Of a stretch of 57,747 nucleotides of DNA, positions 1-57,747 are shown in pieces. Positions within the stretch are counted from its first letter, which is position 1. Each line of letters opens with the position of its first letter. The translations under genes were made by a program, and so were the position numbers. The notes beneath the pieces are model-generated. The model was not told the DNA's origin, searched no databases, and was given only the letters and a program-made list of their open reading frames with translations. This DNA is from a virus: positions 1 to 57,747 of the IMG/VR virus record IMGVR_UViG_3300044646_000955; one strand, written 5' to 3'.

Positions 1-970
1 CGGGCGTAGACGCCCCGTTCCCTGTGAGCGCAGGGAGCGCCAGGAACTTCGTCCCTTCCGTCCCGAGGATGTCAAGGGCGGCCGAGTCGGGCGTCGAGGC
101 GTAGGAGCCCGAGACCCCGGGCAGGAATAGCGCGGTGGTTCCGTCAACGATCCGGGTTGTCAATCCCGTCAACGACACGGAGAGTTGCGACGCCGACTGA
201 TCGGTGAAGACCGTGGTGCCGATGGGCAGCGTCGCAACGTTGGCGTCGAAGACCGGCGTGCCAGCGATGCCGTTGAGGATCCGAAGGCGGTAGAGGTCGT
301 GGCGGAGCGCGTTGCTGACGTTCTGTCCGCCGATCTCCATGAAAGCCGTGCCAGCGAAGATGTTGCTCCCCGCTGCGACCGTTACGGTCGCCCCTAGGGG
401 CGTCCAGGTCGTCGGGATGGACGGCGAATCGGGGGCAGTGAAGAAGGACGTCACCCCGGTAGCGGCGACTCGCGTGACTCGGATCCATCCCGCCGACCCG
501 TCCACGAACGGGACCGATACCGTCGAGGAGCCCGAGAAGGAGTTCGACCCCGTTGACGACATGACGAAGGTAACAACGCCCGTCGAGGCGAGAGCCACGC
601 CATAGGAGAGATTCGCCGTCGCCCAGCGACCGAAGAACGTGCCGGTCAGGGTCGGCGTCCAGTCCGGGCACCGGGCCCGGATCTGGAACTCGACGTCCCC
701 GGTCACTCGCAACGGGGGAGCGTCCGCAACGAGCGCCCGATGACCGGACAGTCCATTGAACGTGATGAACCGCTCGGCCTCAACGCCGAGCAGGCTCATG
801 GAGTCGGCATAGGGGACGCTGACGTAGTTACCGGCCGAGCCCGGCAGGTACACGGCGTTGCCGTCGTCGGCGTTGACCAGCTTTGGGGCGTTGGTGTTCG
901 GCCCGAGGGACGAACCGTAGCGGGCGTTGAGCGCCGCTCCACCGGCCCCGAGATTCTCGGCGAACGACAC
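1..970 (-). CDS. LamG-repeat giant tail protein, N-terminal part (runs off left edge)
   Basis: The frame is open from GTG at 970 to base 1, about 323 residues. The GTG follows a GGAGGGG ribosome-binding site at 6 nt, and an in-frame TAG lies just upstream, so the start is firm. The product begins VSFAENLGAGGAALNARYGS and then has concanavalin/LamG-like beta-sandwich repeats. Signature phrases (GNYVSVPYADS, CPDWTP, LRILNGIAGTPVFDA) recur in the gene at the other window edge. Both halves are almost certainly one roughly 2000-residue structural protein; LamG-like folds in phage tails usually bind glycans on the host surface. The two edges do not join in frame: one base (modulo 3) is missing, and comparison with internal repeats suggests a few tens of bases are absent. 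The downstream genes on the same strand continue from 52.8 kb. Confidence 0.85.
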   Translation of the reverse strand, partial: MSFAENLGAGGAALNARYGSSLGPNTNAPKLVNADDGNAVYLPGSAGNYVSVPYADSMSLLGVEAERFITFNGLSGHRALVADAPPLRVTGDVEFQIRARCPDWTPTLTGTFFGRWATANLSYGVALASTGVVTFVMSSTGSNSFSGSSTVSVPFVDGSAGWIRVTRVAATGVTSFFTAPDSPSIPTTWTPLGATVTVAAGSNIFAGTAFMEIGGQNVSNALRHDLYRLRILNGIAGTPVFDANVATLPIGTTVFTDQSASQLSVSLTGLTTRIVDGTTALFLPGVSGSYASTPDSAALDILGTEGTKFLALPALTGNGASTP

Positions 971-1038
971 GCTCTACCCCTCCGGCGGCGGTGGCGGGCA
1001 AGGTCTAAGGGGCAGGGCGAGCCCTAGCCCGAGTCCCA

Positions 1039-1851
1039 TCATCCCGCCCCGGCGGAGCCGCAACCTAGGGAGATCTCAGCCCCGATGGTGACACAATCCC
1101 ACCCGAGCGCGTAGTCTCGCTGCGCCACGATCGAGACATCGTTGAGGGCGAGGTCGACGGCGTTCTCCCGCGTGTCGATATCACCGCGATACATCACGAG
1201 CGGTCCGGTGCCGAAGATGGCAGCCGTGTCGCCCTGCACCGCCTGGAGGGCGTCGTAGCCTCCACCGGCCACCACCGGCGTGCCGAGGAGCGTTCGCAAC
1301 ACTCCGCCGTCAGGGCGGAGGTAGAGTCCGAGCGCCGTAGCGGCGAGGCGACTCATGTGAATGACGCCCTGCGACCCGTACTGCTCGGCAAGCGCCTGCT
1401 CCATCCACCCGAGCCCAACCCAGCCCGGGACGGACGTGAGGGACGTGGGCACGGGAGTTGCGGCGACGAACCGGGACCAGAGCACGGACTCGACCGCAGC
1501 CTGCTCCCCGTTCGTGAGTCGAGCAACGGCGTTCGCCTCATGCTGCCTGACGGTCCGGCCAGGCAGCGCGTCGGTGTTGAAGGCGTAGACGGTGAAGGGC
1601 TCGAACTGGAAGAGGTTGCACTCCCGGTTTGACTCAAGGGGCCCTACCTCCGGGTCGATGCAAGGCCCGGAGGTCACGAGAGCATCACGACACGCCTCGG
1701 AGATCCACTCGATCCCTAGGCGCCAGTGCTCATCGGGCGCGAGGTCCACGCCCGTAGCGGTCCTCGGCTCCGCTACCGAGAACACGCCGAAGCGGTAGGG
1801 GACGACAGGGGGCGCCGCTACTTCATGCCACGCATTGAGGGACGTTCCCAT
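1039..1851 (-). CDS. Virion-associated protein of unknown function, downstream of capsid
   Basis: This 270-residue protein starts at ATG 1851 with an AGGAGGAAAG ribosome-binding site. It lies 42 bp after the major capsid gene and 68 bp before the LamG gene, in the structural operon. I see no transmembrane segment or catalytic motif. The sequence is rich in Val, Ala and Gly and contains RTVRQHEANAVARLTNGEQ in its first half. Position and style suggest a capsid-associated or neck protein, as often encoded right after the capsid gene in actinophages. I cannot assign a specific fold. Confidence 0.85.
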   Translation of the reverse strand: MGTSLNAWHEVAAPPVVPYRFGVFSVAEPRTATGVDLAPDEHWRLGIEWISEACRDALVTSGPCIDPEVGPLESNRECNLFQFEPFTVYAFNTDALPGRTVRQHEANAVARLTNGEQAAVESVLWSRFVAATPVPTSLTSVPGWVGLGWMEQALAEQYGSQGVIHMSRLAATALGLYLRPDGGVLRTLLGTPVVAGGGYDALQAVQGDTAAIFGTGPLVMYRGDIDTRENAVDLALNDVSIVAQRDYALGWDCVTIGAEISLGCGSAGAG

Positions 1852-1893
1852 GCTTTCCTCCTACCGCTCCGGGGTGTGTCTAACGGGGCCCGC

Positions 1894-3549
1894 TCACTCG
1901 GCGGGAGGGATCTCGCAGCACCCGGTGACGCCATCCACGGCGAAGTTCACCGTTACCTCACGAGCCGCCGGGCCAAGCTGAGCGACGAGGTACAACTGCT
2001 CGGTCCATGCGGCCGTGTAGTCGTTCGTGGCGTTGAGCACGGAGTCGCGCACAATGCCGAGGTCGATCACGCCGCCGTCGCCGCGCACGTAGCCGCCCGC
2101 CGGGTAGAGCAGGAAGTCCATCGCGGTAGGCCACGTGGTTCGCGGGCCCACCCCGAAGAGCGGCTGGTAGTCGTGGACGAACTGCGGCCGGATCTTCCGG
2201 GTCGCGAAGTGAGCGTCAACCTGGGCATCCGTCACGTTAGTGATGTCGGCCCCCTCGCGCATGGCGAAGTCCGCCCGGAGCAGCGCCCGGGTCCACAACG
2301 GGAAGATCGCCTCAAGGATCGTGCCGACGCCCATGCGGTACTGCGACCGGTAGTCCTCCACCTGGAGGTCGATCGCGTTGAGGATCGAGCCGACTGCCGA
2401 CGTGGGGTAGGCGCCGATGGTCACGCCGGTGGCCGAGCCCGAGATGTCCGAGATGATGGCGCCCGACATCCGGTGGAGGTGGGCATTCATCGTCAGGTCC
2501 AGGAACCGGACGGTGAGTTCCGGGAAGGACCGGTCGGTGAGGTTGCCGTTGGTCACGCAGAGGCCCTCGGCCACGAGCCGGTAGTCCGTGAAGCTCGGGC
2601 AGGGGATGCGGAGGCAGGGCTTCGACCCCTCCGGGTTCTCCGGATCGTGAGCGGCGATGTCGTCCGCCTCGGTCCACGTCCAGAGAGCGCCGCTTGCGTC
2701 GTTGATCCCGAGGAAGTCGGGCACGTTCACGCCGCCACGAGTCACCTGAATGGTCGGGAGGTCGATGAGACCGTCGGCAGCATCGACGCCGAAGAGGGAG
2801 TAGATGTTGTTCGACGGAGCGCACCAGCCGCCAGCGGCGACGAGGTTGCCCTGATGCCTCACCCGCTCGATCACGTCGAGGTTGTGAGCCACCTCTGCGC
2901 CGACCTTGCGGTCCTCGGCGTAGGGGATCTCGAACCGGGCGATCGGCACTCGGGGCAGCCGGTCGCGAAGGGCTCGCGCCTTGTCGTGCATGGCTCGGAC
3001 CACGGTCATCTTGTCGATGCGCTGACCGGTCGCAACGCCCGGCACGTCCGCAGCGGCGATGATGGTCAGTTCCGGGGAGGCGGCCGGGACGGCGGGCGGC
3101 GGAGCGTAGGACCGGACACCGCGAGCGGAGGGGCGGCGGGGGGCGGTCGGGGCCGCGGCGGTAACCGCAACCGGCGGAGCGGTGGTCACGGCAACGGACT
3201 CCTCCTGAGCCGCAGCGACGGCGACGGGCTCCTCGGTGATGGGCTCTGCGGCGGCGACGGGCTCTTCCTCGGTCGCCGGGGTCTCTTCCTCGGCGGGCGC
3301 CGCCGTGGTGGCTGCGCGAATCCGCTCGGCCAGCAGGGCGACCTGCTCGGCGGCGAGAGCGGCGGCTTCCTCGCGCGTGGCGATCTCGCCCTGCACGGTC
3401 TCGACGGCCTCGGCGATCTCGGTCATGAGCACGATGTCGGTCGAGCCCTCGTCGTGGAGACGATCGAACTCGGCGATGAGGGATTCAAGGGTGGACGCCA
3501 GTTCCTCGTCGGGAAGGGCGGTCAAGTCCTGCGGCACGCTGGTTTCCAT
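1894..3549 (-). CDS. Major capsid protein with N-terminal scaffold-like arm
   Basis: This 551-residue protein starts at ATG 3549, preceded by GAGGAGG. Residues 1-75 are acidic and helical (coiled-coil-like). Residues 80-150 are a low-complexity Ala/Pro/Glu linker. The folded remainder resembles HK97-fold major capsid proteins of actinophages, ending with a GGVIDLGIVRDSVLNATNDY-type segment and a beta-rich C terminus. The N-terminal arm is typical of capsid proteins that carry a fused delta/scaffold domain removed by the prohead protease (encoded at 5671-7563). Family identity rests on pattern recognition and position between protease and tail genes. No separate scaffold gene is visible, which supports the fused-scaffold reading. 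Confidence 0.88.
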   Translation of the reverse strand: METSVPQDLTALPDEELASTLESLIAEFDRLHDEGSTDIVLMTEIAEAVETVQGEIATREEAAALAAEQVALLAERIRAATTAAPAEEETPATEEEPVAAAEPITEEPVAVAAAQEESVAVTTAPPVAVTAAAPTAPRRPSARGVRSYAPPPAVPAASPELTIIAAADVPGVATGQRIDKMTVVRAMHDKARALRDRLPRVPIARFEIPYAEDRKVGAEVAHNLDVIERVRHQGNLVAAGGWCAPSNNIYSLFGVDAADGLIDLPTIQVTRGGVNVPDFLGINDASGALWTWTEADDIAAHDPENPEGSKPCLRIPCPSFTDYRLVAEGLCVTNGNLTDRSFPELTVRFLDLTMNAHLHRMSGAIISDISGSATGVTIGAYPTSAVGSILNAIDLQVEDYRSQYRMGVGTILEAIFPLWTRALLRADFAMREGADITNVTDAQVDAHFATRKIRPQFVHDYQPLFGVGPRTTWPTAMDFLLYPAGGYVRGDGGVIDLGIVRDSVLNATNDYTAAWTEQLYLVAQLGPAAREVTVNFAVDGVTGCCEIPPAE

Positions 3550-3652
3550 GCCGGGCCTCCTCTTGTTAGAGTCTGAGTGGGGGAAGTGCTGAGCGAGGCC
3601 CGCACGGCTTGGATGCGGCGCTAGGCAGCCGCGAGTGGGACGGTAACACGTC

Positions 3653-3814
3653 CTACGCGTTGGAGCGAACTTCTCCGCTCACGCGCTCGGCGTAGGTCCT
3701 TGCGTTCACAAGAGACGTAAAGGCCCGGCCGGTGAACACGCCGTCCTTCCACACCTCAAAGGGCATCAGGCCGATGCCCTGCGCCTTCCGGTTCTTGCCG
3801 CAACCGCAACCCAT
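3653..3814 (-). CDS. Small protein MGCGCGKNRK, unknown
   Basis: This 53-residue ORF starts at ATG 3814 and stops at TAG 3655-3653, about 100 bp upstream of the major capsid gene. It begins MGCGCGKNRKAQGIG and continues LMPFEVWKDGVFTGRAFTSL. The CGCG motif could bind metal, but one pair of cysteines is not enough to claim a zinc finger. The ribosome-binding site is weak. It follows the hairpin at 3857-3896 and the strong promoter at 3953-3981, so it would be the first gene of a capsid transcript if the hairpin is read through. Confidence 0.6.
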   Translation of the reverse strand: MGCGCGKNRKAQGIGLMPFEVWKDGVFTGRAFTSLVNARTYAERVSGEVRSNA

Positions 3815-3856
3815 GAGCGAAGCCTAGCCTGCCGTCTCACCTCGGGCCCACAAAGG

Positions 3857-3896
3857 GAGATCCCCGCCCTAAGCCTTTGCTCGGGGCGGGGATCTC
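3857..3896 (-). terminator. 13-bp GC-rich hairpin (terminator or attenuator)
   Basis: A perfect 13-bp inverted repeat (GAGATCCCCGCCC at 3857-3869, complement at 3884-3896) has a 14-nt loop. It sits between the strong minus promoter at 3953-3981 and the capsid gene group. The U-tract on the minus strand is short (CCCTTTG). It could terminate a short leader transcript or act as an attenuator. Confidence 0.6.
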
Positions 3897-3945
3897 GGGG
3901 GGCTAGCAGCGGGGCACTTCTTTGGGGCTAGCAGCGCACTTCTTC
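3897..3945. repeat. Direct repeat in promoter-proximal leader
   Basis: Two imperfect copies of GGGGCTAGCAGCG followed by GCACTTCTT lie at about 3897-3919 and 3925-3945, with a few extra bases in the first copy. On the minus strand they fall in the untranslated leader just downstream of the 3953-3981 promoter and before the 3857-3896 hairpin. They could be protein-binding sites or structured RNA. Confidence 0.6.
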
Positions 3946-3952
3946 GCTTCTG

Positions 3953-3981
3953 ATAGTAGTGGACCTAGGGCGTCGTGTCAA
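3953..3981 (-). promoter_or_regulatory. Strong sigma70-like promoter upstream of capsid genes
   Basis: On the minus strand TTGACA (3981-3976) is followed after exactly 17 nt by TACTAT (3958-3953), close to consensus. It lacks the GTTCCGG spacer of the repeated cassette promoters, so it is a different class. It points toward the capsid gene group and may be the late promoter. Confidence 0.65.
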
Positions 3982-3990
3982 CTCCTGTCG

Positions 3991-4221
3991 CTAGAACCAC
4001 CCCTCGTCGGACCGGTCGTCCTCCATGCGGGGGCCGAGATCCGCCACGAACTCCTCCCGGAGCACGTCGCCGATCGCCTCTTCGAGATTCCCCGGCAGCG
4101 ACTCTCCGGCGAATCCCACGGCACGCCACGAGCGGCGTCCCTCCCCGATGCGGACGACAACGCCCATCGGGCGCCCGGCGTTGTCCCGGACCTCGATCAT
4201 CTCGGCGGTGTTCGTGCTCAT
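3991..4221 (-). CDS. Small leaderless protein, unknown (76 aa)
   Basis: ATG 4221 lies 6 nt after a TATACT -10 box, so the transcript is predicted to be leaderless. The product begins MSTNTAEMIEVRDNAGRPMG and ends acidic (RMEDDRSDEGWF). The middle (GEGRRSWRAVGFAGES) looks like a small beta-rich domain. No family recognised. The N terminus is the cassette type shared with about 20 small genes in this window. Confidence 0.75.
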   Translation of the reverse strand: MSTNTAEMIEVRDNAGRPMGVVVRIGEGRRSWRAVGFAGESLPGNLEEAIGDVLREEFVADLGPRMEDDRSDEGWF

Positions 4222-4227
4222 GTCTCT

Positions 4228-4255
4228 AGTATACACGATCCCGGAACGGGGTCAA
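4228..4255 (-). promoter_or_regulatory. Cassette promoter (class 1) for gene at 4221
   Basis: TTGACC (4255-4250), 16-nt spacer containing GTTCCGGGATCGTG, TATACT (4233-4228). The ATG follows at 6 nt, leaving no room for a ribosome-binding site. Confidence 0.8.
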
Positions 4256-4272
4256 CCCTGGAGGTGAAGTTT

Positions 4273-4539
4273 CTACGGAGAGCCGTGCGCGCTGCCGTAG
4301 GCGGGAGTGAGGACCCCCATCCATCCCGACGGGTGCTCTCGCAGTTCTAACTCCTGGTCAAGCTCCCACGCTGCTTCGACCAGGCAGGCCGCCACCTCGT
4401 CAATCTCGCTTGCCTGAAAGGGTTCGCCGTAGCTCAAGGAGACTCGCCCGGTCCCGTCGATCGCCTCCCGGATGGCGCGCCGGGCGTAGGCGCGTCGGGC
4501 GCCGTCGTTCGCGAACAGCCAGAGGGGGTTAGGCGCCAC
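4273..4539 (-). CDS. Small protein of the RHH operon, unknown
   Basis: The frame is open from 4563. GTG 4539 (VAPNPLWLFANDG) is preferred because GGGAG lies about 10 nt upstream and the overlap with the ribbon-helix-helix gene is then only 11 bp. The 88-residue product contains RRAYARRAIREAIDGTGRVSL and ends WMGVLTPAYGSAHGSP. It is the last gene of the three-gene set 4948-4682, 4672-4529, 4539-4273. Function unknown; partnership with a small DNA-binding protein would fit a regulator pair, but that is inference. Confidence 0.65.
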   Translation of the reverse strand: MAPNPLWLFANDGARRAYARRAIREAIDGTGRVSLSYGEPFQASEIDEVAACLVEAAWELDQELELREHPSGWMGVLTPAYGSAHGSP

Positions 4540-4672
4540 GGCCGAGGAACTCCCTAAGCGCACGCTCGATGAGCTTGCTCTTGCTAAGGCCCCGTTCCTC
4601 GGCTTCCTCGTTGAGCCGCTTGGCTAGGTCGTGGGGGAGGCGCGCCTGCACGGCAATCCGGTCGCGTTGCAT
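4529..4672 (-). CDS. Ribbon-helix-helix DNA-binding protein
   Basis: This 47-residue ORF was found by reading the minus strand (ATG 4672, TAA 4531-4529). It begins MQRDRIAVQARLPHDLAKRL and continues with NEEAEERGLSKSKLIERALREF. That is the classic beta-strand/helix/helix pattern of CopG/Arc-type repressors: a basic strand, then two amphipathic helices separated by GLSKSKL. It lies 9 bp after the upstream gene and overlaps the next by 11 bp. Likely a dimeric transcription regulator; the target may be the repeated cassette promoters, but nothing in the sequence proves it. Confidence 0.75.
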   Translation of the reverse strand: MQRDRIAVQARLPHDLAKRLNEEAEERGLSKSKLIERALREFLGRGA

Positions 4673-4681
4673 CGCCCGATC

Positions 4682-4948
4682 CTAGGCGCCGAGGGCGCGA
4701 AGGTGGCCGAGCGTGAGCAACTCGGCGTGAAGCTCTTCGATGGTCTCGGCGACTTCCCAGACCATGCGGTCGGCTCGCTCGCCCTCGTAGGCGTTGCCGA
4801 AGGTCTCGGCAACCTCGCGGATCCTGCGGTACATCTCGATCTCCTTCTCCGCCGACTCGATCTGGCGGAGGATCGCCTGTGTGCGGATCGCCTCAAGGCG
4901 TCCCGCCTGCCGCCGGTTCATCTCTCGGATGTAGGTCTTTGCGCTCAT
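4682..4948 (-). CDS. Leaderless helical protein, unknown (88 aa)
   Basis: ATG 4948 lies 6 nt after TATACT. The product (MSAKTYIREMNRRQAGRLEA...) is almost entirely charged helix with heptad spacing (AILRQIESAEKEIEMYRRIREVAE), so a coiled coil is likely. It heads an apparent operon with the ribbon-helix-helix gene. No family recognised. Confidence 0.75.
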   Translation of the reverse strand: MSAKTYIREMNRRQAGRLEAIRTQAILRQIESAEKEIEMYRRIREVAETFGNAYEGERADRMVWEVAETIEELHAELLTLGHLRALGA

Positions 4949-4954
4949 GTCCCT

Positions 4955-4982
4955 AGTATACACGATCCCGGCACGACGTCAA
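4955..4982 (-). promoter_or_regulatory. Cassette promoter (class 1) for gene at 4948
   Basis: TTGACG (4982-4977), 16-nt spacer with GTGCCGGGATCGTG, TATACT (4960-4955), ATG 6 nt downstream. Confidence 0.8.
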
Positions 4983-5048
4983 GCCGGAGGGCGGGAGTCG
5001 TCCCCGAAGAAACTTTTCCGGATTTTCCGGATTTTTCTTGTTCTGGGG

Positions 5049-5076
5049 TTGACGGCGTTTCGGGTTCATGTATACT
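5049..5076 (+). promoter_or_regulatory. Cassette promoter (class 1) for gene at 5084
   Basis: TTGACG (5049-5054), spacer with GTTTCGGGTTCATG, TATACT (5071-5076), ATG at 5084. An A/T-rich tract with GAAACTTTTC and repeated CCGGATTTT lies directly upstream (about 5007-5045) and could act as an UP element. Confidence 0.82.
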
Positions 5077-5083
5077 TACCTAC

Positions 5084-5413
5084 ATGAGCACGAACGCCAC
5101 CAACACCAACACCACCGCCGCCGCCGCCTTCGCCGCCTTCCTCGGCGCCGAGGCGCAGGGCTTCCTGACGTTCGTCGACAAGAACGGGATCTTCTTCGAG
5201 AAGGACGCCATCGTGGTGGAGTGCATCGAGCACCTCGGGGCGAAGTTCGAGGTGTGGGCCGGGTGGGAGGAGGAGGGTCAGGAGACCTTCGCAGTGGTGA
5301 TCTGCCACACCTTCGAGGGGTGGGACATCGAGGAGGAAACGGTGTGGTGGGAGGAGGAGACCACCAACCTCGCCACGGAGGCGGACTTCAAGATGTTCTT
5401 CCGGCAGGTCTGA
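5084..5413 (+). CDS. Leaderless acidic protein, unknown (109 aa)
   Basis: ATG 5084 is 8 nt after TATACT, so the message is predicted to be leaderless. The N terminus MSTNATNTNTTAAAAFAAFL is followed by a compact, very acidic, Trp-rich domain (WAGWEEEGQETFAVVI, WDIEEETVWWEEETTN). The negative charge and size recall DNA mimics, but no specific family is recognised. A second gene follows at 60 bp after a strong hairpin. Confidence 0.78.
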   Translation: MSTNATNTNTTAAAAFAAFLGAEAQGFLTFVDKNGIFFEKDAIVVECIEHLGAKFEVWAGWEEEGQETFAVVICHTFEGWDIEEETVWWEEETTNLATEADFKMFFRQV

Positions 5414-5420
5414 GGGACCC

Positions 5421-5450
5421 CGCCCGGGAGGGCGCAAGCCCTCCCGGGCG
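5421..5450 (+). terminator. 12-bp hairpin between two small genes
   Basis: CGCCCGGGAGGG (5421-5432) pairs perfectly with 5439-5450 around a 6-nt loop. No U-tract follows, so partial termination or mRNA stabilisation ahead of the 5473 gene is more likely than full termination. Confidence 0.6.
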
Positions 5451-5472
5451 ACAACAGGACAAGGAGAGAGCG

Positions 5473-5637
5473 ATGACCAACGGCGGCAACGGCGGCAACA
5501 AGGACCGCAAGGCGAAGATCCTCGCCGAGCGGATGGGCAACGGGGAATGCACGTTCTGCGGGCCCCGGGTCGGGTGCAACGGCAACCGCAACGGCGTTCG
5601 GAAGCCCCGCCACCCGAAGACGAAGGCGAAGAAGTAG
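5473..5637 (+). CDS. Small basic Cys-containing protein (54 aa)
   Basis: ATG 5473 has an AAGGAGAG ribosome-binding site, unlike its leaderless neighbour. The product is glycine- and lysine-rich with one CTFCGPRVGC motif at residues 26-35, and ends KPRHPKTKAKK. It could be a small zinc- or nucleic-acid-binding protein; three cysteines are too few to be confident. Confidence 0.65.
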   Translation: MTNGGNGGNKDRKAKILAERMGNGECTFCGPRVGCNGNRNGVRKPRHPKTKAKK

Positions 5638-5638
5638 C

Positions 5639-5668
5639 GAATCGGCCCGGGGCTCCCCGGGCCGATTC
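5639..5668. terminator. Bidirectional terminator
   Basis: GAATCGGCCCGGGG (5639-5652) pairs perfectly with 5655-5668 across a 2-nt apex. It sits between the + gene ending at 5637 and the - protease gene ending at 5671. Confidence 0.75.
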
Positions 5669-5670
5669 TC

Positions 5671-7563
5671 TTATCGGGCGAGGGCGGCAGCCACGCGAGA
5701 GGCGAGAGCCGCCCGCCGTTGCGCGTGACTCCGGCCGATCGTCGCCGCGATCCGCTCAACGGCGCGACTCAGGCCCGGATCAGAAGCCGGGCCCGGAACG
5801 GCTACCTCCGCAGAGACGGAGCGCTCTACCGGCAGCGAGGCAACGACCGAGGCGACGAGCCCGTCGCGCATGCCGACTCGCAGCTTGCCGAACCCCGGGA
5901 CGTTGACGGCGAGCACGGCGACCAGTTCAAGGCTCGCACCGATCCGCCGCCAGTCGCCGCTAACGTCGGACGCCATGAGCGCCCGGATGCGCTCGGGGGC
6001 GACGTCCGGCCGAAGGGCTCCGGCGATCCAGATTCCGTGCTCGTCTTCTCCGGCGCGAACATCCACGACGGCGGCGCCCGTGTGGTCGTAGTGCGCCGCC
6101 GCGCTCGAAGCGGAGTCGGCGATGGGGGCGTGCCCGGTGTCCATCGTGACCTGACCGACCGCGACTCGACTGGAGTCGCTGCACACGAGTTCGCCCGTAT
6201 GGAAGTGGGCGTAGTTCGACGCGCTCGCGGGAGGGGTCACGCAGGTCTCGGAGAACCCGATGTGACAGGTCGTCCAGGTGGCGACGTGCCCGAAGACCCT
6301 TCCCTCGTCGGTGATCGTGATGGGGGTGGGGCCCGACAACTCCGGATTGCCGAACCAGTCGGAGGGCGGCAGGAGAGGCGCCTTGACCGGGTGGAGGGAG
6401 GCGACGATGGAGCCCTGCTCCCGTCGTGCCGTCATCTGGCGCTGGACCTTCTCCGCCCACGTCCGGCCGGGGTCGCCGCCCCAGAGGGCCCATGCGATCC
6501 GGCCCGCCGAGGGGAACCCGTCCTCGCCGGGGCTCCAGCCGACCCCTTGCTTGTCCACCTCGTGGCGCGCGAAGTACGACGCCATGCGGGTGATCGTGCT
6601 CGGCGAGAGGTTGCGCCCGTTGGCGATGTCGCGCGCTCGAGCGACGCCGACAGCGGTGCCGCCGCGTCCGTGCTCTTCGCGCCAGCGCAGGCCGCGCTCC
6701 GCCTCGGCCCTCGCCCCGGCGGGAGGGGAGAAGTCGATGTCATCGAGAGACCGGAACGTCCACACGATTCCGCCGGTCGCCTTGCGCTCGACGGCGAGGG
6801 CGGCAGCAACGACGGCGAGCCCCTCAATGTACGCCTCAGCGAAGGCGGGGAAGGGGACGACCGTAGCGCCCATCACCCGAGCGAACGTGACCTTGATCCG
6901 CTGGTAGTCCGCCGACATGCGGATAGACCCGTCCTCGTCAATCTCCGGGTCGGAGTCGTCCGCGTCGGGCCCGATGCCGTCGGCGGGGAGGATGATGTCG
7001 TAGAGCAGCATGTCAAGGTCCGCGCTGATGCCCCGTAGCGCGCCGTCTCGGATCAACTGCTGGAGGCGCAGCACCTCTTCGTCCTCAGATGCGACGAACG
7101 TCCCCCACGCGTGAATCTGTCGCCCCATGCGCTCGATGCGGGTAATGTTGCCCACAAGGATCGCGTCAGTGTGCCCGTCCGTCGTGCGGTCGGTAGCCAT
7201 GAGCGGGAGGGGCAGGGTCCGCCACGTGAGGGCTCCCTCCTCAATCCACCGCCCGTCGCCCGTCCAGATCCCTTCCACGATGACCAGCGCGTGGAAGTCC
7301 TCGGGGCCCATCGGCTCTACCCCGGGCGGCTCCTCAACCTCCGCAACGGGGAGGCCCGTGACGTCGTCGAGCCCATCGCCGTCCAGGTCGGCAAGCTGAG
7401 TGCCGGGGAGGGGATCTGGAAGCGACTCGTCCATCACGGTCATGCGGATCACGGTGGTGGCTCCTATCTGGCGTTCAAGGGCGGCGCAGTAGCCCTCCGG
7501 GCTCGCCTTGTCCTGATTGCTTGCCACGCAATCGGCGAAGTCTCGGTAGGGGCCAAGGGGCAC
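5671..7563 (-). CDS. Multidomain capsid maturation protease
   Basis: This 630-residue protein lies between the MuF-like and capsid genes, the usual site for the prohead protease. Residues about 85-255 resemble a head-maturation-protease domain (ADLDMLLYD; later VTFARVMGATVVPFPAFAEA). Residues about 270-385 match a domain often fused to such proteases (GLRWREEHGRGGTAVGVARA, then PSAGRIAWALWGGDPG). Residues 385-630 form a third domain with THIGFSETC-like and DTGHAPIADS segments, also seen in actinophage capsid proteases. The catalytic residues cannot be fixed by eye. It would process the N-terminal arm of the capsid protein. Start chosen as GTG 7563; its ribosome-binding site is weak. Confidence 0.75.
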   Translation of the reverse strand: MPLGPYRDFADCVASNQDKASPEGYCAALERQIGATTVIRMTVMDESLPDPLPGTQLADLDGDGLDDVTGLPVAEVEEPPGVEPMGPEDFHALVIVEGIWTGDGRWIEEGALTWRTLPLPLMATDRTTDGHTDAILVGNITRIERMGRQIHAWGTFVASEDEEVLRLQQLIRDGALRGISADLDMLLYDIILPADGIGPDADDSDPEIDEDGSIRMSADYQRIKVTFARVMGATVVPFPAFAEAYIEGLAVVAAALAVERKATGGIVWTFRSLDDIDFSPPAGARAEAERGLRWREEHGRGGTAVGVARARDIANGRNLSPSTITRMASYFARHEVDKQGVGWSPGEDGFPSAGRIAWALWGGDPGRTWAEKVQRQMTARREQGSIVASLHPVKAPLLPPSDWFGNPELSGPTPITITDEGRVFGHVATWTTCHIGFSETCVTPPASASNYAHFHTGELVCSDSSRVAVGQVTMDTGHAPIADSASSAAAHYDHTGAAVVDVRAGEDEHGIWIAGALRPDVAPERIRALMASDVSGDWRRIGASLELVAVLAVNVPGFGKLRVGMRDGLVASVVASLPVERSVSAEVAVPGPASDPGLSRAVERIAATIGRSHAQRRAALASRVAAALAR

Positions 7564-7615
7564 GCCGGAACGCTAGCACCCTGCCTAAGTCCCTGCCGCA
7601 AAGTGGGAGGAGGTA

Positions 7616-7635
7616 AAGCCTAAGCGCTTAGGCTT
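7616..7635 (-). terminator. Perfect 20-nt palindrome after small leader gene
   Basis: AAGCCTAAGCGCTTAGGCTT is a perfect palindrome that overlaps the stop codon of the 24-residue ORF. It is followed on the minus strand by TACCTCC, so the U-tract is poor. It likely ends the 7804 transcript or holds its 3' end. Confidence 0.6.
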
Positions 7636-7702
7636 CGCCTCTTTCCGTCTCTTGGGCCAGCCATGAGTGTGTCTGGCTCCCGGCGGCTTGTTCGTCATCC
7701 AT
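7628..7702 (-). CDS. Tiny protein MDDEQAAG (24 aa) behind conserved leader
   Basis: ATG 7702 follows GTAGGAAGAACAAG, the same ribosome-binding context used by the 33-residue gene at 11817. The product is acidic (MDDEQAAGSQTHSWLAQETE...). Its TAA lies inside the palindromic hairpin at 7616-7635. An overlapping longer frame (7585-7746, 53 aa, starting MLPTPTRETRVGRTR) is an alternative but runs through the hairpin. Function unknown. Confidence 0.45.
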   Translation of the reverse strand: MDDEQAAGSQTHSWLAQETERGEA

Positions 7703-7804
7703 CTTGTTCTTCCTACCCTCGTTTCCCTCGTAGGTGTGGGGAGCATCTTCTCTGCGCTTCCCCTTGGGGTGTCCTCAGTATACACGATCCCGGAACGGGG
7801 TCAA
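7703..7804 (-). promoter_or_regulatory. Cassette promoter plus conserved 5' leader (copy 2)
   Basis: TTGACC (7804-7799) and TATACT (7782-7777) are followed not by an immediate ATG but by an about 75-nt leader. The leader is nearly identical to that at 11737-11816. It contains AAGGGGAAGCGCA, an ATG (7746) opening a conserved MLPTPTRE peptide, and AGGGTAGGAAGAACAAG. Confidence 0.7.
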
Positions 7805-7816
7805 GCCGGAAAAGGA

Positions 7817-7845
7817 AGATTCTCTGAGATTCTTAGAGAATCTTC
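7817..7845 (-). terminator. Terminator after MuF-like gene
   Basis: AAGATTCTCT (7817-7826) pairs with AGAGAATCTT (7836-7845). On the minus strand a T-rich run follows. It lies 14 bp past the MuF stop and just upstream of the next cassette promoter. Confidence 0.6.
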
Positions 7846-7858
7846 CGCCGGGGGCGAA

Positions 7859-8713
7859 CTAGGGCGACTCGGGGTCCTCGTCGGCCTCAAGGTCGGGCCC
7901 CGAGTCGGCAGCGGGGACGGTCGTTCCGTCCGGCAGCGTGTCGCCCGGGTAGTAGTAGAGCAGGTCGCAGCGGCAGTTGACGACGTTCCCCGCCGACCCG
8001 CTCGGGTCCATCGGGTAGAGGAGATCTTCCCCGTCCACGTTGAACGGCTCATCGAAGGGGACGACCGTCCCGGAGACGTCCAGGTGGGACTCGCGTGACC
8101 GAGCGTCACCGGCGGCAAGCCACTCCTTGTGCGTCGCCCCGTATTCCCCCAACGCCTGCTCTCCTCGGTAGGCGCCCCCGACGAAGGCGGCGTTTATCTC
8201 CGTGCGCGCGATGGTGTCGGCACGAAACTCGGAGAACCGGGTAAGGCGCTCCACCTCGCCCTTGAGATCTTCCGTGCCCATGCCCCGCTCAAGGGCACGG
8301 ACGACGCCAGCGTTGACGTTCGCCCACACGCCTTGCCCGACGCCGACTAGTCGGTTCTCGGCGCTCAAGGCGTAGTTCCTGGCGTTCTCGTTCGCTACGG
8401 CTAGCCAGTTCTGCGCGGCGGTCACGGGGGCCCTCGTCGCCGCGGGCGAGGAGTTCCACGCCGACACTGCGCCCACCCGGTTCATGCGCTCAAGGACGGG
8501 AGTGAGGTCGAGACGCACGGCGGCGCCCCATTCGATGGGGATCGAGTCAAGGGCGCTCAGGTCGCCGTCGGCCGTGAGGGTGGTGGTGAACCGCTCGTAG
8601 GCGCCGACAACCACGCGACGAAGCACGGCTCGGACGAGGCGAGCGAAGTCCTCCTCTGCATCGAGTCGCCAGCGTTGACGTTCGGCGAGGTCGCTAGGCG
8701 GATCGGAGAGCAT
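7859..8713 (-). CDS. MuF-like head morphogenesis protein
   Basis: This 284-residue protein starts at ATG 8713, overlapping the portal stop by 20 bp. Residues 165-275 carry the phage Mu gpF signature: FRADTIARTEINAAFVGGAY, then an HKEWLAAGDARSRESHLDVS segment and a CRC motif near the C terminus (GNVVNCRCDLLYY). Family members are minor capsid proteins found inside the head or at the portal. The N-terminal half is helical, as usual. Position directly after portal supports the call. Confidence 0.88.
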   Translation of the reverse strand: MLSDPPSDLAERQRWRLDAEEDFARLVRAVLRRVVVGAYERFTTTLTADGDLSALDSIPIEWGAAVRLDLTPVLERMNRVGAVSAWNSSPAATRAPVTAAQNWLAVANENARNYALSAENRLVGVGQGVWANVNAGVVRALERGMGTEDLKGEVERLTRFSEFRADTIARTEINAAFVGGAYRGEQALGEYGATHKEWLAAGDARSRESHLDVSGTVVPFDEPFNVDGEDLLYPMDPSGSAGNVVNCRCDLLYYYPGDTLPDGTTVPAADSGPDLEADEDPESP

Positions 8714-10475
8714 CGGCTAGCCGGTCTGCGGAGTGAGGCTCCCCGATGGCGAGGATGGTGCGGGCGTAGCGGTCGAGCGACACGGCGAGACGTTCGGGGT
8801 CCGCGGAGCATCGCTCGGCGATGGCTGGCACCATCGACCAGGCTCCGTCAAGGAGGGAGTCAAGGGTGGCGTGCGCCGTTGCGCTGACCGAGCAGTGAAG
8901 GGTTAAGGGGTCGTCGCACGGGATCGACGCGGCCCCACCCGCGACGCGCTTGCCCGCTGCGGATCGGAGGCGGGCGTTGGCGCGCTCAAGGGTCCGGTGC
9001 ATGAGCACGTCACAGGCGGCAAGAAGAGCGGTCTCGTTGGGCCCTTGCTCGGATGGGGGCGCCGGTGGGCCGGGAGGGGCGGGAAGCTCGGGAGCGGGGG
9101 AAGGGGCGGGCTCTGCCGGGATCGGCTCTACCGGGGTCTCCGGCGGGCGCGCGAGCACGCCTAGCTCAATGAGGAGATCCGGGGCGAGGGCGGGCGCGGC
9201 GCGCAGGAGTTCGAGCAGGATCCGCTCGTTGCGCTCACTCGTGGTCGGCACGTCGTCCGCCGATAGGCCGATCTCGCGGAGCATGGCGGCGCGCGAGATC
9301 TCTAGGCGGTCGTACGCCTCGATGGCCTGCTTGGTCTTGTCGGGGCGAGAGGTAAGTTCGCTCGTGTCGTACCAGACCATCGCAGCGTCGGGGCTAAGGC
9401 CCTCGGCCCGCAACGCCGGAGCGAGGAACCCGATCGTGAGGGCGTGACAGACGGTCTCGGCGAGAGGCTCCACGTGGAGCGTGATCGCCTCCTCCTGTAC
9501 CTGCCAGGCGCCCCAATGGTTCATGCCGCCAACGCCTAGAAGGATCTCGGGCGGAATGTCCATGCCGAGGGCGAACCGCTTGATTGCCGCTTCGAGCAGG
9601 GAGAGCACTCGGTCGTCAAAGGGCGTTGCGAACGTGAGGTGGCGTACCTTGTCTACGAACTCGCCGGGGATGCGGATGACGAGGGGCACGACTGCTGCCG
9701 CCGATGACCGGTCGGCGATCGGTACGGTCATCGACTCCACGAGCGTGTCCACGAAGGAGTCCTCGGGCGCCGTGACGTTCTGGTTCTGCTCCAGCACGTC
9801 CTCGAATGACGACTGCGGTCCCTGTCCCGGGGGGAATACGGCCTCGCTGGGAATCGTGAGGATGCCCGCCCCGGCTAGTCGAGACTGAGCGCTCGCGTGG
9901 ACGTGCTGTTGAAGAAGCTCGATCTCACGCAGGACGGAGAGCACGCCACGAGTCGGCGCGTCCGGCTGATAACTCCAGCGCGGGTGCTTGCGCCAGACCT
10001 TGACGACGACGGCGAGTGGGTGGAGCTTCCGCCACTCCGACACTCCGACCCGGACCTCCACGGCTGCGTCACCGGGCACGCTACGGATCTCGTCCGACGA
10101 GTAGACGTTCCACGAGTCGTACTCGTCGCGCTCGCCGGGCTCCGCCACTAGCCACCCGATGCCCGCCACGGTGAGGTGCGTGCCGAAGGACGCCAGCATC
10201 TGGCCCTGCCCGATCGCGCCGTTGGCGATGCTCGCAACAACTTCAAGGGCTCGACGCTCGGCCGGGGTGCGCGCCGTCTCGGGCGTGAGGCGGCGCGGCT
10301 CCTCTCCGCCGGGGGATGGGGCGGCAGCGACCAGGTTGACGCGCGAAAGGGCGTTAGCAATCCACTGAGACGCGAACCGGAGTTCGCCGATGGAGTCGTA
10401 GTAGTCCCATGCCGCCGTCTGCCACGCTTGAGCGCGATGGGCGATCGCTCGCAAGGGCTGCGTCGGACTAGCCAT
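8694..10475 (-). CDS. Portal protein
   Basis: A protein of about 593 residues. The frame is open to 10571, but ATG 10475 (MASPTQPLRAIAHRAQ) is preferred because GGAAG precedes it and the upstream stretch overlaps a terminator loop. Residues 30-55 (YYDSIGELRFASQWIANALS) and the segment around residue 330 (RFALGMDIPPEILLGVGGMN, then HWGAWQ) match actinophage portal proteins. A Pro/Ala-rich linker near residues 490-520 precedes a C-terminal helical tail. It forms the dodecameric DNA channel and docks terminase. Confidence 0.88.
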   Translation of the reverse strand: MASPTQPLRAIAHRAQAWQTAAWDYYDSIGELRFASQWIANALSRVNLVAAAPSPGGEEPRRLTPETARTPAERRALEVVASIANGAIGQGQMLASFGTHLTVAGIGWLVAEPGERDEYDSWNVYSSDEIRSVPGDAAVEVRVGVSEWRKLHPLAVVVKVWRKHPRWSYQPDAPTRGVLSVLREIELLQQHVHASAQSRLAGAGILTIPSEAVFPPGQGPQSSFEDVLEQNQNVTAPEDSFVDTLVESMTVPIADRSSAAAVVPLVIRIPGEFVDKVRHLTFATPFDDRVLSLLEAAIKRFALGMDIPPEILLGVGGMNHWGAWQVQEEAITLHVEPLAETVCHALTIGFLAPALRAEGLSPDAAMVWYDTSELTSRPDKTKQAIEAYDRLEISRAAMLREIGLSADDVPTTSERNERILLELLRAAPALAPDLLIELGVLARPPETPVEPIPAEPAPSPAPELPAPPGPPAPPSEQGPNETALLAACDVLMHRTLERANARLRSAAGKRVAGGAASIPCDDPLTLHCSVSATAHATLDSLLDGAWSMVPAIAERCSADPERLAVSLDRYARTILAIGEPHSADRLADALRSA

Positions 10476-10572
10476 CACTTCCGCAGCGGCGATCAGGCTG
10501 TTGTGCCGAGGGGGAATAGGCCCCCGATCTCGCCTACGCGCCACGTAGCCAAGGCTACATGATGCCAGCAAG

Positions 10573-10612
10573 CGGTCGCCCCGGAGTGGCCCTAGAACAC
10601 TCCGGGGCGACC
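10573..10612 (-). terminator. Strong terminator hairpin ahead of portal gene
   Basis: GGTCGCCCCGGAGTG and its exact complement flank a short loop. It ends the 10943-10623 transcript on the minus strand and lies about 100 bp upstream of the portal start, so it would insulate the moron block from the portal unless read through. Confidence 0.7.
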
Positions 10613-10622
10613 CTGCCGACTC

Positions 10623-10943
10623 CTAGTAGCGGTAGTCGGTGACGCATACCGGGTCGTTCGTGAACCGAAGCGGACGCCCGCCCGGGAACCGGAAGGTGCC
10701 GTCCTTGCGAATCCGAAGGACTCTCTCGCGCACGTTGGCGCTTGCCGGGTAGGGGATCGCCTGGCGGTAGACCACCGGCCACGGGTTGCCACCCCTATTC
10801 TCGGTCCGGATCTCGGGCCCGTCTTGCATCGGCCGGAGCGTGACGGACTTCGCCGTCCGGCGGACGATCTCGTAGGCCACCTGGTCGGTGACCAACTTCT
10901 CGGTGGCGTAGTCGGTGGTCATGTGCGTGGCGTTCGTGCTCAT
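10623..10943 (-). CDS. Leaderless protein, unknown (106 aa)
   Basis: ATG 10943 is 6 nt after a TATACT box. The product starts MSTNATHMTTDYATEKLVTD and is basic overall (SVTLRPMQDG, RVLRIRKDGTFRFPGGRPLR). The C-terminal half looks beta-rich. No family recognised. It is transcribed divergently from the gene at 11049, with about 35 bp between the -35 boxes. Confidence 0.78.
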   Translation of the reverse strand: MSTNATHMTTDYATEKLVTDQVAYEIVRRTAKSVTLRPMQDGPEIRTENRGGNPWPVVYRQAIPYPASANVRERVLRIRKDGTFRFPGGRPLRFTNDPVCVTDYRY

Positions 10944-10949
10944 GTCGTC

Positions 10950-10979
10950 AGTATATACATGATCCCGGAACGACGTCAA
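10950..10979 (-). promoter_or_regulatory. Cassette promoter (class 1) for gene at 10943
   Basis: TTGACG (10979-10974), 18-nt spacer with GTTCCGGGATCATG, TATACT (10955-10950). It is back to back with the + promoter at 11015; a shared AAAGTTCTT-type tract lies between. Confidence 0.8.
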
Positions 10980-11014
10980 GCCGGAGAGCGAAAGAACTTT
11001 TCTTGCTCCCCGTG

Positions 11015-11042
11015 TTGACGTTGTTCCGGGTTCATGTATACT
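11015..11042 (+). promoter_or_regulatory. Cassette promoter (class 1) for gene at 11049
   Basis: TTGACG (11015-11020), 16-nt spacer with GTTCCGGGTTCATG, TATACT (11037-11042). The upstream GAACTTTTCTTGCTCCCCGTG matches that of the promoter at 14785. Confidence 0.82.
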
Positions 11043-11048
11043 AGGGAC

Positions 11049-11273
11049 ATGACGCAGAGCACCACCACCCAGAAGAACCGGACCTTCAAGACCGCCAAGG
11101 GCACGGCTTGCACCGTGTGGAGCGTGAAGGTCGTCGCCCAGCGGGGGCCCTGGACCGGGCTCGCCGAGACGGTCCGCACGTTCGTCACGGCCGAGGGCCG
11201 GACCGGCGAGGTGGACGTGGAGCCCGGGTGCTCCTTCAAGGCGGAAGCCGCCGTGGCCGCCGCCGGATGGTGA
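11049..11273 (+). CDS. Leaderless basic protein, unknown (74 aa)
   Basis: ATG 11049 is 6 nt after TATACT. The product begins MTQSTTTQKNRTFKTAKGTA and looks like a single small beta-rich domain (TVWSVKVVAQRGPW, VRTFVTAEGRTGEVDVEPGC). No family recognised. It is followed at 32 bp by a conventionally initiated gene in the same direction. Confidence 0.76.
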   Translation: MTQSTTTQKNRTFKTAKGTACTVWSVKVVAQRGPWTGLAETVRTFVTAEGRTGEVDVEPGCSFKAEAAVAAAGW

Positions 11274-11305
11274 CCAGGAAACAACTCACAAAGGAGAACA
11301 CCACC

Positions 11306-11671
11306 ATGACTCACGACCTCGAATCCTTCCTCTCGGGGGCCATCTCGTCCCCGTGCAACGACATCAACTTCAGCCTTGAGCAGTTCCGCTTGGGGCTGGT
11401 CGGCTTCGGGGTGCCGGTGATGACCGCCGAGACCCTCGCCGGGCTCCTCGCCGACTACATCGGGGCGACGTTCGAGATCCAGCGGACCCTGCCGAGGCTG
11501 GCAACCGAGGTCGAGCGGCTCGGCGAGGCGCTCACCGACGGCGAGCCCTTGGTGGCTTCTTGGACCTGCACCCTCGCCGGTGCCGTCGCTCAGTTGGCCA
11601 CTCGACGGGAGGCCGCTAGCGATGCGTTCAACCGCCTCGCCTCGGTGGTGGTTGAGATGGCCAGCCGCTAG
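11306..11671 (+). CDS. Unknown helical protein (121 aa)
   Basis: ATG 11306 has an AAGGAG ribosome-binding site. The product (MTHDLESFLSGAISSPCNDI...) is mostly helical, with a C-terminal stretch of short amphipathic helices (VAQLATRREAASDAFNRLAS). It is the second gene of the 11049 operon. No family recognised. Confidence 0.75.
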   Translation: MTHDLESFLSGAISSPCNDINFSLEQFRLGLVGFGVPVMTAETLAGLLADYIGATFEIQRTLPRLATEVERLGEALTDGEPLVASWTCTLAGAVAQLATRREAASDAFNRLASVVVEMASR

Positions 11672-11714
11672 CCGAAGAATCTCCGAGATTCTCCGAAAAA
11701 GTTCTTCCCAGGGC

Positions 11715-11816
11715 TTGACGGCGTTCCGGGTTCATGTATACTAAGGACACGGCAAGGGGAAGCGCACCGAGGATGCTCCCCACACCTACGAGAGAGAGGA
11801 GGGTAGGAAGAACAAG
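11715..11816 (+). promoter_or_regulatory. Cassette promoter plus conserved 5' leader (copy 1)
   Basis: TTGACG (11715-11720), GTTCCGGGTTCATG spacer, TATACT (11737-11742), then an about 74-nt leader. The leader contains AAGGGGAAGCGCA, a 15-residue ORF (ATG 11773 to TGA 11818-11820, MLPTPTRERRVGRTR) and GGGTAGGAAGAACAAG before ATG 11817. The minus-strand copy at 7703-7804 is close to 90% identical by eye. Confidence 0.72.
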
Positions 11817-11820
11817 ATGA
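11773..11820 (+). CDS. Putative 15-aa leader peptide MLPTPTRE
   Basis: This short ORF sits inside the conserved leader, with AAGGGG 11 nt upstream. Its stop overlaps the start of the 11817 gene (ATGA), which would couple translation. The same peptide start is preserved in the second leader copy (ATG 7746), but there it reads on without the stop. Confidence 0.4.
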   Translation: MLPTPTRERRVGRTR

Positions 11821-11918
11821 AGGAAGAACCGAACCGGACCCGTAAACCCGTGGTCCATAAACCCCGGCCCGATAGGCCACCGGGCGAGCAGTGCCCCAAC
11901 CAGCAATGGGGTAAGTGA
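11817..11918 (+). CDS. Tiny basic protein (33 aa) behind conserved leader
   Basis: ATG 11817 has AGGAAG 6 nt upstream. The product (MKEEPNRTRKPVVHKPRPDR...QCPNQQWGK) is proline- and arginine-rich and probably disordered. A terminator follows within 2 bp. It shares its leader with the 24-residue gene at 7702 but not its protein sequence. Confidence 0.5.
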   Translation: MKEEPNRTRKPVVHKPRPDRPPGEQCPNQQWGK

Positions 11919-11919
11919 G

Positions 11920-11946
11920 GGCCCCGCCGGGACGCCGGACGGGGCC
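11920..11946 (+). terminator. Terminator after 33-aa gene
   Basis: GGCCCCGCCGG pairs with CCGGACGGGGCC (one bulged base). It immediately follows the TGA at 11916-11918 and separates it from the convergent minus gene ending at 11955. Confidence 0.65.
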
Positions 11947-11954
11947 TTCGCCGT

Positions 11955-12149
11955 TTAGGCGTACCGCCGGCGGTACTCTCGCTCGGCTGCTCGGCACGCC
12001 TCGCACGGCGGCTCCTTGTGCCGCTGGTGGCGCCGATAGGCGGCGTGCGTGCCGCACGGCTGCGTCGGTGCCGGGCCCGGCGGAGCGCCGATCCTGGCAC
12101 CCCTGGCGGCCCTCCATCGGCGGTTGCGCTCGGCGCCGGTCATCGCCAT
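11955..12149 (-). CDS. Small Cys/His protein (PCGTxAAY family), paralogue of 33726-33956
   Basis: This 64-residue product starts at ATG 12149, overlapping the previous stop by one base. It begins MAMTGAERNRRWRAARGAR and then has PCGTHAAYRRHQRHKEPPCEAC. That Cys-Gly-Thr...His...Cys-x2-Cys pattern recurs widely in actinophages and probably binds zinc. The second copy at 33726-33956 shares the full pattern, and a truncated copy lies at 13485-13532. Function unknown; the Arg-rich N terminus suggests nucleic-acid binding. Confidence 0.75.
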   Translation of the reverse strand: MAMTGAERNRRWRAARGARIGAPPGPAPTQPCGTHAAYRRHQRHKEPPCEACRAAEREYRRRYA

Positions 12150-12646
12150 CAGGCGTCGCAATCCGAGCAACCGAAGGGGATCCACCCATCGGGGATGGTC
12201 GCACGCTCGTCGGCACCGACCGCTCGTCCGCAGACGGTCCAGGCCGGGTCGGCCGGGTCGATGCCGCACGAGACCCACTCGGCGGCAGCCGAGTCGAAGC
12301 GGATCCAGGTCTGCGGCACCGTGACGTACCGGCCGCCGTCGGTCTGCGGGTCGGTCACTCGCACGCCGAGCTTGTCGGCGATGGCGTCGAGCAGGTGGTC
12401 TTGCAGGAGGCGGATGCGGAGGCGGACCTCCCGCCCGTCCTCGATGTCCTCGTCTTCAAGGTCGCTCGTGAGCACGTCGGCCTCGGTGATGTCCCGGCCG
12501 ACGGCGCCGGTGCAGTCGGCGCCGTCGAACCAGCCGAGCCCGAACGGCTCGTACGGAGCGCCGGAGATCATCGACCCGGCGGGGACGCTCGGCAGGTCGG
12601 CGAGGATGGAGGCGAGGAGGTCGGCCGGGATGGTGTCGGTGTTCAT
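12149..12646 (-). CDS. Unknown protein (165 aa)
   Basis: ATG 12646 has an AAAGGA ribosome-binding site. The product begins MNTDTIPADLLASILADLPS. A very acidic central region (EADVLTSDLEDEDIEDGREV) precedes a predicted helix-beta domain, and the protein ends with a CGRAV...FGCSDCDA cysteine set that may bind metal. It lies in one transcript with the 12797 and 12149 genes. No family recognised. Confidence 0.75.
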   Translation of the reverse strand: MNTDTIPADLLASILADLPSVPAGSMISGAPYEPFGLGWFDGADCTGAVGRDITEADVLTSDLEDEDIEDGREVRLRIRLLQDHLLDAIADKLGVRVTDPQTDGGRYVTVPQTWIRFDSAAAEWVSCGIDPADPAWTVCGRAVGADERATIPDGWIPFGCSDCDA

Positions 12647-12674
12647 TGGTGTTCCTTTCTAGCTCGGCGGAGCG

Positions 12675-12797
12675 TTACCACTCGCCGTCGTCGTCCAGTT
12701 CGTCGGAGTCGAACCCGCACTCGCTGCAACCGTCCCATGCGAGCTTCTCGGCGCCGCAGCGGTCGCATTCAGTGTTCTTCGTGGTGTTCTCTCCCAT
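12675..12797 (-). CDS. Zinc-ribbon-like microprotein (40 aa)
   Basis: ATG 12797 to TAA 12677-12675. The product MGENTTKNTECDRCGAEKLA continues with CSECGFDSDELDDDGEW. The CxxC...CxxC pair with a 10-residue gap is a minimal zinc ribbon, and the tail is acidic. Predicted leaderless start behind a class-2 promoter; the N terminus is of the cassette type. Confidence 0.72.
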   Translation of the reverse strand: MGENTTKNTECDRCGAEKLAWDGCSECGFDSDELDDDGEW

Positions 12798-12803
12798 GCG
12801 GAT

Positions 12804-12833
12804 AACCTACCACAGTTGCCTAACGGACGTCAA
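12804..12833 (-). promoter_or_regulatory. Cassette promoter (class 2) for gene at 12797
   Basis: TTGACG (12833-12828), 18-nt spacer with GTTAGGCAACTGTG, -10 TAGGTT (12809-12804), ATG after 6 nt. This variant has GTTAGG where class 1 has GTTCCGG. Confidence 0.7.
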
Positions 12834-12887
12834 GCCGGGGAAGCAGGAATCCCGGAGTTTCCCCCGAGATTCCCCCGACTCTCGTCC

Positions 12888-13124
12888 TCACCCGTAGATC
12901 TCCTGCGAGATCCGGGCGAACTCCGCCTCTGCGGCATCCGCCTCGGCCCGGAGCTTGCGAGCCTTCGCCCGTCGGGCGAGGAGGGCTGCGGCGTCAACGG
13001 CCGGGTCGAGGGCGAGGGCCCGCAGGCCCCGCTCGGCATCGTCGGCCATGCCGACCGCCACGGATCGAGCCGTCAGGGCCCGGTCGTAGCGGTGCCGGTT
13101 GATTTGGTAGGTGTTTGCTGCCAT
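12888..13124 (-). CDS. Leaderless helical protein, unknown (78 aa)
   Basis: ATG 13124 is 6 nt after TATACT. The product MAANTYQINRHRYDRALTAR... is Ala/Arg/Glu-rich, with a long predicted helix ending ARRAKARKLRAEADAAEAEF. A coiled coil or DNA-associated helix is likely. No family recognised. Confidence 0.74.
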   Translation of the reverse strand: MAANTYQINRHRYDRALTARSVAVGMADDAERGLRALALDPAVDAAALLARRAKARKLRAEADAAEAEFARISQEIYG

Positions 13125-13130
13125 GCCCTT

Positions 13131-13158
13131 AGTATACACGTTCCCGGAACGGGGTCAA
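13131..13158 (-). promoter_or_regulatory. Cassette promoter (class 1) for gene at 13124
   Basis: TTGACC (13158-13153), spacer with GTTCCGGGAACGTG, TATACT (13136-13131), ATG 6 nt downstream. Confidence 0.8.
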
Positions 13159-13194
13159 GTCGGAGAGGAAAGAATCTTTGCCGGGCACCCGGCG

Positions 13195-13407
13195 TCAACG
13201 ACCCTTCGCTGCGGCCACGGCCTCGGCGGCGCAATCGAGCGCCCAGGCGATGGTCTCGAACCCGGCGTAGGCGGCGCAGGCGCCCGCCCACTCGCGACGG
13301 TCGGCGTCGGTCTCCGCCGCCTTGAACATCTCGGCGGCGTGGCGCATCGCTGCGAGTCCGGCGACAACGTGGGCGGGGTAGTTGGTGGTGTTGGTGTTCT
13401 GTGCCAT
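13195..13407 (-). CDS. Leaderless helical protein, unknown (70 aa)
   Basis: ATG 13407 is 6 nt after the class-2 -10 box. MAQNTNTTNYPAHVVAGLAA is followed by alanine-rich helices (AAYAGFETIAWALDCAAEAV). No family recognised. Confidence 0.74.
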   Translation of the reverse strand: MAQNTNTTNYPAHVVAGLAAMRHAAEMFKAAETDADRREWAGACAAYAGFETIAWALDCAAEAVAAAKGR

Positions 13408-13413
13408 GTCCCT

Positions 13414-13443
13414 ACCGTATCACGGTCGCCTAACGCCTGTCAA
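13414..13443 (-). promoter_or_regulatory. Cassette promoter (class 2) for gene at 13407
   Basis: TTGACA (13443-13438), 18-nt spacer with GTTAGGCGACCGTGA, -10 TACGGT (13419-13414), ATG 6 nt downstream. Confidence 0.7.
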
Positions 13444-13459
13444 CCGGAAAAAGCAAGAA

Positions 13460-13479
13460 TCCCGGGCCGAAGCCCGGGA
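13460..13479 (-). terminator. UUCG-loop terminator
   Basis: On the minus strand TCCCGGGC-TTCG-GCCCGGGA is followed by TTCTTGCTTTTT, a textbook intrinsic terminator for the 13837 transcript. Confidence 0.8.
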
Positions 13480-13484
13480 CCTTG

Positions 13485-13532
13485 TCAGGCAGCCCGCCAC
13501 CGGCGGTTCCGCTCGGCGTTGCTCATCGCCAT
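13485..13532 (-). pseudogene. Truncated copy of the PCGTxAAY-family gene (15 codons)
   Basis: ATG 13532 to TGA 13487-13485 encodes MAMSNAERNRRWRAA. That is almost identical to the first 15 residues of the 12149 gene (MAMTGAERNRRWRAA), then a stop and a terminator. Its start overlaps the previous stop (TAATG), as in the intact copy. It looks like a remnant left by recombination, although a functional micropeptide cannot be excluded. Confidence 0.6.
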
Positions 13533-13837
13533 TAGGCGGGCACCGTGATCGTGACGTCTTGGTCGTTGTATTCGACCTCAACACCGGCGATGAGCTGGCG
13601 CAGCGCCGACAGACTGTCGGTGATGACGATTCGGTGCCACGCCTGCACCGACTCGTACAATTCATCGGCGAGAGCTGCGAGAGCCCATCCGGCGTGTTCG
13701 AACGTCGGCGCGTCCGGCCCGAGCGCGCCCGAGTCGCACTCGTGGTCGCCGTCCATGAGGAACCACTCAAGACCCGGGAACCCGCTGCTCGACTGGATGA
13801 TGAGCGTGCGCTTGATGTCGTTGGTGTTCTGTGCCAT
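13532..13837 (-). CDS. Leaderless protein, unknown (101 aa)
   Basis: ATG 13837 is 6 nt after the class-2 -10 box. The product MAQNTNDIKRTLIIQSSSGF... is acidic and has a mixed alpha/beta pattern ending VEYNDQDVTITVPA. No family recognised. Confidence 0.76.
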   Translation of the reverse strand: MAQNTNDIKRTLIIQSSSGFPGLEWFLMDGDHECDSGALGPDAPTFEHAGWALAALADELYESVQAWHRIVITDSLSALRQLIAGVEVEYNDQDVTITVPA

Positions 13838-13843
13838 GCGGAT

Positions 13844-13873
13844 AACGTATCACGATCGCCTAACGGACGTCAA
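13844..13873 (-). promoter_or_regulatory. Cassette promoter (class 2) for gene at 13837
   Basis: TTGACG (13873-13868), spacer with GTTAGGCGATCGTGA, -10 TACGTT (13849-13844), ATG 6 nt downstream. Confidence 0.7.
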
Positions 13874-13883
13874 GCCCTTGCGC

Positions 13884-14297
13884 TCAGATTGCGAGCGCCT
13901 GCCAATCCTTGACGGCGGCGACCTTGTTGATCGCCCGCCATGCGTCGATGACGGTCGCCAGGGTGGCATCGTCAAGCCTCGCCCGGTCGTTCATGTCCCG
14001 GCAGAACTTCGGCGTGATCCGACCAGGCTTGCACGCCAGGAGGAAGCTCCACGCATTCCGAACCCCGATGCGGTCGAAGATTGCGAGAAGCTCAGTCGCT
14101 GCGATGCGCGCCTCGATGACCGCCCGGTCGTAGCCGAGCAGCTTCGCGGCGCAGCCGGTGCCGTACGTCTGCACGCCCTCGGGCCCGTTGAGCCAGACCG
14201 GCCGCTCGAGCTCCTCGTGTCCGCAGCAGGCGCAGGAGAAGGCGTAGAACTCGGCGAAGCGGGGCTTCGGAGCGATGGTGTAGGTGGTCGTGCTCAT
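13884..14297 (-). CDS. Leaderless protein with Cys cluster, unknown (137 aa)
   Basis: ATG 14297 is 6 nt after TATACT. Residues 20-60 contain FSCACCGHEELERPVWLNGP followed by YGTGCAAKLLG. The CACC...H...C arrangement resembles a small treble-clef or zinc site seen in phage proteins that recognise nucleic acids. The C-terminal half is helical (LDDATLATVIDAWRAINKVA). No named family assigned. Confidence 0.76.
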   Translation of the reverse strand: MSTTTYTIAPKPRFAEFYAFSCACCGHEELERPVWLNGPEGVQTYGTGCAAKLLGYDRAVIEARIAATELLAIFDRIGVRNAWSFLLACKPGRITPKFCRDMNDRARLDDATLATVIDAWRAINKVAAVKDWQALAI

Positions 14298-14303
14298 GTC
14301 GTC

Positions 14304-14333
14304 AGTATATACAGGTTACCGGAACGTCGTCAA
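14304..14333 (-). promoter_or_regulatory. Cassette promoter (class 1) for gene at 14297
   Basis: TTGACG (14333-14328), 18-nt spacer with GTTCCGGTAACCTG, TATACT (14309-14304), ATG 6 nt downstream. Confidence 0.78.
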
Positions 14334-14349
14334 CCCTAAAACGCAAGAA

Positions 14350-14370
14350 TCCCGGGCGCTGGGCCCGGGA
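14350..14370 (-). terminator. Terminator after 14395 gene
   Basis: On the minus strand TCCCGGGC and GCCCGGGA flank a 5-nt loop, followed by TTCTTGCGTTTT. It is very similar to the hairpin at 13460. Confidence 0.75.
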
Positions 14371-14394
14371 CCTTGATCGGGACCGCCGAACCGC

Positions 14395-14703
14395 TCAGCG
14401 GTTGAGTTCGTCAAACTCATCCCGAGCGGCATTGCACACCGCTGCGAACTGCTCGCACCGGAACTCCAGCACCGAGGCGGCGAAGCGCCGCTCGGCGGCG
14501 GCCTGCTCCCGCTTGCCGAGCCAGTGGTTGAGGTCCTCGTCGGACCAGAGGTTGACTTCCTTCGCCACGAGGGCGTGGATGTCGGCCTGGCGCTTGATCG
14601 CCAGGTCGAGGCCCGCCTGGGCCTCCTGCTTGGCGGCGAACGCCGCATCGCATGCCGCCAGGGCGGCGTCGATGGAGTGGAACTTCTTGGTGGTGTTTGC
14701 CAT
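14395..14703 (-). CDS. Leaderless helical protein, unknown (102 aa)
   Basis: ATG 14703 is 6 nt after a class-2 -10 box. MANTTKKFHSIDAALAACDA is followed by long Ala/Glu/Arg helices (KREQAAAERRFAASVLEFRC), so a coiled coil is likely. No family recognised. Confidence 0.75.
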   Translation of the reverse strand: MANTTKKFHSIDAALAACDAAFAAKQEAQAGLDLAIKRQADIHALVAKEVNLWSDEDLNHWLGKREQAAAERRFAASVLEFRCEQFAAVCNAARDEFDELNR

Positions 14704-14709
14704 GTCCGT

Positions 14710-14739
14710 ACGGTACCACGGTTCCCTAACGGGCGTCAA
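14710..14739 (-). promoter_or_regulatory. Cassette promoter (class 2) for gene at 14703
   Basis: TTGACG (14739-14734), spacer with GTTAGGGAACCGTGG, -10 TACCGT (14715-14710), ATG 6 nt downstream. It lies back to back with the + promoter at 14785. Confidence 0.7.
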
Positions 14740-14784
14740 GCCGGAGAGGCGGAAAATTCCTAGAAACTTTTCCTGCTCCCCGTG

Positions 14785-14812
14785 TTGACGCTGTTCCGGG
14801 TTCATGTATACT
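14785..14812 (+). promoter_or_regulatory. Cassette promoter (class 1) for gene at 14819
   Basis: TTGACG (14785-14790), spacer with GTTCCGGGTTCATG, TATACT (14807-14812), ATG at 14819. Confidence 0.82.
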
Positions 14813-14818
14813 AGGGAC

Positions 14819-15118
14819 ATGAGCACGACGATCAAACACATCGACACCTTCAACGCCCTCATCCCGGCCAACTGGGAACTCGGGATTCGCGACCGGCGCT
14901 ACTCCGCCGAGCGAGTCACCTTCAAGATCGGGGCGTACCACGCGACGGCATGGGTGGACGTGCGGATGACCGCAGACGACCTCTACGCCGTGGAGATCTA
15001 CAAGGTCCGCAGCGGGAAGCGGACGATCCTCGTGACGATCGACGGCGTGTACGCCGATCGGCTCGCTTCGGCGCTCATCGATGCGTGGTGCGCGATCTGC
15101 GACGCGAAGGGATGGTGA
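14819..15118 (+). CDS. Leaderless protein, unknown (99 aa)
   Basis: ATG 14819 is 6 nt after TATACT. The product MSTTIKHIDTFNALIPANWE... has alternating strands (RVTFKIGAYHATAWVDVRMT, YAVEIYKVRSGKRTILVTID) and a C-terminal helix, a small alpha/beta fold. No family recognised. A terminator follows within 5 bp. Confidence 0.78.
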   Translation: MSTTIKHIDTFNALIPANWELGIRDRRYSAERVTFKIGAYHATAWVDVRMTADDLYAVEIYKVRSGKRTILVTIDGVYADRLASALIDAWCAICDAKGW

Positions 15119-15123
15119 GTAGC

Positions 15124-15159
15124 GAGGTGGTCCCGAGGTTCAACTCTCGGGACCACCTC
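15124..15159 (+). terminator. 14-bp terminator-like hairpin
   Basis: GAGGTGGTCCCGAG (15124-15137) pairs exactly with 15146-15159. It merges at its 3' end with the repeated motif CCTCGCGAATCTGCGGG (15156-15172). Confidence 0.7.
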
Positions 15160-15172
15160 GCGAATCTGCGGG
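15156..15172 (+). repeat. CCTCGCGAATCTGCGGG motif, copy 1
   Basis: This 17-bp sequence is found again inside the replication initiator gene (25297-25313) and inverted in the 49.7-kb intergenic region (49760-49744). A degenerate inverted half (CCCCGCAATCTTCG) follows here at about 15178-15191. Confidence 0.65.
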
Positions 15173-15220
15173 TACCTCCCCGCAATCTTCGACCAAGGGA
15201 AGAAAGGTTGGCCTTCCGGC

Positions 15221-15248
15221 TTGATGTTGTTCCGGATTCATGTATACT
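15221..15248 (+). promoter_or_regulatory. Cassette promoter (class 1) for gene at 15255
   Basis: TTGATG (15221-15226), spacer with GTTCCGGATTCATG, TATACT (15243-15248), ATG at 15255. Confidence 0.78.
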
Positions 15249-15254
15249 AGGGGC

Positions 15255-15428
15255 ATGGCAGAGAACACCACCACCAAGAAGGCCCGGTTCAGCGACATGA
15301 CGGATGCCCAGTTGCGGACGGCCTTCCACGGCTTGCTGCGCCGACCGTACATCGGCAAGTTTGATCACTCGATGCGGGAGTGCGACTTGATCGAGCAGGA
15401 GGCCCGCAAGCGTGGGATCCGGCTCTAA
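15255..15428 (+). CDS. Leaderless small protein, unknown (57 aa)
   Basis: ATG 15255 is 6 nt after TATACT. MAENTTTKKARFSDMTDAQL is followed by two short helices with RTAFHGLLRRPYIG and a basic end (EQEARKRGIRL). It could be a small DNA-binding helix bundle. No family recognised. Confidence 0.74.
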   Translation: MAENTTTKKARFSDMTDAQLRTAFHGLLRRPYIGKFDHSMRECDLIEQEARKRGIRL

Positions 15429-15445
15429 GGGCTAGGCGCCCGTCG

Positions 15446-15482
15446 CCCCACGGCCCCCGCTCGCAGGGAAGGGGTCGTGGGG
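15446..15482. terminator. Terminator between convergent genes
   Basis: CCCCACGGCCCC (15446-15457) pairs with GGGGTCGTGGGG (15471-15482) with one G-U pair. It separates the + gene ending at 15428 from the - gene ending at 15531. Confidence 0.65.
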
Positions 15483-15530
15483 AGGTCGCGCCACGAGCGT
15501 CTAACCCGGGAGGGCGCGTGCGACCTTACG

Positions 15531-15803
15531 CTAGTCGTCGGGCAGGCTAGCGAGGAGCCCCGCCACCGCCGACGCCGAGGGGACGGCGAGGACTAGGAGC
15601 GCCCAGGGGTTGTCGGCGTGGAACACGGCAAGGACGGCCGGGCCCGGAGCGACCCAGACGGATGAGCACCAGTCGCACCCCACGAGGTAACCGAGCCGGT
15701 CGAAGCGCGCCTGCACCCACTCTCGGGGAGCGTCGAGCAGCCGGTCGGTTGTGACGAGCCGTGTAAGGCGGAAGGTGGCGAGCGCGGCAAGGACCCAGAT
15801 CAT
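15531..15803 (-). CDS. DUF1360-like membrane protein
   Basis: This 90-residue protein begins MIWVLAALATFRLTRLVTTD and has the YLVGCDWCSSVWVA motif, the Cys-x2-Cys-x2-W/V signature of DUF1360 proteins. Predicted membrane segments lie at the N terminus, around the motif and near the C terminus (AVLAVFHADNPWALLVLAVP). It directly follows the large terminase gene (the start overlaps its stop). DUF1360 genes are common in Gram-positive bacteria and their phages; a role in membrane or envelope function at lysis is possible but unproven. Confidence 0.75.
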   Translation of the reverse strand: MIWVLAALATFRLTRLVTTDRLLDAPREWVQARFDRLGYLVGCDWCSSVWVAPGPAVLAVFHADNPWALLVLAVPSASAVAGLLASLPDD

Positions 15804-17203
15804 TAGAGCCTCCGTGATGCGACCGAGCTTACGGAGGCTCGCACCTGCGCGCCCGGGGAGAGGAGAGACGTGACGGCGTGGACGAGGGCGTCAATGCGGT
15901 CCGGGCTCCTCGCGTCAGACGGGACCCAGGTCGTCATCTGCTGCTCAAGGAGGGGCAGGAACCCGACGTGGTGGATCATCCCTCGCTCATACTGCGCCGA
16001 GATCGGTTCGGCGCGCGCCGCCTTGCTCGCTCGAGCGGTTACTTTCTCGATCCGCAGCCCCGGGTCAACGGCGGCGATGGTTGCGCGAGTCATGTCCCCG
16101 CCCTGGTTCGCCTCTACCACGACCCGCTCGGCGCGCCACTTGCGTGCCATGGCGGCGACCTGCTTGCCCCACGCCTCCGGGCGCCCGGCCATTGAGCCAT
16201 CCTCCAGGACGACGGCGTGATCCACCCCGGCTCGCCCATTGACCGGTCCAGCGGCTACCACGATCCCGCACTCGGCCGTCTCCCCCGGCGGGTCAACCGC
16301 CACGACGATTCGCCACGGGCGCCGGTCCGCGCGCACGGGGCGACCGGCAGCCGAGAGGTGAGCGTTGAGCGACTCCCACGGACGGGAGAGGTCGAAGCCG
16401 GAGAGGCGGTGCTCGTTGAGGATCTGGTCCGACCAGAGCGCCCCCTCAACGTCGTCCAGGAACTCGGCGTACAACTCCTGCCGCCCGAGCCTCGTGCCCT
16501 CGTAGCGGGACCGGATGTCCTCGATGAACCCTTGCGCTAGGTACCGCTGGTTGTCGAACGTCGACCCCGTTGTGGACACGGTGTCGGGACGCTCGGCCAA
16601 CTCTCGCAGCCAGGCGAGCGGCTTCGGCGTCCCGGTCACCATCGTCCACGGTCGCTCGCCGAGGCGGAGACCGAGCAGGAGGTTGTCGAGCATCTCCTTG
16701 CCCAGAGCCATAGAGGCGGGCTCGTCTATCCACGCCCATCCGTGCTGAGGGCCGCGAAGGCGCTCGGGTTCCTCTGCCGAGTAGGTAAAGGCGAGGGCGC
16801 CGTTCCTGAACGTGATGCGTCGCTTGGATGGCTCGTAGTCCGGCCGCTGGTCCTCGGGGAACACGGACATAATCCCCGACTCTCCCTCAACGATCACGTC
16901 ACGAACGTCTGCTGCCGTAGGGGCGACTAGAGCGATGCGACCTACCTGCTCGGTCATGAAGCGGCACGCCTCCGCCCCGGCGCGCGTCTTCCCTGCTCCT
17001 CGCCCGGCCCGGAACATCCATACTCGGAAGGACTCCCCCATCCCGGCCGGGATCGCCTGGTTAGGGCGAGCCCACACCTCCCAGAGGGTCAGGAACTCCT
17101 GCGCCTGCGCCGAGGTTAGGGACTCGACGCGAGCGGCGAGGCTCCCGTCGTCACGCCACCGGTCGATCCACGACCGGTTATCAGCCGTCAGCAGGAGCGG
17201 CAT
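15803..17203 (-). CDS. Terminase large subunit
   Basis: This 466-residue protein starts at ATG 17203 within the end of the small-subunit gene. The Walker A motif GRGAGKT is at residues 67-73, and the Walker B-like WAWIDEP is near residue 155. The nuclease domain opens with VVAVDPPGETAECGIVVAAG, whose Asp is the expected first metal ligand of the RNase H-like fold. It packages DNA into the prohead through the portal. The gene lies in one operon with the preQ0 genes. Confidence 0.93.
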   Translation of the reverse strand: MPLLLTADNRSWIDRWRDDGSLAARVESLTSAQAQEFLTLWEVWARPNQAIPAGMGESFRVWMFRAGRGAGKTRAGAEACRFMTEQVGRIALVAPTAADVRDVIVEGESGIMSVFPEDQRPDYEPSKRRITFRNGALAFTYSAEEPERLRGPQHGWAWIDEPASMALGKEMLDNLLLGLRLGERPWTMVTGTPKPLAWLRELAERPDTVSTTGSTFDNQRYLAQGFIEDIRSRYEGTRLGRQELYAEFLDDVEGALWSDQILNEHRLSGFDLSRPWESLNAHLSAAGRPVRADRRPWRIVVAVDPPGETAECGIVVAAGPVNGRAGVDHAVVLEDGSMAGRPEAWGKQVAAMARKWRAERVVVEANQGGDMTRATIAAVDPGLRIEKVTARASKAARAEPISAQYERGMIHHVGFLPLLEQQMTTWVPSDARSPDRIDALVHAVTSLLSPGAQVRASVSSVASRRL

Positions 17204-17615
17204 CGCCGTCCAGCCCGAGCACTTGCCGGAGCGTCTGCCGATGGTCTACCTCCACTTTGATCGGCTCTCCGGCATCGCCTGTGACCATCGTGCGTCGCCC
17301 CCACCGTTGCCAGGCGGTGCGTTCGAGGTACCAAGCCGCCGCCTGCCAGGTGCCATCGTTTGCCGCTTTCTGGATCAGCGCGACGTTACGAATCTCGGCG
17401 GCGCTTCTAGCGCTTTCTACGGCGTCCCTGAACTCCCGATACTTGGTATCGGAGTTTGGATCTTCGGCCATCTCAAGCCATCGGTAAAGCGTGGCCTTGC
17501 CGATGCCTGCGTATTGGGCAGCGATCTCAACGTAGTTTCCTGCTTGAATCGCCTGGACGATTCTATCTTGCGTCTCGGGTGTTAGTTTACTCGGTCTGCC
17601 CACCGGTCTAGCCAT
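17181..17615 (-). CDS. Terminase small subunit
   Basis: This 144-residue protein starts at ATG 17615, 2 bp after the FolE-fusion stop. Residues 1-60 (RPSKLTPETQDRIVQAIQAG, then GIGKATLYRWLEMAEDPNSD) form a helix-turn-helix typical of small terminase subunits. The C-terminal part (VALIQKAANDGTWQAAAWYL, ERTAWQRWGRR) matches the conserved oligomerisation/C-terminal region. It recognises phage DNA for packaging. Immediately upstream of TerL. Confidence 0.9.
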   Translation of the reverse strand: MARPVGRPSKLTPETQDRIVQAIQAGNYVEIAAQYAGIGKATLYRWLEMAEDPNSDTKYREFRDAVESARSAAEIRNVALIQKAANDGTWQAAAWYLERTAWQRWGRRTMVTGDAGEPIKVEVDHRQTLRQVLGLDGDAAPADG

Positions 17616-17619
17616 CTAT

Positions 17620-18516
17620 TCATTCCGCCAGTTTGAGAAACTCATTGCGAGCTTCCAGGTTGGTCCTTAGAACGCCAGTCATGCGGGAGGTAACCATCTC
17701 TGCCGCTTTGCCGATTCCCCGCAAAGACATGCACGTATGATTAGCCTTGATTACAACGCCCACGCCAATAACGTCCAGATGGTCCTCTATCGCCTTAGCG
17801 ATCTGATCGGTTAGGCGCTCCTGCACTTGAAGGCGTCGGGCGTAGGCCTCCACGAGACGAGCGAGCTTCGAGAGTCCGACTACCTTGCCGTCGGGGGCTG
17901 GGACGTACCCCACGGTAGCGGTGCCGATGAACGGCAGCATATGATGCTCGCACAGGCTCGCGAACGGGACGCTACGCAGCACGATCATCTGATCGTGCCC
18001 AACCTCGAACGTCGTGCCGAGGATGCTTGCCGGGTCACGTTCGTAGCCAGACGTAAGCTCCCTTAGAGCCTTGATCACGCGCTTGGGCGTGTCGCGCAAT
18101 CCATCACGAGTTGGGTCCTCCCCGATGTGCTGGATGAGCCGCAGAACTGCGTCCGTGGGGTCACCGTCGTTCTTCTCCCACGGAAACGTCAGCCACCCAT
18201 CGACAAGGGTGGCGTTAGGGGCGAAACCGGCAGGAGCGATCGGCTTCCGGTACAGGGCGTCACAGTGGAAGCCTCGCATCACGTAACGGTTCATGGTGGT
18301 GCCGGTGTCTACGAGATCGTCAACGACGAGCGTCCTGCCCGGCTCTGGCGTGTCGGCAAGGGGAAGGCCAAGGCGTTCAGCGACCAGCACAGCAACGGGA
18401 GCGCCCCCCGTTGGGATCCCGTAGACGCTAGACAGAGCGCTACCGGCGTTGCGTTCCGCCACTCGGTGCGCCTCGTGCTGGATGTCTGCCCAGGAGAGCC
18501 TAATAACGGTGGTCAC
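17620..18516 (-). CDS. folE: Phosphoribosyltransferase - GTP cyclohydrolase I fusion
   Basis: GTG 18516 overlaps the QueE stop by one base, giving 298 residues. Residues 1-115 are a type I phosphoribosyltransferase domain with the PRPP loop [13 protein letters not shown] at 62-74. Residues 120-298 are a complete FolE domain. Its zinc ligands C189, H192 and C262 lie in [10 protein letters not shown] and NHTCMSLRG, and the ERLTDQIA segment is present. FolE converts GTP to dihydroneopterin triphosphate, the first step toward preQ0. The PRT half may salvage or activate a base or nucleotide for the same pathway, but its substrate is unknown. The fusion suggests metabolic coupling. Confidence 0.9.
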
Positions 18517-19271
18517 TAGATTCCTCGTTGATCGTTGAAAGTAAGGGCGTGTAGGCGCACGCAGAGATTCCACCCACGACGGGCGCAGAGCATGAACAGG
18601 TCCGGGAGTGCGGCAAGGATTGAGGAGCGCGTTGTGCCTTGCGGCATCAACCAAACGCGTTCGGGTGGGCAAGCGGCAAGGTCAACAACCTTGTGAACCT
18701 CATCGAGATCGTGTTCCGACTCCACCACGAACTTCAATGATGCCCCGTACTCGACCAACCGACGGAGCACGTCGGGGCGGATGCGACGATCGTAAGGGAT
18801 CCCGGAGTTGGCAAGCTTCGGGGAGCAGTTGATCTGCGGTGGATCATCCCGGAGCGCCTCGGGAAGATCCAGGGTGCCGTTAGTCTCAACCTCAACGTGC
18901 CAGCCCGAGCTTCGCAAGGCGCCCACAAGGGAGGCAAAGGCGTTGGCCTGGACCATCGGCTCGCCTCCGGTAACGATGACCCTACGAACCTCTTGTGGGG
19001 CGTCTCGGTGTAGGCGGTTGAGGATCTCGTCAACTGCGACTCTTGACAGTTCCTTGGTGCGGTCATAAGCGACGCCGTTCTTACCACTCCAGTCCCACGT
19101 ATAAGGAGTGTCGCACCACGAGCAGTCAAGGTTGCAAAGACCGAGGCGCACAAACATCGCCGGGCGACCCGCCGACGGGCCTTCGCCTTGAATCGTTGGT
19201 CCGAACACTTCACTGACAGAAAGCCAGGTCGAGGTCGGCGCAGGGGTTAGCGGTAGACGGTCGCCGTGCAT
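18516..19271 (-). CDS. queE: 7-carboxy-7-deazaguanine synthase (radical SAM)
   Basis: This 251-residue protein has the radical-SAM cluster C46-x3-C50-x2-C53 (CNLDCSWC) after [15 protein letters not shown], the QueE hallmark for substrate/SAM binding. [11 protein letters not shown] supplies the GGEP motif. QueE rearranges 6-carboxytetrahydropterin to 7-carboxy-7-deazaguanine. The start overlaps the QueD gene by 25 bp. It is part of the QueC-QueD-QueE-FolE run that makes preQ0 for DNA modification. Confidence 0.92.
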
Positions 19272-19663
19272 GAGGCGGTCTCCTCCACGTCAACCCGTAT
19301 GACCGCGAGTGGCGCAAGCAGGATCGCTAGGCGCTCAGCAGCCAGGGCGGCAAGATTCTCGGCGGTCGGCTGAACAGGAAGTACGACGACTCCGGGCAAG
19401 CCGATCATCTGTTCAATGAGTGGATCGTCTTCTCCCAGGAGCAGTCGGTGGTCCCACTCGTCGTGGACCTCGGCGAGCGCGGCCTTGACTCGGGCGAAGT
19501 CGATGACCATGCCGTGCTCTGGGCCGTCGTCGGCGATGATGGGGCCTTCCACTTCAACGGTGACTCGGTAGCGATGACCGTGCAGGTGGCGACACTTCGA
19601 CTCGTGTCGGGCTACTCGATGCCCGGCGTCGATGTCTACGTGCCTACGAACGGTCGCTCTCAT
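19247..19663 (-). CDS. queD: 6-carboxy-5,6,7,8-tetrahydropterin synthase
   Basis: This 138-residue protein has DIDAGHRV (zinc His15), CRHLHGHRY (catalytic Cys24, zinc His28 and His30), MVIDFARVK and PTAENLAALA, all diagnostic of the QueD/PTPS family. It converts dihydroneopterin triphosphate from FolE to carboxytetrahydropterin. The start overlaps the QueC stop by 4 bp (ATGA). Confidence 0.92.
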   Translation of the reverse strand: MRATVRRHVDIDAGHRVARHESKCRHLHGHRYRVTVEVEGPIIADDGPEHGMVIDFARVKAALAEVHDEWDHRLLLGEDDPLIEQMIGLPGVVVLPVQPTAENLAALAAERLAILLAPLAVIRVDVEETASCTATVYR

Positions 19664-20355
19664 GCCCCGACCTTCGTTCGCCAGAACTCGGCGTCCACGT
19701 AGTCGGTCGGATCAACAACACCGGCAAGGTGGAACGCTTCTGCTCGCTCTACACACGTCCCGCACCTACCGCAGTGGCGGTCGCCTCCCTTGTAGCAACT
19801 CCACGTCTCAGTCCAGGGGACTCTAAGTCGGTCCCCCTCGCCTGCGATCCACGCCTTATCCCGATGGACGAACGGAGCGATCACGCCTCTGAAGTCCTTG
19901 CCGAACGTCACGTTGCCGATGAGGCAGGCGGCGTTGACGGACGCTACGAACTCCGGTCGGCAGTCGGGGTAGATGAAGTGATCCCCGCCGTGGACTCCAG
20001 TTGCGACGTACTGCGCTCCTTCGGACACGGCGACCGAGCAGGCGATCGACAGCATCATCATGTTCCGGTTCGGGACCACGGTCGCTCGCATCGTCTGCTC
20101 CGCATAGTGGCCGTCCGGCACGTCGAGATCCGAGGTGAGCGAGGACGAGGCGATAAGTTTCGTGATGCTCGATAGGTCGGCGACCGAGTGTCTCGCTCCG
20201 AGGCGCTTCGCGCAGCGAGCCGCGTAGTCAAGTTCCTTGCGGTGCCGTTGCCCGTAGTCGACGGAAAGGAGATGAAGGCCGAAGTCCTGCTCTGCTAGGT
20301 GGTGGGCCAGCGTAACGCTGTCCATACCGCCCGACACGATCGCAACTACTCGCAC
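19660..20355 (-). CDS. queC: 7-cyano-7-deazaguanine (preQ0) synthase
   Basis: GTG 20355 lies one base after the DpdA stop, with AGGAAA upstream; a longer in-frame start (ATG 20385) would overlap DpdA and is less likely. Near the N terminus VSGGMDS is the ATP pyrophosphatase loop. Near the C terminus the Cys cluster (SCYKGG, HCGRCGTC) is the QueC zinc site. It makes preQ0 from carboxydeazaguanine with ATP and ammonia. About 231 residues, normal for the family. Confidence 0.92.
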   Translation of the reverse strand: MRVVAIVSGGMDSVTLAHHLAEQDFGLHLLSVDYGQRHRKELDYAARCAKRLGARHSVADLSSITKLIASSSLTSDLDVPDGHYAEQTMRATVVPNRNMMMLSIACSVAVSEGAQYVATGVHGGDHFIYPDCRPEFVASVNAACLIGNVTFGKDFRGVIAPFVHRDKAWIAGEGDRLRVPWTETWSCYKGGDRHCGRCGTCVERAEAFHLAGVVDPTDYVDAEFWRTKVGA

Positions 20356-20356
20356 G

Positions 20357-21265
20357 TTATGTTTCCTGTCTCTTCGCAACGACATCTACGAGGTTGTCAA
20401 TACTTCCTTCAGCTAGGAAGATATGCGGAACGGAAGCAGCATCGATTCCCTCTTTCGCCGATCCGAGGGCCAGGTAAAGATGAGTGCCATGCGAGCTATC
20501 GGCGCTGCTCGATCGGAGGGTTATCTGCCCGTGGAGATGCCGCAGAAAGCCTTCGTAGTTGATCCACGCCTTTGCCGACATCTTTACCGCAATACGCCTG
20601 TTATAGAGAGAGCGATCGAGAAGCTGTTCCGGCTGCGCGCCATGCTCGCGAATAAGTTGAGCGTGTTGGTAGACGCTAGTGCGATCCCATAGCGTCACGC
20701 CGACGAACTTCTTTGATGCTGCATCCCATAACGCTATATGCCCATAACGAAAGGCTGCCCCCCAGGAGGATGAATCCACTGAGTACCAGGGAAAGTTTCG
20801 GAGGTATTCGTGTCTAGTCTGTCCGAAACCGTGAAACTTCGCATCGTAACGATCCGCGATTCTGAAACAACGCACTAACCACGGCCCGAGGTTTGCCGTT
20901 CGGTATGGGACCATCCCGCCTAGGGCAATATAAGGATATTCCTCGCACAATGCCTCAAGAGTCTTCCATGAGGACCCGACATGAAACACGGGCAAGGGGT
21001 TGAGCCCAAGTCGTTCAAGGCTACGCTGATTACGAGACGTTGCGGCTTCGTCACCGATAACGTCGAGGTTGGAATAAGGTGCCAGCACTCCCCGCCACTT
21101 GCGAATCCACTCTGCGTATTCTTCTAGAATAATTGTTGATCCCTGCGATGCTGCGCTAAAGGCCCCTGAATCACCAAAGACTTTTACGCCGAGAGATGCT
21201 GCCGTAGTGATCTTAGATAGATCGCCCTTACGAAAGTAATGATACGAGGTAAGGAACTTATACAT
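20357..21265 (-). CDS. dpdA: DNA 7-deazaguanine transglycosylase-like protein DpdA
   Basis: This 302-residue protein is of the tRNA-guanine transglycosylase superfamily, phage DpdA type. FGDSGAFSAA at residues 30-39 carries the nucleophile-like Asp. SNLDVIGD (65-72), HVGSSW (95-100), IALGGMVPY (113-121) and FHGFGQT (144-150) follow in the family order. Family members exchange guanine in DNA for preQ0 or a derivative. The gene is visibly more AT-rich than its neighbours (20.4-21.5 kb), which suggests recent transfer. It overlaps the ParB-like gene by 8 bp and abuts queC. Confidence 0.9.
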   Translation of the reverse strand: MYKFLTSYHYFRKGDLSKITTAASLGVKVFGDSGAFSAASQGSTIILEEYAEWIRKWRGVLAPYSNLDVIGDEAATSRNQRSLERLGLNPLPVFHVGSSWKTLEALCEEYPYIALGGMVPYRTANLGPWLVRCFRIADRYDAKFHGFGQTRHEYLRNFPWYSVDSSSWGAAFRYGHIALWDAASKKFVGVTLWDRTSVYQHAQLIREHGAQPEQLLDRSLYNRRIAVKMSAKAWINYEGFLRHLHGQITLRSSSADSSHGTHLYLALGSAKEGIDAASVPHIFLAEGSIDNLVDVVAKRQET

Positions 21266-21884
21266 CCATGAGACGATCTAGGATGTGGTTTACGAACGCC
21301 TCGTCGTTATCCCCACTCGCATCTCCATCGATGCTCTTTCGATAGTTTGACCAGCGTTGTTCCACTTCGCGACGTACTAGCAACTTGATCACTGCTAGTT
21401 TCTCGCTGGGCATATCTTCATCTGATTCCCCGTAAACGCCAGCAAGAGCATCGAGTGAAGGAACTTCATATCGTTTGATGAGATCCGCTATGAAGCTCTC
21501 TTCGTAACCCGTTGTGTTCAATAGATCCGGGTCCACGGCGACGGTCTGTAGCAACTCGATTAGTTCGATATCGTCGTATCCACCCAGATCGCCCGTGCGG
21601 TTATCAGCCAGCGCGAACGCCTTAGCGGTCAGTTCGTCGTCGTCGGTCCACACTACGGCGATGTGGGACCAGCCGAGCCGCTGCGCCGCCTTGAGCTGAT
21701 GGTTGCCCGCGATGACGGTGCCGTCGCGCTGGGCCACGATGGGCTTCCGCTGCCCGAACCGCTCGTAGCTGCGCTTCACCGCCTCAACGTCACCCCGCCT
21801 CGGATTCCCGGGGAAGGGGCTGAGCAGGTCGAGCGGTGTCGCTAGGGGGCGAAGATCCTCGGCGATGTAACTAAGGTCGCTCAT
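21258..21884 (-). CDS. ParB-domain protein beside dpdA
   Basis: This 208-residue protein starts at ATG 21884. Residues 8-100 are a ParB/Sulfiredoxin-like domain: LATPLDLLSPFPGNPRRGDV, then VKRSYERFGQRKPIVAQRDG and VIAGNHQLKAAQRLGWSHIA. The C-terminal half is AT-rich and helical with no clear motif. ParB-like proteins recur beside phage base-modification genes, and a ParB-like DpdB works with DpdA in bacterial dpd clusters. A role as a modification cofactor or NTPase is therefore plausible. A partition role is less likely because no ParA is present. Confidence 0.82.
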   Translation of the reverse strand: MSDLSYIAEDLRPLATPLDLLSPFPGNPRRGDVEAVKRSYERFGQRKPIVAQRDGTVIAGNHQLKAAQRLGWSHIAVVWTDDDELTAKAFALADNRTGDLGGYDDIELIELLQTVAVDPDLLNTTGYEESFIADLIKRYEVPSLDALAGVYGESDEDMPSEKLAVIKLLVRREVEQRWSNYRKSIDGDASGDNDEAFVNHILDRLMDV

Positions 21885-21898
21885 CGTTCGCCAGCTTA

Positions 21899-22084
21899 CT
21901 ACTCGGGTCGCATTGCACAGGCGCAGAACGCGCACCGGCCGTTCGACTGGAGGCTATGTGAGCAGTTCCGATCGGCCGTGCCGGGGGCATGGGTGGGGCA
22001 GTACCAGCGGCCGTCTACGAAGAGCCGCACTGATCGCTCGGACTTGGCTCGGCATCCGCCCTTGACGGCGCATCCGTGGTTCAT
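21899..22084 (-). CDS. Small Cys-rich protein (61 aa)
   Basis: ATG 22084 overlaps the dioxygenase stop (ATGA). The product has CAVKGGCRAKSERSV, WYCPTHAP and CSHSLQSNGRCAFCACAM, giving eight cysteines plus histidines in a pattern compatible with two zinc sites. It is co-translated with the TET-like gene. It might target the modification enzymes to DNA, but this is only inferred from position. Confidence 0.72.
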   Translation of the reverse strand: MNHGCAVKGGCRAKSERSVRLFVDGRWYCPTHAPGTADRNCSHSLQSNGRCAFCACAMRPE

Positions 22085-22704
22085 CGCACGAACCGCTTCG
22101 GGTAGGCGACGAGGGTAAGCCGGTAGCCGTCGAGCCCGAGCGACACCGGGGAGACCCCGTGCCACGTTGTGAGCCCCGGAAAGAAGGCTACGTCTCCGTC
22201 GTCCATCGGGAGCCAGGCGTCAAGCTCGGGGAGGTGGAGGTGCCCGCCGATGGCGTCTCGGCGCATGGCGAGGACTGCCGTCCAGCCCGGGGCGTTGGAG
22301 GTGTCCCGGTGGTAGTTGAGCGTCACGTCCCGATTCGCCACGAAGCCCGTCCAGCCCGTGCCCGGCATGAGCTTGGGGCGGGTAGCGGGGTGTGTCGTCT
22401 CGATCGTTGCGCGAGCCTCGTCCGGCAGCATGCGCGAGAACCGGGCCCATGCCTCGGCTACGTAGGCGCGTAGGGCCTCCCCCCTTGCGCCTCCGGCGTC
22501 GATGATCTCCCGACCGTGCTCCCATCTCTCCCGGCCGTTGCGCCCGCCTTGGGCGATCAAGGGGGCTAGAGCGGCGGCATGCCGTGCGAACCCCCCGAGA
22601 TAGGCGGCGCAGGGCCTGCCGCCCGCATCCCGTAGAATGTCGTCAGGGATCACGAACTGGTCGGCAGCGACCGGCGGGAGGACTCTTGTCCTGCCCTGGA
22701 TCAC
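22081..22704 (-). CDS. TET/JBP-like 2-oxoglutarate-Fe(II) dioxygenase
   Basis: GTG 22704 overlaps the previous stop (GTGA). The 207-residue product ends in a double-stranded beta-helix domain. LNYHRDTSN carries the iron ligands H132 and D134, then come GGHLHLPE, the DGDVAFFPGLTTWHGVSPVS stretch with H182, and YRLTLVAYPKR with the 2-oxoglutarate Arg195. The HGVSPV...R-L-V-Y arrangement is that of the TET/JBP branch, whose phage members hydroxylate 5-methylpyrimidines in DNA. Location in the dpdA operon supports a DNA-modification role. The precise base is unknown. Prolyl-hydroxylase-like alternatives cannot be excluded by eye. Confidence 0.72.
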   Translation of the reverse strand: MIQGRTRVLPPVAADQFVIPDDILRDAGGRPCAAYLGGFARHAAALAPLIAQGGRNGRERWEHGREIIDAGGARGEALRAYVAEAWARFSRMLPDEARATIETTHPATRPKLMPGTGWTGFVANRDVTLNYHRDTSNAPGWTAVLAMRRDAIGGHLHLPELDAWLPMDDGDVAFFPGLTTWHGVSPVSLGLDGYRLTLVAYPKRFVR

Positions 22705-23240
22705 GAGTCCCCCTCGAGCGTGAAGACCGCCCAGCCGAGGGCGTCGGATACGTCGATGAGACTCAAGTCGTCGCGCTCGGCCTTGGTCGCTTGCACGAGG
22801 AGTTTCTTGGGCCCGGCGAAGAGCTTCGCGTCCACGCCTATCTGCCGCCATCGCTGCGTCCCGTCGTCGTCAAGGAAGGGCTCAACGAGGAGGGACGCTA
22901 GAACCATGCGCTTGCAGTCCAAGGCTACGGCCTGGATGCCCGTGCGGATTCGCGGGTCCTCCTCGGCTAGCGCTTCGAGCGCTTGAGTCCGATCTAGATG
23001 CGCCGCGCTGAACCACACCTCGTCACACCTTCCGATGAAGGCAGGCGCTGCGGAGTGGACCATCGCCGAGAGGATCCTCTGCTTCGCCGGTTCACTCGCC
23101 TCGCTCTTGGCGGTCAGCGGCTCGGCGACCAGGCTCGCTCCGCTAGGGGCGACTGCCCACAGCTTCGGCTTGAGGGTGCCAAAGATCTCGTAGCAGTCCA
23201 TCGCCGCTTGAGCGTGGCTGATGAGAACGTCGGTGATCAC
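22701..23240 (-). CDS. Unknown protein of the modification operon (179 aa)
   Basis: GTG 23240 overlaps the previous stop (GTGA). The product (VITDVLISHAQAAMDCYEIF...) is a mixed alpha/beta protein. Notable segments are AVAPSGASLVAEPLTA, FIGRCDEVWFSAAHLDRTQA and VEPFLDDDGTQRWRQIGVDA. I do not recognise the family. It is translationally coupled to the TET-like gene, so a supporting role there is plausible. Confidence 0.75.
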   Translation of the reverse strand: MITDVLISHAQAAMDCYEIFGTLKPKLWAVAPSGASLVAEPLTAKSEASEPAKQRILSAMVHSAAPAFIGRCDEVWFSAAHLDRTQALEALAEEDPRIRTGIQAVALDCKRMVLASLLVEPFLDDDGTQRWRQIGVDAKLFAGPKKLLVQATKAERDDLSLIDVSDALGWAVFTLEGDS

Positions 23241-23431
23241 TCTGGCACCGGGTACACGTCGCGCACGTCCACTGACAGATAGCGCCCGTTCGCAAGGAGA
23301 ACGCGGGCCTTGCCGTTGCGCTTCCTCATCCCGGCGCCCGGCCATGAGACCAGGGTAGCGAACCGACCGTCATAGAGTTGCACTCGGCCCCTACTGGCTG
23401 CGTGCTGAATCATCGCTGTGGTGGTGTTCAT
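23237..23431 (-). CDS. First gene of the modification-packaging operon (64 aa)
   Basis: ATG 23431 is 7 nt after a -10 box, so it is predicted leaderless. MNTTTAMIQHAASRGRVQLY is followed by a beta-rich segment (FATLVSWPGAGMRKRNGKAR, LLANGRYLSVDVRDV), compatible with a small SH3- or KOW-like barrel. The stop overlaps the next start (GTGA). No family assigned. Confidence 0.76.
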   Translation of the reverse strand: MNTTTAMIQHAASRGRVQLYDGRFATLVSWPGAGMRKRNGKARVLLANGRYLSVDVRDVYPVPE

Positions 23432-23753
23432 CGTCGCTATGGTACACCATCTCGGAACGGGATGTCAACAACTGCGCTACCGCTTCGGGGGCGTCGCGCC
23501 GGGCCCGGTCCCGCCGGATGATTACATCTACGGCTGAGCGCGTAAGCGGTTCGGCGCCGAGCACGGACCGGACGTAGTTGAGCCGATGGAAGGCTGCCGC
23601 CTTGGTTAGAACCCCTTCGGCGTGAAGGTCAACGATGAGGGCGTTGCGGCGCTCTAGCGCTCGCTGCCCCTCGATGACTGCCCGCTCAAGCAGTTCTAGC
23701 TGCACCTCGTGAGGCTTGACGGCGGCGCTGGTGATGATCTTGGGGCGAGCCAT
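23391..23753 (-). CDS. Unknown basic helical protein (120 aa)
   Basis: ATG 23753 (MARPKIITSAAVKPHEVQLE) lies 1 bp after the previous stop. The central part (AEGVLTKAAAFHRLNYVRSV) is helical and could be a DNA-binding fold. The C-terminal 20 residues (MVYHSDDEHHHSDDSARS) run through the promoter and start of the next gene, so the two overlap by 41 bp. Confidence 0.7.
   Translation of the reverse strand: MARPKIITSAAVKPHEVQLELLERAVIEGQRALERRNALIVDLHAEGVLTKAAAFHRLNYVRSVLGAEPLTRSAVDVIIRRDRARRDAPEAVAQLLTSRSEMVYHSDDEHHHSDDSARSQ
23439..23468 (-). promoter_or_regulatory. Promoter of the modification-packaging operon
   Basis: TTGACA (23468-23463), 18-nt spacer with GTTCCGAGATGGTG, -10 TACCAT (23444-23439), ATG 7 nt downstream. 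Spacer wording relates it to the class-1 cassette. It lies inside the 3' end of the overlapping gene 23391-23753. Confidence 0.68.
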
Positions 23754-23754
23754 C

Positions 23755-24135
23755 TCAGAAGGATCCCACTTGGTAACGGACGTTGGCGGCAAGGGAGCGC
23801 AGGGCGTCGAGCCTTGCGCGAAGGGAGAGCAGGAGTTCCTTAGTGGCGTTGCGGCGCGCCTCGGCGAGCTTCCACGCGCGGAAGTCATCGGTGGCGATGA
23901 CCTCCGCTCGAGCTTGCTTCTCGGCCGAGGTGAGCTTCATGGATTGATTCGCCGACATGCCCACGACGGCCCGGGCGAAGGTCGCCTTGAAGTCCGCCTC
24001 AGCGGTGGCGGCTGCCGAGGCGAGATCGGCGTAGAAGTGCGTCTGGATCTCTAGCTCCTTCGACACTGCTGCTAGGTCGGCCTCGATCTCCGCCTGCGAC
24101 AGGACGCGGATGGGGCCGTTTCGGTTGCTGCTCAT
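23755..24135 (-). CDS. Unknown helical protein in replication region (126 aa)
   Basis: ATG 24135 overlaps the HNH stop (ATGA). The product starts MSSNRNGPIRVLSQAEIEAD and is nearly all helix (ELEIQTHFYADLASAAATAE, LLLSLRARLDALRSLAANVR). It resembles small coiled-coil recombination or replication accessory proteins, but no family can be named. Confidence 0.75.
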   Translation of the reverse strand: MSSNRNGPIRVLSQAEIEADLAAVSKELEIQTHFYADLASAAATAEADFKATFARAVVGMSANQSMKLTSAEKQARAEVIATDDFRAWKLAEARRNATKELLLSLRARLDALRSLAANVRYQVGSF

Positions 24136-24461
24136 GGGTGGCGTTCTTTCGGTCGGGCGGATCGGAGCAAGCCGAGAAGTGTCGCCTGCTGCGGGTGGTC
24201 GTGGACCCATCGGTGATGGGCCCGGCAAAGGGACGCGAGGTTGTCGGCCGTGTCCGCCCCTCCCCTGCCTCGTGGCTGGAGATGGTGCGGGTCGATCCGG
24301 CCAAAGCAGGCGACCTCCGGTACCGTCGAGCGCGCTAGGCAACCTCCGTCTCGGGCCAGGACGGCTTCATACAGGCTCGACGCGACGGGGCGGGGTTGGG
24401 GCGCCTTCATGGGGGCCTTGGCCTTGAGCGGTGTTCGCCGGGCCAGCGGGGTTCGCCTCAC
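24132..24461 (-). CDS. HNH endonuclease
   Basis: GTG 24461 overlaps the previous stop (GTGA), giving 109 residues. After a basic tail (VRRTPLARRTPLKAKAPMKA), residues 55-90 carry the HNH motif: IDPHHLQPRGRGGADTADNL followed by ASLCRAHHRWVH. His59/His60, Asn74 and His83 are the expected catalytic and metal residues. Small HNH proteins often assist DNA packaging near terminase; here it lies in the replication/recombination operon, so repair or recombination is also possible. Confidence 0.88.
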   Translation of the reverse strand: MRRTPLARRTPLKAKAPMKAPQPRPVASSLYEAVLARDGGCLARSTVPEVACFGRIDPHHLQPRGRGGADTADNLASLCRAHHRWVHDHPQQATLLGLLRSARPKERHP

Positions 24462-24835
24462 GCCTTGCCCACCCATCGCTCGAACGCTTCGTAGTCCGGG
24501 CGGCGCCCTCGGCGGATGCGCTCGTCAGCGTACGCCTGGCGCGCTATGGCGATGCCGTCGTCGTAGGGGACCTTCGCGGGGGCCGGGCCGATGCCTGCCC
24601 GCTCAAGGTTGCGGCGCTCTACCTCTCGGCGGTACTCGGCGACGATGACTCCGATGGGCGGGCGTGCCGTCTTGGTCCACTCCCGGACGATCCTCCGAAC
24701 GGCTACCTCGGCGGCGGCGGCGTCGTCCATCTCTCGCGCCATCTCGTGCGCGTAGGTCTCAACGTGGACGTCGGTCCATCCATGGCCCGTTGCGGCAAGG
24801 ATGGTGACGAGGCGGGCGGCGTCAGAAAGCTTCAT
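24458..24835 (-). CDS. Helicase-loader-like protein
   Basis: A 125-residue protein starting at ATG 24835 inside the end of the initiator gene. The pattern MKLSDAARLVTILAATGHGW...AAAAEVAVRRIVREWTKTAR, then PPIGVIVAEYRREVERR, resembles the all-helical N-terminal domain of phage G39P/DnaI-type helicase loaders, including the basic TARPPIG turn. The replication initiator lies immediately upstream, as usual for this family. It would load the host DnaB, because no phage helicase gene is present. Assignment is by pattern and position only. Confidence 0.6.
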   Translation of the reverse strand: MKLSDAARLVTILAATGHGWTDVHVETYAHEMAREMDDAAAAEVAVRRIVREWTKTARPPIGVIVAEYRREVERRNLERAGIGPAPAKVPYDDGIAIARQAYADERIRRGRRPDYEAFERWVGKA

Positions 24836-25685
24836 CGTCGTCGTCCTCCTGGTAGGTCGGGAGCGCCAACATCGGGCGAGCTACGGCTTCCTCGGCTCTT
24901 GCCCGCTCGTAGAGCGCAGCGGCGCTCCGGACGGCGCTCGGGACGGCCTTGGCGTCCATCGAGTGCTCGGCGGTCATGTCGTCCTCCCATCGCCTTTGAT
25001 TGAGCCACGTCACTGCATGCGGGATGAACTGCGACTCCGTTCGTAGTCTACCCCACCTCTGGGCATGAAGTCGTATCGCTTCGCCCGCAGCCGCCCGTTC
25101 TTGGTCGGTCATCCGGGCCCAGCGTTTAGCCGCCGCCGCCTTGCCGATCTTGCGCGGGTAGACCCGCCAGAAGTCCTCGAACCCATCGGGCTCCTCGGTT
25201 CTCGCTAGCGCCACGGAGGGGGTGGGGGCAGATTCGCTCACGGCAACGTGAGCAAGAGAGTGTTTTTCTTCTTCTTCAATAACTGGTTCTACTTCCCCTC
25301 GCGAATCTGCGGGGAGGGGGTCCTCGCGTTCTTGCGAGGAGGTGGGCGTAGATTCCGGGTTGACGTATCGCAGCCGGTAGGCGTTGCTGCTCCGGTCCCC
25401 ATCCGCCGCGTAGCGGGGGATCACGGTCACGGCGCCCACCGACTCAAGGGCTCGAAGACCACGACGCACCGAGTCGGCAGACAAGCCGGTGAGCGCCCCG
25501 ATCGCCTTTACGCTCGGCCAGCACTCGCCGTCGCGGCCGACCCAATGGTGGAGAGCCACGAAGATGACAAGGCCCGTGCCGCCGTTCGGGATGGCGGTAA
25601 GGCGGCGCATGACCCATAGCGGGACCATCGCCCACCGACCGATGTCAGTTGTTACTGCGTTCGCGGACGTGCTAGCTTCGTTCAC
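24822..25685 (-). CDS. Winged-helix replication initiator
   Basis: This 287-residue protein starts at ATG 25685. Residues 18-110 form a winged helix: VPLWVMRRLTAIPNGGTGLV, then CWPSVKAIGALTGLSADSVR and RGLRALESVGAVTVIPRYAA, as in phage O/RepA-type initiators. Residues 110-165 are a low-complexity linker encoded by the origin-like region at 25255-25365. The C-terminal half (FEDFWRVYPRKIGKAAAAKR) is a domain common in phage replication proteins that contact helicase or loader. Likely origin-binding protein. Confidence 0.85.
   Translation of the reverse strand: MNEASTSANAVTTDIGRWAMVPLWVMRRLTAIPNGGTGLVIFVALHHWVGRDGECWPSVKAIGALTGLSADSVRRGLRALESVGAVTVIPRYAADGDRSSNAYRLRYVNPESTPTSSQEREDPLPADSRGEVEPVIEEEEKHSLAHVAVSESAPTPSVALARTEEPDGFEDFWRVYPRKIGKAAAAKRWARMTDQERAAAGEAIRLHAQRWGRLRTESQFIPHAVTWLNQRRWEDDMTAEHSMDAKAVPSAVRSAAALYERARAEEAVARPMLALPTYQEDDDDEAF
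25255..25365. other. Candidate replication origin inside the initiator gene
   Basis: An A/T-rich pyrimidine tract (25261-25282, TTTTTCTTCTTCTTCAATAA-like) lies beside TGGTTCTACTTC and the motif CCTCGCGAATCTGCGGG (25297-25313). Nearby are an imperfect inverted repeat (CCTCGCG/CGCGAGG type) and CTGCGGGGAGGGGG. The region encodes the linker of the initiator, the same place where lambda-type phages keep their iterons. Matching elements occur at 49.70-49.77 kb. Confidence 0.5.
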
Positions 25686-25745
25686 GACAGCTCCTTCCCG
25701 TGGTTGTCACTCGCCGAGTTCCACCGCTCGGCCCCCCCCGGCGGC

Positions 25746-25781
25746 AGTCCCGAGCGGCCTCCGACACGGCTGCTCGGGACT
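25746..25781 (-). terminator. Hairpin between ERF and initiator genes
   Basis: AGTCCCGAGC (25746-25755) pairs with GCTCGGGACT (25772-25781). It lies in the 104-bp gap between the ERF stop and the initiator start. No U-tract is visible, so it may attenuate rather than terminate. Confidence 0.5.
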
Positions 25782-25789
25782 CCCCGGCA

Positions 25790-26479
25790 TCAGTTTGCGA
25801 GAGCCTCAAGGGTTTCGATGCGCTCGCGCATCCAGAACAAGGCGGGCTCGTGGAGGTCCGGCGCCATCGCGGAGAGCGGCTCCCCCCACTCCTCTACGAA
25901 CTCCGCCTTGAGGCGTGCCGCCATGTCCCCCGACTGGCTGCCGATGAGGCGCCGGATCTCGGCCTCTGCGTCGGTCCTGGGGGTGGCGGGCGCCGTCTTG
26001 ACGGGCGGCATGGGCTCCGCCCCTCGAGCGGCGGCCTTGCGGGGCGCAGGACGCTTCGGGGCCGCCTCCTGCCCGTCGTCGTCCTCCGTGGCAACGCCGA
26101 GAGCGGCAAGGAGGGCGTAGCGTCGACCGTAGGAGATCGCCGATCCGATGGACTGAGGTGTCCCCTCGGCCCGGAACCGGATCGGCCGGTGCGTGACGAA
26201 CTGCCCGGACTCGTGCATGACGGTCGTCCAGACTCGCACGAACCCGTCGTCACTCACCTCTGCCGTCTGGGTGACGGCGAGACCGTTGGCGGCGAGGACG
26301 GGGCGCACGTTGGCGATCACGTCGGAAAGGGTCGCGTAGCTGTAGATGTAGCTGCCGCCTCCCTTCGTCTCCACCTTCGCCGTGGCCTGCCTAGCCACAT
26401 CCGTGAGGGACCCGAGGGCCCGCACGAGGGCCGGGGCCAACTTCTCGATCCCTTCGGACCGGTCGGCGTACATGCTCAT
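25790..26479 (-). CDS. erf: ERF-family single-strand annealing protein
   Basis: ATG 26479 overlaps the previous stop (ATGA), giving 229 residues. KLAPALVRALGSLTDVARQA, YIYSYATLSDVIANVRPVLA, VWTTVMHESGQ and IGSAISYGRRYALLAALGVA are in the exact order of the ERF superfamily core. A Pro/Ala linker (residues 140-175) leads to a helical C-terminal segment. ERF proteins anneal complementary strands in phage recombination and genome circularisation. Confidence 0.92.
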   Translation of the reverse strand: MSMYADRSEGIEKLAPALVRALGSLTDVARQATAKVETKGGGSYIYSYATLSDVIANVRPVLAANGLAVTQTAEVSDDGFVRVWTTVMHESGQFVTHRPIRFRAEGTPQSIGSAISYGRRYALLAALGVATEDDDGQEAAPKRPAPRKAAARGAEPMPPVKTAPATPRTDAEAEIRRLIGSQSGDMAARLKAEFVEEWGEPLSAMAPDLHEPALFWMRERIETLEALAN

Positions 26480-27081
26480 CTCCATTCCTTTCGTGTGGTG
26501 TTGTCGATCACCTTGAGCGAAGGCGTCCGAACGGGGTGCCCGTCGTCGTCGCTCAAGACTGCGCAGTGGGCATCGGGGTTGATCCCTAGCTCCCGGACCG
26601 CCGTTAGTTTCCACTCCGGCCGCATCCACCGAAGCATCGCCTCGGCGCTCTCCCGTGAGTTTAGTACGACTCCGGTTGACGTGTCAAGCGCACGAAGGTC
26701 GGAGCGCTCGAAGCACTCGGTCAGCAGGTCGTCAGACCGCCAGCCGGTGCGCTTGGTCTCGGTGGTCGCCTCCACGGTGACCACGCCGGTGATCGTGAGT
26801 CGCCGGACCCGCTGCTCGTGAAGGGCGAGGGCGGCCCGCCGCTTCACGTCATCCCGCACTGCTCGCACCCCGGCGGCGATGGTCTCTAGGCTCGCGAGGG
26901 CGTTGACGAGGGCGAGCGGATCGGAGGCGTGAACCTCCACCTGATCCTCGATCGCCGCGAACAGATCCCGGAGTGCCCCCAGAAGCGAGGATCCCTGGTC
27001 CGCGAGCGGAACCTCCACGTCCTTCCTGCCGCGCCCGACCGGCGTAATGCGGGCCTCCTGAATCGGCACTAGCTCCGTCAT
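26476..27081 (-). CDS. Unknown protein upstream of erf (201 aa)
   Basis: ATG 27081 has a GGGAAGG ribosome-binding site. The product (MTELVPIQEARITPVGRGRK...) has a central helical region (ALVNALASLETIAAGVRAVR), a strand-rich TITGVVTVEATTETKRTGWR segment, and a C terminus with WMRPEWKLTAVRELG. Proteins of this kind often precede annealing proteins in phage recombination operons, but I cannot name the family. Confidence 0.78.
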   Translation of the reverse strand: MTELVPIQEARITPVGRGRKDVEVPLADQGSSLLGALRDLFAAIEDQVEVHASDPLALVNALASLETIAAGVRAVRDDVKRRAALALHEQRVRRLTITGVVTVEATTETKRTGWRSDDLLTECFERSDLRALDTSTGVVLNSRESAEAMLRWMRPEWKLTAVRELGINPDAHCAVLSDDDGHPVRTPSLKVIDNTTRKEWR

Positions 27082-27122
27082 AGCTTGCCTTCCCTTCGTT
27101 GGTGTTCTTGCTGCGCCCCCCC

Positions 27123-27150
27123 ATAATACACGATTCCGGAACACTGTCAA
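27123..27150 (-). promoter_or_regulatory. Cassette promoter for recombination operon
   Basis: TTGACA (27150-27145), spacer with GTTCCGGAATCGTG, -10 TATTAT (27128-27123). The -35 box lies inside the terminator stem of the upstream gene (27145-27183). A conventional leader with a ribosome-binding site follows. Confidence 0.75.
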
Positions 27151-27183
27151 GCCCCCGGGAGGGCGTCTCCCGGGGGCTTGACA
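27145..27183 (-). terminator. 17-bp terminator overlapping a -35 box
   Basis: TGTCAAGCCCCCGGGAG (27145-27161) pairs perfectly with 27167-27183. It ends the DUF932-like transcript 5 bp past its stop. Because the stem starts and ends with TTGACA/TGTCAA, it contains the -35 element of the next promoter. Confidence 0.72.
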
Positions 27184-27187
27184 GTGC

Positions 27188-28357
27188 TCACGCCGTGATG
27201 ACGGGGCCCAGGTTGAGGACCGACCAGAACTCGGCCTCCATCTCCGCCTGCCGGTCGCCATCCGGCGCGTACTGGGCGGCGACGGTCACGGCCTGGGCGA
27301 GCCCGAACATCGTCGTATCGCCCGATGCGGCGAAGAGGTCCAGCACTCGCTTGCCCTCGGCCTCGGAGAGCCCGATGCGCTCCGCCACGATCTTCACCGC
27401 CGTGGTCGGCGACTCCACCGTGGCGCCCTTCGCCTGACGCATCTCGGCGATGAGCTTGTCAAGATAGCTCACGGAGCAGAAGGCACGAGCGGCGTCCTCG
27501 ACCTGGCTCGTCGTCAACTCAAGCGACTTGCGCTTGGTGGACTCGGACCAGTCGATCACGCCCTCTTGGAGTCGCCCCGCCACGTGGATCTGTCGGAGCA
27601 TGTCGGCCGTCTTCGTCATGCCGTTGCGGCAGACCTGAACGACCGCCCGGGGGAGGAGTTGCACTGCGCCCTTACCGGTCTCGGAGTTCGAGATCTCCAG
27701 CCCGGCCCAGAGGACCGGAAGGTCCTCGCCGCCCGTCTGATCGTGAAGGCGACGGGCGGGAGTGATCGGCGGGCGGTAGCCCACGAGGAGATCCGGCGCC
27801 GCCTGCTGGATGGCGGGGACGGCGATCCGGAGGCGGAACCGGTCGTCCGTGATGTCGGCGTCCACCTCGCAATCGCCGAGCCCGACTCCGGCGCTCTTGA
27901 GCCCGGTGATCACTGCGGCCACGAGGTCCACGTTGTCGATGGCGCCGTAGCGGTCGCTCAGCACCGCTCGGAGGTAGGCGCCGTCCTCGCACATCAGCCA
28001 CCGGGACATGACGGTCTTGTCATTCCGGCCCGAGAGGGTGTTGATGTTGTAGGCGGCGAGGTCGCCGTTGCCCGACCCGTTCAGCCGGGTGAGGTAGGGC
28101 ATGGGCACGTCGAGCCGAGCGGCGACGTGCCGGAGCGCCGTGGGGGACGCTGCCCCCGAGAGGGAGGCGACGACCCCAGTAGGCGTCAGGTACGGCTCGG
28201 TGAGGTTGAGGTTCGCCTCTCCGCACCCGTCCGCCCATGCGAGGGCCGACATGGGATGCACCACGTCCACACGCGCTTCTTGGATAGCGGCCAGCCGACC
28301 GGCGATCACGTGCCGGTCCTTGACTCGGCGGATCGGGGTGGTGATCTCGTTGATCAT
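27188..28357 (-). CDS. DUF932 phage/plasmid-like protein
   Basis: This 389-residue protein starts at ATG 28357 with AAGGAGAG. The sequence follows DUF932 proteins: LTPTGVVASLSGAASPTALR, YLTRLNGSGNGDLAAYNINT, MCEDGAYLRAVLSDRYGAID, VGYRPPITP, then AVQLLPRAVVQVCRNGM. The family is common on phages and plasmids and sits near recombination genes, but its biochemical role is not established. It is the first gene of a leftward transcript. Confidence 0.82.
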   Translation of the reverse strand: MINEITTPIRRVKDRHVIAGRLAAIQEARVDVVHPMSALAWADGCGEANLNLTEPYLTPTGVVASLSGAASPTALRHVAARLDVPMPYLTRLNGSGNGDLAAYNINTLSGRNDKTVMSRWLMCEDGAYLRAVLSDRYGAIDNVDLVAAVITGLKSAGVGLGDCEVDADITDDRFRLRIAVPAIQQAAPDLLVGYRPPITPARRLHDQTGGEDLPVLWAGLEISNSETGKGAVQLLPRAVVQVCRNGMTKTADMLRQIHVAGRLQEGVIDWSESTKRKSLELTTSQVEDAARAFCSVSYLDKLIAEMRQAKGATVESPTTAVKIVAERIGLSEAEGKRVLDLFAASGDTTMFGLAQAVTVAAQYAPDGDRQAEMEAEFWSVLNLGPVITA

Positions 28358-28392
28358 TGTTCTCTCCTTGGTGTTTCCTGCTCGTGGTTCTT

Positions 28393-28420
28393 AGTATACA
28401 CGAACCCGGCACGGGGTCAA
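28393..28420 (-). promoter_or_regulatory. Cassette promoter (class 1) for DUF932-like gene
   Basis: TTGACC (28420-28415), spacer with GTGCCGGGTTCGTG, TATACT (28398-28393), followed by a 35-nt leader with AAGGAG. This is one of the few cassette promoters that is not leaderless. Confidence 0.78.
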
Positions 28421-28489
28421 GCCGTAGAGAGAGTTTTTTCTTCGGTCTTTGTCTAGGCGATCGTTCCGGGATCGTGTTAGGCTCGGCGC

Positions 28490-28522
28490 ATGACGTCAAG
28501 CACCATCCACTCCCGCCGATGA
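28490..28522 (+). CDS. Putative 10-aa leader peptide MTSSTIHSRR
   Basis: ATG 28490 follows GTTCCGGGATCGTG and a TTAGGC -10-like box (28477-28482) by 7 nt, as in the leaderless genes. The ORF ends in TGA overlapping the ATG of the next gene (ATGA at 28519). Translational coupling of a leaderless micro-ORF to the real gene is therefore likely. The -35 is not recognisable. Confidence 0.45.
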   Translation: MTSSTIHSRR

Positions 28523-28911
28523 GCAAGGCGGCAAACGTCCTTCTTGACATCGAGCCACTGCTGCGGGTACTCACGGCGCAGCAACGCGCGAGAGAGTCGG
28601 TTGATAAGGGCATCCCGCGCATCACGCTGGATCGAGCCGACCGCATCTGCTGTCGTGTCGGGATCCACCCGTGCGAGGTGTGGGGCGATGCATGGTGGGA
28701 GGCGAGTCATCGACAATGGGAGCGGTCCTCGCGCTGGTCGGTCCATCCGATCCTCGCAAGGGGGTACACCCATGCCGACATCGACCGCATCGTCGGCAAG
28801 CGGGTCGGGCACCACGGGCACATCTCGCGCAGCCACGCCCGCAAGATCGCGGAAGGGCTCGGTCTTGAGCCTGCCTCCCTCTGGGACGAGTGGGAGTGGA
28901 TCGGGCCATGA
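28519..28911 (+). CDS. Putative HTH-like protein upstream of WhiB-like gene
   Basis: This 130-residue product starts at ATG 28519 (MSKAANVLLDIEPLLRVLTA). LDRADRICCRVGIHPCEVWG and the C-terminal ISRSHARKIAEGLGLEPASL have the helix spacing of small helix-turn-helix domains. The middle includes ILARGYTHADIDRIVGKRVG. Probably a DNA-binding regulator. The stop overlaps the WhiB-like start by 4 bp. Confidence 0.72.
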   Translation: MSKAANVLLDIEPLLRVLTAQQRARESVDKGIPRITLDRADRICCRVGIHPCEVWGDAWWEASHRQWERSSRWSVHPILARGYTHADIDRIVGKRVGHHGHISRSHARKIAEGLGLEPASLWDEWEWIGP

Positions 28912-29240
28912 GCGACGAGAGGTGGAAGGATCGAGCGGCGTGCAAGGGGCGCGTCGATATCATCTGGCATCCCCCGCTGCGACCGCCCCGGCATCGGGCG
29001 AGCTACGTGCTTTGGCGAGAGAATCTCCGCCTTGCCCTAGCCGTGTGTGGCGAGTGCCCCGTCCGTAGCGAGTGTCTCAACTGGGCCCTAAACAACCTTG
29101 AGACGGAGGGCATCTGGGGTGGTCTCCTGCCGTCTGAGCGAATTACGGCGATGAAGTGCCCCGCTTGCAACCGGCAAGCCATGAAGATCACGTCAAGCGG
29201 AGCAACGTGCCGATCCTGCGCCTCGCGCCACGAAGAGTGA
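28908..29240 (+). CDS. WhiB-like regulator with C-terminal zinc ribbon
   Basis: This 110-residue product has the four WhiB cysteines C12, C47, C50 and C56 (AACKG; CGECPVRSEC) for a 4Fe-4S cluster, followed by EGIWGGLLPSER, the G-I-W-G-G turn. Residues 84-104 add CPAC...CRSC, a zinc ribbon not present in classical WhiB proteins. WhiB proteins are actinobacterial and bind the primary sigma factor; phage versions interfere with host WhiB2 or control phage promoters. It is therefore the best candidate for rewiring host transcription here. Confidence 0.9.
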   Translation: MSDERWKDRAACKGRVDIIWHPPLRPPRHRASYVLWRENLRLALAVCGECPVRSECLNWALNNLETEGIWGGLLPSERITAMKCPACNRQAMKITSSGATCRSCASRHEE

Positions 29241-29273
29241 TGCGGTTGAGAAGCGGGGCCGCGAGGTAGGTGC

Positions 29274-29777
29274 TCACACCCGGTCCCACCATGCTGCGGG
29301 TGACATGACGGCCACCCTCGTCGAGCGCACGCTGGTCATCACGACCACGTTTTCGGCAGTGAGGATCGACATCACGTCCTTGTTGGCGATCGACGACACC
29401 GTGGCGCAGGTGGTGAGGGTCGGGTTCTCGCCCCAGTCGGCAGCGACCAGCCACACGCCACCGGGCGCCCGCAGCATGACGGCCCGGTGCATCATGCGTG
29501 AGCGCCGTTGTTGCGCTCGCATCTGGTCGACTCCGACGCGCAGTTGCTCCGTGATCCGGCCGATCGCCGAGGCGCTCTTGACCTCGATGCCGATCGGTGC
29601 GTCGGTGAGAACGATCAGATCGGCCCGATCGTCCGTCTTGCCGTCGGCCCCGACCCGGGCGCGAAGCCGGATCACCTCCCGGCCGGTGAGCTGCTCGAGC
29701 AGTCGTTGCGCCTGGCGTTCGGCGTCGGCGCCACGGGCCCGGTTGCGCGCGCCTCGTCGTTGTGCATCGGTTGTCAT
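29274..29777 (-). CDS. PD-(D/E)XK-like nuclease
   Basis: This 167-residue protein starts at ATG 29777. Basic helix 1-30 (RRGARNRARGADAERQAQRL) precedes REVIRLRARVGADGKTDDRA, then DLIVLTDAPIGIEVKSASAI. That is an Asp...Glu-x-Lys catalytic core of the restriction-endonuclease fold. A later strand-helix pattern fits the fold. Likely a resolvase- or repair-type nuclease. It is the last gene of the GGDEF operon. Confidence 0.72.
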   Translation of the reverse strand: MTTDAQRRGARNRARGADAERQAQRLLEQLTGREVIRLRARVGADGKTDDRADLIVLTDAPIGIEVKSASAIGRITEQLRVGVDQMRAQQRRSRMMHRAVMLRAPGGVWLVAADWGENPTLTTCATVSSIANKDVMSILTAENVVVMTSVRSTRVAVMSPAAWWDRV

Positions 29778-29944
29778 AGCTCGTTCTGCCAGTCGTAGGG
29801 GCGCCGCTGCGGCTGCGGGTCGGTGAGGTGCGCCCGGTGCGGGAGGTCGAGCGGTCGTCCCTCGCCCTCGGGGATCAGCCCGAGGACGATGGTGATGATC
29901 CACGCGACGACCGACCCGGCGAGCAGGAGCGTCCAGGCGCTCAC
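29774..29944 (-). CDS. Small single-pass membrane protein (56 aa)
   Basis: GTG 29944 overlaps the previous stop (GTGA), and the TGA overlaps the nuclease start (ATGA). VSAWTLLLAGSVVAWIITIV is one transmembrane helix, followed by a soluble tail (PEGEGRPLDLPHRAHLTDPQ). Function unknown. Confidence 0.7.
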   Translation of the reverse strand: MSAWTLLLAGSVVAWIITIVLGLIPEGEGRPLDLPHRAHLTDPQPQRRPYDWQNEL

Positions 29945-30126
29945 GGCGTCACCGGCCGAACGACATCGACGGCTTGGTCGTCATCGCCGGGCCAGATGGC
30001 GCCGTCGACGGTCGGGCCGCCGCATGACCAGCACGGCTCGTGCGGTGCGCTTCGCTGGCCCGTGTCGCAGACGTCGCAACACCGCTCGACGATCCACCGT
30101 TGCGCCACGGGTGCGGGCCACATCAT
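29941..30126 (-). CDS. Zinc-ribbon protein (61 aa)
   Basis: ATG 30126. CCDVCDTGQRSAPHEPCWSC is a CxxC...CxxC zinc ribbon, with an acidic C terminus (GAIWPGDDDQAVDVV). It is translationally coupled to its neighbours on both sides. No family recognised. Confidence 0.72.
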   Translation of the reverse strand: MMWPAPVAQRWIVERCCDVCDTGQRSAPHEPCWSCGGPTVDGAIWPGDDDQAVDVVRPVTP

Positions 30127-30281
30127 CGCTCGCCCTCCCGCCGCTCCCAGGCGGCCAGCGTCTCCCGGTTGCGCCGCCGCATCGCAGCCGAGCCGGGCCC
30201 GGTGCGCACGAGGATCACCGCCGACACGAGGAGGCTGCTGGCGACGGCGAGCAGGACGATCCACACGAGCGCGCCGGTCAT
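30123..30281 (-). CDS. Small single-pass membrane protein (52 aa)
   Basis: ATG 30281 overlaps the GGDEF gene stop. MTGALVWIVLLAVASSLLVS is a membrane helix, followed by a basic cytoplasmic tail (MRRRNRETLAAWERREGER). Unknown function; it could localise the operon products at the membrane. Confidence 0.7.
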   Translation of the reverse strand: MTGALVWIVLLAVASSLLVSAVILVRTGPGSAAMRRRNRETLAAWERREGER

Positions 30282-30724
30282 CGCCGGGCCCGCTTCGCGC
30301 GATACATGGCAGCATCTGCCTGGCGCACGGCGTCGTCAGCCTCGCCGATCCCGAGTCCGACCGATGCCCGCACGCCCCACCGGCCGTCGAGCGCTGCGGC
30401 GAGGCGGTGCGCGGCGTCGGTGGCGTCGGCCGTGTCGGCGAGGAGGACAAGGATCTCGTCGCCGCCCCATCGGCTCACGAGGTCATCGGCGCGCACGGTC
30501 GCCCGGATCACTTCGGCGGCGAGCAGGAGCACGGCGTCACCGGCGGCGTGCCCTAGCGTGTCGTTGATCGCCTTGAGCCCGTCAAGGTCGGCGAGGATGA
30601 CGGCGCACGTTCCGGCGGAGCGGCGCCGCTCGAGCAGGATCTCGCCGACCGGCCGGACGTGCAGCCGGGTCGTCGGACAGGTCGTGAGCCGATGCAGGTC
30701 GGCAGGTGACAGGTCGAGGGTCAT
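30278..30724 (-). CDS. Stand-alone GGDEF diguanylate cyclase
   Basis: This 148-residue product is one GGDEF domain. The metal/substrate signature ADLDGLKAINDTLGHAAGD at residues 45-63 matches the canonical D-x-D-x-h-K-x-x-N-D-x-x-G-H form. RWGGDEI at 85-91 is the active site, with Ile for the usual Phe. VRASVGLGIGEA and ADAAMYRAKRA complete the domain. GGDEF enzymes make cyclic di-GMP from GTP. No sensor domain or recognisable I-site is obvious. ATG 30724 overlaps the pentapeptide-repeat gene stop by 4 bp, so it is co-translated. A diguanylate cyclase in a phage is unusual. Confidence 0.88.
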   Translation of the reverse strand: MTLDLSPADLHRLTTCPTTRLHVRPVGEILLERRRSAGTCAVILADLDGLKAINDTLGHAAGDAVLLLAAEVIRATVRADDLVSRWGGDEILVLLADTADATDAAHRLAAALDGRWGVRASVGLGIGEADDAVRQADAAMYRAKRARR

Positions 30725-31284
30725 CGGATCACCTCGGTCATGTCGGCCCCGGTGAGGTTGGCCCCGATGAGGTTGGCCCCGGTGAGGTTGGCCTCGATCA
30801 GGTCGGCGCCGGTGAGGTTGGCGCCGGTGAGGTTGGCGCCGGTGAGGTCGGCGCCGGTGAGGTTGGCCTTGGTGAGGTCGGCGCCGGTGAGGTCGGCGCC
30901 GGTGAGGTTGGCCCCGGTGAGGTTTGCCTCGGTGAGGTTTGCCCCGGTGAGGTCGGCCTCGATCAGGTTGGCCCTGGTGAGGTCGGCCTCGGCGAGCTTG
31001 GCCCCGGTGAGGTCGGCCCAGTTCATGTCGGCCCCGGTGAGGTCGGCGCCGGTGAGGCGGACGTCACGAAGGTCGGCGTCACAAAGGTCGGCGTCGAAGA
31101 GATTGGCCCTGGTGAGGTTGGCACCGATCAGCTTGGCCCCGGTGAGGTTGGCGCCGACGAGGTCGGCGTGCGTCAGGTCGGCGCCGCGCAGGTCGGCGCC
31201 TCGCAGGTCAGCGCGCTTGCCCGTCCCCGGGACGGCGAGCCAGCGAGCGTGCTCGGCGAGGATATTCGGCAGGTCGAGGGTCAT
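30721..31284 (-). CDS. Pentapeptide-repeat protein A
   Basis: This 187-residue product starts at ATG 31284, overlapping the previous stop (ATGA). N-terminal helix [20 protein letters not shown] is followed by about 30 tandem A(D/N)L(T/R)G-type pentapeptides. These form a right-handed quadrilateral beta-helix; some family members mimic B-DNA and inhibit gyrase (MfpA/Qnr). Last of three tandem paralogues before the GGDEF gene. Confidence 0.9.
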
Positions 31285-31754
31285 CGGATCACCTCGTTCA
31301 TGTCGGGCCCGGTGAGGTTGGCCCCGGTCATGTCGGCCCCGGTGAGCTTGGCGCCACGAAGGTCGGCGTCGAAGAGATCGGCCCCGGTCAGGTCGGCGCC
31401 GATCAGGTTGGCCTCGGTCAGATCGGCCCCGGTGAGGTCGGCCCCGATCAGCTTGGCCCCGGTCAGGTCGGCCCCGGTCAGGTCGGCGCCGGTGAGGTAG
31501 GCCCCGGTGAGATCGGCGCCGATCAGATTGGCCCTGCTGAGGTTGGCCCCGATCAGGTTGGCGCCGATCAGGTTGGCGCCGATCAGGTTGGCCTCGGTCA
31601 GATCGGCCTCGGTCAGATCGGCCCTGGTGAGCTTGGCTGCGACGAGGTCGGCGTGCGTCAGGTCGGCGCCGCGCAGGTCGGCTCGCTTGCCCGTCCCCGG
31701 ATCGGTGAGCCACTGAGCGTGCTCGGCCAGGATGGTCGGCAGGTTGATAGTCAT
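31281..31754 (-). CDS. Pentapeptide-repeat protein B
   Basis: This 157-residue product starts at ATG 31754 ([20 protein letters not shown]), with ATGA overlap on both sides. About 23 A(D/N)L repeats follow the shared N-terminal helix. Paralogue of A and C, with almost identical nucleotide repeats. Confidence 0.9.
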
Positions 31755-32239
31755 CGGATCACCTCGGTCATGTCGGCCCCGGCGAGCTTGGCCCCGATCA
31801 GGTTGGCCCTGGTGAGCTTCGCGCCGGTGAGGTCGGCCCCGATCAGGTTGGCACCGCTCAAGTTGGCCTCGGTGAGGTTGGCCCCGATCAGGTTGGCCCC
31901 GATCAGGTTGGCCCAATTCAGGCGGGCGCCACGAAGGTCGGCCCTGGTGAGCTTGGCGCCGGTGAGGTTGGCGCCGATCAAGTTGGCCCCGATCAGGTTG
32001 GCCCCGATCAGGTTGGCCCCGATCAGGTTGGCCCCGCTGAGGTTGACCCAATTCAGGCGGGCGCCACGAAGGTCGGCCCTGGTGAGGTCGGCGCCGGTGA
32101 GGTTGGCGTCACGAAGGTCGGCGTCGGTGAGGTTGGCCCCGATCAGGTTGGCGCCGCGCAGGTCGGCGCGCCGGCCGGTCGCCGTATCGGCGAGCCACTG
32201 AGCGTGCTCGGCCAGGATGGTCGGCAGGTCGATGGTCAT
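31751..32239 (-). CDS. Pentapeptide-repeat protein C
   Basis: This 162-residue product starts at ATG 32239 with AAAGG upstream; it is the first gene of the A-C/GGDEF operon. [20 protein letters not shown] is followed by about 25 pentapeptides ([17 protein letters not shown]). An in-frame upstream start (ATG 32281, MRPIRCHNTTKG) is possible but would cover the ribosome-binding site. Confidence 0.88.
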
Positions 32240-32291
32240 GTGTGTGCCTTTCGTGGTGTTGTGGCATCTTATCGGCCGCATGAACAGGAAG

Positions 32292-32546
32292 TCAAGCCGG
32301 GCGAGCGGCGTCGATGACCGGAGCCATCGAGAACTTCCCGAGCGGGAAGGCGATCTCGCGAGGACCGTTGAAGTCGCTGACAGTGATGCCCACGAGCCGC
32401 GATTCGCCGGTAAGGACGTCCCGGATCAACATCCTCTTAGCCGTACGAGCGACGACCACGAAGCTCCACCGGTAATCACCCCGGCCGGTGTCGTAGGTGG
32501 TTCCGACCTTGAAGGTGGCGGTGATGGCGGCGGTGTTCGTGCTCAT
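32292..32546 (-). CDS. Leaderless beta-rich protein, unknown (84 aa)
   Basis: ATG 32546 is 6 nt after TATACT. MSTNTAAITATFKVGTTYDT is followed by WSFVVVARTAKRMLIRDVLT and SRLVGITVSDFNG. Regular strands suggest a small beta barrel. It sits between two pentapeptide-repeat operons. No family recognised. Confidence 0.76.
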   Translation of the reverse strand: MSTNTAAITATFKVGTTYDTGRGDYRWSFVVVARTAKRMLIRDVLTGESRLVGITVSDFNGPREIAFPLGKFSMAPVIDAARPA

Positions 32547-32552
32547 GTCCTT

Positions 32553-32580
32553 AGTATACATGATCCCGGAACAGTGTCAA
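32553..32580 (-). promoter_or_regulatory. Cassette promoter (class 1) for gene at 32546
   Basis: TTGACA (32580-32575), spacer with GTTCCGGGATCATG, TATACT (32558-32553), ATG 6 nt downstream. Confidence 0.82.
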
Positions 32581-32613
32581 GCGAGAGCAGAACTTTTCTC
32601 GGAAGGTCGAAGA

Positions 32614-32973
32614 TCAGATCGCACCCGTTACCCCGGTTACGGTAGCCATGTTGACGTTGGCTCCCCTTGAGTCGATGCCGGTTAGATCTGCGTCCCGCAG
32701 GTCGGCCCATCCGAGGTTGGCCCACCGCAGATTCGCCCCCGTTAGGTCCGCCCCGTTGAGATAAGCGCCCCGCAGGTCTGCATCGGCGAGGTTCGCCCCG
32801 GCCAGGTTGGCCCCGATGAGCTTGGCACTGATCAGATTGGCCAGCTTGAGGTTGGCCCCTCGGAGATCGGCCCCGCTCAAGTCGGCATTGCTCAAGTCGG
32901 CCCGCTTGCCCGTTGCCGGATTGGCGAGCCAGCGAGCGTGCTCCGCAAGGATGGTCGGCAGGTCGATCGTCAT
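32614..32973 (-). CDS. Pentapeptide-repeat protein D
   Basis: This 119-residue product starts at ATG 32973, overlapping protein E's stop. [20 protein letters not shown] precedes about 15 pentapeptides ([20 protein letters not shown]). The C terminus RGANVNMATVTGVTGAI is unique. Confidence 0.88.
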   Translation of the reverse strand: MTIDLPTILAEHARWLANPATGKRADLSNADLSGADLRGANLKLANLISAKLIGANLAGANLADADLRGAYLNGADLTGANLRWANLGWADLRDADLTGIDSRGANVNMATVTGVTGAI

Positions 32974-33254
32974 CGGATCACCCCGGTCATGTCGGCCCCG
33001 GCAAGGTCGGCGCCGGTGAGGCGGGCGCCGCATAGCTGGGCGCGCCGGAGGTCGGCGCCACGAAGGTCGGCGTCACGGAGGTCGGCGTCGAAGAGGATAG
33101 CGTCACGAAGGCGAGCGCCACGAAGATCGGCGCCTCGCAGGTCGGCGCCTCGCAGGTCGGCGCGCTTGCCGGTCGTGGGATCGGCGAGCCAGCGAGCGTG
33201 CCCGGCGAGAATGATTGAGAGGTCGTTGGCGGCGGTGTTGATCGTCGTGCTCAT
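32970..33254 (-). CDS. Pentapeptide-repeat protein E (leaderless)
   Basis: This 94-residue product starts at ATG 33254, 6 nt after TATAAT. MSTTINTAANDLSIILAGHA joins the cassette N terminus to the shared helix, followed by about 10 repeats. First gene of the two-gene E-D operon. It shows directly how the promoter/start cassette can be fused to a different coding sequence. Confidence 0.88.
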   Translation of the reverse strand: MSTTINTAANDLSIILAGHARWLADPTTGKRADLRGADLRGADLRGARLRDAILFDADLRDADLRGADLRRAQLCGARLTGADLAGADMTGVIR

Positions 33255-33260
33255 GTCGTC

Positions 33261-33290
33261 ATTATATACACGATCCCGGAACGGGGTCAA
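33261..33290 (-). promoter_or_regulatory. Cassette promoter (class 1, consensus -10) for gene at 33254
   Basis: TTGACC (33290-33285), 18-nt spacer with GTTCCGGGATCGTG, TATAAT (33266-33261), ATG 6 nt downstream. Confidence 0.82.
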
Positions 33291-33293
33291 GCC

Positions 33294-33479
33294 TTAGGGG
33301 GAACTTTTCTTAGCGGGCCCGGGAATCTCCCGCTGACTGACGAGCACGGCGACCGGGGGCGACTCTTCCCGCAGGAGATCCTGAATGATCTCGACTGCTT
33401 CGGAGGGTTCTAGGTCCTCCCAGACCTTGTGAGCCGACTCCCCGCCTTCGAGCAGATACTGAGCGTCAATGCACACCAC
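33294..33479 (-). CDS. Possible small protein (about 61 aa)
   Basis: An open frame from about 33479 (GTG) to TAA 33296-33294 gives VVCIDAQYLLEGGESAHKVW, then LEPSEAVEIIQDLLREE and VAVLVSQREIPGPAKKSSP. It looks like an alpha/beta protein end, with good codon use. The start is unclear: a terminator hairpin (33479-33514) sits at the expected site and no promoter is visible. TTG 33503 lies inside that hairpin. Confidence 0.45.
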   Translation of the reverse strand: MVCIDAQYLLEGGESAHKVWEDLEPSEAVEIIQDLLREESPPVAVLVSQREIPGPAKKSSP

Positions 33480-33514
33480 GCCTAGCGTCTTACCACGCGG
33501 CAAGACGCTAGGCG
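33479..33514 (-). terminator. 13-bp hairpin after gene 33523-33693
   Basis: CGCCTAGCGTCTT (33479-33491) pairs exactly with 33502-33514. It lies 8 bp past the stop of the upstream leaderless gene. Confidence 0.68.
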
Positions 33515-33522
33515 TAGCTCGG

Positions 33523-33693
33523 TCACGCCTTGAACTGGCTCGCGTCCAGGCCGAGCTTCTCGTAGAGCGTTACCGCCGCCTTTGCCATGCGGAGCCGCGT
33601 CGCCCGCATGGCCTCGCGATCCCCTGCGTCAAGAGCGGCGACGTACGCCTCCCGGGCTGCCCGGTATTCCCTAATCATCTTGGTGGTGCTCAT
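33523..33693 (-). CDS. Leaderless helical protein, unknown (56 aa)
   Basis: ATG 33693 is 6 nt after TATACT. MSTTKMIREYRAAREAYVAA continues as two basic/acidic helices (DREAMRATRLRMAKAAVTLY). No family recognised. Confidence 0.75.
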   Translation of the reverse strand: MSTTKMIREYRAAREAYVAALDAGDREAMRATRLRMAKAAVTLYEKLGLDASQFKA

Positions 33694-33699
33694 GTCGTC

Positions 33700-33729
33700 A
33701 GTATATACATGTTCCCGGCACGACGTCAA
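33700..33729 (-). promoter_or_regulatory. Cassette promoter (class 1) for gene at 33693
   Basis: TTGACG (33729-33724), 18-nt spacer with GTGCCGGGAACATG, TATACT (33705-33700), ATG 6 nt downstream. Its -35 overlaps the stop codon of the next gene upstream (33726). Confidence 0.8.
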
Positions 33730-33956
33730 GCGGGGGGCGCAGGATTAGCCGCCAGGGCTCGACGACGGTAGCCCTCGGCGACGTAGGCGGCTCGCGCCGC
33801 CTTGCACGCCGCGCACGGCGTCTCCTTGTGCGCCAGGTGTCGGGCGTAGGCGGCGTTCGTGCCGCATGGCATGACGGCCGGGCGTCCGATCCTGCCGGTT
33901 GCCGCTCCACGTCGAGCGCGAAACGCGCGACTTCTCTCTGCTCCGGACAAGGCCAT
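33726..33956 (-). CDS. Small Cys/His protein (PCGTxAAY family)
   Basis: This 76-residue product starts at ATG 33956 with GGAGGA. MALSGAERSRAFRARRGAAT, then MPCGTNAAYARHLAHKETPC and AACKAARAAYVAEGYRRRAL align with the 64-residue protein at 11955-12149. Probable zinc-binding, Arg-rich, function unknown. Confidence 0.76.
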   Translation of the reverse strand: MALSGAERSRAFRARRGAATGRIGRPAVMPCGTNAAYARHLAHKETPCAACKAARAAYVAEGYRRRALAANPAPPA

Positions 33957-33984
33957 CAGTTCCTCCGCGTTGGTTGGATCTGCA

Positions 33985-34013
33985 CTTATACCACGAACGC
34001 GGTACGAACGCAA
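33985..34013 (-). promoter_or_regulatory. Promoter for gene at 33956
   Basis: TTGCGT (34013-34008), 17-nt spacer ending GTTCGTGG, TATAAG (33990-33985). A leader with GGAGGA follows, so this gene is not leaderless. Confidence 0.6.
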
Positions 34014-34016
34014 CTC

Positions 34017-34733
34017 CTACGCGCCGAGGTGCGCCCGCAGGATCGTCTCCCACTGCGCGTCCGACTCGACGATCCACGTCCCGGCGCCGGTCGCAGCGAG
34101 CGCCCGGTCACGCTCGCCCGGGTCGGTGAACCCGACGATGCGACCGTTGACCAGCAAGCATTCGGGTTGCGATCCGTCGGAACGCACGAGGTGCACGGCC
34201 ATGTCATCGTCCTCCTGTGGTGGTGGCGGTGGGGGAGCGGCGGAGTAGATCGGCCGACCGAAACCCATGATGCGACTGTCGTTCTTGGGGCGGATGACCG
34301 ATTGAACCATGTGGTTCAGGTTGCCCTCGACGGTGCGGTATGACGCGCCCAGGTCCTCGACGATGAGCCCGACGTGATCCGGCTGGCCGGACCGATCCCA
34401 GTCCAAGTAGATGTGATCGCCGGGCAGGCCGAGCGTGCTCCACTGGTTCAGCGATCGCCACTTGTTGCGATCCTGCGGCGTGTAGAAACTCACGATCTCC
34501 AACGACCATGCGGCAGGCCATCCGGCCGCCTCGTGATGCCAGGCGGCGATGGCCGAGGCGCACCACTCCTGTCCGTCGCGGTTGATCCACGACCCGTTGG
34601 CGAGCTGGACCGGGCCGTACCGGCGGTCCAGTTCGGCAACGAGCGTCGTGCGGTTCGAGCCGTACGGGTCCTCGACCAACCCGACGTAGCGTTGCGCTAC
34701 ATCAACAATCGCAGCGACGGTCGGCGCAGCCAT
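34017..34733 (-). CDS. CHAP-domain endolysin
   Basis: This 238-residue protein starts at ATG 34733. Residues 1-150 are a CHAP amidase/endopeptidase domain: WINRDGQEWCASAIAAWHHE with catalytic Cys58, and GQPDHVGLIVEDLGASYRTV with His120, then VEGNLN. A Pro-rich linker (about 163-175) leads to a C-terminal module (MAVHLVRSDGSQPECLLVNG...AHLGA) that may bind the cell wall. It degrades peptidoglycan at lysis. It is not next to the holin-like gene (39154), an unusual separation. Confidence 0.86.
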   Translation of the reverse strand: MAAPTVAAIVDVAQRYVGLVEDPYGSNRTTLVAELDRRYGPVQLANGSWINRDGQEWCASAIAAWHHEAAGWPAAWSLEIVSFYTPQDRNKWRSLNQWSTLGLPGDHIYLDWDRSGQPDHVGLIVEDLGASYRTVEGNLNHMVQSVIRPKNDSRIMGFGRPIYSAAPPPPPPQEDDDMAVHLVRSDGSQPECLLVNGRIVGFTDPGERDRALAATGAGTWIVESDAQWETILRAHLGA

Positions 34734-34762
34734 GAGCGCATCCTACTCGCTAGGTTGGGAGG

Positions 34763-35047
34763 ATGGCGGCAGCTAGCGAAACCTTCACCGTCAAGGCTGA
34801 ATGGCGCTTGGTGAGTGGGGGCGCGATCACTACGGAAGCGGCGAAGCTGAACGCCATCGCTGCGGCCCACGTGCTCAATGAGCTAGTCAACTCCCCGACC
34901 CCGCCTACCTCGATTCTCGTGGCAACAGAGAGAGCAGGCGAGCCCCGGGTCTACGCCGAGGGCGAGCACGTCTTTACGATCGGGTTCGGGGCTCACCAGG
35001 ACATGGACTCCCTCGCCTACCGGAAGCGCCGTCGCTGGTTCGGCTAA
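34763..35047 (+). CDS. Unknown small protein (94 aa)
   Basis: ATG 34763 has GGGAGG upstream. MAAASETFTVKAEWRLVSGG... alternates strands and helices (TEAAKLNAIAAAHVLNELVN, YAEGEHVFTIGFGAHQDMDS). Divergent from the endolysin with a 29-bp gap. No family recognised. Confidence 0.7.
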   Translation: MAAASETFTVKAEWRLVSGGAITTEAAKLNAIAAAHVLNELVNSPTPPTSILVATERAGEPRVYAEGEHVFTIGFGAHQDMDSLAYRKRRRWFG

Positions 35048-35063
35048 TCATCCCCCTCCCCGC

Positions 35064-35091
35064 TTGACCCCGTTCCGGGATCGTGTATACT
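35064..35091 (+). promoter_or_regulatory. Cassette promoter (class 1) for gene at 35098
   Basis: TTGACC (35064-35069), spacer with GTTCCGGGATCGTG, TATACT (35086-35091), ATG 35098. Confidence 0.82.
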
Positions 35092-35097
35092 AGAGAC

Positions 35098-35271
35098 ATG
35101 AGCACGAACACCATCTCCGAAGATCCGATGCGGCGCCTCGCCGACGCCACCGTGGCGATGCTCGCCGCGATGGTTCAGTCCCGGGTTGACGCCGGGATGA
35201 CGGACAACGATGAGATCGCCGAGAGCATCCTCTCGTCGCTCCGCCGGAACTTTCTCGCCGACAATGCTTGA
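35098..35271 (+). CDS. Leaderless helical protein, unknown (57 aa)
   Basis: ATG 35098 is 6 nt after TATACT. MSTNTISEDPMRRLADATVA is followed by helices (MLAAMVQSRVDAGMTDNDEI, LSSLRRNFLADNA). Its stop codon TGA is part of the TTGACA -35 box of the next gene. Confidence 0.75.
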   Translation: MSTNTISEDPMRRLADATVAMLAAMVQSRVDAGMTDNDEIAESILSSLRRNFLADNA

Positions 35272-35295
35272 CAGTGTTTCGGGTTAGTGTATACT
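35268..35295 (+). promoter_or_regulatory. Cassette promoter (class 1) for gene at 35302
   Basis: TTGACA (35268-35273) overlaps the previous stop codon. Spacer with GTTTCGGGTTAGTG, TATACT (35290-35295), ATG 35302. Confidence 0.8.
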
Positions 35296-35301
35296 GAGGG
35301 C

Positions 35302-35637
35302 ATGAGCAACCACGTCGCCCCCCAGGAGGCCCCGATGTACGCCGAAGTGACCGTCGCCAACCGCATGAACGCTTGGCGGATGATCGAGCGCCTTCAGCGC
35401 TTCGCCCGGAGCAACGCCCGGCCCGTCGGGCTGAACTCGCTCTACCGGGCGCTCAAGGCGGCGCAGTACGCCGAGAGCTTCCCGGCGTCGTACGATCCGA
35501 AGGTCGTGCGGTCGGCGTGCAACCTGCTCTCGTCGTGCGATGCCGGAAGCCCGGGCGACGTGACCGACTTCCTCGCGTTCGATGATGCCGTGGAGGAGAT
35601 GCTCGCCCACATCGAGGCGGGACTCGTGGGGTTCTAG
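35302..35637 (+). CDS. Leaderless helical protein, unknown (111 aa)
   Basis: ATG 35302 is 6 nt after TATACT. MSNHVAPQEAPMYAEVTVAN leads into several helices (AWRMIERLQRFARSNARPVG, YRALKAAQYAESFPASYDPK) and an acidic C-terminal helix. No family recognised. Confidence 0.77.
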   Translation: MSNHVAPQEAPMYAEVTVANRMNAWRMIERLQRFARSNARPVGLNSLYRALKAAQYAESFPASYDPKVVRSACNLLSSCDAGSPGDVTDFLAFDDAVEEMLAHIEAGLVGF

Positions 35638-35643
35638 CCGGAG

Positions 35644-35678
35644 GCGAGCGGCGCCGACGTGGTGGTGGCGCCGCTCGC
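35644..35678. terminator. Bidirectional terminator between convergent genes
   Basis: GCGAGCGGCGCC (35644-35655) pairs exactly with 35667-35678, between the + gene ending at 35637 and the - gene ending at 35686. Confidence 0.72.
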
Positions 35679-35685
35679 TCTACGG

Positions 35686-35925
35686 CTAGGGCTTGGCGGC
35701 GTCGCGAACGATGGCGGTCCGTTGCTCCGCGAGCATGGCCTTGCGGTCGGCCTCCATCGCGGCAAGCGTGCGCTCCAGATCCTTTGCGGACTGGATCTGA
35801 GAGGCGAGGGTCGCCTGCGTCTCGGCGATCTCGTCCAGCACGGCGTCGTACTCGCGACGCTTGACCTCGAGCGGCGAGAGAGGCTTGCGGCCTCGGCGGG
35901 TGGTCGTGGTCGTGTCGTTGCTCAT
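35686..35925 (-). CDS. Small coiled-coil protein with AT-hook-like motif (79 aa)
   Basis: ATG 35925 overlaps the translocase stop by 4 bp. MSNDTTTTTRRGRKPLSPLE contains an RGRKP AT-hook-like core, followed by an about 55-residue coiled coil (VKRREYDAVLDEIAETQATL...). Layout recalls small nucleoid-associated proteins. No named family. Confidence 0.72.
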   Translation of the reverse strand: MSNDTTTTTRRGRKPLSPLEVKRREYDAVLDEIAETQATLASQIQSAKDLERTLAAMEADRKAMLAEQRTAIVRDAAKP

Positions 35926-37247
35926 GGTTGCTGCTCTCCTGGTTGGGTCCGGCGCCAGCCGGACGGTGTCTGGACTGCGAGCCCGTCGTCGGCCAGCGCG
36001 CGCAGCACCGGCAGGACGGTCGTGGCTCCTCGCCCGCAGGCGTCGGCAATCGCTCGCTTGCCTTGCGGGTGATCGGTGAGCGCAGCCAGGACTAGCGCCC
36101 TGGTTGCGGCTCGACGGTCGGCGTCATCGACGGCAGGGGTCGGACCGGCCGTGAGCTGGGAGGCGACCGGGTCGGCGGCCAATCGCCGACCCTCGGCACC
36201 GACCCGCGCCGGGTAGGCCGTAGCGGCGCCGTCGGGGAGGTGCCACATGCGCGCCCGGAGCCACTGACTCGACCCCATCGGCTGCAAGGCGAGCATCCCG
36301 GCATGCTCCGGGAAGTCGGCCGGCGACCACCGATGGCGGCTCGGGAGACCCGGATCGGCGGCCATGAATCCCCACTCACTCGGCGACCCGATGCGCATGC
36401 ACACGCGTTGCATTGCCTGCGATCGTGGCGCGCCCGGAACGAACTCATTCGTCCCTCGTTGCGCGCCGATCACGAGCGAAATGCCAGCCGATCGCCACAG
36501 TGAGAACGCCCGCTGCCACGTCTTGTCGGCCTCGCTGCGGCTCACGTTGCGCGCATGAGCGAGGTCGTCCCGGGCGATCGCAAACTCGTCGACGATGACG
36601 ACGATCGGTCGCCGTTGCGCGATCGGTTGCCCGGCTCGCTGGTCGGCGATCGCGCTCAAGTCGGCCATCATTGCGGCGAGGTCGTCCGGTGTCGTCACGA
36701 GTCGATCGAGCGCAAGCCCGCCGTAGTCCTCGCCGCGTTTACCGGTCTCGGCTACCCACACGTCGCCGTCACTGACGCCACCGAGCGCAGCGGCGACGTA
36801 GCGCAGAAGCGTTGACTTGCCGGAGCCGGTCGAACCCACGAGGAGCGTGTGCCCGCCGGTCCAGCGCAGCACGGCATCGCTGCCGTCCTCGCATCGGCCG
36901 ATCACGGTGCCCTGGTGGACGCTGGAACGCCGCTCGAGCGCATCGAGCCCGCCGGTGATCGGCTTGCCGAGCGGATCGACGACCCGTTGCTCGATGACGA
37001 GTACGCCCGGATGCGCGCCGTGCCGCACCCGCACGTCGTGCGCGCCCACCGAGCAACCGAGGCGCGCGCCAAGGTAGGCGGCGATGCTTGCCTCGTCGGC
37101 GTGCGCGACCTGCCCGAGCGGGGCCACCGCAACCCATCGACGCGCCTCCGGCGTGCGTCGGAACTCGGATAAGGCGAGCACGTCGAGCCCTCGGACGTGC
37201 GCCTGCATGTCGCTCCATGCGGCCCGCTGGCGCGCCGTCAAAGTCAT
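35922..37247 (-). CDS. FtsK/SpoIIIE (TraB-like) DNA translocase
   Basis: This 441-residue product starts at ATG 37247. Walker A GSTGSGKST is at residues 138-146, and Walker B IVVIVDEFA near 216-224. After the motor domain (VIGAQRGTNEFVPG; AMQRVCMRIGSPSEWGFMAA), a C-terminal winged helix follows (RALVLAALTDHPQGKRAIAD). Overall layout is that of the short FtsK-like translocases of actinobacterial plasmids and integrative elements (TraB/TraSA). It could move or segregate DNA in the host. Presence in a phage may indicate exchange with such elements. Confidence 0.85.
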   Translation of the reverse strand: MTLTARQRAAWSDMQAHVRGLDVLALSEFRRTPEARRWVAVAPLGQVAHADEASIAAYLGARLGCSVGAHDVRVRHGAHPGVLVIEQRVVDPLGKPITGGLDALERRSSVHQGTVIGRCEDGSDAVLRWTGGHTLLVGSTGSGKSTLLRYVAAALGGVSDGDVWVAETGKRGEDYGGLALDRLVTTPDDLAAMMADLSAIADQRAGQPIAQRRPIVVIVDEFAIARDDLAHARNVSRSEADKTWQRAFSLWRSAGISLVIGAQRGTNEFVPGAPRSQAMQRVCMRIGSPSEWGFMAADPGLPSRHRWSPADFPEHAGMLALQPMGSSQWLRARMWHLPDGAATAYPARVGAEGRRLAADPVASQLTAGPTPAVDDADRRAATRALVLAALTDHPQGKRAIADACGRGATTVLPVLRALADDGLAVQTPSGWRRTQPGEQQP

Positions 37248-37441
37248 TGCTGCGCCGCCTCCACGCCATTGAAGAACTGCGCCGCCTCCACGCCGTCGAA
37301 GAACCCCTGATGGTACGGACACCAGTTTCGGCGTTGTTGCTTGACGTGGCACCCGCATGACCACCATTCCCAGCCGTTGCCTCCCGGTTCGATCGTGAAG
37401 TGCCTGCGAACGTCTGCGATCGTCAGCTCGAACGGGCTCAC
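37244..37441 (-). CDS. Small Cys/His protein upstream of translocase (65 aa)
   Basis: GTG 37441 overlaps the previous stop; the TGA overlaps the translocase start. VSPFELTIADVRRHFTIEPG, then WEWWSCGCHVKQQRRNWCPY and HQGFFDGVEAAQ. The CGCH...C..H set may bind zinc. A direct 8-residue duplication (FDGVEAAQ, FNGVEAAQ) ends the protein, encoded by a 27-bp repeat at about 37250-37305. Confidence 0.7.
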   Translation of the reverse strand: MSPFELTIADVRRHFTIEPGGNGWEWWSCGCHVKQQRRNWCPYHQGFFDGVEAAQFFNGVEAAQQ

Positions 37442-37872
37442 GACCTCGGCCCTCCGATGTTGATCGAGGCGACGTTGATGACGACCTGGCGGCGTCGATG
37501 TGCGCCGCTGCGACCGTCGACGACGGCGACCGGCTCGTCGCACCATGCGCACAACTGCTCGCCGGTTGCGGTGCGGATCGGCGCCCGGCCGACTCCTCGG
37601 CAGGCGTCACGCTCACGTCGAGCGCGTCGGCTCACGCCGGTCGACGGCGTCCCACCGTCAACGGGTGCGGCATCGGCAATCGGCGTTGCGCTCGGCCCGC
37701 CGAGGGTCGGCGTGGCGTCGCGCCGGGCGAGCCGGTCGAGCGCAGCGCGCACGCGCCCGGTGACCGATCCGCCCGGCAGGCGAGGGGTGATCTCGGATGA
37801 CAACTCCCACGGGGCGAGGGAGAGTGGAGACGTTGCGATGAGGTCGGCCGGGTCGGGTGCAGGCCAGGTCAT
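37438..37872 (-). CDS. Unknown protein with CAWCDE zinc motif (144 aa)
   Basis: ATG 37872 overlaps the Mom-like stop (ATGA). The N-terminal half is Pro/Ala/Arg-rich (TGRVRAALDRLARRDATPTL). Residues about 85-120 (RRARRERDACRGVGRAPIRT...LCAWCDEPVAVVDGRSGAHR) resemble a small zinc-binding domain. Function unknown. Confidence 0.72.
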   Translation of the reverse strand: MTWPAPDPADLIATSPLSLAPWELSSEITPRLPGGSVTGRVRAALDRLARRDATPTLGGPSATPIADAAPVDGGTPSTGVSRRARRERDACRGVGRAPIRTATGEQLCAWCDEPVAVVDGRSGAHRRRQVVINVASINIGGPRS

Positions 37873-38387
37873 CGCCACGCCTCCGCGTAGCTCGGGCATC
37901 CTCGTGCAACGAGCGCCTGGTCTTTGACGCTCAACAACTCAGCCCGCCGGTCGTCGCGTCGAAGCGCGCAGACCCATCGATCTTTGGCGGCTTGCGGCTT
38001 GTCGTTGCGCCATGCGCCGTTGCCGGTTGGCGGCGTCCGAAGGCGGTGCCACGTCGGCGCCCATTGCCAGTTACACGCACGATAGAGCGCGCCGGTGTGT
38101 CCGGCGGACGGGTCGCTGTAGGACACGATCGTGGTGACGTCTAGCCGGTCTCGCAAGAGCGCCAGACGAACTCGGCGCCATTGCTGCGAGCCGCCGTTGC
38201 GTTGACCAACCAGACACCAGCGGACGAGTTCTAGCCACGTGCCGTCCTGCGGGAGCCTTCGTGAGGTCGGCTTGGCGAGGACCAGCACGCCGAATTCGTC
38301 GCTCCACGCAATGCCTCGGCCAGTCGCGCCGAGGTAGTGGTACGCATCGAGGAAGGGAGCCACGGTCCTCGGCGGCGTCCAGGTCAT
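37869..38387 (-). CDS. Mom-like adenine modification protein
   Basis: ATG 38387 overlaps the previous stop (ATGA), giving 172 residues. The layout follows phage Mu Mom-type acetyltransferase-fold proteins: FGVLVLAKPTSRR, then WLELVRWCLVGQRNGGSQQW, and the diagnostic TTIVSYSDPSAGHTGALYRA (S89-Y-S-D92 and G96-H-T-G99). Mom converts adenine in DNA to an N6-carbamoylmethyl form that blocks restriction. Length is a little shorter than Mu Mom. A generic GNAT is the main alternative. Confidence 0.65.
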   Translation of the reverse strand: MTWTPPRTVAPFLDAYHYLGATGRGIAWSDEFGVLVLAKPTSRRLPQDGTWLELVRWCLVGQRNGGSQQWRRVRLALLRDRLDVTTIVSYSDPSAGHTGALYRACNWQWAPTWHRLRTPPTGNGAWRNDKPQAAKDRWVCALRRDDRRAELLSVKDQALVARGCPSYAEAWR

Positions 38388-38785
38388 CGCCACGCCTCGG
38401 CAGCGTCGGCGGCGTCGTGGCGCGCATCACGCTCGGCTCGGCGGGTGGCACGCCGGTCGATTCTCGGCGCCCGTTGCGCGCCGGGCGTCCGGTCGCCGAC
38501 CCGCCAGGCGATGACGGCGAGCGCTGCGGCGAGCAACACGAGGTGCCATCCGACGCCGATGAGGTGCGCCGCACCGGTTGCGATCGAGGCGCATCCGGCG
38601 AGCTGCCAGCGGTCCCGGCGTGCCCGGTCGGCGATCTCGACGGCGGTGCCGGTGACGGCGAGTCCGGCGGCGACCTGCACGGCTGCGATCCACGCGTGCG
38701 GCTGGATCAGTCCCCAGGCGAGGAGGAAGACGGACCAGGTCCACGGCCACCGGTCGGCGACGAAGAGGCGACGGAGTCGGGTCAC
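38384..38785 (-). CDS. Leaderless membrane protein (133 aa)
   Basis: GTG 38785 is 7 nt after TAAGAT, so a leaderless start is likely. VTRLRRLFVADRWPWTWSVF begins the protein. Predicted transmembrane helices lie at about 15-50 and 70-100 (ATGAAHLIGVGWHLVLLAAA). The C-terminal tail is highly basic (RRATRRAERDARHDAADAAE). First gene of the Mom-like/translocase operon. Resembles small Spd-type membrane proteins of actinobacterial plasmids only in general character. Confidence 0.72.
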   Translation of the reverse strand: MTRLRRLFVADRWPWTWSVFLLAWGLIQPHAWIAAVQVAAGLAVTGTAVEIADRARRDRWQLAGCASIATGAAHLIGVGWHLVLLAAALAVIAWRVGDRTPGAQRAPRIDRRATRRAERDARHDAADAAEAWR

Positions 38786-38792
38786 GTGGGTT

Positions 38793-38831
38793 ATCTTATT
38801 CGTTGTTACTGTCCAGTTGTCAACTGTCCAG
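38793..38831. promoter_or_regulatory. Divergent promoter with paired operator-like repeats
   Basis: For the minus gene, TTGACA (38823-38818) and TAAGAT (38798-38793) are 19 nt apart. Direct repeats CTGTCCAG at 38809-38816 and 38824-38831 flank the -35 exactly, and AGTTGTCAACT between them is near-palindromic. The HTH gene starts 10 bp further on the + strand, so autoregulation is likely. Confidence 0.65.
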
Positions 38832-38840
38832 GGGGCTTCT

Positions 38841-39116
38841 TTGCGCGACCTAATCAGCACGGATGAGGTCGCCGAGGCGCTCGGCGTTGGCCGATCGCGT
38901 GTTTGGCAGCTTGCAGAGACTCGCGACTTCCCGCGCCCCGCATGGCGTGGACGGGTTGAGGTCGCATGGGAGCGCGAAGAGATCCTTAGGTGGGCTCAAG
39001 AGCACGGCTATCCTCGCTCTCGTCCAGGCCCGAAAAAGGCGGAAGACCCCCCGGAACACCACGAAACGGGGGGCCTTCCTGCGTCGGGCCCCGATGAGCG
39101 ACGGGGTTGCTCCTGA
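38841..39116 (+). CDS. Helix-turn-helix (excisionase/AlpA-like) regulator
   Basis: TTG 38841 with AGGGGG upstream gives 91 residues. LISTDEVAEALGVGRSRVWQ plus LAETRDFPRPAWRGRVEVAW and EREEILRWAQEHG is a MerR/AlpA/Xis-type winged helix: HTH, wing, then recognition helix. The C-terminal tail (GPKKAEDPPEHHETGGLPAS) is disordered. It is divergent from the Mom-like operon across a 55-bp operator region, so it probably controls that operon. Without an integrase, an excisionase role is unlikely. Confidence 0.78.
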   Translation: MRDLISTDEVAEALGVGRSRVWQLAETRDFPRPAWRGRVEVAWEREEILRWAQEHGYPRSRPGPKKAEDPPEHHETGGLPASGPDERRGCS

Positions 39117-39153
39117 CGTGCTTGACATCCTATCGCACCTTTCGGCGCCTTGG

Positions 39154-39408
39154 TCAATCCGTCGTCTGCTCCCCGTAGTTCGGCTGGAGGGATGAGCCGA
39201 ACAGGACGCGCCCGACGGCGGGGAAGCGAGACTCGATCTCTCGACCGAGCCGGTACACCACGCCTGCGATGACCGGCAGCACGAGGAGCACGACTTGCCA
39301 GTCATCATCCGAGATGTCGAGCCCGAGGCGAGCCACGAGCCACACGGCTGCCGTGGTCCAGATCGTAGGCACGGCGGTGCGGATGGTTGCGGTAGTGATG
39401 GGCTTCAT
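39154..39408 (-). CDS. Holin-like membrane protein
   Basis: ATG 39408 gives 84 residues. Two hydrophobic segments, VPTIWTTAAVWLVARLG and WQVVLLVLPVIAGVVYRLG, are joined by a short acidic loop (DISDDDW), with a charged C terminus. That is holin-like topology, and the gene directly follows the tail-fibre gene, a usual place for holins in actinophages. No homologue is named; the endolysin is 5 kb away. Confidence 0.65.
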   Translation of the reverse strand: MKPITTATIRTAVPTIWTTAAVWLVARLGLDISDDDWQVVLLVLPVIAGVVYRLGREIESRFPAVGRVLFGSSLQPNYGEQTTD

Positions 39409-39418
39409 GGGGGGCTCC

Positions 39419-40981
39419 TTAGTGCGCCTTGAGGATGACATTCACGCCGAGATGGCGGGGGCGAGTGGTCACGGCCGAACCGGAACCGGTTGACCCGGAG
39501 GTGCCGGTAAAGTTCGGGAGATCCACAGAGTGAGTGTGGTTAGCGGTCTCGCTGCCGAGAGTGATGCCCGTGTTTGATCCTCCGGTGTTGACGCCCTGCG
39601 CGTACGCTTGCGACCCCGCTCCGTCGGCGTCGTAATCGAGACGGAGCCCAGGACCTCCAGTCCCTGCGTTCGCCGTGACGAACTGAGAGTGGGAGTGCGT
39701 GGGGTCGCTAACGGCGTGAGTGTGGTTCACGCTCTGCGTCGTTGAGGTCGTCGCCGGGTGGTCGTGATCGATTGAATGCGTGTGAGCGGGCATGTTTGCC
39801 GTCAAGAGCGTGACCGTCATGGCTCCGCCCGTCACCCCGAGCGCAGCGGCAGAACCGCCCGTTTGCGCCAGTACGGCGTCGCTGAGATCCGGGATCACGA
39901 GGCTAGTGCCGGACTTCCAGAGGGCGGGGGCGATCGCCCAGAGGGACGGGTAAAGGGTGTTGGCGTTCGCTACCGTCTGATTGTGGAGCAGCCACCCGGT
40001 CGGCGCCGATGACCCGATGTAGGGCATGAGGGCGCCAGCGGGCACGAGGAGGCTTTGCACGGCGGAGGCGAGGTCAGCGAGGGCGATGGTGCCGTCAACG
40101 ATCTTCGAGGAGTCAACCGAGTTTGCCGCGAGCTTCGAGTTATCCACGGCGAGAGCCTGGATCTTCGAGGTGGTCACGCTGTCGGTTGCGAGCTTCGTGG
40201 CGTCGACCGCAAGCGCTTGGATGTTTGCAGTGGCTACGGCGTCCGTTGCGAGCTTCGAGTTATCCACGGCAAGCGCCGCAATCTTTGCGGTGGTCACCGA
40301 GCTTGTCGCGAGTTTCGCTGCCGTGATGGACAAATCCGCGATGCCGGTCGTGCTCACCTGCGCCCACCCGACGCTCGTGGCCCCGGCAACGAGCGGGAAC
40401 CCGGAGGTCCCGAGCGGCACGCGAATAGCGTTCGTGCCGTCGTAGGAGAGCAGGTCTCCGGCGTTGGTGAGGGTGTTCGAGAAGGCGGTGAGCGACTGCG
40501 GTCGAACGTCCGTGATGTTCGCCGTCACCACTGTCGTATCGCCGACGGTGCGGAGAACCCTGGCGAGAGCGATGGCGCTCGTCGGCGTCGCCGGAGGGGT
40601 CGGCGAGGCTGCGGCGACGCCCGTGACGTAGGTAAAGGTGGCATTGTTCCCCGCCGGGCCGCCTGCGGCAGTGTCGTTGATCCGCAGGCACACGAGATCG
40701 ATTCGCGAGTTGGCAACGGGAGCGGCGGTAGCGGCGAGGTTCACGGTCGCCCGGTTGCGAACGAGGTACTTCCCCTGGTCTGCCGTATCGTCGCCCGTGA
40801 TGCACGCATACCCGGCGGCGATGTCCACGCTGTTGTCTGCCCCGGCTCCGCGTTGCGACACGAGGAGTTGCCCGGCCCCCACCTGCATGACGCCCTCGCT
40901 GAAGAGGACGTCGGTGAAGATCCGGTCAAGGCGCGCCGAGTAAGTCCCGTTCTGTAGCCAGGTCGGCGTATCTAGTGACAC
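39419..40981 (-). CDS. Tail fibre with collar domain
   Basis: This 520-residue product starts at ATG 40981 (MSLDTPTWLQNGTYSARLDR). Residues 1-180 resemble a baseplate-attachment domain. Residues 195-305 are a shaft of about 21-residue repeats (LAVDNSKLATDAVATANIQA). Then comes a phage tail-collar domain (PAGALMPYIGSSAPTGWLLH, LYPSLWAIAPALWKSGTSLV) and a His/Gly/Ser-rich metal-fibre-like C terminus (HTHSIDHDHPATTSTTQSVN). Likely receptor-binding fibre. Confidence 0.88.
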   Translation of the reverse strand: MSLDTPTWLQNGTYSARLDRIFTDVLFSEGVMQVGAGQLLVSQRGAGADNSVDIAAGYACITGDDTADQGKYLVRNRATVNLAATAAPVANSRIDLVCLRINDTAAGGPAGNNATFTYVTGVAAASPTPPATPTSAIALARVLRTVGDTTVVTANITDVRPQSLTAFSNTLTNAGDLLSYDGTNAIRVPLGTSGFPLVAGATSVGWAQVSTTGIADLSITAAKLATSSVTTAKIAALAVDNSKLATDAVATANIQALAVDATKLATDSVTTSKIQALAVDNSKLAANSVDSSKIVDGTIALADLASAVQSLLVPAGALMPYIGSSAPTGWLLHNQTVANANTLYPSLWAIAPALWKSGTSLVIPDLSDAVLAQTGGSAAALGVTGGAMTVTLLTANMPAHTHSIDHDHPATTSTTQSVNHTHAVSDPTHSHSQFVTANAGTGGPGLRLDYDADGAGSQAYAQGVNTGGSNTGITLGSETANHTHSVDLPNFTGTSGSTGSGSAVTTRPRHLGVNVILKAH

Positions 40982-41051
40982 GAGGCGATCCTAGCCTTCG
41001 AGGGTCGTCTCGGGCCTCCCGAAGAAACTTCTAGAAAGTTCTTGCTGGGGC

Positions 41052-41079
41052 TTGACGTCGTGCCGGGATCGTGTATACT
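41052..41079 (+). promoter_or_regulatory. Cassette promoter (class 1) for candidate ncRNA
   Basis: TTGACG (41052-41057), spacer with GTGCCGGGATCGTG, TATACT (41074-41079). The upstream AACTTCTAGAAAGTTCTT is palindromic. No start codon lies at the leaderless position. Confidence 0.78.
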
Positions 41080-41085
41080 AACCAC

Positions 41086-41207
41086 CAGAAGCGGTACCAT
41101 GCTCAGGTCGAGCCCCTAGTGCAAAAGACACTCTAGGGTTGCCGCGGTGGGTGAGAAGCCCACGAAAGAACCGAGGGGACCGGCACCGACGGGTGCCGGT
41201 CCCCTTT
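41086..41207 (+). ncRNA. Candidate structured non-coding RNA 1
   Basis: Between the promoter and an intrinsic terminator (stem 41175-41187/41192-41204, then TTT) lie about 90 nt without a sensible ORF. By eye they fold into: closing stem GCGGTA/TGCCGC, hairpin GCTC-AGGTC-GAGC, hairpin CCCTAG...CTAGGG, and hairpin GTGGG...CCCAC, then single-stranded GAAAGAACC. A 6-codon ORF (MLRSSP) is probably chance. I do not recognise a known RNA family. Confidence 0.6.
41175..41204 (+). terminator. Terminator of candidate ncRNA 1
   Basis: GGGGACCGGCACC (41175-41187) pairs exactly with 41192-41204, followed by TTT. Its wording (GGGACCGGC, CCGACGGG) is shared with the terminator of the second candidate RNA at 50622-50650. 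Confidence 0.8.
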
Positions 41208-41220
41208 GGCGTTGGGGCCT

Positions 41221-41643
41221 CTAGGTGGTCGTGGAGAACCGGGCGTCGATCGAGAACCACACGGCCGATCCGACCATCGGCGTGACGACTCCGGCGGCCG
41301 TAACCGACATCTGGCCATAGGCGCCGTTGCTCGCTTGCGCTCCGTAGAGCGTCGCCGGGGGGCGGAACCCAGCCGGGAGCGTGAAGGCGGCGAGCCCGAT
41401 GGTGCCGCCCGCTATGACGCCTCGGAGTTGGACTTCATCCCCGACGCGCCGGTACTGCGCGACCTGCGCCGGGGCCCCGAGGTTCGCCCATCCACCGGCG
41501 AAGGCGACAGCGGTCCATGTCGTCGGATCGAGCGGGAAGAGGTGCCGATGAGCAAGTAGCTCCACGACTGTTAACCGGGCCCGAAGGTCCGATAGGACGC
41601 TGGCTAGCTCATCAATGGGCCCGGTAGTCGCGCGAGGGATCAC
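41221..41643 (-). CDS. Minor tail protein, beta-rich (140 aa)
   Basis: GTG 41643 overlaps the previous stop (GTGA). Residues 1-35 (IDELASVLSDLRARLTVVEL) are a trimerising-type helix. The rest (WTAVAFAGGWANLGAPAQVA, YRRVGDEVQLRGVIAGGTIG) matches a small beta-sandwich seen as distal modules in actinophage tail proteins. Probably a trimeric tip or fibre component. Confidence 0.75.
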   Translation of the reverse strand: MIPRATTGPIDELASVLSDLRARLTVVELLAHRHLFPLDPTTWTAVAFAGGWANLGAPAQVAQYRRVGDEVQLRGVIAGGTIGLAAFTLPAGFRPPATLYGAQASNGAYGQMSVTAAGVVTPMVGSAVWFSIDARFSTTT

Positions 41644-42677
41644 GGAAGCTCCACGGCGGTAATCACTACTGTGAGGGCGCCGTCCGCTGATTGCGTGACG
41701 TTGCGCGAGATAACCTGCGCCTGGACAGTCGGAGCCGGAGTGCCGACCGGGTAGACCGTTGATCGTGGCTGCACGATCGTGAAGATCGTCCCTAGCTGGT
41801 ACTCGGCGTCGGCAAAGTAGCGGGTCGGCTCCATCTCTATCCGCCACGTCGACACCGGTGAGATGGACTGCTCAAGGAGCCCGTTCCCTAGCTCGACTAG
41901 CTGCGCCTGCGCCTTGACTGCCGACAAGGACGCGAGGCGCTCCCATCTGCCCCGGGTATCCGTCGGGAGCCCCGCCGCCTCTGAGATCACGGGCGTAGTG
42001 GAAGACGAGTCGCCCGTGGCAATAGACACGTTGCCGAAGCGTTCCGCCGACGAGGGGCGCGCCATAGATCGCGCCACTACTCCTAGTTCGCACGGCATGG
42101 TGGCGACCGGATACAGGGCCGCCTGCGAGATCTCTAGCTGGAGTGACGCGTTGATGTTCCACGTGAAACCATTCGCGATCTGCGTCATCTCAACGATGGC
42201 GTCGAAGATGTTCTGCCCGACGACATAGGTCCGGTCTCGGTTTACAACCGGGCCCGCCGACCCAAGGGTTATCCCGAGCGATCCGTTGGTTGCCGCCTGC
42301 GCGTGCTGCACGAGATTCCATGCGATCGTGCCCTGCGATGTCGCCACGTAGCTCAAGGGCGAGCGGACGTGGCGAGACTTGAGGAGTCGGCGGTAACAGG
42401 CCGCCGAGACCGTGAGGATGTCCTCACCGTCGGGCCCCCACTGCTGGCTCGTGTTCACGATCCGGAACCGCTGGTAAAGCGCCGAGCCTCGGTAGAGCCA
42501 GACGTCGGTCGCTAGCTCGTCGATGGCTTGAGCCGCCACGGAGTTCCCACGAATGTCGAACGAGATCGCGCAGCCGTCGTCAAGGTTGTTGTCTAAGGAC
42601 CACTGGCCGAAGTCGATGACCTCTTGAACCGGGCCCGTAGATGGCAGTCCTACGGCGAGCGAGAAGTAAGGCGCCAC
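41640..42677 (-). CDS. Minor tail / baseplate hub protein
   Basis: This 345-residue product starts at GTG 42677. It begins with VQEVIDFGQWSLDNNLDDGC and contains DEDILTVSAACYRRLLKSRH-like, YVVGQNIFDAIVEMTQIANG and GFTWNINASLQLEISQAALY segments. These are characteristic of the tail-hub protein that follows the distal tail protein in siphoviruses. C-terminal strands (TYPVGTPAPTVQAQVISRNV-like) end the fold. Confidence 0.78.
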   Translation of the reverse strand: MAPYFSLAVGLPSTGPVQEVIDFGQWSLDNNLDDGCAISFDIRGNSVAAQAIDELATDVWLYRGSALYQRFRIVNTSQQWGPDGEDILTVSAACYRRLLKSRHVRSPLSYVATSQGTIAWNLVQHAQAATNGSLGITLGSAGPVVNRDRTYVVGQNIFDAIVEMTQIANGFTWNINASLQLEISQAALYPVATMPCELGVVARSMARPSSAERFGNVSIATGDSSSTTPVISEAAGLPTDTRGRWERLASLSAVKAQAQLVELGNGLLEQSISPVSTWRIEMEPTRYFADAEYQLGTIFTIVQPRSTVYPVGTPAPTVQAQVISRNVTQSADGALTVVITAVELP

Positions 42678-42678
42678 G

Positions 42679-43554
42679 TTAGAGCCAGTAGTCGTAGTAG
42701 CAGAGGGTTAGCGACGAGTCGTCGCCCGGGTCCAGGATGTATTGCACGACGTTGTTGCCCGGCTGAAGGAGCAGGTCGTCCCAAGTCCAATCAAAGAAGT
42801 TCGTGCGGTTATAGGCAGGGGTCAAGGGGTCATTGTTGAGCAGGATCGTCCGGTTGCGCGTGTCGATATTGAGCGTCTGCGACCCGACAAGTGACACCCC
42901 TCCGTTCTGATCGAACGTCATATCCACCCCGTTGATCCGGACCGTCGGGTCCGTGGTCGTGGACGTAAGGACGGCCGTCCAGTGGGCGGGAGCGTTGCCC
43001 ACGTTCGTGATGGTGCCGGTGGAAGTGCTGCCCGTCGAGCTATAGACGCGGTTGAACACGAGGTTATAGGTGCGCCCCGTGACCGCCCCCGCCTCGAAGA
43101 GCACGCAATGCTGGTTCGCCCCCTGGACGAAGGAGTCCGTGCTCACCCACGAGCACACGATGCGTTGGTAGGACGGGCCGTCAATGACTACCGGAGCGTC
43201 AATGCCTCTTAGCTCGAGCGACCGGAGGGCAGTGGGATCTCCGGCTAGCGCGTAGGTGAGGATCGGGCGGCGACGCGGCGACAGGAAGGGCATGAGAGCA
43301 TCGAGCGCCGCCTGAGTGGCGGTGGGAGTTGCGATGCGAAGCGTGAGAGTCACGGCGCGCGAGCCGAGGTACCTCGACTCGTCAAACACCCCGTCGGCGA
43401 GGGCTCTCGACCGGACAACCGGGCGCGCGCCGGGGAACCCGATCTGTAGCTGCTCAAGGCTCCATCCCTGCTCGCACACGAGCGGGAAGGCGGCGAGCCC
43501 CGTGGCGGTAAGGGTGGCCGACCCGGTTGCCGGGGGGAGGAGGCAGATGGTCAC
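42679..43554 (-). CDS. Distal tail protein
   Basis: GTG 43554 overlaps the tape-measure stop by 4 bp. The 291-residue product has a Dit-like N-terminal half: LEQLQIGFPGARPVVRSRAL, LGSRAVTLTLRIATPTATQA, LMPFLSPRRRPILTYALAGD. A galectin-like beta domain follows (IDTRNRTILLNNDPLTPAYN, LQPGNNVVQYI). Position directly after the tape measure is typical. Confidence 0.85.
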   Translation of the reverse strand: MTICLLPPATGSATLTATGLAAFPLVCEQGWSLEQLQIGFPGARPVVRSRALADGVFDESRYLGSRAVTLTLRIATPTATQAALDALMPFLSPRRRPILTYALAGDPTALRSLELRGIDAPVVIDGPSYQRIVCSWVSTDSFVQGANQHCVLFEAGAVTGRTYNLVFNRVYSSTGSTSTGTITNVGNAPAHWTAVLTSTTTDPTVRINGVDMTFDQNGGVSLVGSQTLNIDTRNRTILLNNDPLTPAYNRTNFFDWTWDDLLLQPGNNVVQYILDPGDDSSLTLCYYDYWL

Positions 43555-46490
43555 GCGAAGCTCCTAACGCGAAGCGCTGCGTTCACTCGCTGAGCGACGA
43601 GATCGGCATCGGTAGCGGACGCGAACACGGCGTTCTGGATCATCACGGCGGGCCCTGCCTGCGGGCGAACCATGTCGGCAAGGCCGGACTCCTCAAGGAG
43701 CCGCATGGCGCGACCGGGACGAGTGATGGGAATGACCGCCTCGGGCCCCGCCTCTCCGATGACGCCAACCGTCGGCGTCTGGACTATCCCGCCGTTGGCG
43801 AACTCCGGGATGTTTGGCACGTCGAAGGAGGCGCCGCCGAGGACAGGAACCCAGTCCGGGACGTCGAAGCTCAGGCGTCCTACCGTGTTGTTCCACGCTC
43901 GGGCGATGCCGTTGAACACGGATCGGAAGGCGGTTCCGATCACTCCTGCGACCTTCGTCACGACCGGTTCTAGCGTTGCGAAGGCGGTCCCGATGGCCCC
44001 GCTCACTCGGCTAACCGTGGACTCAACGACGCCGAAGGCAACCGCCACCACCTCCTGAACAGTGCGGAACACCTTGAGCCCGACCTCGACGGCAGTCGTA
44101 AAGACGTTCCACGCTACGGCGGCAGACTCGGTGAACCCCTTCCACGCCTTCGCTGCTGCGCTCGTGAGGAGTTCCCACACGGCCCCGATGTTGTTAGCGG
44201 CGAACTCAAAGGCAGCCCTAAGGGCGTCAAGGCTCGGCTTGATCACCCCGTCAAAGAGAAGCAGGAAGTATTCGCCAATCTGCCTAGCTCTATTGACGAA
44301 CATCCACAACACTTTGTCGGTTACGAAGTCAACTACCGCAAGGAACGGGGCGAATACGGTAGAGAGGAAGTCTACGAGAGTTGAGAACGCGTCACGAATC
44401 CACGCCGCCGCAGCGGAAGCCTTCTCGGCGATGACGGCAAACACCTCTTGCACCTTGGCGCTTATGACCTGCCATGCCCCGACAAGCCACTCTTTGGTGG
44501 CGTTGAACGCAACGACGATCGCCGCGGATACGGTCGCCCATACACCGCCGAACTTGACTACCTCGTTAGTGGCTTCCGTTACGAACGCGATCGCTTCCGC
44601 TACGTACTCGGCTAGCTCGGCGAGTTTGTCGATGGTCTCCACCAGGTACGGGACAAGCGCCTGGATGGCTACCACTAGAAGCGTGAAGCCCTCCACGGCT
44701 AGCTGAAGCGGAGTCCCGACTAGCTCAACGATGACCGGCGTGAGCGCCGTAAGGAGTTGCGTCAAGGGGGGGAGGACGACCATCGCCAGGTCGATGAGCG
44801 GCGGGAGGAGGGGGAGCAGCGCCATGGCGAGATCACGAAACAGGAGCGCTATCTGCGGCAGAAGCGGAGCCAGCCCCGCCATCACCTGTTGCAAGAACAC
44901 AAGGAAGGGCGGGAGGAGTTGCCCGAGAGCGTCGGCGAGCATCGAGAACACCGGCACAAGGGCGCGGAAGATCTCAACGATCGCCGGGAGGACCGTTGCG
45001 AGCATGCCCGCCATCATCTCCGCCATGCGCTCGAACACCGGGATGACCGCCACCGCCACGCGCTGCACGAGGATGGCTAGCGGCGGCAGGAGGTCCTTAA
45101 CTACGTCCACGATGGCGGAGAGCGCCCCGGCTAGCACCCCGGCGAACACCGTCGCTAGCTTGGCAACGATCGGGGCGAGGGTGCGGATGAGGTCGACCAC
45201 CACGTCAAGCGCGGGAGCAAAGGCGACGAAGAGGTCTAGAACGATCGGCAGAACCTTTGCCAGCACGTCCGCGAGTGCGGCGCCGATGGCGACGAACACG
45301 GGCTCTAGCCGCTCTAGGGCGGTGGATAGCGCCCTGCCGACGATCGCCGCCATACGGGAAAGGAAGTCCCCTACGACCGCTATAGCGGGGGCGAGCGCCT
45401 TGAAGGCGGACGCTACGGTCCCGGAGATGAGAGTGGCGAAGTCCCCGACTATCGCCGCTATCGGCTGAATGATCGGGGCGAGGGTCGCAAACACGACTCC
45501 TAGGTCCCCGAGCAGTGTTGAGAAGGACCGGACTAGTGTTGTGATGACGGGCCCGAACGTCTCGATGATCGGAACGGCTAGCTGCCCGAGGGACTCCCCG
45601 ATCAACGTGACCGGGCCGAGAAGCTCCATCGAAAGGTCCACGAGAGCGGGAGTCACGGCGTCCAGCGCGCCGATGATCCCGACGCCCATTGCCTCGCGTA
45701 GCTCCCCGAAGTTCGCTGCGATGCGCTCCGTAGCCTTCGCCGACGCGGCGGCGGTTCCCCCGAACTGAGTCGCTAGTTCGTCAAGGATGAGTCGTTGCGC
45801 GCTGGCGATGTCGCCTGCCTCGACCATCGCCTTGATGACTTCGCGCTGCTCCGCAGTGAACGACACGCCCGCCCGGCGTAGGGCGTTGATGCCCCTCTCT
45901 GGATCCTGAAGCGCCTTCCCTAACTGCATGGCCGCGCCCGAGAGGTCGGAGCCGAACACGGCCGACATGTCGGCCGCCCGCAGCATCACCTCGTCGAAGA
46001 TGGGTCCGACAACCTTGTTGAAGGTTAGAAGAACGTTGCTCGCCTCGATGACCGCCGTGTCGTCAACGCCGATCGTGAGCCGCAGCGAATCGGAGAGCGC
46101 CAGCACCTGTTCGCGCGTAACGCCCGCTACCCCGCCCGTTGACTTGATGAGAGCTTCCGTTGCGGCGATGGCCTTGTTTGCCGCCTCCGCCTCCAGGGCG
46201 GCCTCTCGAAGAAAGTTGCTAATCCCGAGCCCGGCTAGCGCTGCGCCGATGAGGGCGACGCCCTTCCCGAGCCCCGCCGCAATGCCGCCTAGGGCGACGT
46301 TCGACTGATGCGCCGCCTCCTTGAAAGACTTCTCCACGCGCTCGGCTGCACGCTCCGCGTCGCGAGAGATCTCGTTGAACGCGTCGCCCCTAGTGGCGTC
46401 CTTGATTGCCGCCTTGAGGTCACGCCTAAGGTTGTCCTCGAAGCCCGAGAGGTCTGGGATGATGACGATGCGAGCTTCACCCAGGGCCAC
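43551..46490 (-). CDS. Tape measure protein
   Basis: This 979-residue product starts at GTG 46490. MALGEARIVIIPDLSGFEDN starts the conserved N terminus. Residues about 85-280 form the tape-measure head (DSLRLTIGVDDTAVIEASNV, LGKALQDPERGINALRRAGV). The rest is very long hydrophobic and amphipathic helix with recurrent PxI/L motifs. By the usual 0.15 nm per residue, a tail near 145 nm is expected. A short inverted repeat (CCAGGGC/GCCCTGG) covers the start codon and could limit its translation. Confidence 0.92.
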   Translation of the reverse strand: MALGEARIVIIPDLSGFEDNLRRDLKAAIKDATRGDAFNEISRDAERAAERVEKSFKEAAHQSNVALGGIAAGLGKGVALIGAALAGLGISNFLREAALEAEAANKAIAATEALIKSTGGVAGVTREQVLALSDSLRLTIGVDDTAVIEASNVLLTFNKVVGPIFDEVMLRAADMSAVFGSDLSGAAMQLGKALQDPERGINALRRAGVSFTAEQREVIKAMVEAGDIASAQRLILDELATQFGGTAAASAKATERIAANFGELREAMGVGIIGALDAVTPALVDLSMELLGPVTLIGESLGQLAVPIIETFGPVITTLVRSFSTLLGDLGVVFATLAPIIQPIAAIVGDFATLISGTVASAFKALAPAIAVVGDFLSRMAAIVGRALSTALERLEPVFVAIGAALADVLAKVLPIVLDLFVAFAPALDVVVDLIRTLAPIVAKLATVFAGVLAGALSAIVDVVKDLLPPLAILVQRVAVAVIPVFERMAEMMAGMLATVLPAIVEIFRALVPVFSMLADALGQLLPPFLVFLQQVMAGLAPLLPQIALLFRDLAMALLPLLPPLIDLAMVVLPPLTQLLTALTPVIVELVGTPLQLAVEGFTLLVVAIQALVPYLVETIDKLAELAEYVAEAIAFVTEATNEVVKFGGVWATVSAAIVVAFNATKEWLVGAWQVISAKVQEVFAVIAEKASAAAAWIRDAFSTLVDFLSTVFAPFLAVVDFVTDKVLWMFVNRARQIGEYFLLLFDGVIKPSLDALRAAFEFAANNIGAVWELLTSAAAKAWKGFTESAAVAWNVFTTAVEVGLKVFRTVQEVVAVAFGVVESTVSRVSGAIGTAFATLEPVVTKVAGVIGTAFRSVFNGIARAWNNTVGRLSFDVPDWVPVLGGASFDVPNIPEFANGGIVQTPTVGVIGEAGPEAVIPITRPGRAMRLLEESGLADMVRPQAGPAVMIQNAVFASATDADLVAQRVNAALRVRSFA

Positions 46491-46500
46491 GCCCTGGATG

Positions 46501-46790
46501 CTAGCCCCCTAGCTGAGCCTGGAACTGCGCCCATGCGTCCTCATCCGTGCCGAACCATGCCGGGCGCCCGTCGACACGCATGGACCGAGGCGGCTCTAGC
46601 GCCTTGTCGATCTTCGCTAGGGTCGCTTCGTCGGCGTGCTCGCGTAGGGCGAAGAGGTAGAGGTGGCAGGCGCGATCCGCACTTAGGGCCGAGAGGTCAA
46701 GCCCGCGAGCGGAGCACCACCCGTCGAAGTCGCGCCAGTTGCTTACGATCCACCCGACGATGACTCCTGCTTCGTAGGGTTTTCTGCGCC
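46501..46790 (-). CDS. Tail assembly chaperone, -1 frameshift extension (T part)
   Basis: In the -1 frame relative to the upstream chaperone, an ORF runs to TAG 46503-46501: PYEAGVIVGWIVSNWRDFDG, then WCSARGLDLSALSADRACHL and YLFALREHADEATLAKIDKA, ending WAQFQAQLGG. It has no start of its own. This is the normal gpG-T layout before a tape measure. The likely slip point is the A4C3 run at 46777-46783, which is not a canonical X-XXY-YYZ heptamer. Confidence 0.72.
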
Positions 46791-47108
46791 CGTGTACTCG
46801 GCGAAGAGTTCACGCACCATGTCGGCGAGCATGGGAACGTCCAGGTTCGGTGCCACGCTCCGGAACGCTGCGTGGTCATCCTCAACCACGCAGGTCTCGA
46901 TGAGATCGACCATGACCGCCCTCCGGCGGGCGAGGGAGGCGATGGTCCCGTCTCCCTCGCCGTCGGCAACGACAGCCTCGGCCATCGCCCCTAGCTCGGT
47001 GATGTCAACCATGACCCGAAGCCGCACCGGCACCTCGTCGATGGTCCACGTGATCGGGTTAGCGGCTCGCCGCGAGGCGGCGGTGGTGAAAGCCTTGTTA
47101 CGCGTCAT
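46743..47108 (-). CDS. Tail assembly chaperone (G part)
   Basis: ATG 47108 gives 121 residues. MTRNKAFTTAASRRAANPIT, then WTIDEVPVRLRVMVDITELG and LRELFAEYTGAENPTKQ-like end. Size, position before the tape measure and the overlapping -1 frame match the gpG chaperone. It coats the tape measure during tail assembly. Confidence 0.82.
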   Translation of the reverse strand: MTRNKAFTTAASRRAANPITWTIDEVPVRLRVMVDITELGAMAEAVVADGEGDGTIASLARRRAVMVDLIETCVVEDDHAAFRSVAPNLDVPMLADMVRELFAEYTGAENPTKQESSSGGS

Positions 47109-47118
47109 TCCGACGAGT

Positions 47119-47553
47119 CTAGTCGTACGCTTTCGGCAGGGCGTCACGGAGGAAGGGGCGCCCTGGCGTCCCCTTGACGCGTCGAGCGAACACGTACGAC
47201 GACGTAGCGCCTCCCCGATACCGGCGCCGCCCGCTGCCGCTGTTGTTGATCCTCGGCCAACGGAGCGCCTGCGCGCTCCGAGGATAGATGAAGCCCGGGT
47301 TCGTCTTGCTGTAGATCCCGGTGCCCTCGTGGACGAAGAGCGCGTAGCTCAACGACGACCCGACGTAGACCACGGGGAGACCCGCCTCGACGTGCGTCTC
47401 CATCACGATAGAGCGCGACAGGGTGCCGGTGTCCTTGGGGGCGCGTCGCTTCGCCTCGCGCATCACCGCGTTGCCTCGACGCCGAAGGTCCCTAGCCACA
47501 AGACCATCCGTCGACAAGAGGAGCGCCCGAACCTCCGAAGAGTTGAGGCGCAC
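47119..47553 (-). CDS. HK97 gp10-like neck/tail-completion protein
   Basis: This 144-residue product has the HK97-gp10 pattern: GNAVMREAKRRAPKDTGTLS, RSIVMETHVEAGLPVVYVGS, SLSYALFVHEGTGIYSKTNP, and a C-terminal KGTPGRPFLRDALPKA. These proteins join head and tail. Located between the connector and chaperone genes, as expected. Confidence 0.88.
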   Translation of the reverse strand: MRLNSSEVRALLLSTDGLVARDLRRRGNAVMREAKRRAPKDTGTLSRSIVMETHVEAGLPVVYVGSSLSYALFVHEGTGIYSKTNPGFIYPRSAQALRWPRINNSGSGRRRYRGGATSSYVFARRVKGTPGRPFLRDALPKAYD

Positions 47554-47554
47554 G

Positions 47555-47827
47555 TCAGCGATTGATCACCTGCGCTAGAACCGAGGAGATCCCGCCGCCG
47601 ACGATGCCACCGGCGGCAGCGAGCCCGAACAAGAACCCGCGCGCCTTGTTGAGATCCGACTCCAGCTTGTCGATGCGCCCCTCGAGCTCAAGCGTCTGTG
47701 ACTCCGCTGACGCGAACCGCCGGTCAAGCTTGCTATGAGCTTCGTCAAGGCGAACGATGACATGGGCCATGCGCTCGTGGAGGATGGCTACCGCCACCCG
47801 CAAGTCGTCCGGTGGCTGCTCAATCAC
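47555..47827 (-). CDS. Coiled-coil membrane-anchored protein (90 aa)
   Basis: GTG 47827. Residues 1-65 form a coiled coil (ILHERMAHVIVRLDEAHSKL, LELEGRIDKLESDLNKARGF), and residues 65-88 a hydrophobic GFLFGLAAAGGIVGGGISSV segment. This topology resembles XhlA-type lysis-associated proteins, but here it lies among head-tail genes. Function uncertain. Confidence 0.72.
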   Translation of the reverse strand: MIEQPPDDLRVAVAILHERMAHVIVRLDEAHSKLDRRFASAESQTLELEGRIDKLESDLNKARGFLFGLAAAGGIVGGGISSVLAQVINR

Positions 47828-47867
47828 GGATCGGAACTGTATCGCTCACCAGCAGCCCCGTGTCGGA

Positions 47868-48923
47868 TCACTGCCGGATGTATGACCCGAGGATGTGGAA
47901 GTCGTCGGCGGGAGCGAGAGCGAACGGGGAGTTGTAATCGAAGACGTTATCGTGCCCGTTCGAGCCGACGTAGGAGAGCCGCATCTGGACGTTGCCCGCA
48001 TTGGCGTGACCGCCGATCGCGTACTGCCGTCCCGTCGACACATCCGTGAGATTGCCCGAACGAAACATCACGGGTTGAGCCGGTGCGAACGGGAGGTTGA
48101 GGTAATACTGCCCCGTACCGAAACCGGTGATGTTGTCCATGTCCACCTGAATCTCGAAGTGGACTAGATCGCCGATGGTCATGTACTGCCCCGTGAACAT
48201 CGGGGGCCCGGAGAACGTCGGCTGTGTCCCTCCGATCGTCCCGCCCACCACCATGAACGGCACCGGGCCGACGATGGGGGCGGGAGGCGGAGCGATAGCT
48301 GCAAGCTCGCAGATGGCGTCCTGCACGTTCGTGGACTCAAGCCCCTCGCACGGCTCGAACGTCACCGCGCTAGCGGGCACCGTGCAGATGGGTTCACCCG
48401 GGACGTAGGGAACCGTCTCGACGCAGCACAACGCCCACTCGTCTTGAGGCACCCCGAGCGTGAGCCGGGTCTCGACGCCGATGCACCCGCCCTCTGCCCC
48501 GACGAAGGTCTGCGCTGGCAAGGCGCGCATCCACTCGGGGTTCGGGAGCACGGCGGTCACGGCGTTGTAGACGACCGCCGCGTCCTCGATTAGCTCAAGG
48601 TACGCCGCCTGAAGAGCCGCCGCCGTTGGGGCCCGCCCACGATCGTCTACAACCGGGACGCATCGGACAAGGAGGACGAGGAGGTCCACCGTCAGGTAGC
48701 CACCCCAGCAAAGCTCCTCGGATGAGTCCTGCTGCGGAAAGGTCGCCGACTTGTAGATGCGCTCCGGGGCGACCACGAGCATCCCGCAGCAGTCGTCCCA
48801 TGCGATCCCTCCGGCCGCCACGTAGGCCCGGTTGATCGGGGCCCGGTCGCATTCCGTGAGGGCTGCCTCCACTTGCGAGAGGAGCCATGCCGCGATGTCG
48901 TGAGCGCTCCCTTGCGCCGTCAT
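47868..48923 (-). CDS. Head-tail connector with C-terminal decoration-like domain
   Basis: This 351-residue product starts at ATG 48923, overlapping the adaptor stop (ATGA). Residues 1-155 (AWLLSQVEAALTECDRAPIN, CWGGYLTVDLLVLLVRCVPV) resemble an actinophage neck/tail-terminator protein. Residues 155-205 have several Cys. Residues 210-351 form a beta-rich module (LVHFEIQVDMDNITGFGTGQ, VFDYNSPFALAPADDFHILG) resembling those at the end of minor tail proteins. The fusion is unusual. Confidence 0.72.
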   Translation of the reverse strand: MTAQGSAHDIAAWLLSQVEAALTECDRAPINRAYVAAGGIAWDDCCGMLVVAPERIYKSATFPQQDSSEELCWGGYLTVDLLVLLVRCVPVVDDRGRAPTAAALQAAYLELIEDAAVVYNAVTAVLPNPEWMRALPAQTFVGAEGGCIGVETRLTLGVPQDEWALCCVETVPYVPGEPICTVPASAVTFEPCEGLESTNVQDAICELAAIAPPPAPIVGPVPFMVVGGTIGGTQPTFSGPPMFTGQYMTIGDLVHFEIQVDMDNITGFGTGQYYLNLPFAPAQPVMFRSGNLTDVSTGRQYAIGGHANAGNVQMRLSYVGSNGHDNVFDYNSPFALAPADDFHILGSYIRQ

Positions 48924-49624
48924 CGAGCGCGCCTCGCTAGGTCCGGCGTCCACACTCGACTCTGACTCTGAAGCCGGTAGGGGTTGACGGACCGGATGAA
49001 GGCGTCCGAGATCGGAAGCCCGATACGCCCGGTCTCGAAGAGCGTCCGCTGGTCCCCTAGCTCGACCGTGACCCCTTGGCGGGTGATGCTTACCGCGTTG
49101 GACGGGAGGCGGCAGTCTGCGCCCGTTAGGGCGGCGAGGAACTCGCACGCTAGCTCCCCCATCGCTAGCTCGCCGAGCGGCGGAACGTCCACCCCGTAGC
49201 TGTAGGTCACCTTGACCGGCGGATCGTCGCACCCCTGATCGCAGGGCCAGCACTCGCCGTAGCGCATGAGGCGATCTAGCTCTAGCGCGTACTGCTCCGG
49301 GGCGAGAAGTTCCCCGAGCACCTCGACGGCCGTGACGGCGCGAACCGGTCCGGTCGCTAGCTCAAGGAAGCAGCAGTCGTGAAGCCACCCGTAGGCATGA
49401 TTCACCCGCCAGTCAACGCCCGGCCCGAAGTCCCTCACCCACGGCTGAACGCACGGGGAGTCGCACGGCGGGCGGAACCACTGCGTGACGGAGCAGAGCC
49501 CGTACCGGCGCCCGGTGAGGCTCCAGAGCAGAGACTGAGCGGCCTCCCGGGCGGCATCCAACAAGGTCTCGTCTACGTCCTCGGTGGGGCATGCCCATCG
49601 GATCGGCCACGACTCGCAGAGCAT
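48920..49624 (-). CDS. Head-tail adaptor protein
   Basis: This 234-residue product starts at ATG 49624. ACPTEDVDETLLDAAREAAQ, SLLWSLTGRRYGLCSVTQWF, then PVRAVTAVEVLGELLAPEQY and VKVTYSYGVDVPPLGELAMG, ELACEFLAALTGADCRLPSN follow the gp6/gp15-like adaptor fold common in actinophages. It connects portal and neck. Unusually Cys-rich (about 12 Cys). Confidence 0.82.
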   Translation of the reverse strand: MLCESWPIRWACPTEDVDETLLDAAREAAQSLLWSLTGRRYGLCSVTQWFRPPCDSPCVQPWVRDFGPGVDWRVNHAYGWLHDCCFLELATGPVRAVTAVEVLGELLAPEQYALELDRLMRYGECWPCDQGCDDPPVKVTYSYGVDVPPLGELAMGELACEFLAALTGADCRLPSNAVSITRQGVTVELGDQRTLFETGRIGLPISDAFIRSVNPYRLQSQSRVWTPDLARRAR

Positions 49625-49699
49625 GACCCGATCCTAACCCCTGCTAGCGCTCACGTCCCTGCCCCTCGAGCGCACAAGAGTTTTAGTAGTTCTCTCCTT

Positions 49700-49770
49700 C
49701 ACAATGGTTCTACTTCACCCCCCGAGATCTGCGGGGACCCGTCCCCGCAGATTCGCGAGGGGGTCCGCTG
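49700..49770. other. Intergenic origin-like inverted repeat
   Basis: TGGTTCTACTTC (49705-49716), CGAGATCTGCGGGGA and TCCCCGCAGATTCGCGAGG (49742-49760) form a palindromic cluster next to an A/T-rich tract (49681-49704). The 19-bp element is the exact inverse of 25297-25315 in the initiator gene. It could be a second origin, a regulatory site for the initiator, or a hairpin terminator. Confidence 0.55.
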
Positions 49771-49787
49771 ATTCTTGCCGTTCCCGC

Positions 49788-49815
49788 TGGACATTGTGCC
49801 GGGATCGTGTATACT
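49788..49815 (+). promoter_or_regulatory. Cassette promoter (class 1) for gene at 49822
   Basis: TGGACA (49788-49793), spacer with TTGTGCCGGGATCGTG, TATACT (49810-49815), ATG 49822. Confidence 0.78.
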
Positions 49816-49821
49816 AAGGGC

Positions 49822-50175
49822 ATGAGCGACACCATCATCTCCACCTTCAAGAAGGACGCAGCGGGCACGCTGGTTTGCCTCCTCCCGGCGTTCGTCCGGT
49901 CCCGAGTTGATCTCTACTCCGACTACATCCGGTCCGACGGGATGTTTGAGGTGACTCTCAACGGATCGGAGATCCGCATCCTGATGGCCCTGAAGGACAG
50001 CAACCTCACGGTCTCCGTCGGCAAGGCGACGTGGGTGATGAGCGGCGAGTACGACGAGCACGGGTTCTGGTGCGAGTACCAGTACCCGACCTACGACCTC
50101 GGCGAGCAGTCCGTCACCCTGCCCTACGTCGAGTTCTTCCGGCTCCGGGAGATCCTGCCGGGGATGATCCTCTAG
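49822..50175 (+). CDS. Leaderless protein, unknown (117 aa)
   Basis: ATG 49822 is 6 nt after TATACT. MSDTIISTFKKDAAGTLVCL... has strong strand alternation (MFEVTLNGSEIRILMALKDS, LTVSVGKATWVMSGEYDEHG) and a C-terminal helix, a small alpha/beta domain. It lies opposite to the surrounding structural genes. No family recognised. Confidence 0.78.
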   Translation: MSDTIISTFKKDAAGTLVCLLPAFVRSRVDLYSDYIRSDGMFEVTLNGSEIRILMALKDSNLTVSVGKATWVMSGEYDEHGFWCEYQYPTYDLGEQSVTLPYVEFFRLREILPGMIL

Positions 50176-50204
50176 GGCCCGGCCCCTTCTCGGAGGGCGC
50201 AAGA

Positions 50205-50234
50205 GGGGGCGCCTCCCTGGCCGGAGGCGCCCCC
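50205..50234 (+). terminator. Terminator after gene 49822
   Basis: GGGGGCGCCTCC (50205-50216) pairs exactly with 50223-50234, followed by TTTGT. Confidence 0.8.
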
Positions 50235-50278
50235 TTTGTCGTTCCTCGCTGCCGCCTCCTGCGGCCCCCCCGGACCTC

Positions 50279-50554
50279 CTAGAAGTTGAAGGAGAGCCGA
50301 GCGACGACCGCCTTGCGGGTGTAGTGAAGCGCCTGATCGGCCCGACGGCGGCGAGCGGCGAAGACCGCCTCCATCGCGTATTCCCCCCAGGCGTCCATCG
50401 CCTGCGCCCCTTCCACGAGGTACTCCTCGCACTCCGGGTCGTCGTTGAGCTTGGCGTTCATCTTCTCGATGAGGGCGACGACAAGCTTGCCGTCGGCGGT
50501 GGAGGCGAGCCGCTTGAGGCTCTCGATGATCTGTTCCGTGGTGTTCTGCGCCAT
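50279..50554 (-). CDS. Leaderless helical protein, unknown (91 aa)
   Basis: ATG 50554 is 6 nt after TATACT. MAQNTTEQIIESLKRLASTA continues with KLVVALIEKMNAKLNDDPEC and a basic C-terminal helix (VFAARRRRADQALHYTRKAV). No family recognised. Confidence 0.76.
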   Translation of the reverse strand: MAQNTTEQIIESLKRLASTADGKLVVALIEKMNAKLNDDPECEEYLVEGAQAMDAWGEYAMEAVFAARRRRADQALHYTRKAVVARLSFNF

Positions 50555-50560
50555 GTCCCT

Positions 50561-50588
50561 AGTATACATGAACCCGGAACGTTGTCAA
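50561..50588 (-). promoter_or_regulatory. Cassette promoter (class 1) for gene at 50554
   Basis: TTGACA (50588-50583), spacer with GTTCCGGGTTCATG, TATACT (50566-50561), ATG 6 nt downstream. Confidence 0.82.
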
Positions 50589-50619
50589 GGCGTAGCGGGG
50601 AAAGGTCGTGAAAAAGCTA

Positions 50620-50823
50620 GAAGGACCGGTCGCCCGTCGGCGCCGGTCCCTCTAGTTGTGAGGCGGTTCTCGCTCCTCCTATCTGACCCCGGCGCCCCCG
50701 CAAGAGCTACCGAACCCTCGGGCTTGAACCTTCCTCGGCGGTATCCGGTGGGGATCACTCCTCCCGGAACTTGGCTCCCGGTTAACCCTCCGGCCTCGGC
50801 CTCGGGGCGCTACCGCCTATGTG
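50620..50823 (-). ncRNA. Candidate structured non-coding RNA 2
   Basis: About 200 nt on the minus strand lie between a TTGACG/TACGCT promoter and an intrinsic terminator. The only early ORF is 13 codons. A perfect 7-bp closing stem GGCGGTA (50817-50811)/TACCGCC (50743-50737) encloses GC-rich hairpins including CCGGGAGCCAAGTTCCGGG. A second half (GAGGAAGGTTCAAGCCC...GAGAACCGCC) follows. Parts recall c-di-AMP or SAM riboswitch wording, but no family match can be claimed. It is not upstream of an ORF in the same transcript, so it is more likely free-standing. Confidence 0.55.
50622..50650 (-). terminator. Terminator of candidate ncRNA 2
   Basis: On the minus strand GGACCGG-CGCC pairs with GGCG-A-CCGGTCC (one bulge), followed by TTCTAGCTTTTT. 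It resembles the terminator at 41175-41204. Confidence 0.75.
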
Positions 50824-50826
50824 CAT

Positions 50827-50855
50827 AGCGTACAGGTTCCCGCACCGGTCGTCAA
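50827..50855 (-). promoter_or_regulatory. Promoter of candidate ncRNA 2
   Basis: TTGACG (50855-50850), 17-nt spacer with GGGAACCTG, -10 TACGCT (50832-50827). Upstream is a T-rich tract on the minus strand (AAAAACCTGGAAAAAGTTCC-like), as at other cassette promoters. Confidence 0.65.
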
Positions 50856-50894
50856 GCCAGAACGGGAACTTTTTCCAGGTTTTTCTTGGAGCGG

Positions 50895-51194
50895 CTAGCC
50901 CACGACGGACTTGCGGTTCTTGCCGGCGCGCTCGGCGTCAAGAACCGCCTCGACGCGCTCGGGATGAGCGGCCATGTAGGCCAGCACGTCCGCTACAGAG
51001 TGCTCTCCCGGGTTGAACTCGTGAGATGGGGCGATGGGGGCGATCGGCTCGGGAGCGGGTGCAGAGGGCGCCTGGGGCGCCTCTCGTGGCGCTTCAACGC
51101 TAGGCGAGGGCTCAGGGGCGGGAGGGGCGTCGATACGGACCATGCGCCCGCCTCGATGGCGATAGAGCCCGTGGAGGATGCCGTCGGCACTCAT
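50895..51194 (-). CDS. Pro/Ala-rich tail-region protein (99 aa)
   Basis: ATG 51194 overlaps the tail-tube stop (ATGA). MSADGILHGLYRHRGGRMVR is followed by a Pro/Ala/Glu linker. The end, HSVADVLAYMAAHPERVEAV followed by LDAERAGKNRKSVVG, is a motif seen in small actinophage proteins after the tail tube or capsid genes. Function unknown. Confidence 0.75.
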   Translation of the reverse strand: MSADGILHGLYRHRGGRMVRIDAPPAPEPSPSVEAPREAPQAPSAPAPEPIAPIAPSHEFNPGEHSVADVLAYMAAHPERVEAVLDAERAGKNRKSVVG

Positions 51195-51862
51195 GAGACG
51201 GCTACGCATCCGGCAGTGTCGGCGGGAGGCTGAGTAGTCGTGGTCACGATACCGAACACCTCGCCGATGGGGAAGGTCACCTGGAAGGGGTTCGAAGTGT
51301 ACGGCCCGACTCCCCAGAAGGAGGCAGACGTTCCGTCGTTGAGGGCGGGGAAGCCCTCGCCCATGACGCCGACGGTAAGAACCCCGTTCTCAATCACCAT
51401 GTCGCCGTCGAGCTTGCCGTTGCGGATGTAGGGCACCAGGAAGTATCCCCACACGGGGGTGGAGGCGCTGCACGCCGCACCGGCAGCCTTGGTCCACACC
51501 TCAAGCGCGAACGGCCCCTCGTTGGGAGCAGTCCCCCAAGTGGCGCCGACGGCGTTGCCGGTCACCATCACCTTCGCTGCATCCGTGATGATGTCAAGCG
51601 CGTCCGGGTTGATCTCCGCGAACTGGATCGAGACGTTGACGCGCTTAAGGATGTCGGGGTTCTTGTCGCTGATGCACAGTTCCCCCCAGGCGTTCTTCTG
51701 GACGAACTCGTCCCCCGCCTCGTACTCGCCGGAGATCGTGACCGACACGAAGCACTCCGACACGAGCGACGAACACGATCCGATGACCGGGTTGCCGCAG
51801 GAGTCAAGGCGCGTCAGCCGTACGACGTTCCCCTTGATGGACTTCAGGATGCTGGTCGGCAC
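51191..51862 (-). CDS. Major tail protein 1
   Basis: This 223-residue product. MPTSILKSIKGNVVRLTRLD, then CFVSVTISGEYEAGDEFVQK, NAWGELCISDKNPDILKRVN, and GYFLVPYIRNGKLDGDMVIE, NGVLTVGVMGEGFPALNDGT follow the tail-tube pattern of actinophages. Paralogous to the next gene upstream. It forms the tail tube around the tape measure. Confidence 0.82.
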   Translation of the reverse strand: MPTSILKSIKGNVVRLTRLDSCGNPVIGSCSSLVSECFVSVTISGEYEAGDEFVQKNAWGELCISDKNPDILKRVNVSIQFAEINPDALDIITDAAKVMVTGNAVGATWGTAPNEGPFALEVWTKAAGAACSASTPVWGYFLVPYIRNGKLDGDMVIENGVLTVGVMGEGFPALNDGTSASFWGVGPYTSNPFQVTFPIGEVFGIVTTTTQPPADTAGCVAVS

Positions 51863-51904
51863 GGTCGCTAGCTTAGATCGGCAAGGACGCCTTGCGCTAT
51901 CCGC

Positions 51905-52603
51905 TCAAACGGTGGCGGAGAGGTGAGCGTCAATCCACAGTTCGCCGCCCGTAAGGAGGCGATCGACGCATAGGCCGAGATCCGTAAGAGCGGGGGGTGT
52001 AACCGTGGACACGACGAGTCCGAACAGGTCCCCGGCGGGGAAGGGCTCCATGAAGGGGTTCGAAGCGTAGGGCGTTACACCCCAGTCGCTTGGCGCCGCT
52101 AACACGTCGGCCTCAACGGAGGCGGTGAGGACTCCGTTGTCGATCGTCAAGGAGTCCCGCAGTATCGCCGAGCGGCAGAAGGGGGCGACGAAGTAGCCCC
52201 ACTGGTCGCATCCCGCCATGCTCTTTGTCCACACCTCAAGCGCGAACGACGGCCAGCGCTGCTCGGGGCTGAACGTCATCCCGATCGCTTCGCCATCGTG
52301 GAGCACCGGATCGCCAGCCAGCATGACGCCGAGCACGTCGGGGTTGACGTCGCACAACGACACGGATACCGAGGCGCGCATAAGGCGTCCCGGTTCTTTG
52401 TCGTTGACGCATAGATTGCCCCAGATGTCAACGCTCTCGTAGGTGCGCCCCTCCCGGACCTGCCCGGCCACCGTTACGGAGATGAACCCGTCGGTCACGA
52501 CAGTCCGGCAGGAGTCGGGTTCGTCGAGCGGCACTCCGCACGCGTCTAGCCGCGTAAGGCGAAGGCGGTAGCCCTTGATGCTCCGGAGGGGCAGCGTCGC
52601 CAT
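51905..52603 (-). CDS. Major tail protein 2 (paralogue)
   Basis: This 232-residue product aligns with the 51191 protein along its length: SIKGYRLRLTRLDACGVPLD, GFISVTVAGQVREGRTYESV, DIWGNLCVNDKEPGRLMRAS, GYFVAPFCRSAILRDSLTID, NGVLTASVEADVL. One of the pair may be the tube and the other a tail-tip or terminator ring, or the tube may be mixed. Gap of 42 bp between them. Confidence 0.8.
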   Translation of the reverse strand: MATLPLRSIKGYRLRLTRLDACGVPLDEPDSCRTVVTDGFISVTVAGQVREGRTYESVDIWGNLCVNDKEPGRLMRASVSVSLCDVNPDVLGVMLAGDPVLHDGEAIGMTFSPEQRWPSFALEVWTKSMAGCDQWGYFVAPFCRSAILRDSLTIDNGVLTASVEADVLAAPSDWGVTPYASNPFMEPFPAGDLFGLVVSTVTPPALTDLGLCVDRLLTGGELWIDAHLSATV

Positions 52604-52605
52604 GC

Positions 52606-52791
52606 CTAGGAGCCTAGAGCCGGTTCGTCCGGCACTACGGTCCCGTCCTCCGTGATCACTCCGCTCGGGATCCGGTGGTCATCCCACTCGAGGGTCGCCG
52701 GGTCCTCGTCAAGCTCAACCGGGTCGCCGAGCAGGACGCCGTTGACGGTCTTCATGCCGGTCCAGTTCGTGAAGCTGCGAAGGGTTCCCAT
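52606..52791 (-). CDS. Small protein between LamG and tail-tube genes (61 aa)
   Basis: ATG 52791. MGTLRSFTNWTGMKTVNGVL is followed by an acidic DPVELDEDPATLEWDDHRIP segment. No family recognised. It lies 8 bp after the LamG stop and 2 bp before the tail-tube start. Confidence 0.72.
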   Translation of the reverse strand: MGTLRSFTNWTGMKTVNGVLLGDPVELDEDPATLEWDDHRIPSGVITEDGTVVPDEPALGS

Positions 52792-52799
52792 GCCTCTCC

Positions 52800-55700
52800 C
52801 TAAGTGGTCCCGTAGAAGGCGTTCACTGCTGCGATCTCCTGCGCCGAGAGCATGCGCCGCCAGAGGGCCGTTGCTCGCACCTCGGCGTCAAGGTACTGCG
52901 TCCCGGCGCCGGAAAGGCGACCGATGCGGAGCGGCAGGAGGTTGGCTAGAGCCGCCAGGGCGGGCCCGGTTGCGATGGTTGGCGCCCCGTTGTTGACGGC
53001 GACGGAAAGTTGGTGAGTGGAGCCGTCGTACTGGGCCCACACGGCGTACCGATCCCCCGGGGTGCGCTCCGTCGTTCCGTTGACCGATCCGCCGCCCGAT
53101 CCGTCGCCCGCGCGAAGGCTCGCCCGGTTGCCGCTAGTCGCGCCCGTGCTTAGGGCATACCCGGCTTCGGATGGGGTGAGGCTGCTGGACCTCGCTAGGA
53201 GGGTTGCGCTGAGCCCTTGAATCTCCCACCCGCGAAGCACGGAGAGGATCGTGAAGCTCTCCCCGTCGGCGAACGAGAGGGAGGGCGAGGTGGCCACCTC
53301 AAAGTAGTCATCGGTACCGAGGAGCCAGGTGTCCTCAACGACCGCTACGCTCTTGCGTCCCGTGGTAGAGCGGTTGATCTGAGCGACCGCCCGCTGCGAT
53401 GCGTCAACCCAGAACACGGAGCCCGAGAGCAGGGCAACGGTTGATGTGGTCACGACATTGTTTACGTAGTGGTCGGTGATAGCGGCGAGTTCGGTGGCGC
53501 TCAACGCCCGTCGGAACACGAGAGCGGCGAGGAGTTCGAAACTGCCCGCATTGCCGCCGCCAGGGTCTGCGCCGATGCGGTAGTTCAGCGCATTGGCAAG
53601 GCTCGTCGATGTGTCGGTTGCGGACCCGGTAGAGCCGTTGACCGACACCAGCGCCGTGCCCGCATTCCGTACCCCGGCGATGCACGACAACACGCCGTTG
53701 GTAAGCGTGACGTTCGCTTCGCCGCTCCCCGACGCGCCTTGCACGTAGAACTGAGCGTTTCCCACGGTGCCGATGTTGAGGGTATAACCGACAGTTGATC
53801 GCTTGCTCATGAATCGACTAAAGGCGGTCTGCGTCCCCCACTGCCGCACGACGGCGACGACCGTGAACGAATCGGTCGCCCCGAAGTCGAGCAGGTCGTT
53901 ATCGGACACCTGGAAGAAATCGTCGGTGCCGAGCAGCCACACGGGCTGCACGACGGCCACGCTCTTGCGGCCGCTCGTGGAGCGGTTGATGGTGAGGGCC
54001 CTCTGCCGCCCAGCGTCAATCCACAACACGGAGCCCGCCATGAGGGCGTTGCTCGTTGCCGTCGGAGCGGAAGTGTAGTGAGTCTCGATGTCTTGGAGTT
54101 CAGAGGCAGACAGCGCCCGTCGGAACACGAGGGCGGCGAGGAGTTCCATGTCGGCGTAGTTCGTTCCGGCGCCCGAAAGTCGGCCGATCCGCATAGCCTC
54201 GGAGTTGGCGAGTGTCGCGGTCGTGCTGTCGGAAGACGTTCCATCGCTTGATGAGTTCAGATATGTGTTTAGCGTCTTGGTGCCCGTGCCAACGCGAACG
54301 GCTCCAATCACTTGTTGTTGACCTAGGGTAAACGCCGGTGCGAGGTCGAAGTTCTGAGCCGTCCCGTCTGAGACTTGAATGTAATCCCGCCCACCACTGT
54401 TCGACACCAGTTGCCACCCAACGTTGGCTGCGGACGTCCCACTCTTCTTTGCGATAAGCATCGTGTTCGACGCTTGCGTTCCCCACCGTCGCGCGACGAT
54501 CGCAACCGTGAAGTCTTGAGTCGTCCCGAAGTCGAGCAGGTCGTTGTCTGCCACCTCGAAGTAGTCGTCGGTGCCGAGCAGCCAGATCGGTCGGACGACG
54601 GCGGCAGACTTGCGGCCGCTCGTGGAGCGGTTGATGGTCACCGTTGCGGCGTTGCTGCTCGACTCGACGAAGCTCGTCTGCCCGCCGCTGGTGATGCCCG
54701 ACGTGAAGTCGGCGTCGAGCACGACCGTGCCGCCGATCCCGTTTCGGATCTGCGCTCGGTAGAACTTGCCTGCGGGAAGGTTGGAAGCACCCACGTTCAA
54801 TCCACCGATAATGACGGCTGCCGTTGTTGCGCGAATATCCGTGGTGTAAGCGCCCGTTACCGTCGTGCCGACCTGCGTCCATGTCGTCCCGTCGTCAGAT
54901 TGCCAGAACGCAACGTCCGATCCGGCGGCGCCGTTGTTGACATCGAGCGTCGCTCTAACCCACTTGATAGTCCCGTCTGCAATCCCAGCGGCCACGGTCG
55001 ACGTCACTACGCGATTCGTTCCGTCTGCCTGCCACCACTCAAGACGGAGGTTGCCGGTTGTCATCACGAAAAAGGCCCAACGCGCTTGAGCATCGAACGG
55101 GTACGAGTTGATGAGTCCAGATGTCGCCGACGGCGTCCAGTCGTCGAGAGCCACCCGCACCCGAATGTCGATGTCACCCGTGATGTCCAGCGCCGCCGAA
55201 TCAGGGACGCTCGCGTAGTTGCCGCTCACGCCAGGCAAGTAGAGGTAGTTCGTGCCGGTGTGCTCAAGCAGAAGCGGGTCGTTCGTGTCGGACCCAACCG
55301 CCGAGCCGTAGCGAGCGTCCAGGACGGCGCCCCCCGTGCCGAGGTTGATGGCGATGTCTGCTGCGGTGGGGATGACGGGAGCGCCGGGGCCGTCGGCGTG
55401 GATCTGCACTTGCCCGCCCGAGGTGATGCCCGTGGTGAAGTCCACGTCTAGAACCGTCGTGCCGCCGATGCCGTTGCGGACGATTGCCCTATAGAACTTG
55501 CCCGAAGTGAATCCGCCGTCGGCGTATGCGCCAACGCTCACGACGCTTGTGCTGTTGAATAGCGAGATCGTGCCCGCTGTCGTAATCGTTGTGCCGAGTT
55601 GCGTGAACGTTGTCGGTTCGGTTGCCTGATCGGCTGCGGTAAAGAACTTGACGTCACGACCGCCCGCACCGTTGTCGACGTCCAGCGTGATCTTTAGCCA

Positions 55701-57747
55701 CCCCGCCTGGCCGTCCGTAAACGGGACGACAGTAGTCGAAGTAGCGATCGACTCAGTGCTGCCATCTGTCGAGTAGTAGAGCCGCATGAGCCCGCCCGTG
55801 GTTGCTGCCCACATCCAGGATCGTTGGCTAGCCCCGCCCCGCTTCGCGAACGGGTACTGCTCGCTTGCGGGAGTCCAGTCATCGAGCGACATGCGTAAGA
55901 CCAACTCAAGGTCACCCGTGATGTCCAGCGCCGCAGAGTCGGGGACCGAGGCGAAGTTACCCGTTACGCCGGAGAGATAGAGGTAGTTCGTCCCCGTGTG
56001 TTCCAACAGGAGCGGGTCGTTCGTGTCGGCGCTCGTCGTTGAGCCGTACATCGCGTTGAGCGCAGCGCCGCCCCACCCGAGGTTGGGCGCCGTCTGAGTG
56101 GAGGCGGGGATGACGGGAGGGCCCGGATCCGTAAGGTCAAGGACCGTCTCGTTGCCCGTCGTGATGGAGGCGGTGAAGTCGAGGTCAACGATCGGAGCGC
56201 CACCGATCCCGTTCAGGAACTGCACTCGGTAGACGTTGCCCGCCGGGAGGTTGAACAGGCCACCGGCCTCGCCCCCGATCTCCAGGGGGACGTTCGTGAC
56301 CGGATCGAGCGACCAGGGCCCGGACCGGGATACGGGCGTCCCGAGCGGCGTCCACGTAGCCCCGTCGTCGGATAGCCAGAAGGTGATGACGTTGTTGCCC
56401 GTGCCGTCGTTCATGTCGTGAGTGACACGAATCCACTTGACCGCTCCGTCGGCGAGACCGGTCGGCGCCGTTGAGTTCGTGAAGAGGAACCCGGCGGCCG
56501 TCCCGGTGCTCGACTCCCCGATCTGGAGCAGCCCGCCGGACGTGACCGCCACGTAGAACGCGTAGCGGGAGGGCCCGTACCAGCGGCTTATAAGTAGCGG
56601 CGAGGCGGGGGTCCAGCTATCTAGAGCTACCCGCATCCGCACGTCTAGGTCTCGGTCTCGCTCTACCCGGGCGAAGCCGTTGACCGAGACGGTAGCGGTG
56701 GAGCTTGAGGACTCCGCGAACGAGGTGGTAAAGGGCGGGAGGCGACTAAAGTCGGCGTCAAAGACGGTGGGGCCGTTGATCCCGTTGAGGACCTGCGCCC
56801 GCAGGTAGCGGGAGCGTTGGAACTGGTCCGTGCCTCCGGACAGGGAGCCCACCTCGAGCGGCGACGTGCCGGGGAAGATGGACGTGGGCCCGGATACCGT
56901 CTGCGTCGTCCCTAGCTGCGTCCATGAGACGCCATCGACGGAGGTGAAGAACTGGTAGACGCGAGCGCCCGATCCGTTGTTGACGTCGAGGGTCGCGCGA
57001 ACCCACACGAGCGAGCCGTCGGTAACCGGGATCGGGATGGATGAGCCAGCGGAGATCTGGAGTCCGGCGGTGCCGTCCGGCGAGGTGGCGAGGAACAGGT
57101 TGCCGGAGCCGTTGTTGCCGAAGTACCAGGACCGGTCGGCGCTGAGCTTCCCTAGGAACGTCTTCGTTGACCCGGGCGTCCAGTCGTCAAGCGCTACCTG
57201 CGCTCGCACGTCTAGGTCCCGCTCTCGCTCGATGCGAGCCTGCCCGTTGAGCGTCACGAGGGCGGCGTTTGACGATTGCTCCCGGAAGGACGAGACGAAC
57301 TGGATCTGGTCGGCAAAGTCCGCATCGAAGACGACGGCCCCGCCGATGCCGTTACGGACGATGGCGCGGTAGAACCGCCCGGCCGTGAACCAACTGGCGG
57401 CAGGAGTGACGCCTACAGCAAGCTGAGAGGAGCCGGGGAAGATCGACGTGATTCCGGTAGCGATGACGTCCGACCCGATCTGAGTCCATGCCGTCGGCTC
57501 GGTGACTTGATCGGCAGCCCAGAAGAACCTCGTCGTGCGCCCGCCGGATCCGTTGTTGACGTCGAAGGTCACGCGCAGCCAGTAGGCGACCCCATCCGTG
57601 AACGGGGCCGCTGCGCTAGCTATAGCGAGGGAGTTCGTCCCGTTAGTGCTCCATAAGAATCTAAGATCGCCTCCCGATGCTAGCGCCAAGGTGTAGCTAA
57701 TCGTTCCGGGATCCCACTTCGCCACCAAGCTGGAGGCAGAGGCCGGG
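52800..57747 (-). CDS. LamG-repeat giant tail protein, C-terminal part (runs off right edge)
   Basis: The frame is open from the window edge to TAG 52800, over 1640 residues. Residues from the edge contain about five LamG/concanavalin-like modules of roughly 180-240 residues. Typical wording is DLDVRAQVALDDWTPG, VKWIRVTHDMNDGTG, FYRAIVRNGIGGTVVFDADF and GNYASVPDSAALDITGDI. Then come three tandem modules with INRSTSGRKSVAVVQPVWLL and GTDDYFEVADNDLLDFG. The first residues after the edge (PASASSLVAKWDPGT) lie mid-module, so the true start is the GTG at 970. A large multi-LamG protein of this kind probably forms tail fibres or appendages binding cell-wall or mycolate-type glycans. Confidence 0.88.
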   Translation of the reverse strand, partial: PASASSLVAKWDPGTISYTLALASGGDLRFLWSTNGTNSLAIASAAAPFTDGVAYWLRVTFDVNNGSGGRTTRFFWAADQVTEPTAWTQIGSDVIATGITSIFPGSSQLAVGVTPAASWFTAGRFYRAIVRNGIGGAVVFDADFADQIQFVSSFREQSSNAALVTLNGQARIERERDLDVRAQVALDDWTPGSTKTFLGKLSADRSWYFGNNGSGNLFLATSPDGTAGLQISAGSSIPIPVTDGSLVWVRATLDVNNGSGARVYQFFTSVDGVSWTQLGTTQTVSGPTSIFPGTSPLEVGSLSGGTDQFQRSRYLRAQVLNGINGPTVFDADFSRLPPFTTSFAESSSSTATVSVNGFARVERDRDLDVRMRVALDSWTPASPLLISRWYGPSRYAFYVAVTSGGLLQIGESSTGTAAGFLFTNSTAPTGLADGAVKWIRVTHDMNDGTGNNVITFWLSDDGATWTPLGTPVSRSGPWSLDPVTNVPLEIGGEAGGLFNLPAGNVYRVQFLNGIGGAPIVDLDFTASITTGNETVLDLTDPGPPVIPASTQTAPNLGWGGAALNAMYGSTTSADTNDPLLLEHTGTNYLYLSGVTGNFASVPDSAALDITGDLELVLRMSLDDWTPASEQYPFAKRGGASQRSWMWAATTGGLMRLYYSTDGSTESIATSTTVVPFTDGQAGWLKITLDVDNGAGGRDVKFFTAADQATEPTTFTQLGTTITTAGTISLFNSTSVVSVGAYADGGFTSGKFYRAIVRNGIGGTTVLDVDFTTGITSGGQVQIHADGPGAPVIPTAADIAINLGTGGAVLDARYGSAVGSDTNDPLLLEHTGTNYLYLPGVSGNYASVPDSAALDITGDIDIRVRVALDDWTPSATSGLINSYPFDAQARWAFFVMTTGNLRLEWWQADGTNRVVTSTVAAGIADGTIKWVRATLDVNNGAAGSDVAFWQSDDGTTWTQVGTTVTGAYTTDIRATTAAVIIGGLNVGASNLPAGKFYRAQIRNGIGGTVVLDADFTSGITSGGQTSFVESSSNAATVTINRSTSGRKSAAVVRPIWLLGTDDYFEVADNDLLDFGTTQDFTVAIVARRWGTQASNTMLIAKKSGTSAANVGWQLVSNSGGRDYIQVSDGTAQNFDLAPAFTLGQQQVIGAVRVGTGTKTLNTYLNSSSDGTSSDSTTATLANSEAMRIGRLSGAGTNYADMELLAALVFRRALSASELQDIETHYTSAPTATSNALMAGSVLWIDAGRQRALTINRSTSGRKSVAVVQPVWLLGTDDFFQVSDNDLLDFGATDSFTVVAVVRQWGTQTAFSRFMSKRSTVGYTLNIGTVGNAQFYVQGASGSGEANVTLTNGVLSCIAGVRNAGTALVSVNGSTGSATDTSTSLANALNYRIGADPGGGNAGSFELLAALVFRRALSATELAAITDHYVNNVVTTSTVALLSGSVFWVDASQRAVAQINRSTTGRKSVAVVEDTWLLGTDDYFEVATSPSLSFADGESFTILSVLRGWEIQGLSATLLARSSSLTPSEAGYALSTGATSGNRASLRAGDGSGGGSVNGTTERTPGDRYAVWAQYDGSTHQLSVAVNNGAPTIATGPALAALANLLPLRIGRLSGAGTQYLDAEVRATALWRRMLSAQEIAAVNAFYGTT

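Follow-up and report, generated by a model that had tools for sequence, protein, structure and literature searches.

Phage DNA is disguised by many different chemistries, and a gene with a ParB domain recurs next to the enzymes concerned; the function of this gene beside modification enzymes was stated to be unknown in a 2025 study (PMC12783734). The described systems closest to the locus presented here are of three kinds. The Rosebush type is found in Rosebushvirus phages such as Ares and in Rhodococcus phage Finch, and its order ParB-DpdA-QueC-QueD-QueE-FolE-terminase is already known; in Rosebush DNA, about 28% of G is 2'-deoxy-7-cyano-7-deazaguanosine (dPreQ0) (PMC6884629). In the Nigel type (Mycobacterium phage Nigel, Gordonia phage CaiB, Arthrobacter phage Kharcho), a TET/JBP enzyme, often annotated as a 'queuine tRNA-ribosyltransferase' in RefSeq, adjoins ParB and the terminase. 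Finally, the bacterial Dpd system pairs DpdA with DpdB, a ParB-superfamily protein that is used in preQ0 insertion (PMC12839542, PMC6392294).

The window analysed here spans positions 1 to 57,747 of IMG/VR record IMGVR_UViG_3300044646_000955, from an uncultured tailed phage (GC 66%) whose portal protein is nearest to those of actinobacteriophages. Its minus-strand operon at 17181-23431 holds DpdA and a TET-like enzyme together. Such a pairing could yield DNA with two kinds of modification, and in the literature and collections searched we found no earlier report of TET and 7-deazaguanine systems sharing a phage operon. This co-occurrence is new, as are the exchange of cassettes in the slot next to the terminase and the segregation of ParB C-halves by enzyme. 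Gene identities, motifs, gene order, co-occurrence, the mosaicism of ParB and the GC step within it were all read from the sequence.

A complete preQ0 and DpdA gene set in a compact operon

All the genes named by an earlier, sequence-only reading of this DNA were present, intact, open and in the expected order (Table 1), and Pfam, PHROG and NCBIfam matches together with motifs bore out its calls for FolE, QueD, QueE, QueC, DpdA, the TET-like protein, ParB and TerL, TerS being recognised by its position and its identity to a relative. Junctions are tight, as that reading had said, but its range of 1-25 bp overlaps was too narrow: overlaps of 4 (ATGA/GTGA), 8, 29, 4, 25 and 1 bp stand next to gaps of 14 bp ahead of ParB and 4 bp ahead of TerS. 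The 214-aa protein had no match in Pfam, PHROG or NCBIfam, and weak homologues were seen in six relatives (L198, L204, L208, L210, L215 and L218), encoded 5' of ParB in some relatives. For the Cys-rich protein, the preferred start is ATG 22084 and a search for homologues found none. Megablast of the operon against phages gave no match, and relatives were compared by alignments after window-specific protein scans had given almost no close ones.

Table 1. Modification, terminase and neighbouring genes in the window
Feature	Coordinates	Strand	Evidence or remark
Protein of 214 aa, no assigned function	22701..23345	-	First gene; 4-bp overlap with TET
TET/JBP-type Fe(II)/2-oxoglutarate dioxygenase, 207 aa, GTG start	22081..22704	-	PF12851 (Tet_JBP) 2.4e-6, below Pfam's cut-off as a single sequence; phrog_6059 4e-21
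Cys-rich protein, 61 aa	21899..22084	-	Between TET and ParB
ParB-like protein, 208 aa, ATG 21884	21258..21884	-	phrog_723 4.3e-40
DpdA, DNA-guanine transglycosylase, 302 aa	20357..21265	-	phrog_887 2.5e-53
QueC, preQ0 synthase	19660..20385	-	PF06508 3.6e-56; TIGR00364 above cut-off
QueD	19247..19663	-	PF01242 3.1e-31; TIGR03367 above cut-off
QueE	18516..19271	-	phrog_2076 1.1e-59; PF04055 2.6e-12
Phosphoribosyltransferase-FolE fusion, 298 aa	17620..18516	-	PF01227 1.5e-66; PF00156 1.2e-4; xanthine PRT model 1.2e-6
TerS	17181..17615	-	HTH matches; position; 83% identity to L193 TerS
TerL	15803..17203	-	PF03237 9.8e-21; PF17289 1.7e-9
Mom-like DNA (adenine) modification protein	37869..38393	-	PF25680 7.6e-8; phrog_1384 1.1e-9

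The proposed gene set from GTP to a 7-deazaguanine in DNA proved complete, since FolE, QueD, QueE, QueC and DpdA were all matched with intact motifs (CEHH in FolE, CxxxHGH in QueD, CxxxCxxC in QueE, SGGMDS and Cx8CxxCxxC in QueC, DSGA/VDSSSW in DpdA). FolE had been called correctly, but a phosphoribosyltransferase domain fused to its N-terminus had been overlooked: in this protein, which starts at GTG 18516, the additional domain covers about residues 1-118 and FolE about 119-298, a fusion that also occurs in 24 of 87 DpdA loci. DpdA (GC 52%) is 33-39% identical to cultured-phage DpdA, and the bacterial DpdA model matches it weakly (2e-5). QueC carries no amidotransferase or other extra domain, and neither QueF nor a glutamine amidotransferase domain was found among the ORFs scanned with Pfam and PHROGs in this possibly incomplete record.

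DpdA together with FolE, QueD, QueE and QueC is the gene content that marks phage preQ0-DNA operons of the Rosebush type (Hutinet group 2). Because both the gene set and the gene order match those of Rosebush, whose DNA carries dPreQ0, this base would be the best-supported guanine product here. In Ares, too, the preQ0 genes lie immediately before the terminase, and no amidotransferase or QueF is seen in the Rosebush type or, among the ORFs scanned, in the window; in contrast, the Rosebush type has neither the TET nor the Cys-rich gene, and Ares lacks the phosphoribosyltransferase-FolE fusion. The exact order ParB-DpdA-QueC-QueD-QueE-FolE was found in 29 loci. ParB cannot be a general requirement, however, as it is missing upstream of many other DpdA loci, for example where the order is QueD-QueE-FolE-QueC-DpdA. 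Unlike in the bacterial Dpd system, no DpdC or restriction genes were recognised. DUF6610 was considered as a remote DpdA; hhalign gave no similarity between the two, and this domain remains a lead by context.

A TET/JBP relative that probably acts on thymine

The dioxygenase has the motif HRD...H...R, with H132, D134, the distal H182 and the 2OG-binding R195 invariant in 31 sequences, and its profile matches NgTet and TET2. An AF2 model (pLDDT 78.6) has a double-stranded beta-helix and matches CMD1 (6e-10), CcTet and NgTET1. The structure-based search that the sequence-only reading had put forward as a check of its TET/JBP call upheld it: the 21 best PDB matches were all TET-type, ahead of prolyl hydroxylases. 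Judged by motifs and modelled structure, the dioxygenase is a TET/JBP relative. We also rejected the idea that phrog_6059, labelled 'queuine tRNA-ribosyltransferase', is a DpdA part fused to TET; it is the misannotated TET gene of Nigel-type phages.

An oxidised pyrimidine in the phage DNA is likely from these comparisons, and thymine rather than cytosine is its probable precursor because the phage encodes no C5-methyltransferase and the genes beside many TET relatives are of the thymine-hypermodification kind. Indeed, ADDT, kinase or PALP genes accompany 54 of 93 TET loci vs 0 of 87 DpdA loci, and three of the many relatives in which ADDT and DNA-kinase genes accompany TET share the terminase of the window phage. 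An enzyme converting host-made 5-methylcytosine to 5hmC would agree with the characterised TET-fold matches, which are 5mC dioxygenases, with C5-methyltransferase-like motifs in a few TET loci and with TET-linked glycosyltransferase genes, which would also suit 5hmC. We sought such a role through C5-methyltransferases, found none either in the window or among 7 cultured TET phages, and judge it the less likely reading, and a rather unlikely one given the thymine-type companions of TET.

The Nigel type differs in its ParB-TET order, its TET-type ParB C-half, its longer TET, its lack of DpdA and Que genes and, usually, its ADDT, kinase or glycosyltransferase gene. In the window, no ADDT, kinase, PALP or glycosyltransferase was found, TET lacks the C-terminal extension of its canonical relatives, and the ParB encoded downstream of it has lost the TET-type C-half, a point that counts against our preferred explanation. 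TET might then be a relict whose tailoring genes gave way to the preQ0 cassette, leaving virions with dPreQ0 only. We consider this unlikely: the frame is intact, HxD-H-R is kept, translational overlaps are of 4 bp and GC3 is high, and a 65%-identical TET persists alongside another cassette in the relative L193.

The two halves of ParB have different affinities

The AF2 model of ParB (pLDDT 85.7) matches ParB/Noc CTP-binding N-domains, and this ParB-superfamily domain adjoins DpdA, as a ParB/DpdB-like partner would. Among loci with room, ParB lies immediately upstream in 57 of 63 TET loci and 45 of 75 DpdA loci. N-halves match in 73% of DpdA-TET pairs, while C-halves match in 2% of such pairs vs 67% and 78% within the two classes, and a held-out C-half classifier assigned 20/20 and 23/23 proteins correctly (43/43). 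In the window protein, the N-half (residues 1-114) belongs to the phage's own lineage and the C-half (residues 115-208) to the DpdA-linked type, with 50.9 bits vs 8.4 for the TET type; single-sequence C-half matches were weak (best 26 bits). GC falls from 64.3% to 48.8% at the boundary, near position 21545. Across 39 DpdA loci the ParB C-half score tracked DpdA no more closely than QueC or QueE. We therefore set this correlation aside and argue for co-inheritance of the C-half and DpdA from the classifier, from the GC step and from the loci that match best.

ParB had been taken for a bystander; instead, this segregation of C-halves by enzyme suggests a modular partner of the modifying enzyme. 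A common N-domain, an enzyme-matched C-domain and a natural in-frame recombinant make it a testable hypothesis that ParB docks and targets that enzyme. ParB-like genes are common in phages and the slot beside TerS-TerL takes many cassettes, so a nuclease, partition or packaging gene might sit at a recombination hot spot, next to an insertion-tolerant site, with no modification role. This seems improbable to us: N-halves do not segregate as C-halves do, ParB is fused to methyltransferases in L196 and L215 and to DUF6610 in the preQ0 operon of L209, and bacterial DpdB offers a precedent for a role. More tentatively, and with some doubt, phage ParB-like proteins could be general swappable adaptors, with a nucleotide-gated DNA-clamp N-domain and an enzyme-specific docking C-domain, that deliver DpdA, TET, methyltransferases and perhaps Mom; the window phage might then use its adaptor and other systems so that guanine, thymine and adenine are all altered within a single genome.

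Apparent cassette exchange beside the terminase and a probable origin of the operon

In relatives sharing the terminase, the slot between ParB and TerS holds preQ0/DpdA, TET-thymine, methyltransferase, Mom or GNAT genes, which suggests a site at which cassettes that disguise DNA are exchanged. The place beside TerS-TerL, which the first reading had noticed, is conserved; the coupling of modification to packaging that it proposed may not be needed, as location alone can explain such an exchange site. The relative L193 (IMGVR_UViG_3300037502_001048) resembles the window in TerL (77% identity), TerS (83%), the ParB N-half (80%) and TET (65%), whereas its slot holds an ABC-ATPase/GNAT gene and neither DpdA nor Que genes. 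Conversely, L204 and L082/L211, of the same terminase lineage, have ParB-DpdA-QueC-D-E-PRT/FolE-TerS-TerL without TET, L082 with an additional DUF6884 gene.

TET and DpdA occurred together in the window record only (0/50 DpdA virus records, 0/50 TET virus records, 0/14 cultured phages), and we read the phage as a product of recombination, by which a TET-carrying lineage would have gained a ParB tail plus DpdA. An assembly chimera, joining TET and the ParB N-half of one phage to the ParB C-half, DpdA and Que genes of another, would account for the shift of both homology and GC inside parB in a metagenomic contig with no close relative. However, the join is in frame and at a domain boundary, and a chimera would need at least two in-frame joins because TerS-TerL revert to the TET-side lineage and the Que genes have their matches in relatives belonging to this same terminase lineage; we regard it as highly improbable.

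We consider it probable that the locus is a base-modification operon of recombinant origin in the ParB-TerS-TerL slot, with ParB as adaptor, and we infer its chemistry, its targeting, the contact between ParB and enzyme and an anti-restriction role as follows. The phosphoribosyltransferase-FolE fusion, QueD, QueE and QueC would convert GTP to preQ0, which DpdA would exchange for guanine at chosen sites to give dPreQ0, probably with guidance from the neighbouring ParB. In the same DNA, the TET/JBP enzyme would hydroxylate a 5-methylpyrimidine; conversion of thymine to 5-hydroxymethyluracil is the most likely reaction, and no enzyme for further tailoring was recognised. ParB would combine a common nucleotide-binding N-domain with a partner-specific C-terminal domain. 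The DpdA-type tail and DpdA would have recombined into a lineage that already had TET-ParB, like L193, and related preQ0 genes, like L082 and L204. Two bases would thereby be altered by the window phage and one by nearly all its relatives.

Outside the operon, a further candidate modification gene at 37869-38393 had been overlooked. Its product scores 31.7-32.7 bits against PF25680 (cut-off 27.1) and keeps the ELxR, SxxD and GxxGxxYxAxN residues common to phage Mu Mom, which by curated model and shared residues places it in the Mom family, whose reaction is adenine carbamoylmethylation, with a predicted role in adenine modification.

A mosaic ParB in an operon carrying both TET and DpdA

The gene content assigned from sequence alone to 17181-23431 proved correct, with all genes on the minus strand and in intact frames. 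TET and DpdA are normally alternatives: among 174 loci from IMG/VR and cultured phages (87 of each kind, some redundant), only the window carried both, in a survey that covers the best 80 of 528 and the best 80 of 184 relatives, where many records are fragments and the collections may omit records very near the window. TET was found in 0/50 whole DpdA records, DpdA in 0/50 whole TET records, and both together in 0/7 plus 0/7 further records, mostly of cultured phages, where the same models were positive within their own class; among the matches listed, cultured-phage TET and DpdA shared no record.

To compare the ParBs adjoining TET or DpdA, 47 TET-linked and 41 DpdA-linked non-redundant proteins were cut at the end of the N-domain. 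N-halves matched across classes in 73% of pairs (E 1e-4), versus 2% for C-halves, which matched within classes in 67% and 78%. C-half profiles trained on half of the set classified 20/20 and 23/23 held-out C-halves. The window C-half scored 50.9 bits as DpdA-type versus 8.4 as TET-type, and that of L193 fitted neither profile; a correlation test of C-half scores did not on its own single out DpdA as partner. The window N-half is 80% identical to that of L193, 69-76% to six other members of the terminase lineage and 42% to three ParB-TET-ADDT relatives, while C-halves differ between the window and members sharing its N-half. The N-half has a GC of 64.3% and a GC3 of 0.81; for the C-half these values drop to 48.8% and 0.50. 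GC is 52% in DpdA and returns to 62% in QueC. Since QueC, QueD and PRT-FolE have their top matches within the lineage (L209, L082, L204), and the ParB C-half and DpdA outside it (L016, L029, L025), the simplest history suggested by this GC step and these matches is that a ParB-tail-plus-DpdA block was acquired through recombination inside parB.

Features and terminase-adjoining slots (between ParB gene and TerS-TerL; L-numbers, compared loci; L193, IMGVR_UViG_3300037502_001048)
Sequence	Position (strand)	Content
Window	(-)	Unknown 214-aa, TET-like, 61-aa Cys-rich, ParB, DpdA, QueC, QueD, QueE, PRT-FolE, TerS, TerL
Window	GTG start 18516 (-)	PRT-FolE; PRT, N-terminal purine-type phosphoribosyltransferase
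Window	30721-33033 (-)	Several consecutive ORFs built from pentapeptide repeats
Window	35922-37616	FtsK/SpoIIIE-like ATPase, near Mom-like gene
Window	37869-38393 (-)	Mom-like
Window	144-671; 52800-57728 (-)	Resemble pieces of a single long repetitive virion-type protein
L193		Slot: TET-ParB-ABC/GNAT
L193	1143-2258	ABC-ATPase + GNAT fusion, phrog_11143, filling the slot
L204, L082/L211		Slot: ParB-DpdA-Que-PRT/FolE
L209		Slot: ParB-DUF6610 fusion + Que genes
L198, L208, L218		Slot: ParB-TET-ADDT-PALP-kinase
L196/L197, L215		Slot: ParB-methyltransferase fusions, one with hydroxylase + PALP enzyme
L210		Slot: ParB-Mom
L205, L206		Slot: methyltransferase alone
L082	10457-11053	DUF6884, between QueC and QueD of preQ0 operon
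L032 (short contig)	36-4799	ParB-DpdA-QueD-QueE-FolE-QueC, then directly Mom-like
L209; L221; L220	4150-5490; 1-1299; 5566-6726	DUF6610
L002	776-1744	Nigel-type TET/JBP

Differing cassettes adjoin TerS-TerL across relatives whose TerL is 63-77% identical to the window's; judged from gene content, the slot is thus a site where modification systems substitute for each other. Its position in the slot also makes the ABC-ATPase/GNAT fusion of L193 a candidate DNA-modifying enzyme. The model of the window ParB N-domain matches CTP-binding ParB/Noc structures, and our best guess is that this domain would clamp DNA while the C-domain would hold DpdA, by analogy with DpdB, a ParB-superfamily protein thought to act likewise with DpdA in bacterial Dpd systems (PMC12839542, PMC6392294). 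Natural ParB-methyltransferase and ParB-DUF6610 fusions are consistent with this proposal. The component parts are of known kinds; what appears new is the pairing of TET with DpdA, together with the modular architecture of ParB and slot, and both open the role of ParB to direct test.

Predicted base modifications

The sequence-only reading had proposed a TET/JBP-like dioxygenase, a call that the structure search bore out: the 21 top PDB matches of the AlphaFold2 model (pLDDT 78.6) were of TET type (CMD1, 6e-10; CcTet; NgTET1), and prolyl hydroxylases ranked below them (8e-6), so that no better match to another hydroxylase family arose. A profile search led to NgTet and TET2, and H132, D134, H182 and R195 are conserved across 31 homologues. 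Concerning its target, a C5-methyltransferase model that was positive in 10/14 control genomes matched neither the window nor any of 7 cultured TET phages. ADDT (amino-acid:DNA transferase), DNA kinase or PALP relatives occur in 54/93 TET loci versus 0/87 DpdA loci, and L198, which shares the window's terminase lineage, is arranged as ParB-TET-ADDT-PALP-kinase-terminase. Since ADDT and TET-linked DNA kinases act on 5hmU in DNA and occur at many TET loci, thymine is a likelier target than 5-methylcytosine. No ADDT, DNA kinase or PALP was found in the window. As its TET gene lies upstream of ParB and misses the C-terminal extension of canonical relatives, and as the ParB tail is not TET-type, this TET may act untargeted or together with the Cys-rich protein. 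Nigel-type TET/JBP genes, including many Bclasvirinae gene 2 records, are labelled "queuine tRNA-ribosyltransferase" in RefSeq and PHROG 6059, apparently from their position beside ParB.

On the guanine side, Rosebushvirus (Ares) and Finch share the window's order ParB-DpdA-QueC-QueD-QueE-FolE, found exactly in 29 surveyed loci, and Rosebush DNA, from the same gene set, carries dPreQ0 (2'-deoxy-7-cyano-7-deazaguanosine) at ~28% of G (PMC6884629). With this gene set and order, and since no QueF or amidotransferase was seen among the window ORFs scanned, dPreQ0 is still the expected product, as first predicted; dADG or another derivative, made via an unrecognised gene, is a possible alternative. 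FolE is present as reported, and its fusion to PRT had been overlooked. This fusion occurs in 24/87 DpdA loci and has near-full-length matches in 37 phage records; no PRT was found in the TET loci surveyed. One simple idea is that PRT could recycle guanine freed by DpdA towards GTP. The DUF6884 protein of L082 is a possible tailoring or insertion factor.

The Mom-like protein, which scores above the Pfam Mom cut-off, shares residues with Mu Mom and has 60-72% identical relatives in other contigs, is probably a third modification system; were it active, this phage would carry altered forms of G, T (or mC) and A.

Genome and DUF6610

The window, an IMG/VR virus record (57,747 bp, GC 65.9%), has a portal nearest to those of Gordonia and Streptomyces phages and a TerL 40-45% identical to those of various phages, which makes an actinobacterial host plausible. 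Its two ends resemble pieces of one protein and the frame is slightly broken where they meet, which suggests a nearly complete, circularly permuted genome.

DUF6610 showed no sequence similarity to DpdA (hhalign). It is fused to ParB within the preQ0 operons of L209 and Mycobacterium phage Funsized, and forms HVTV-1 gp69, directly 3' of FolE in the preQ0 cluster. Since HVTV-1 carries dPreQ1 at ~30% of G with no known DpdA (PMC6884629), DUF6610 is a candidate for the missing transglycosylase.
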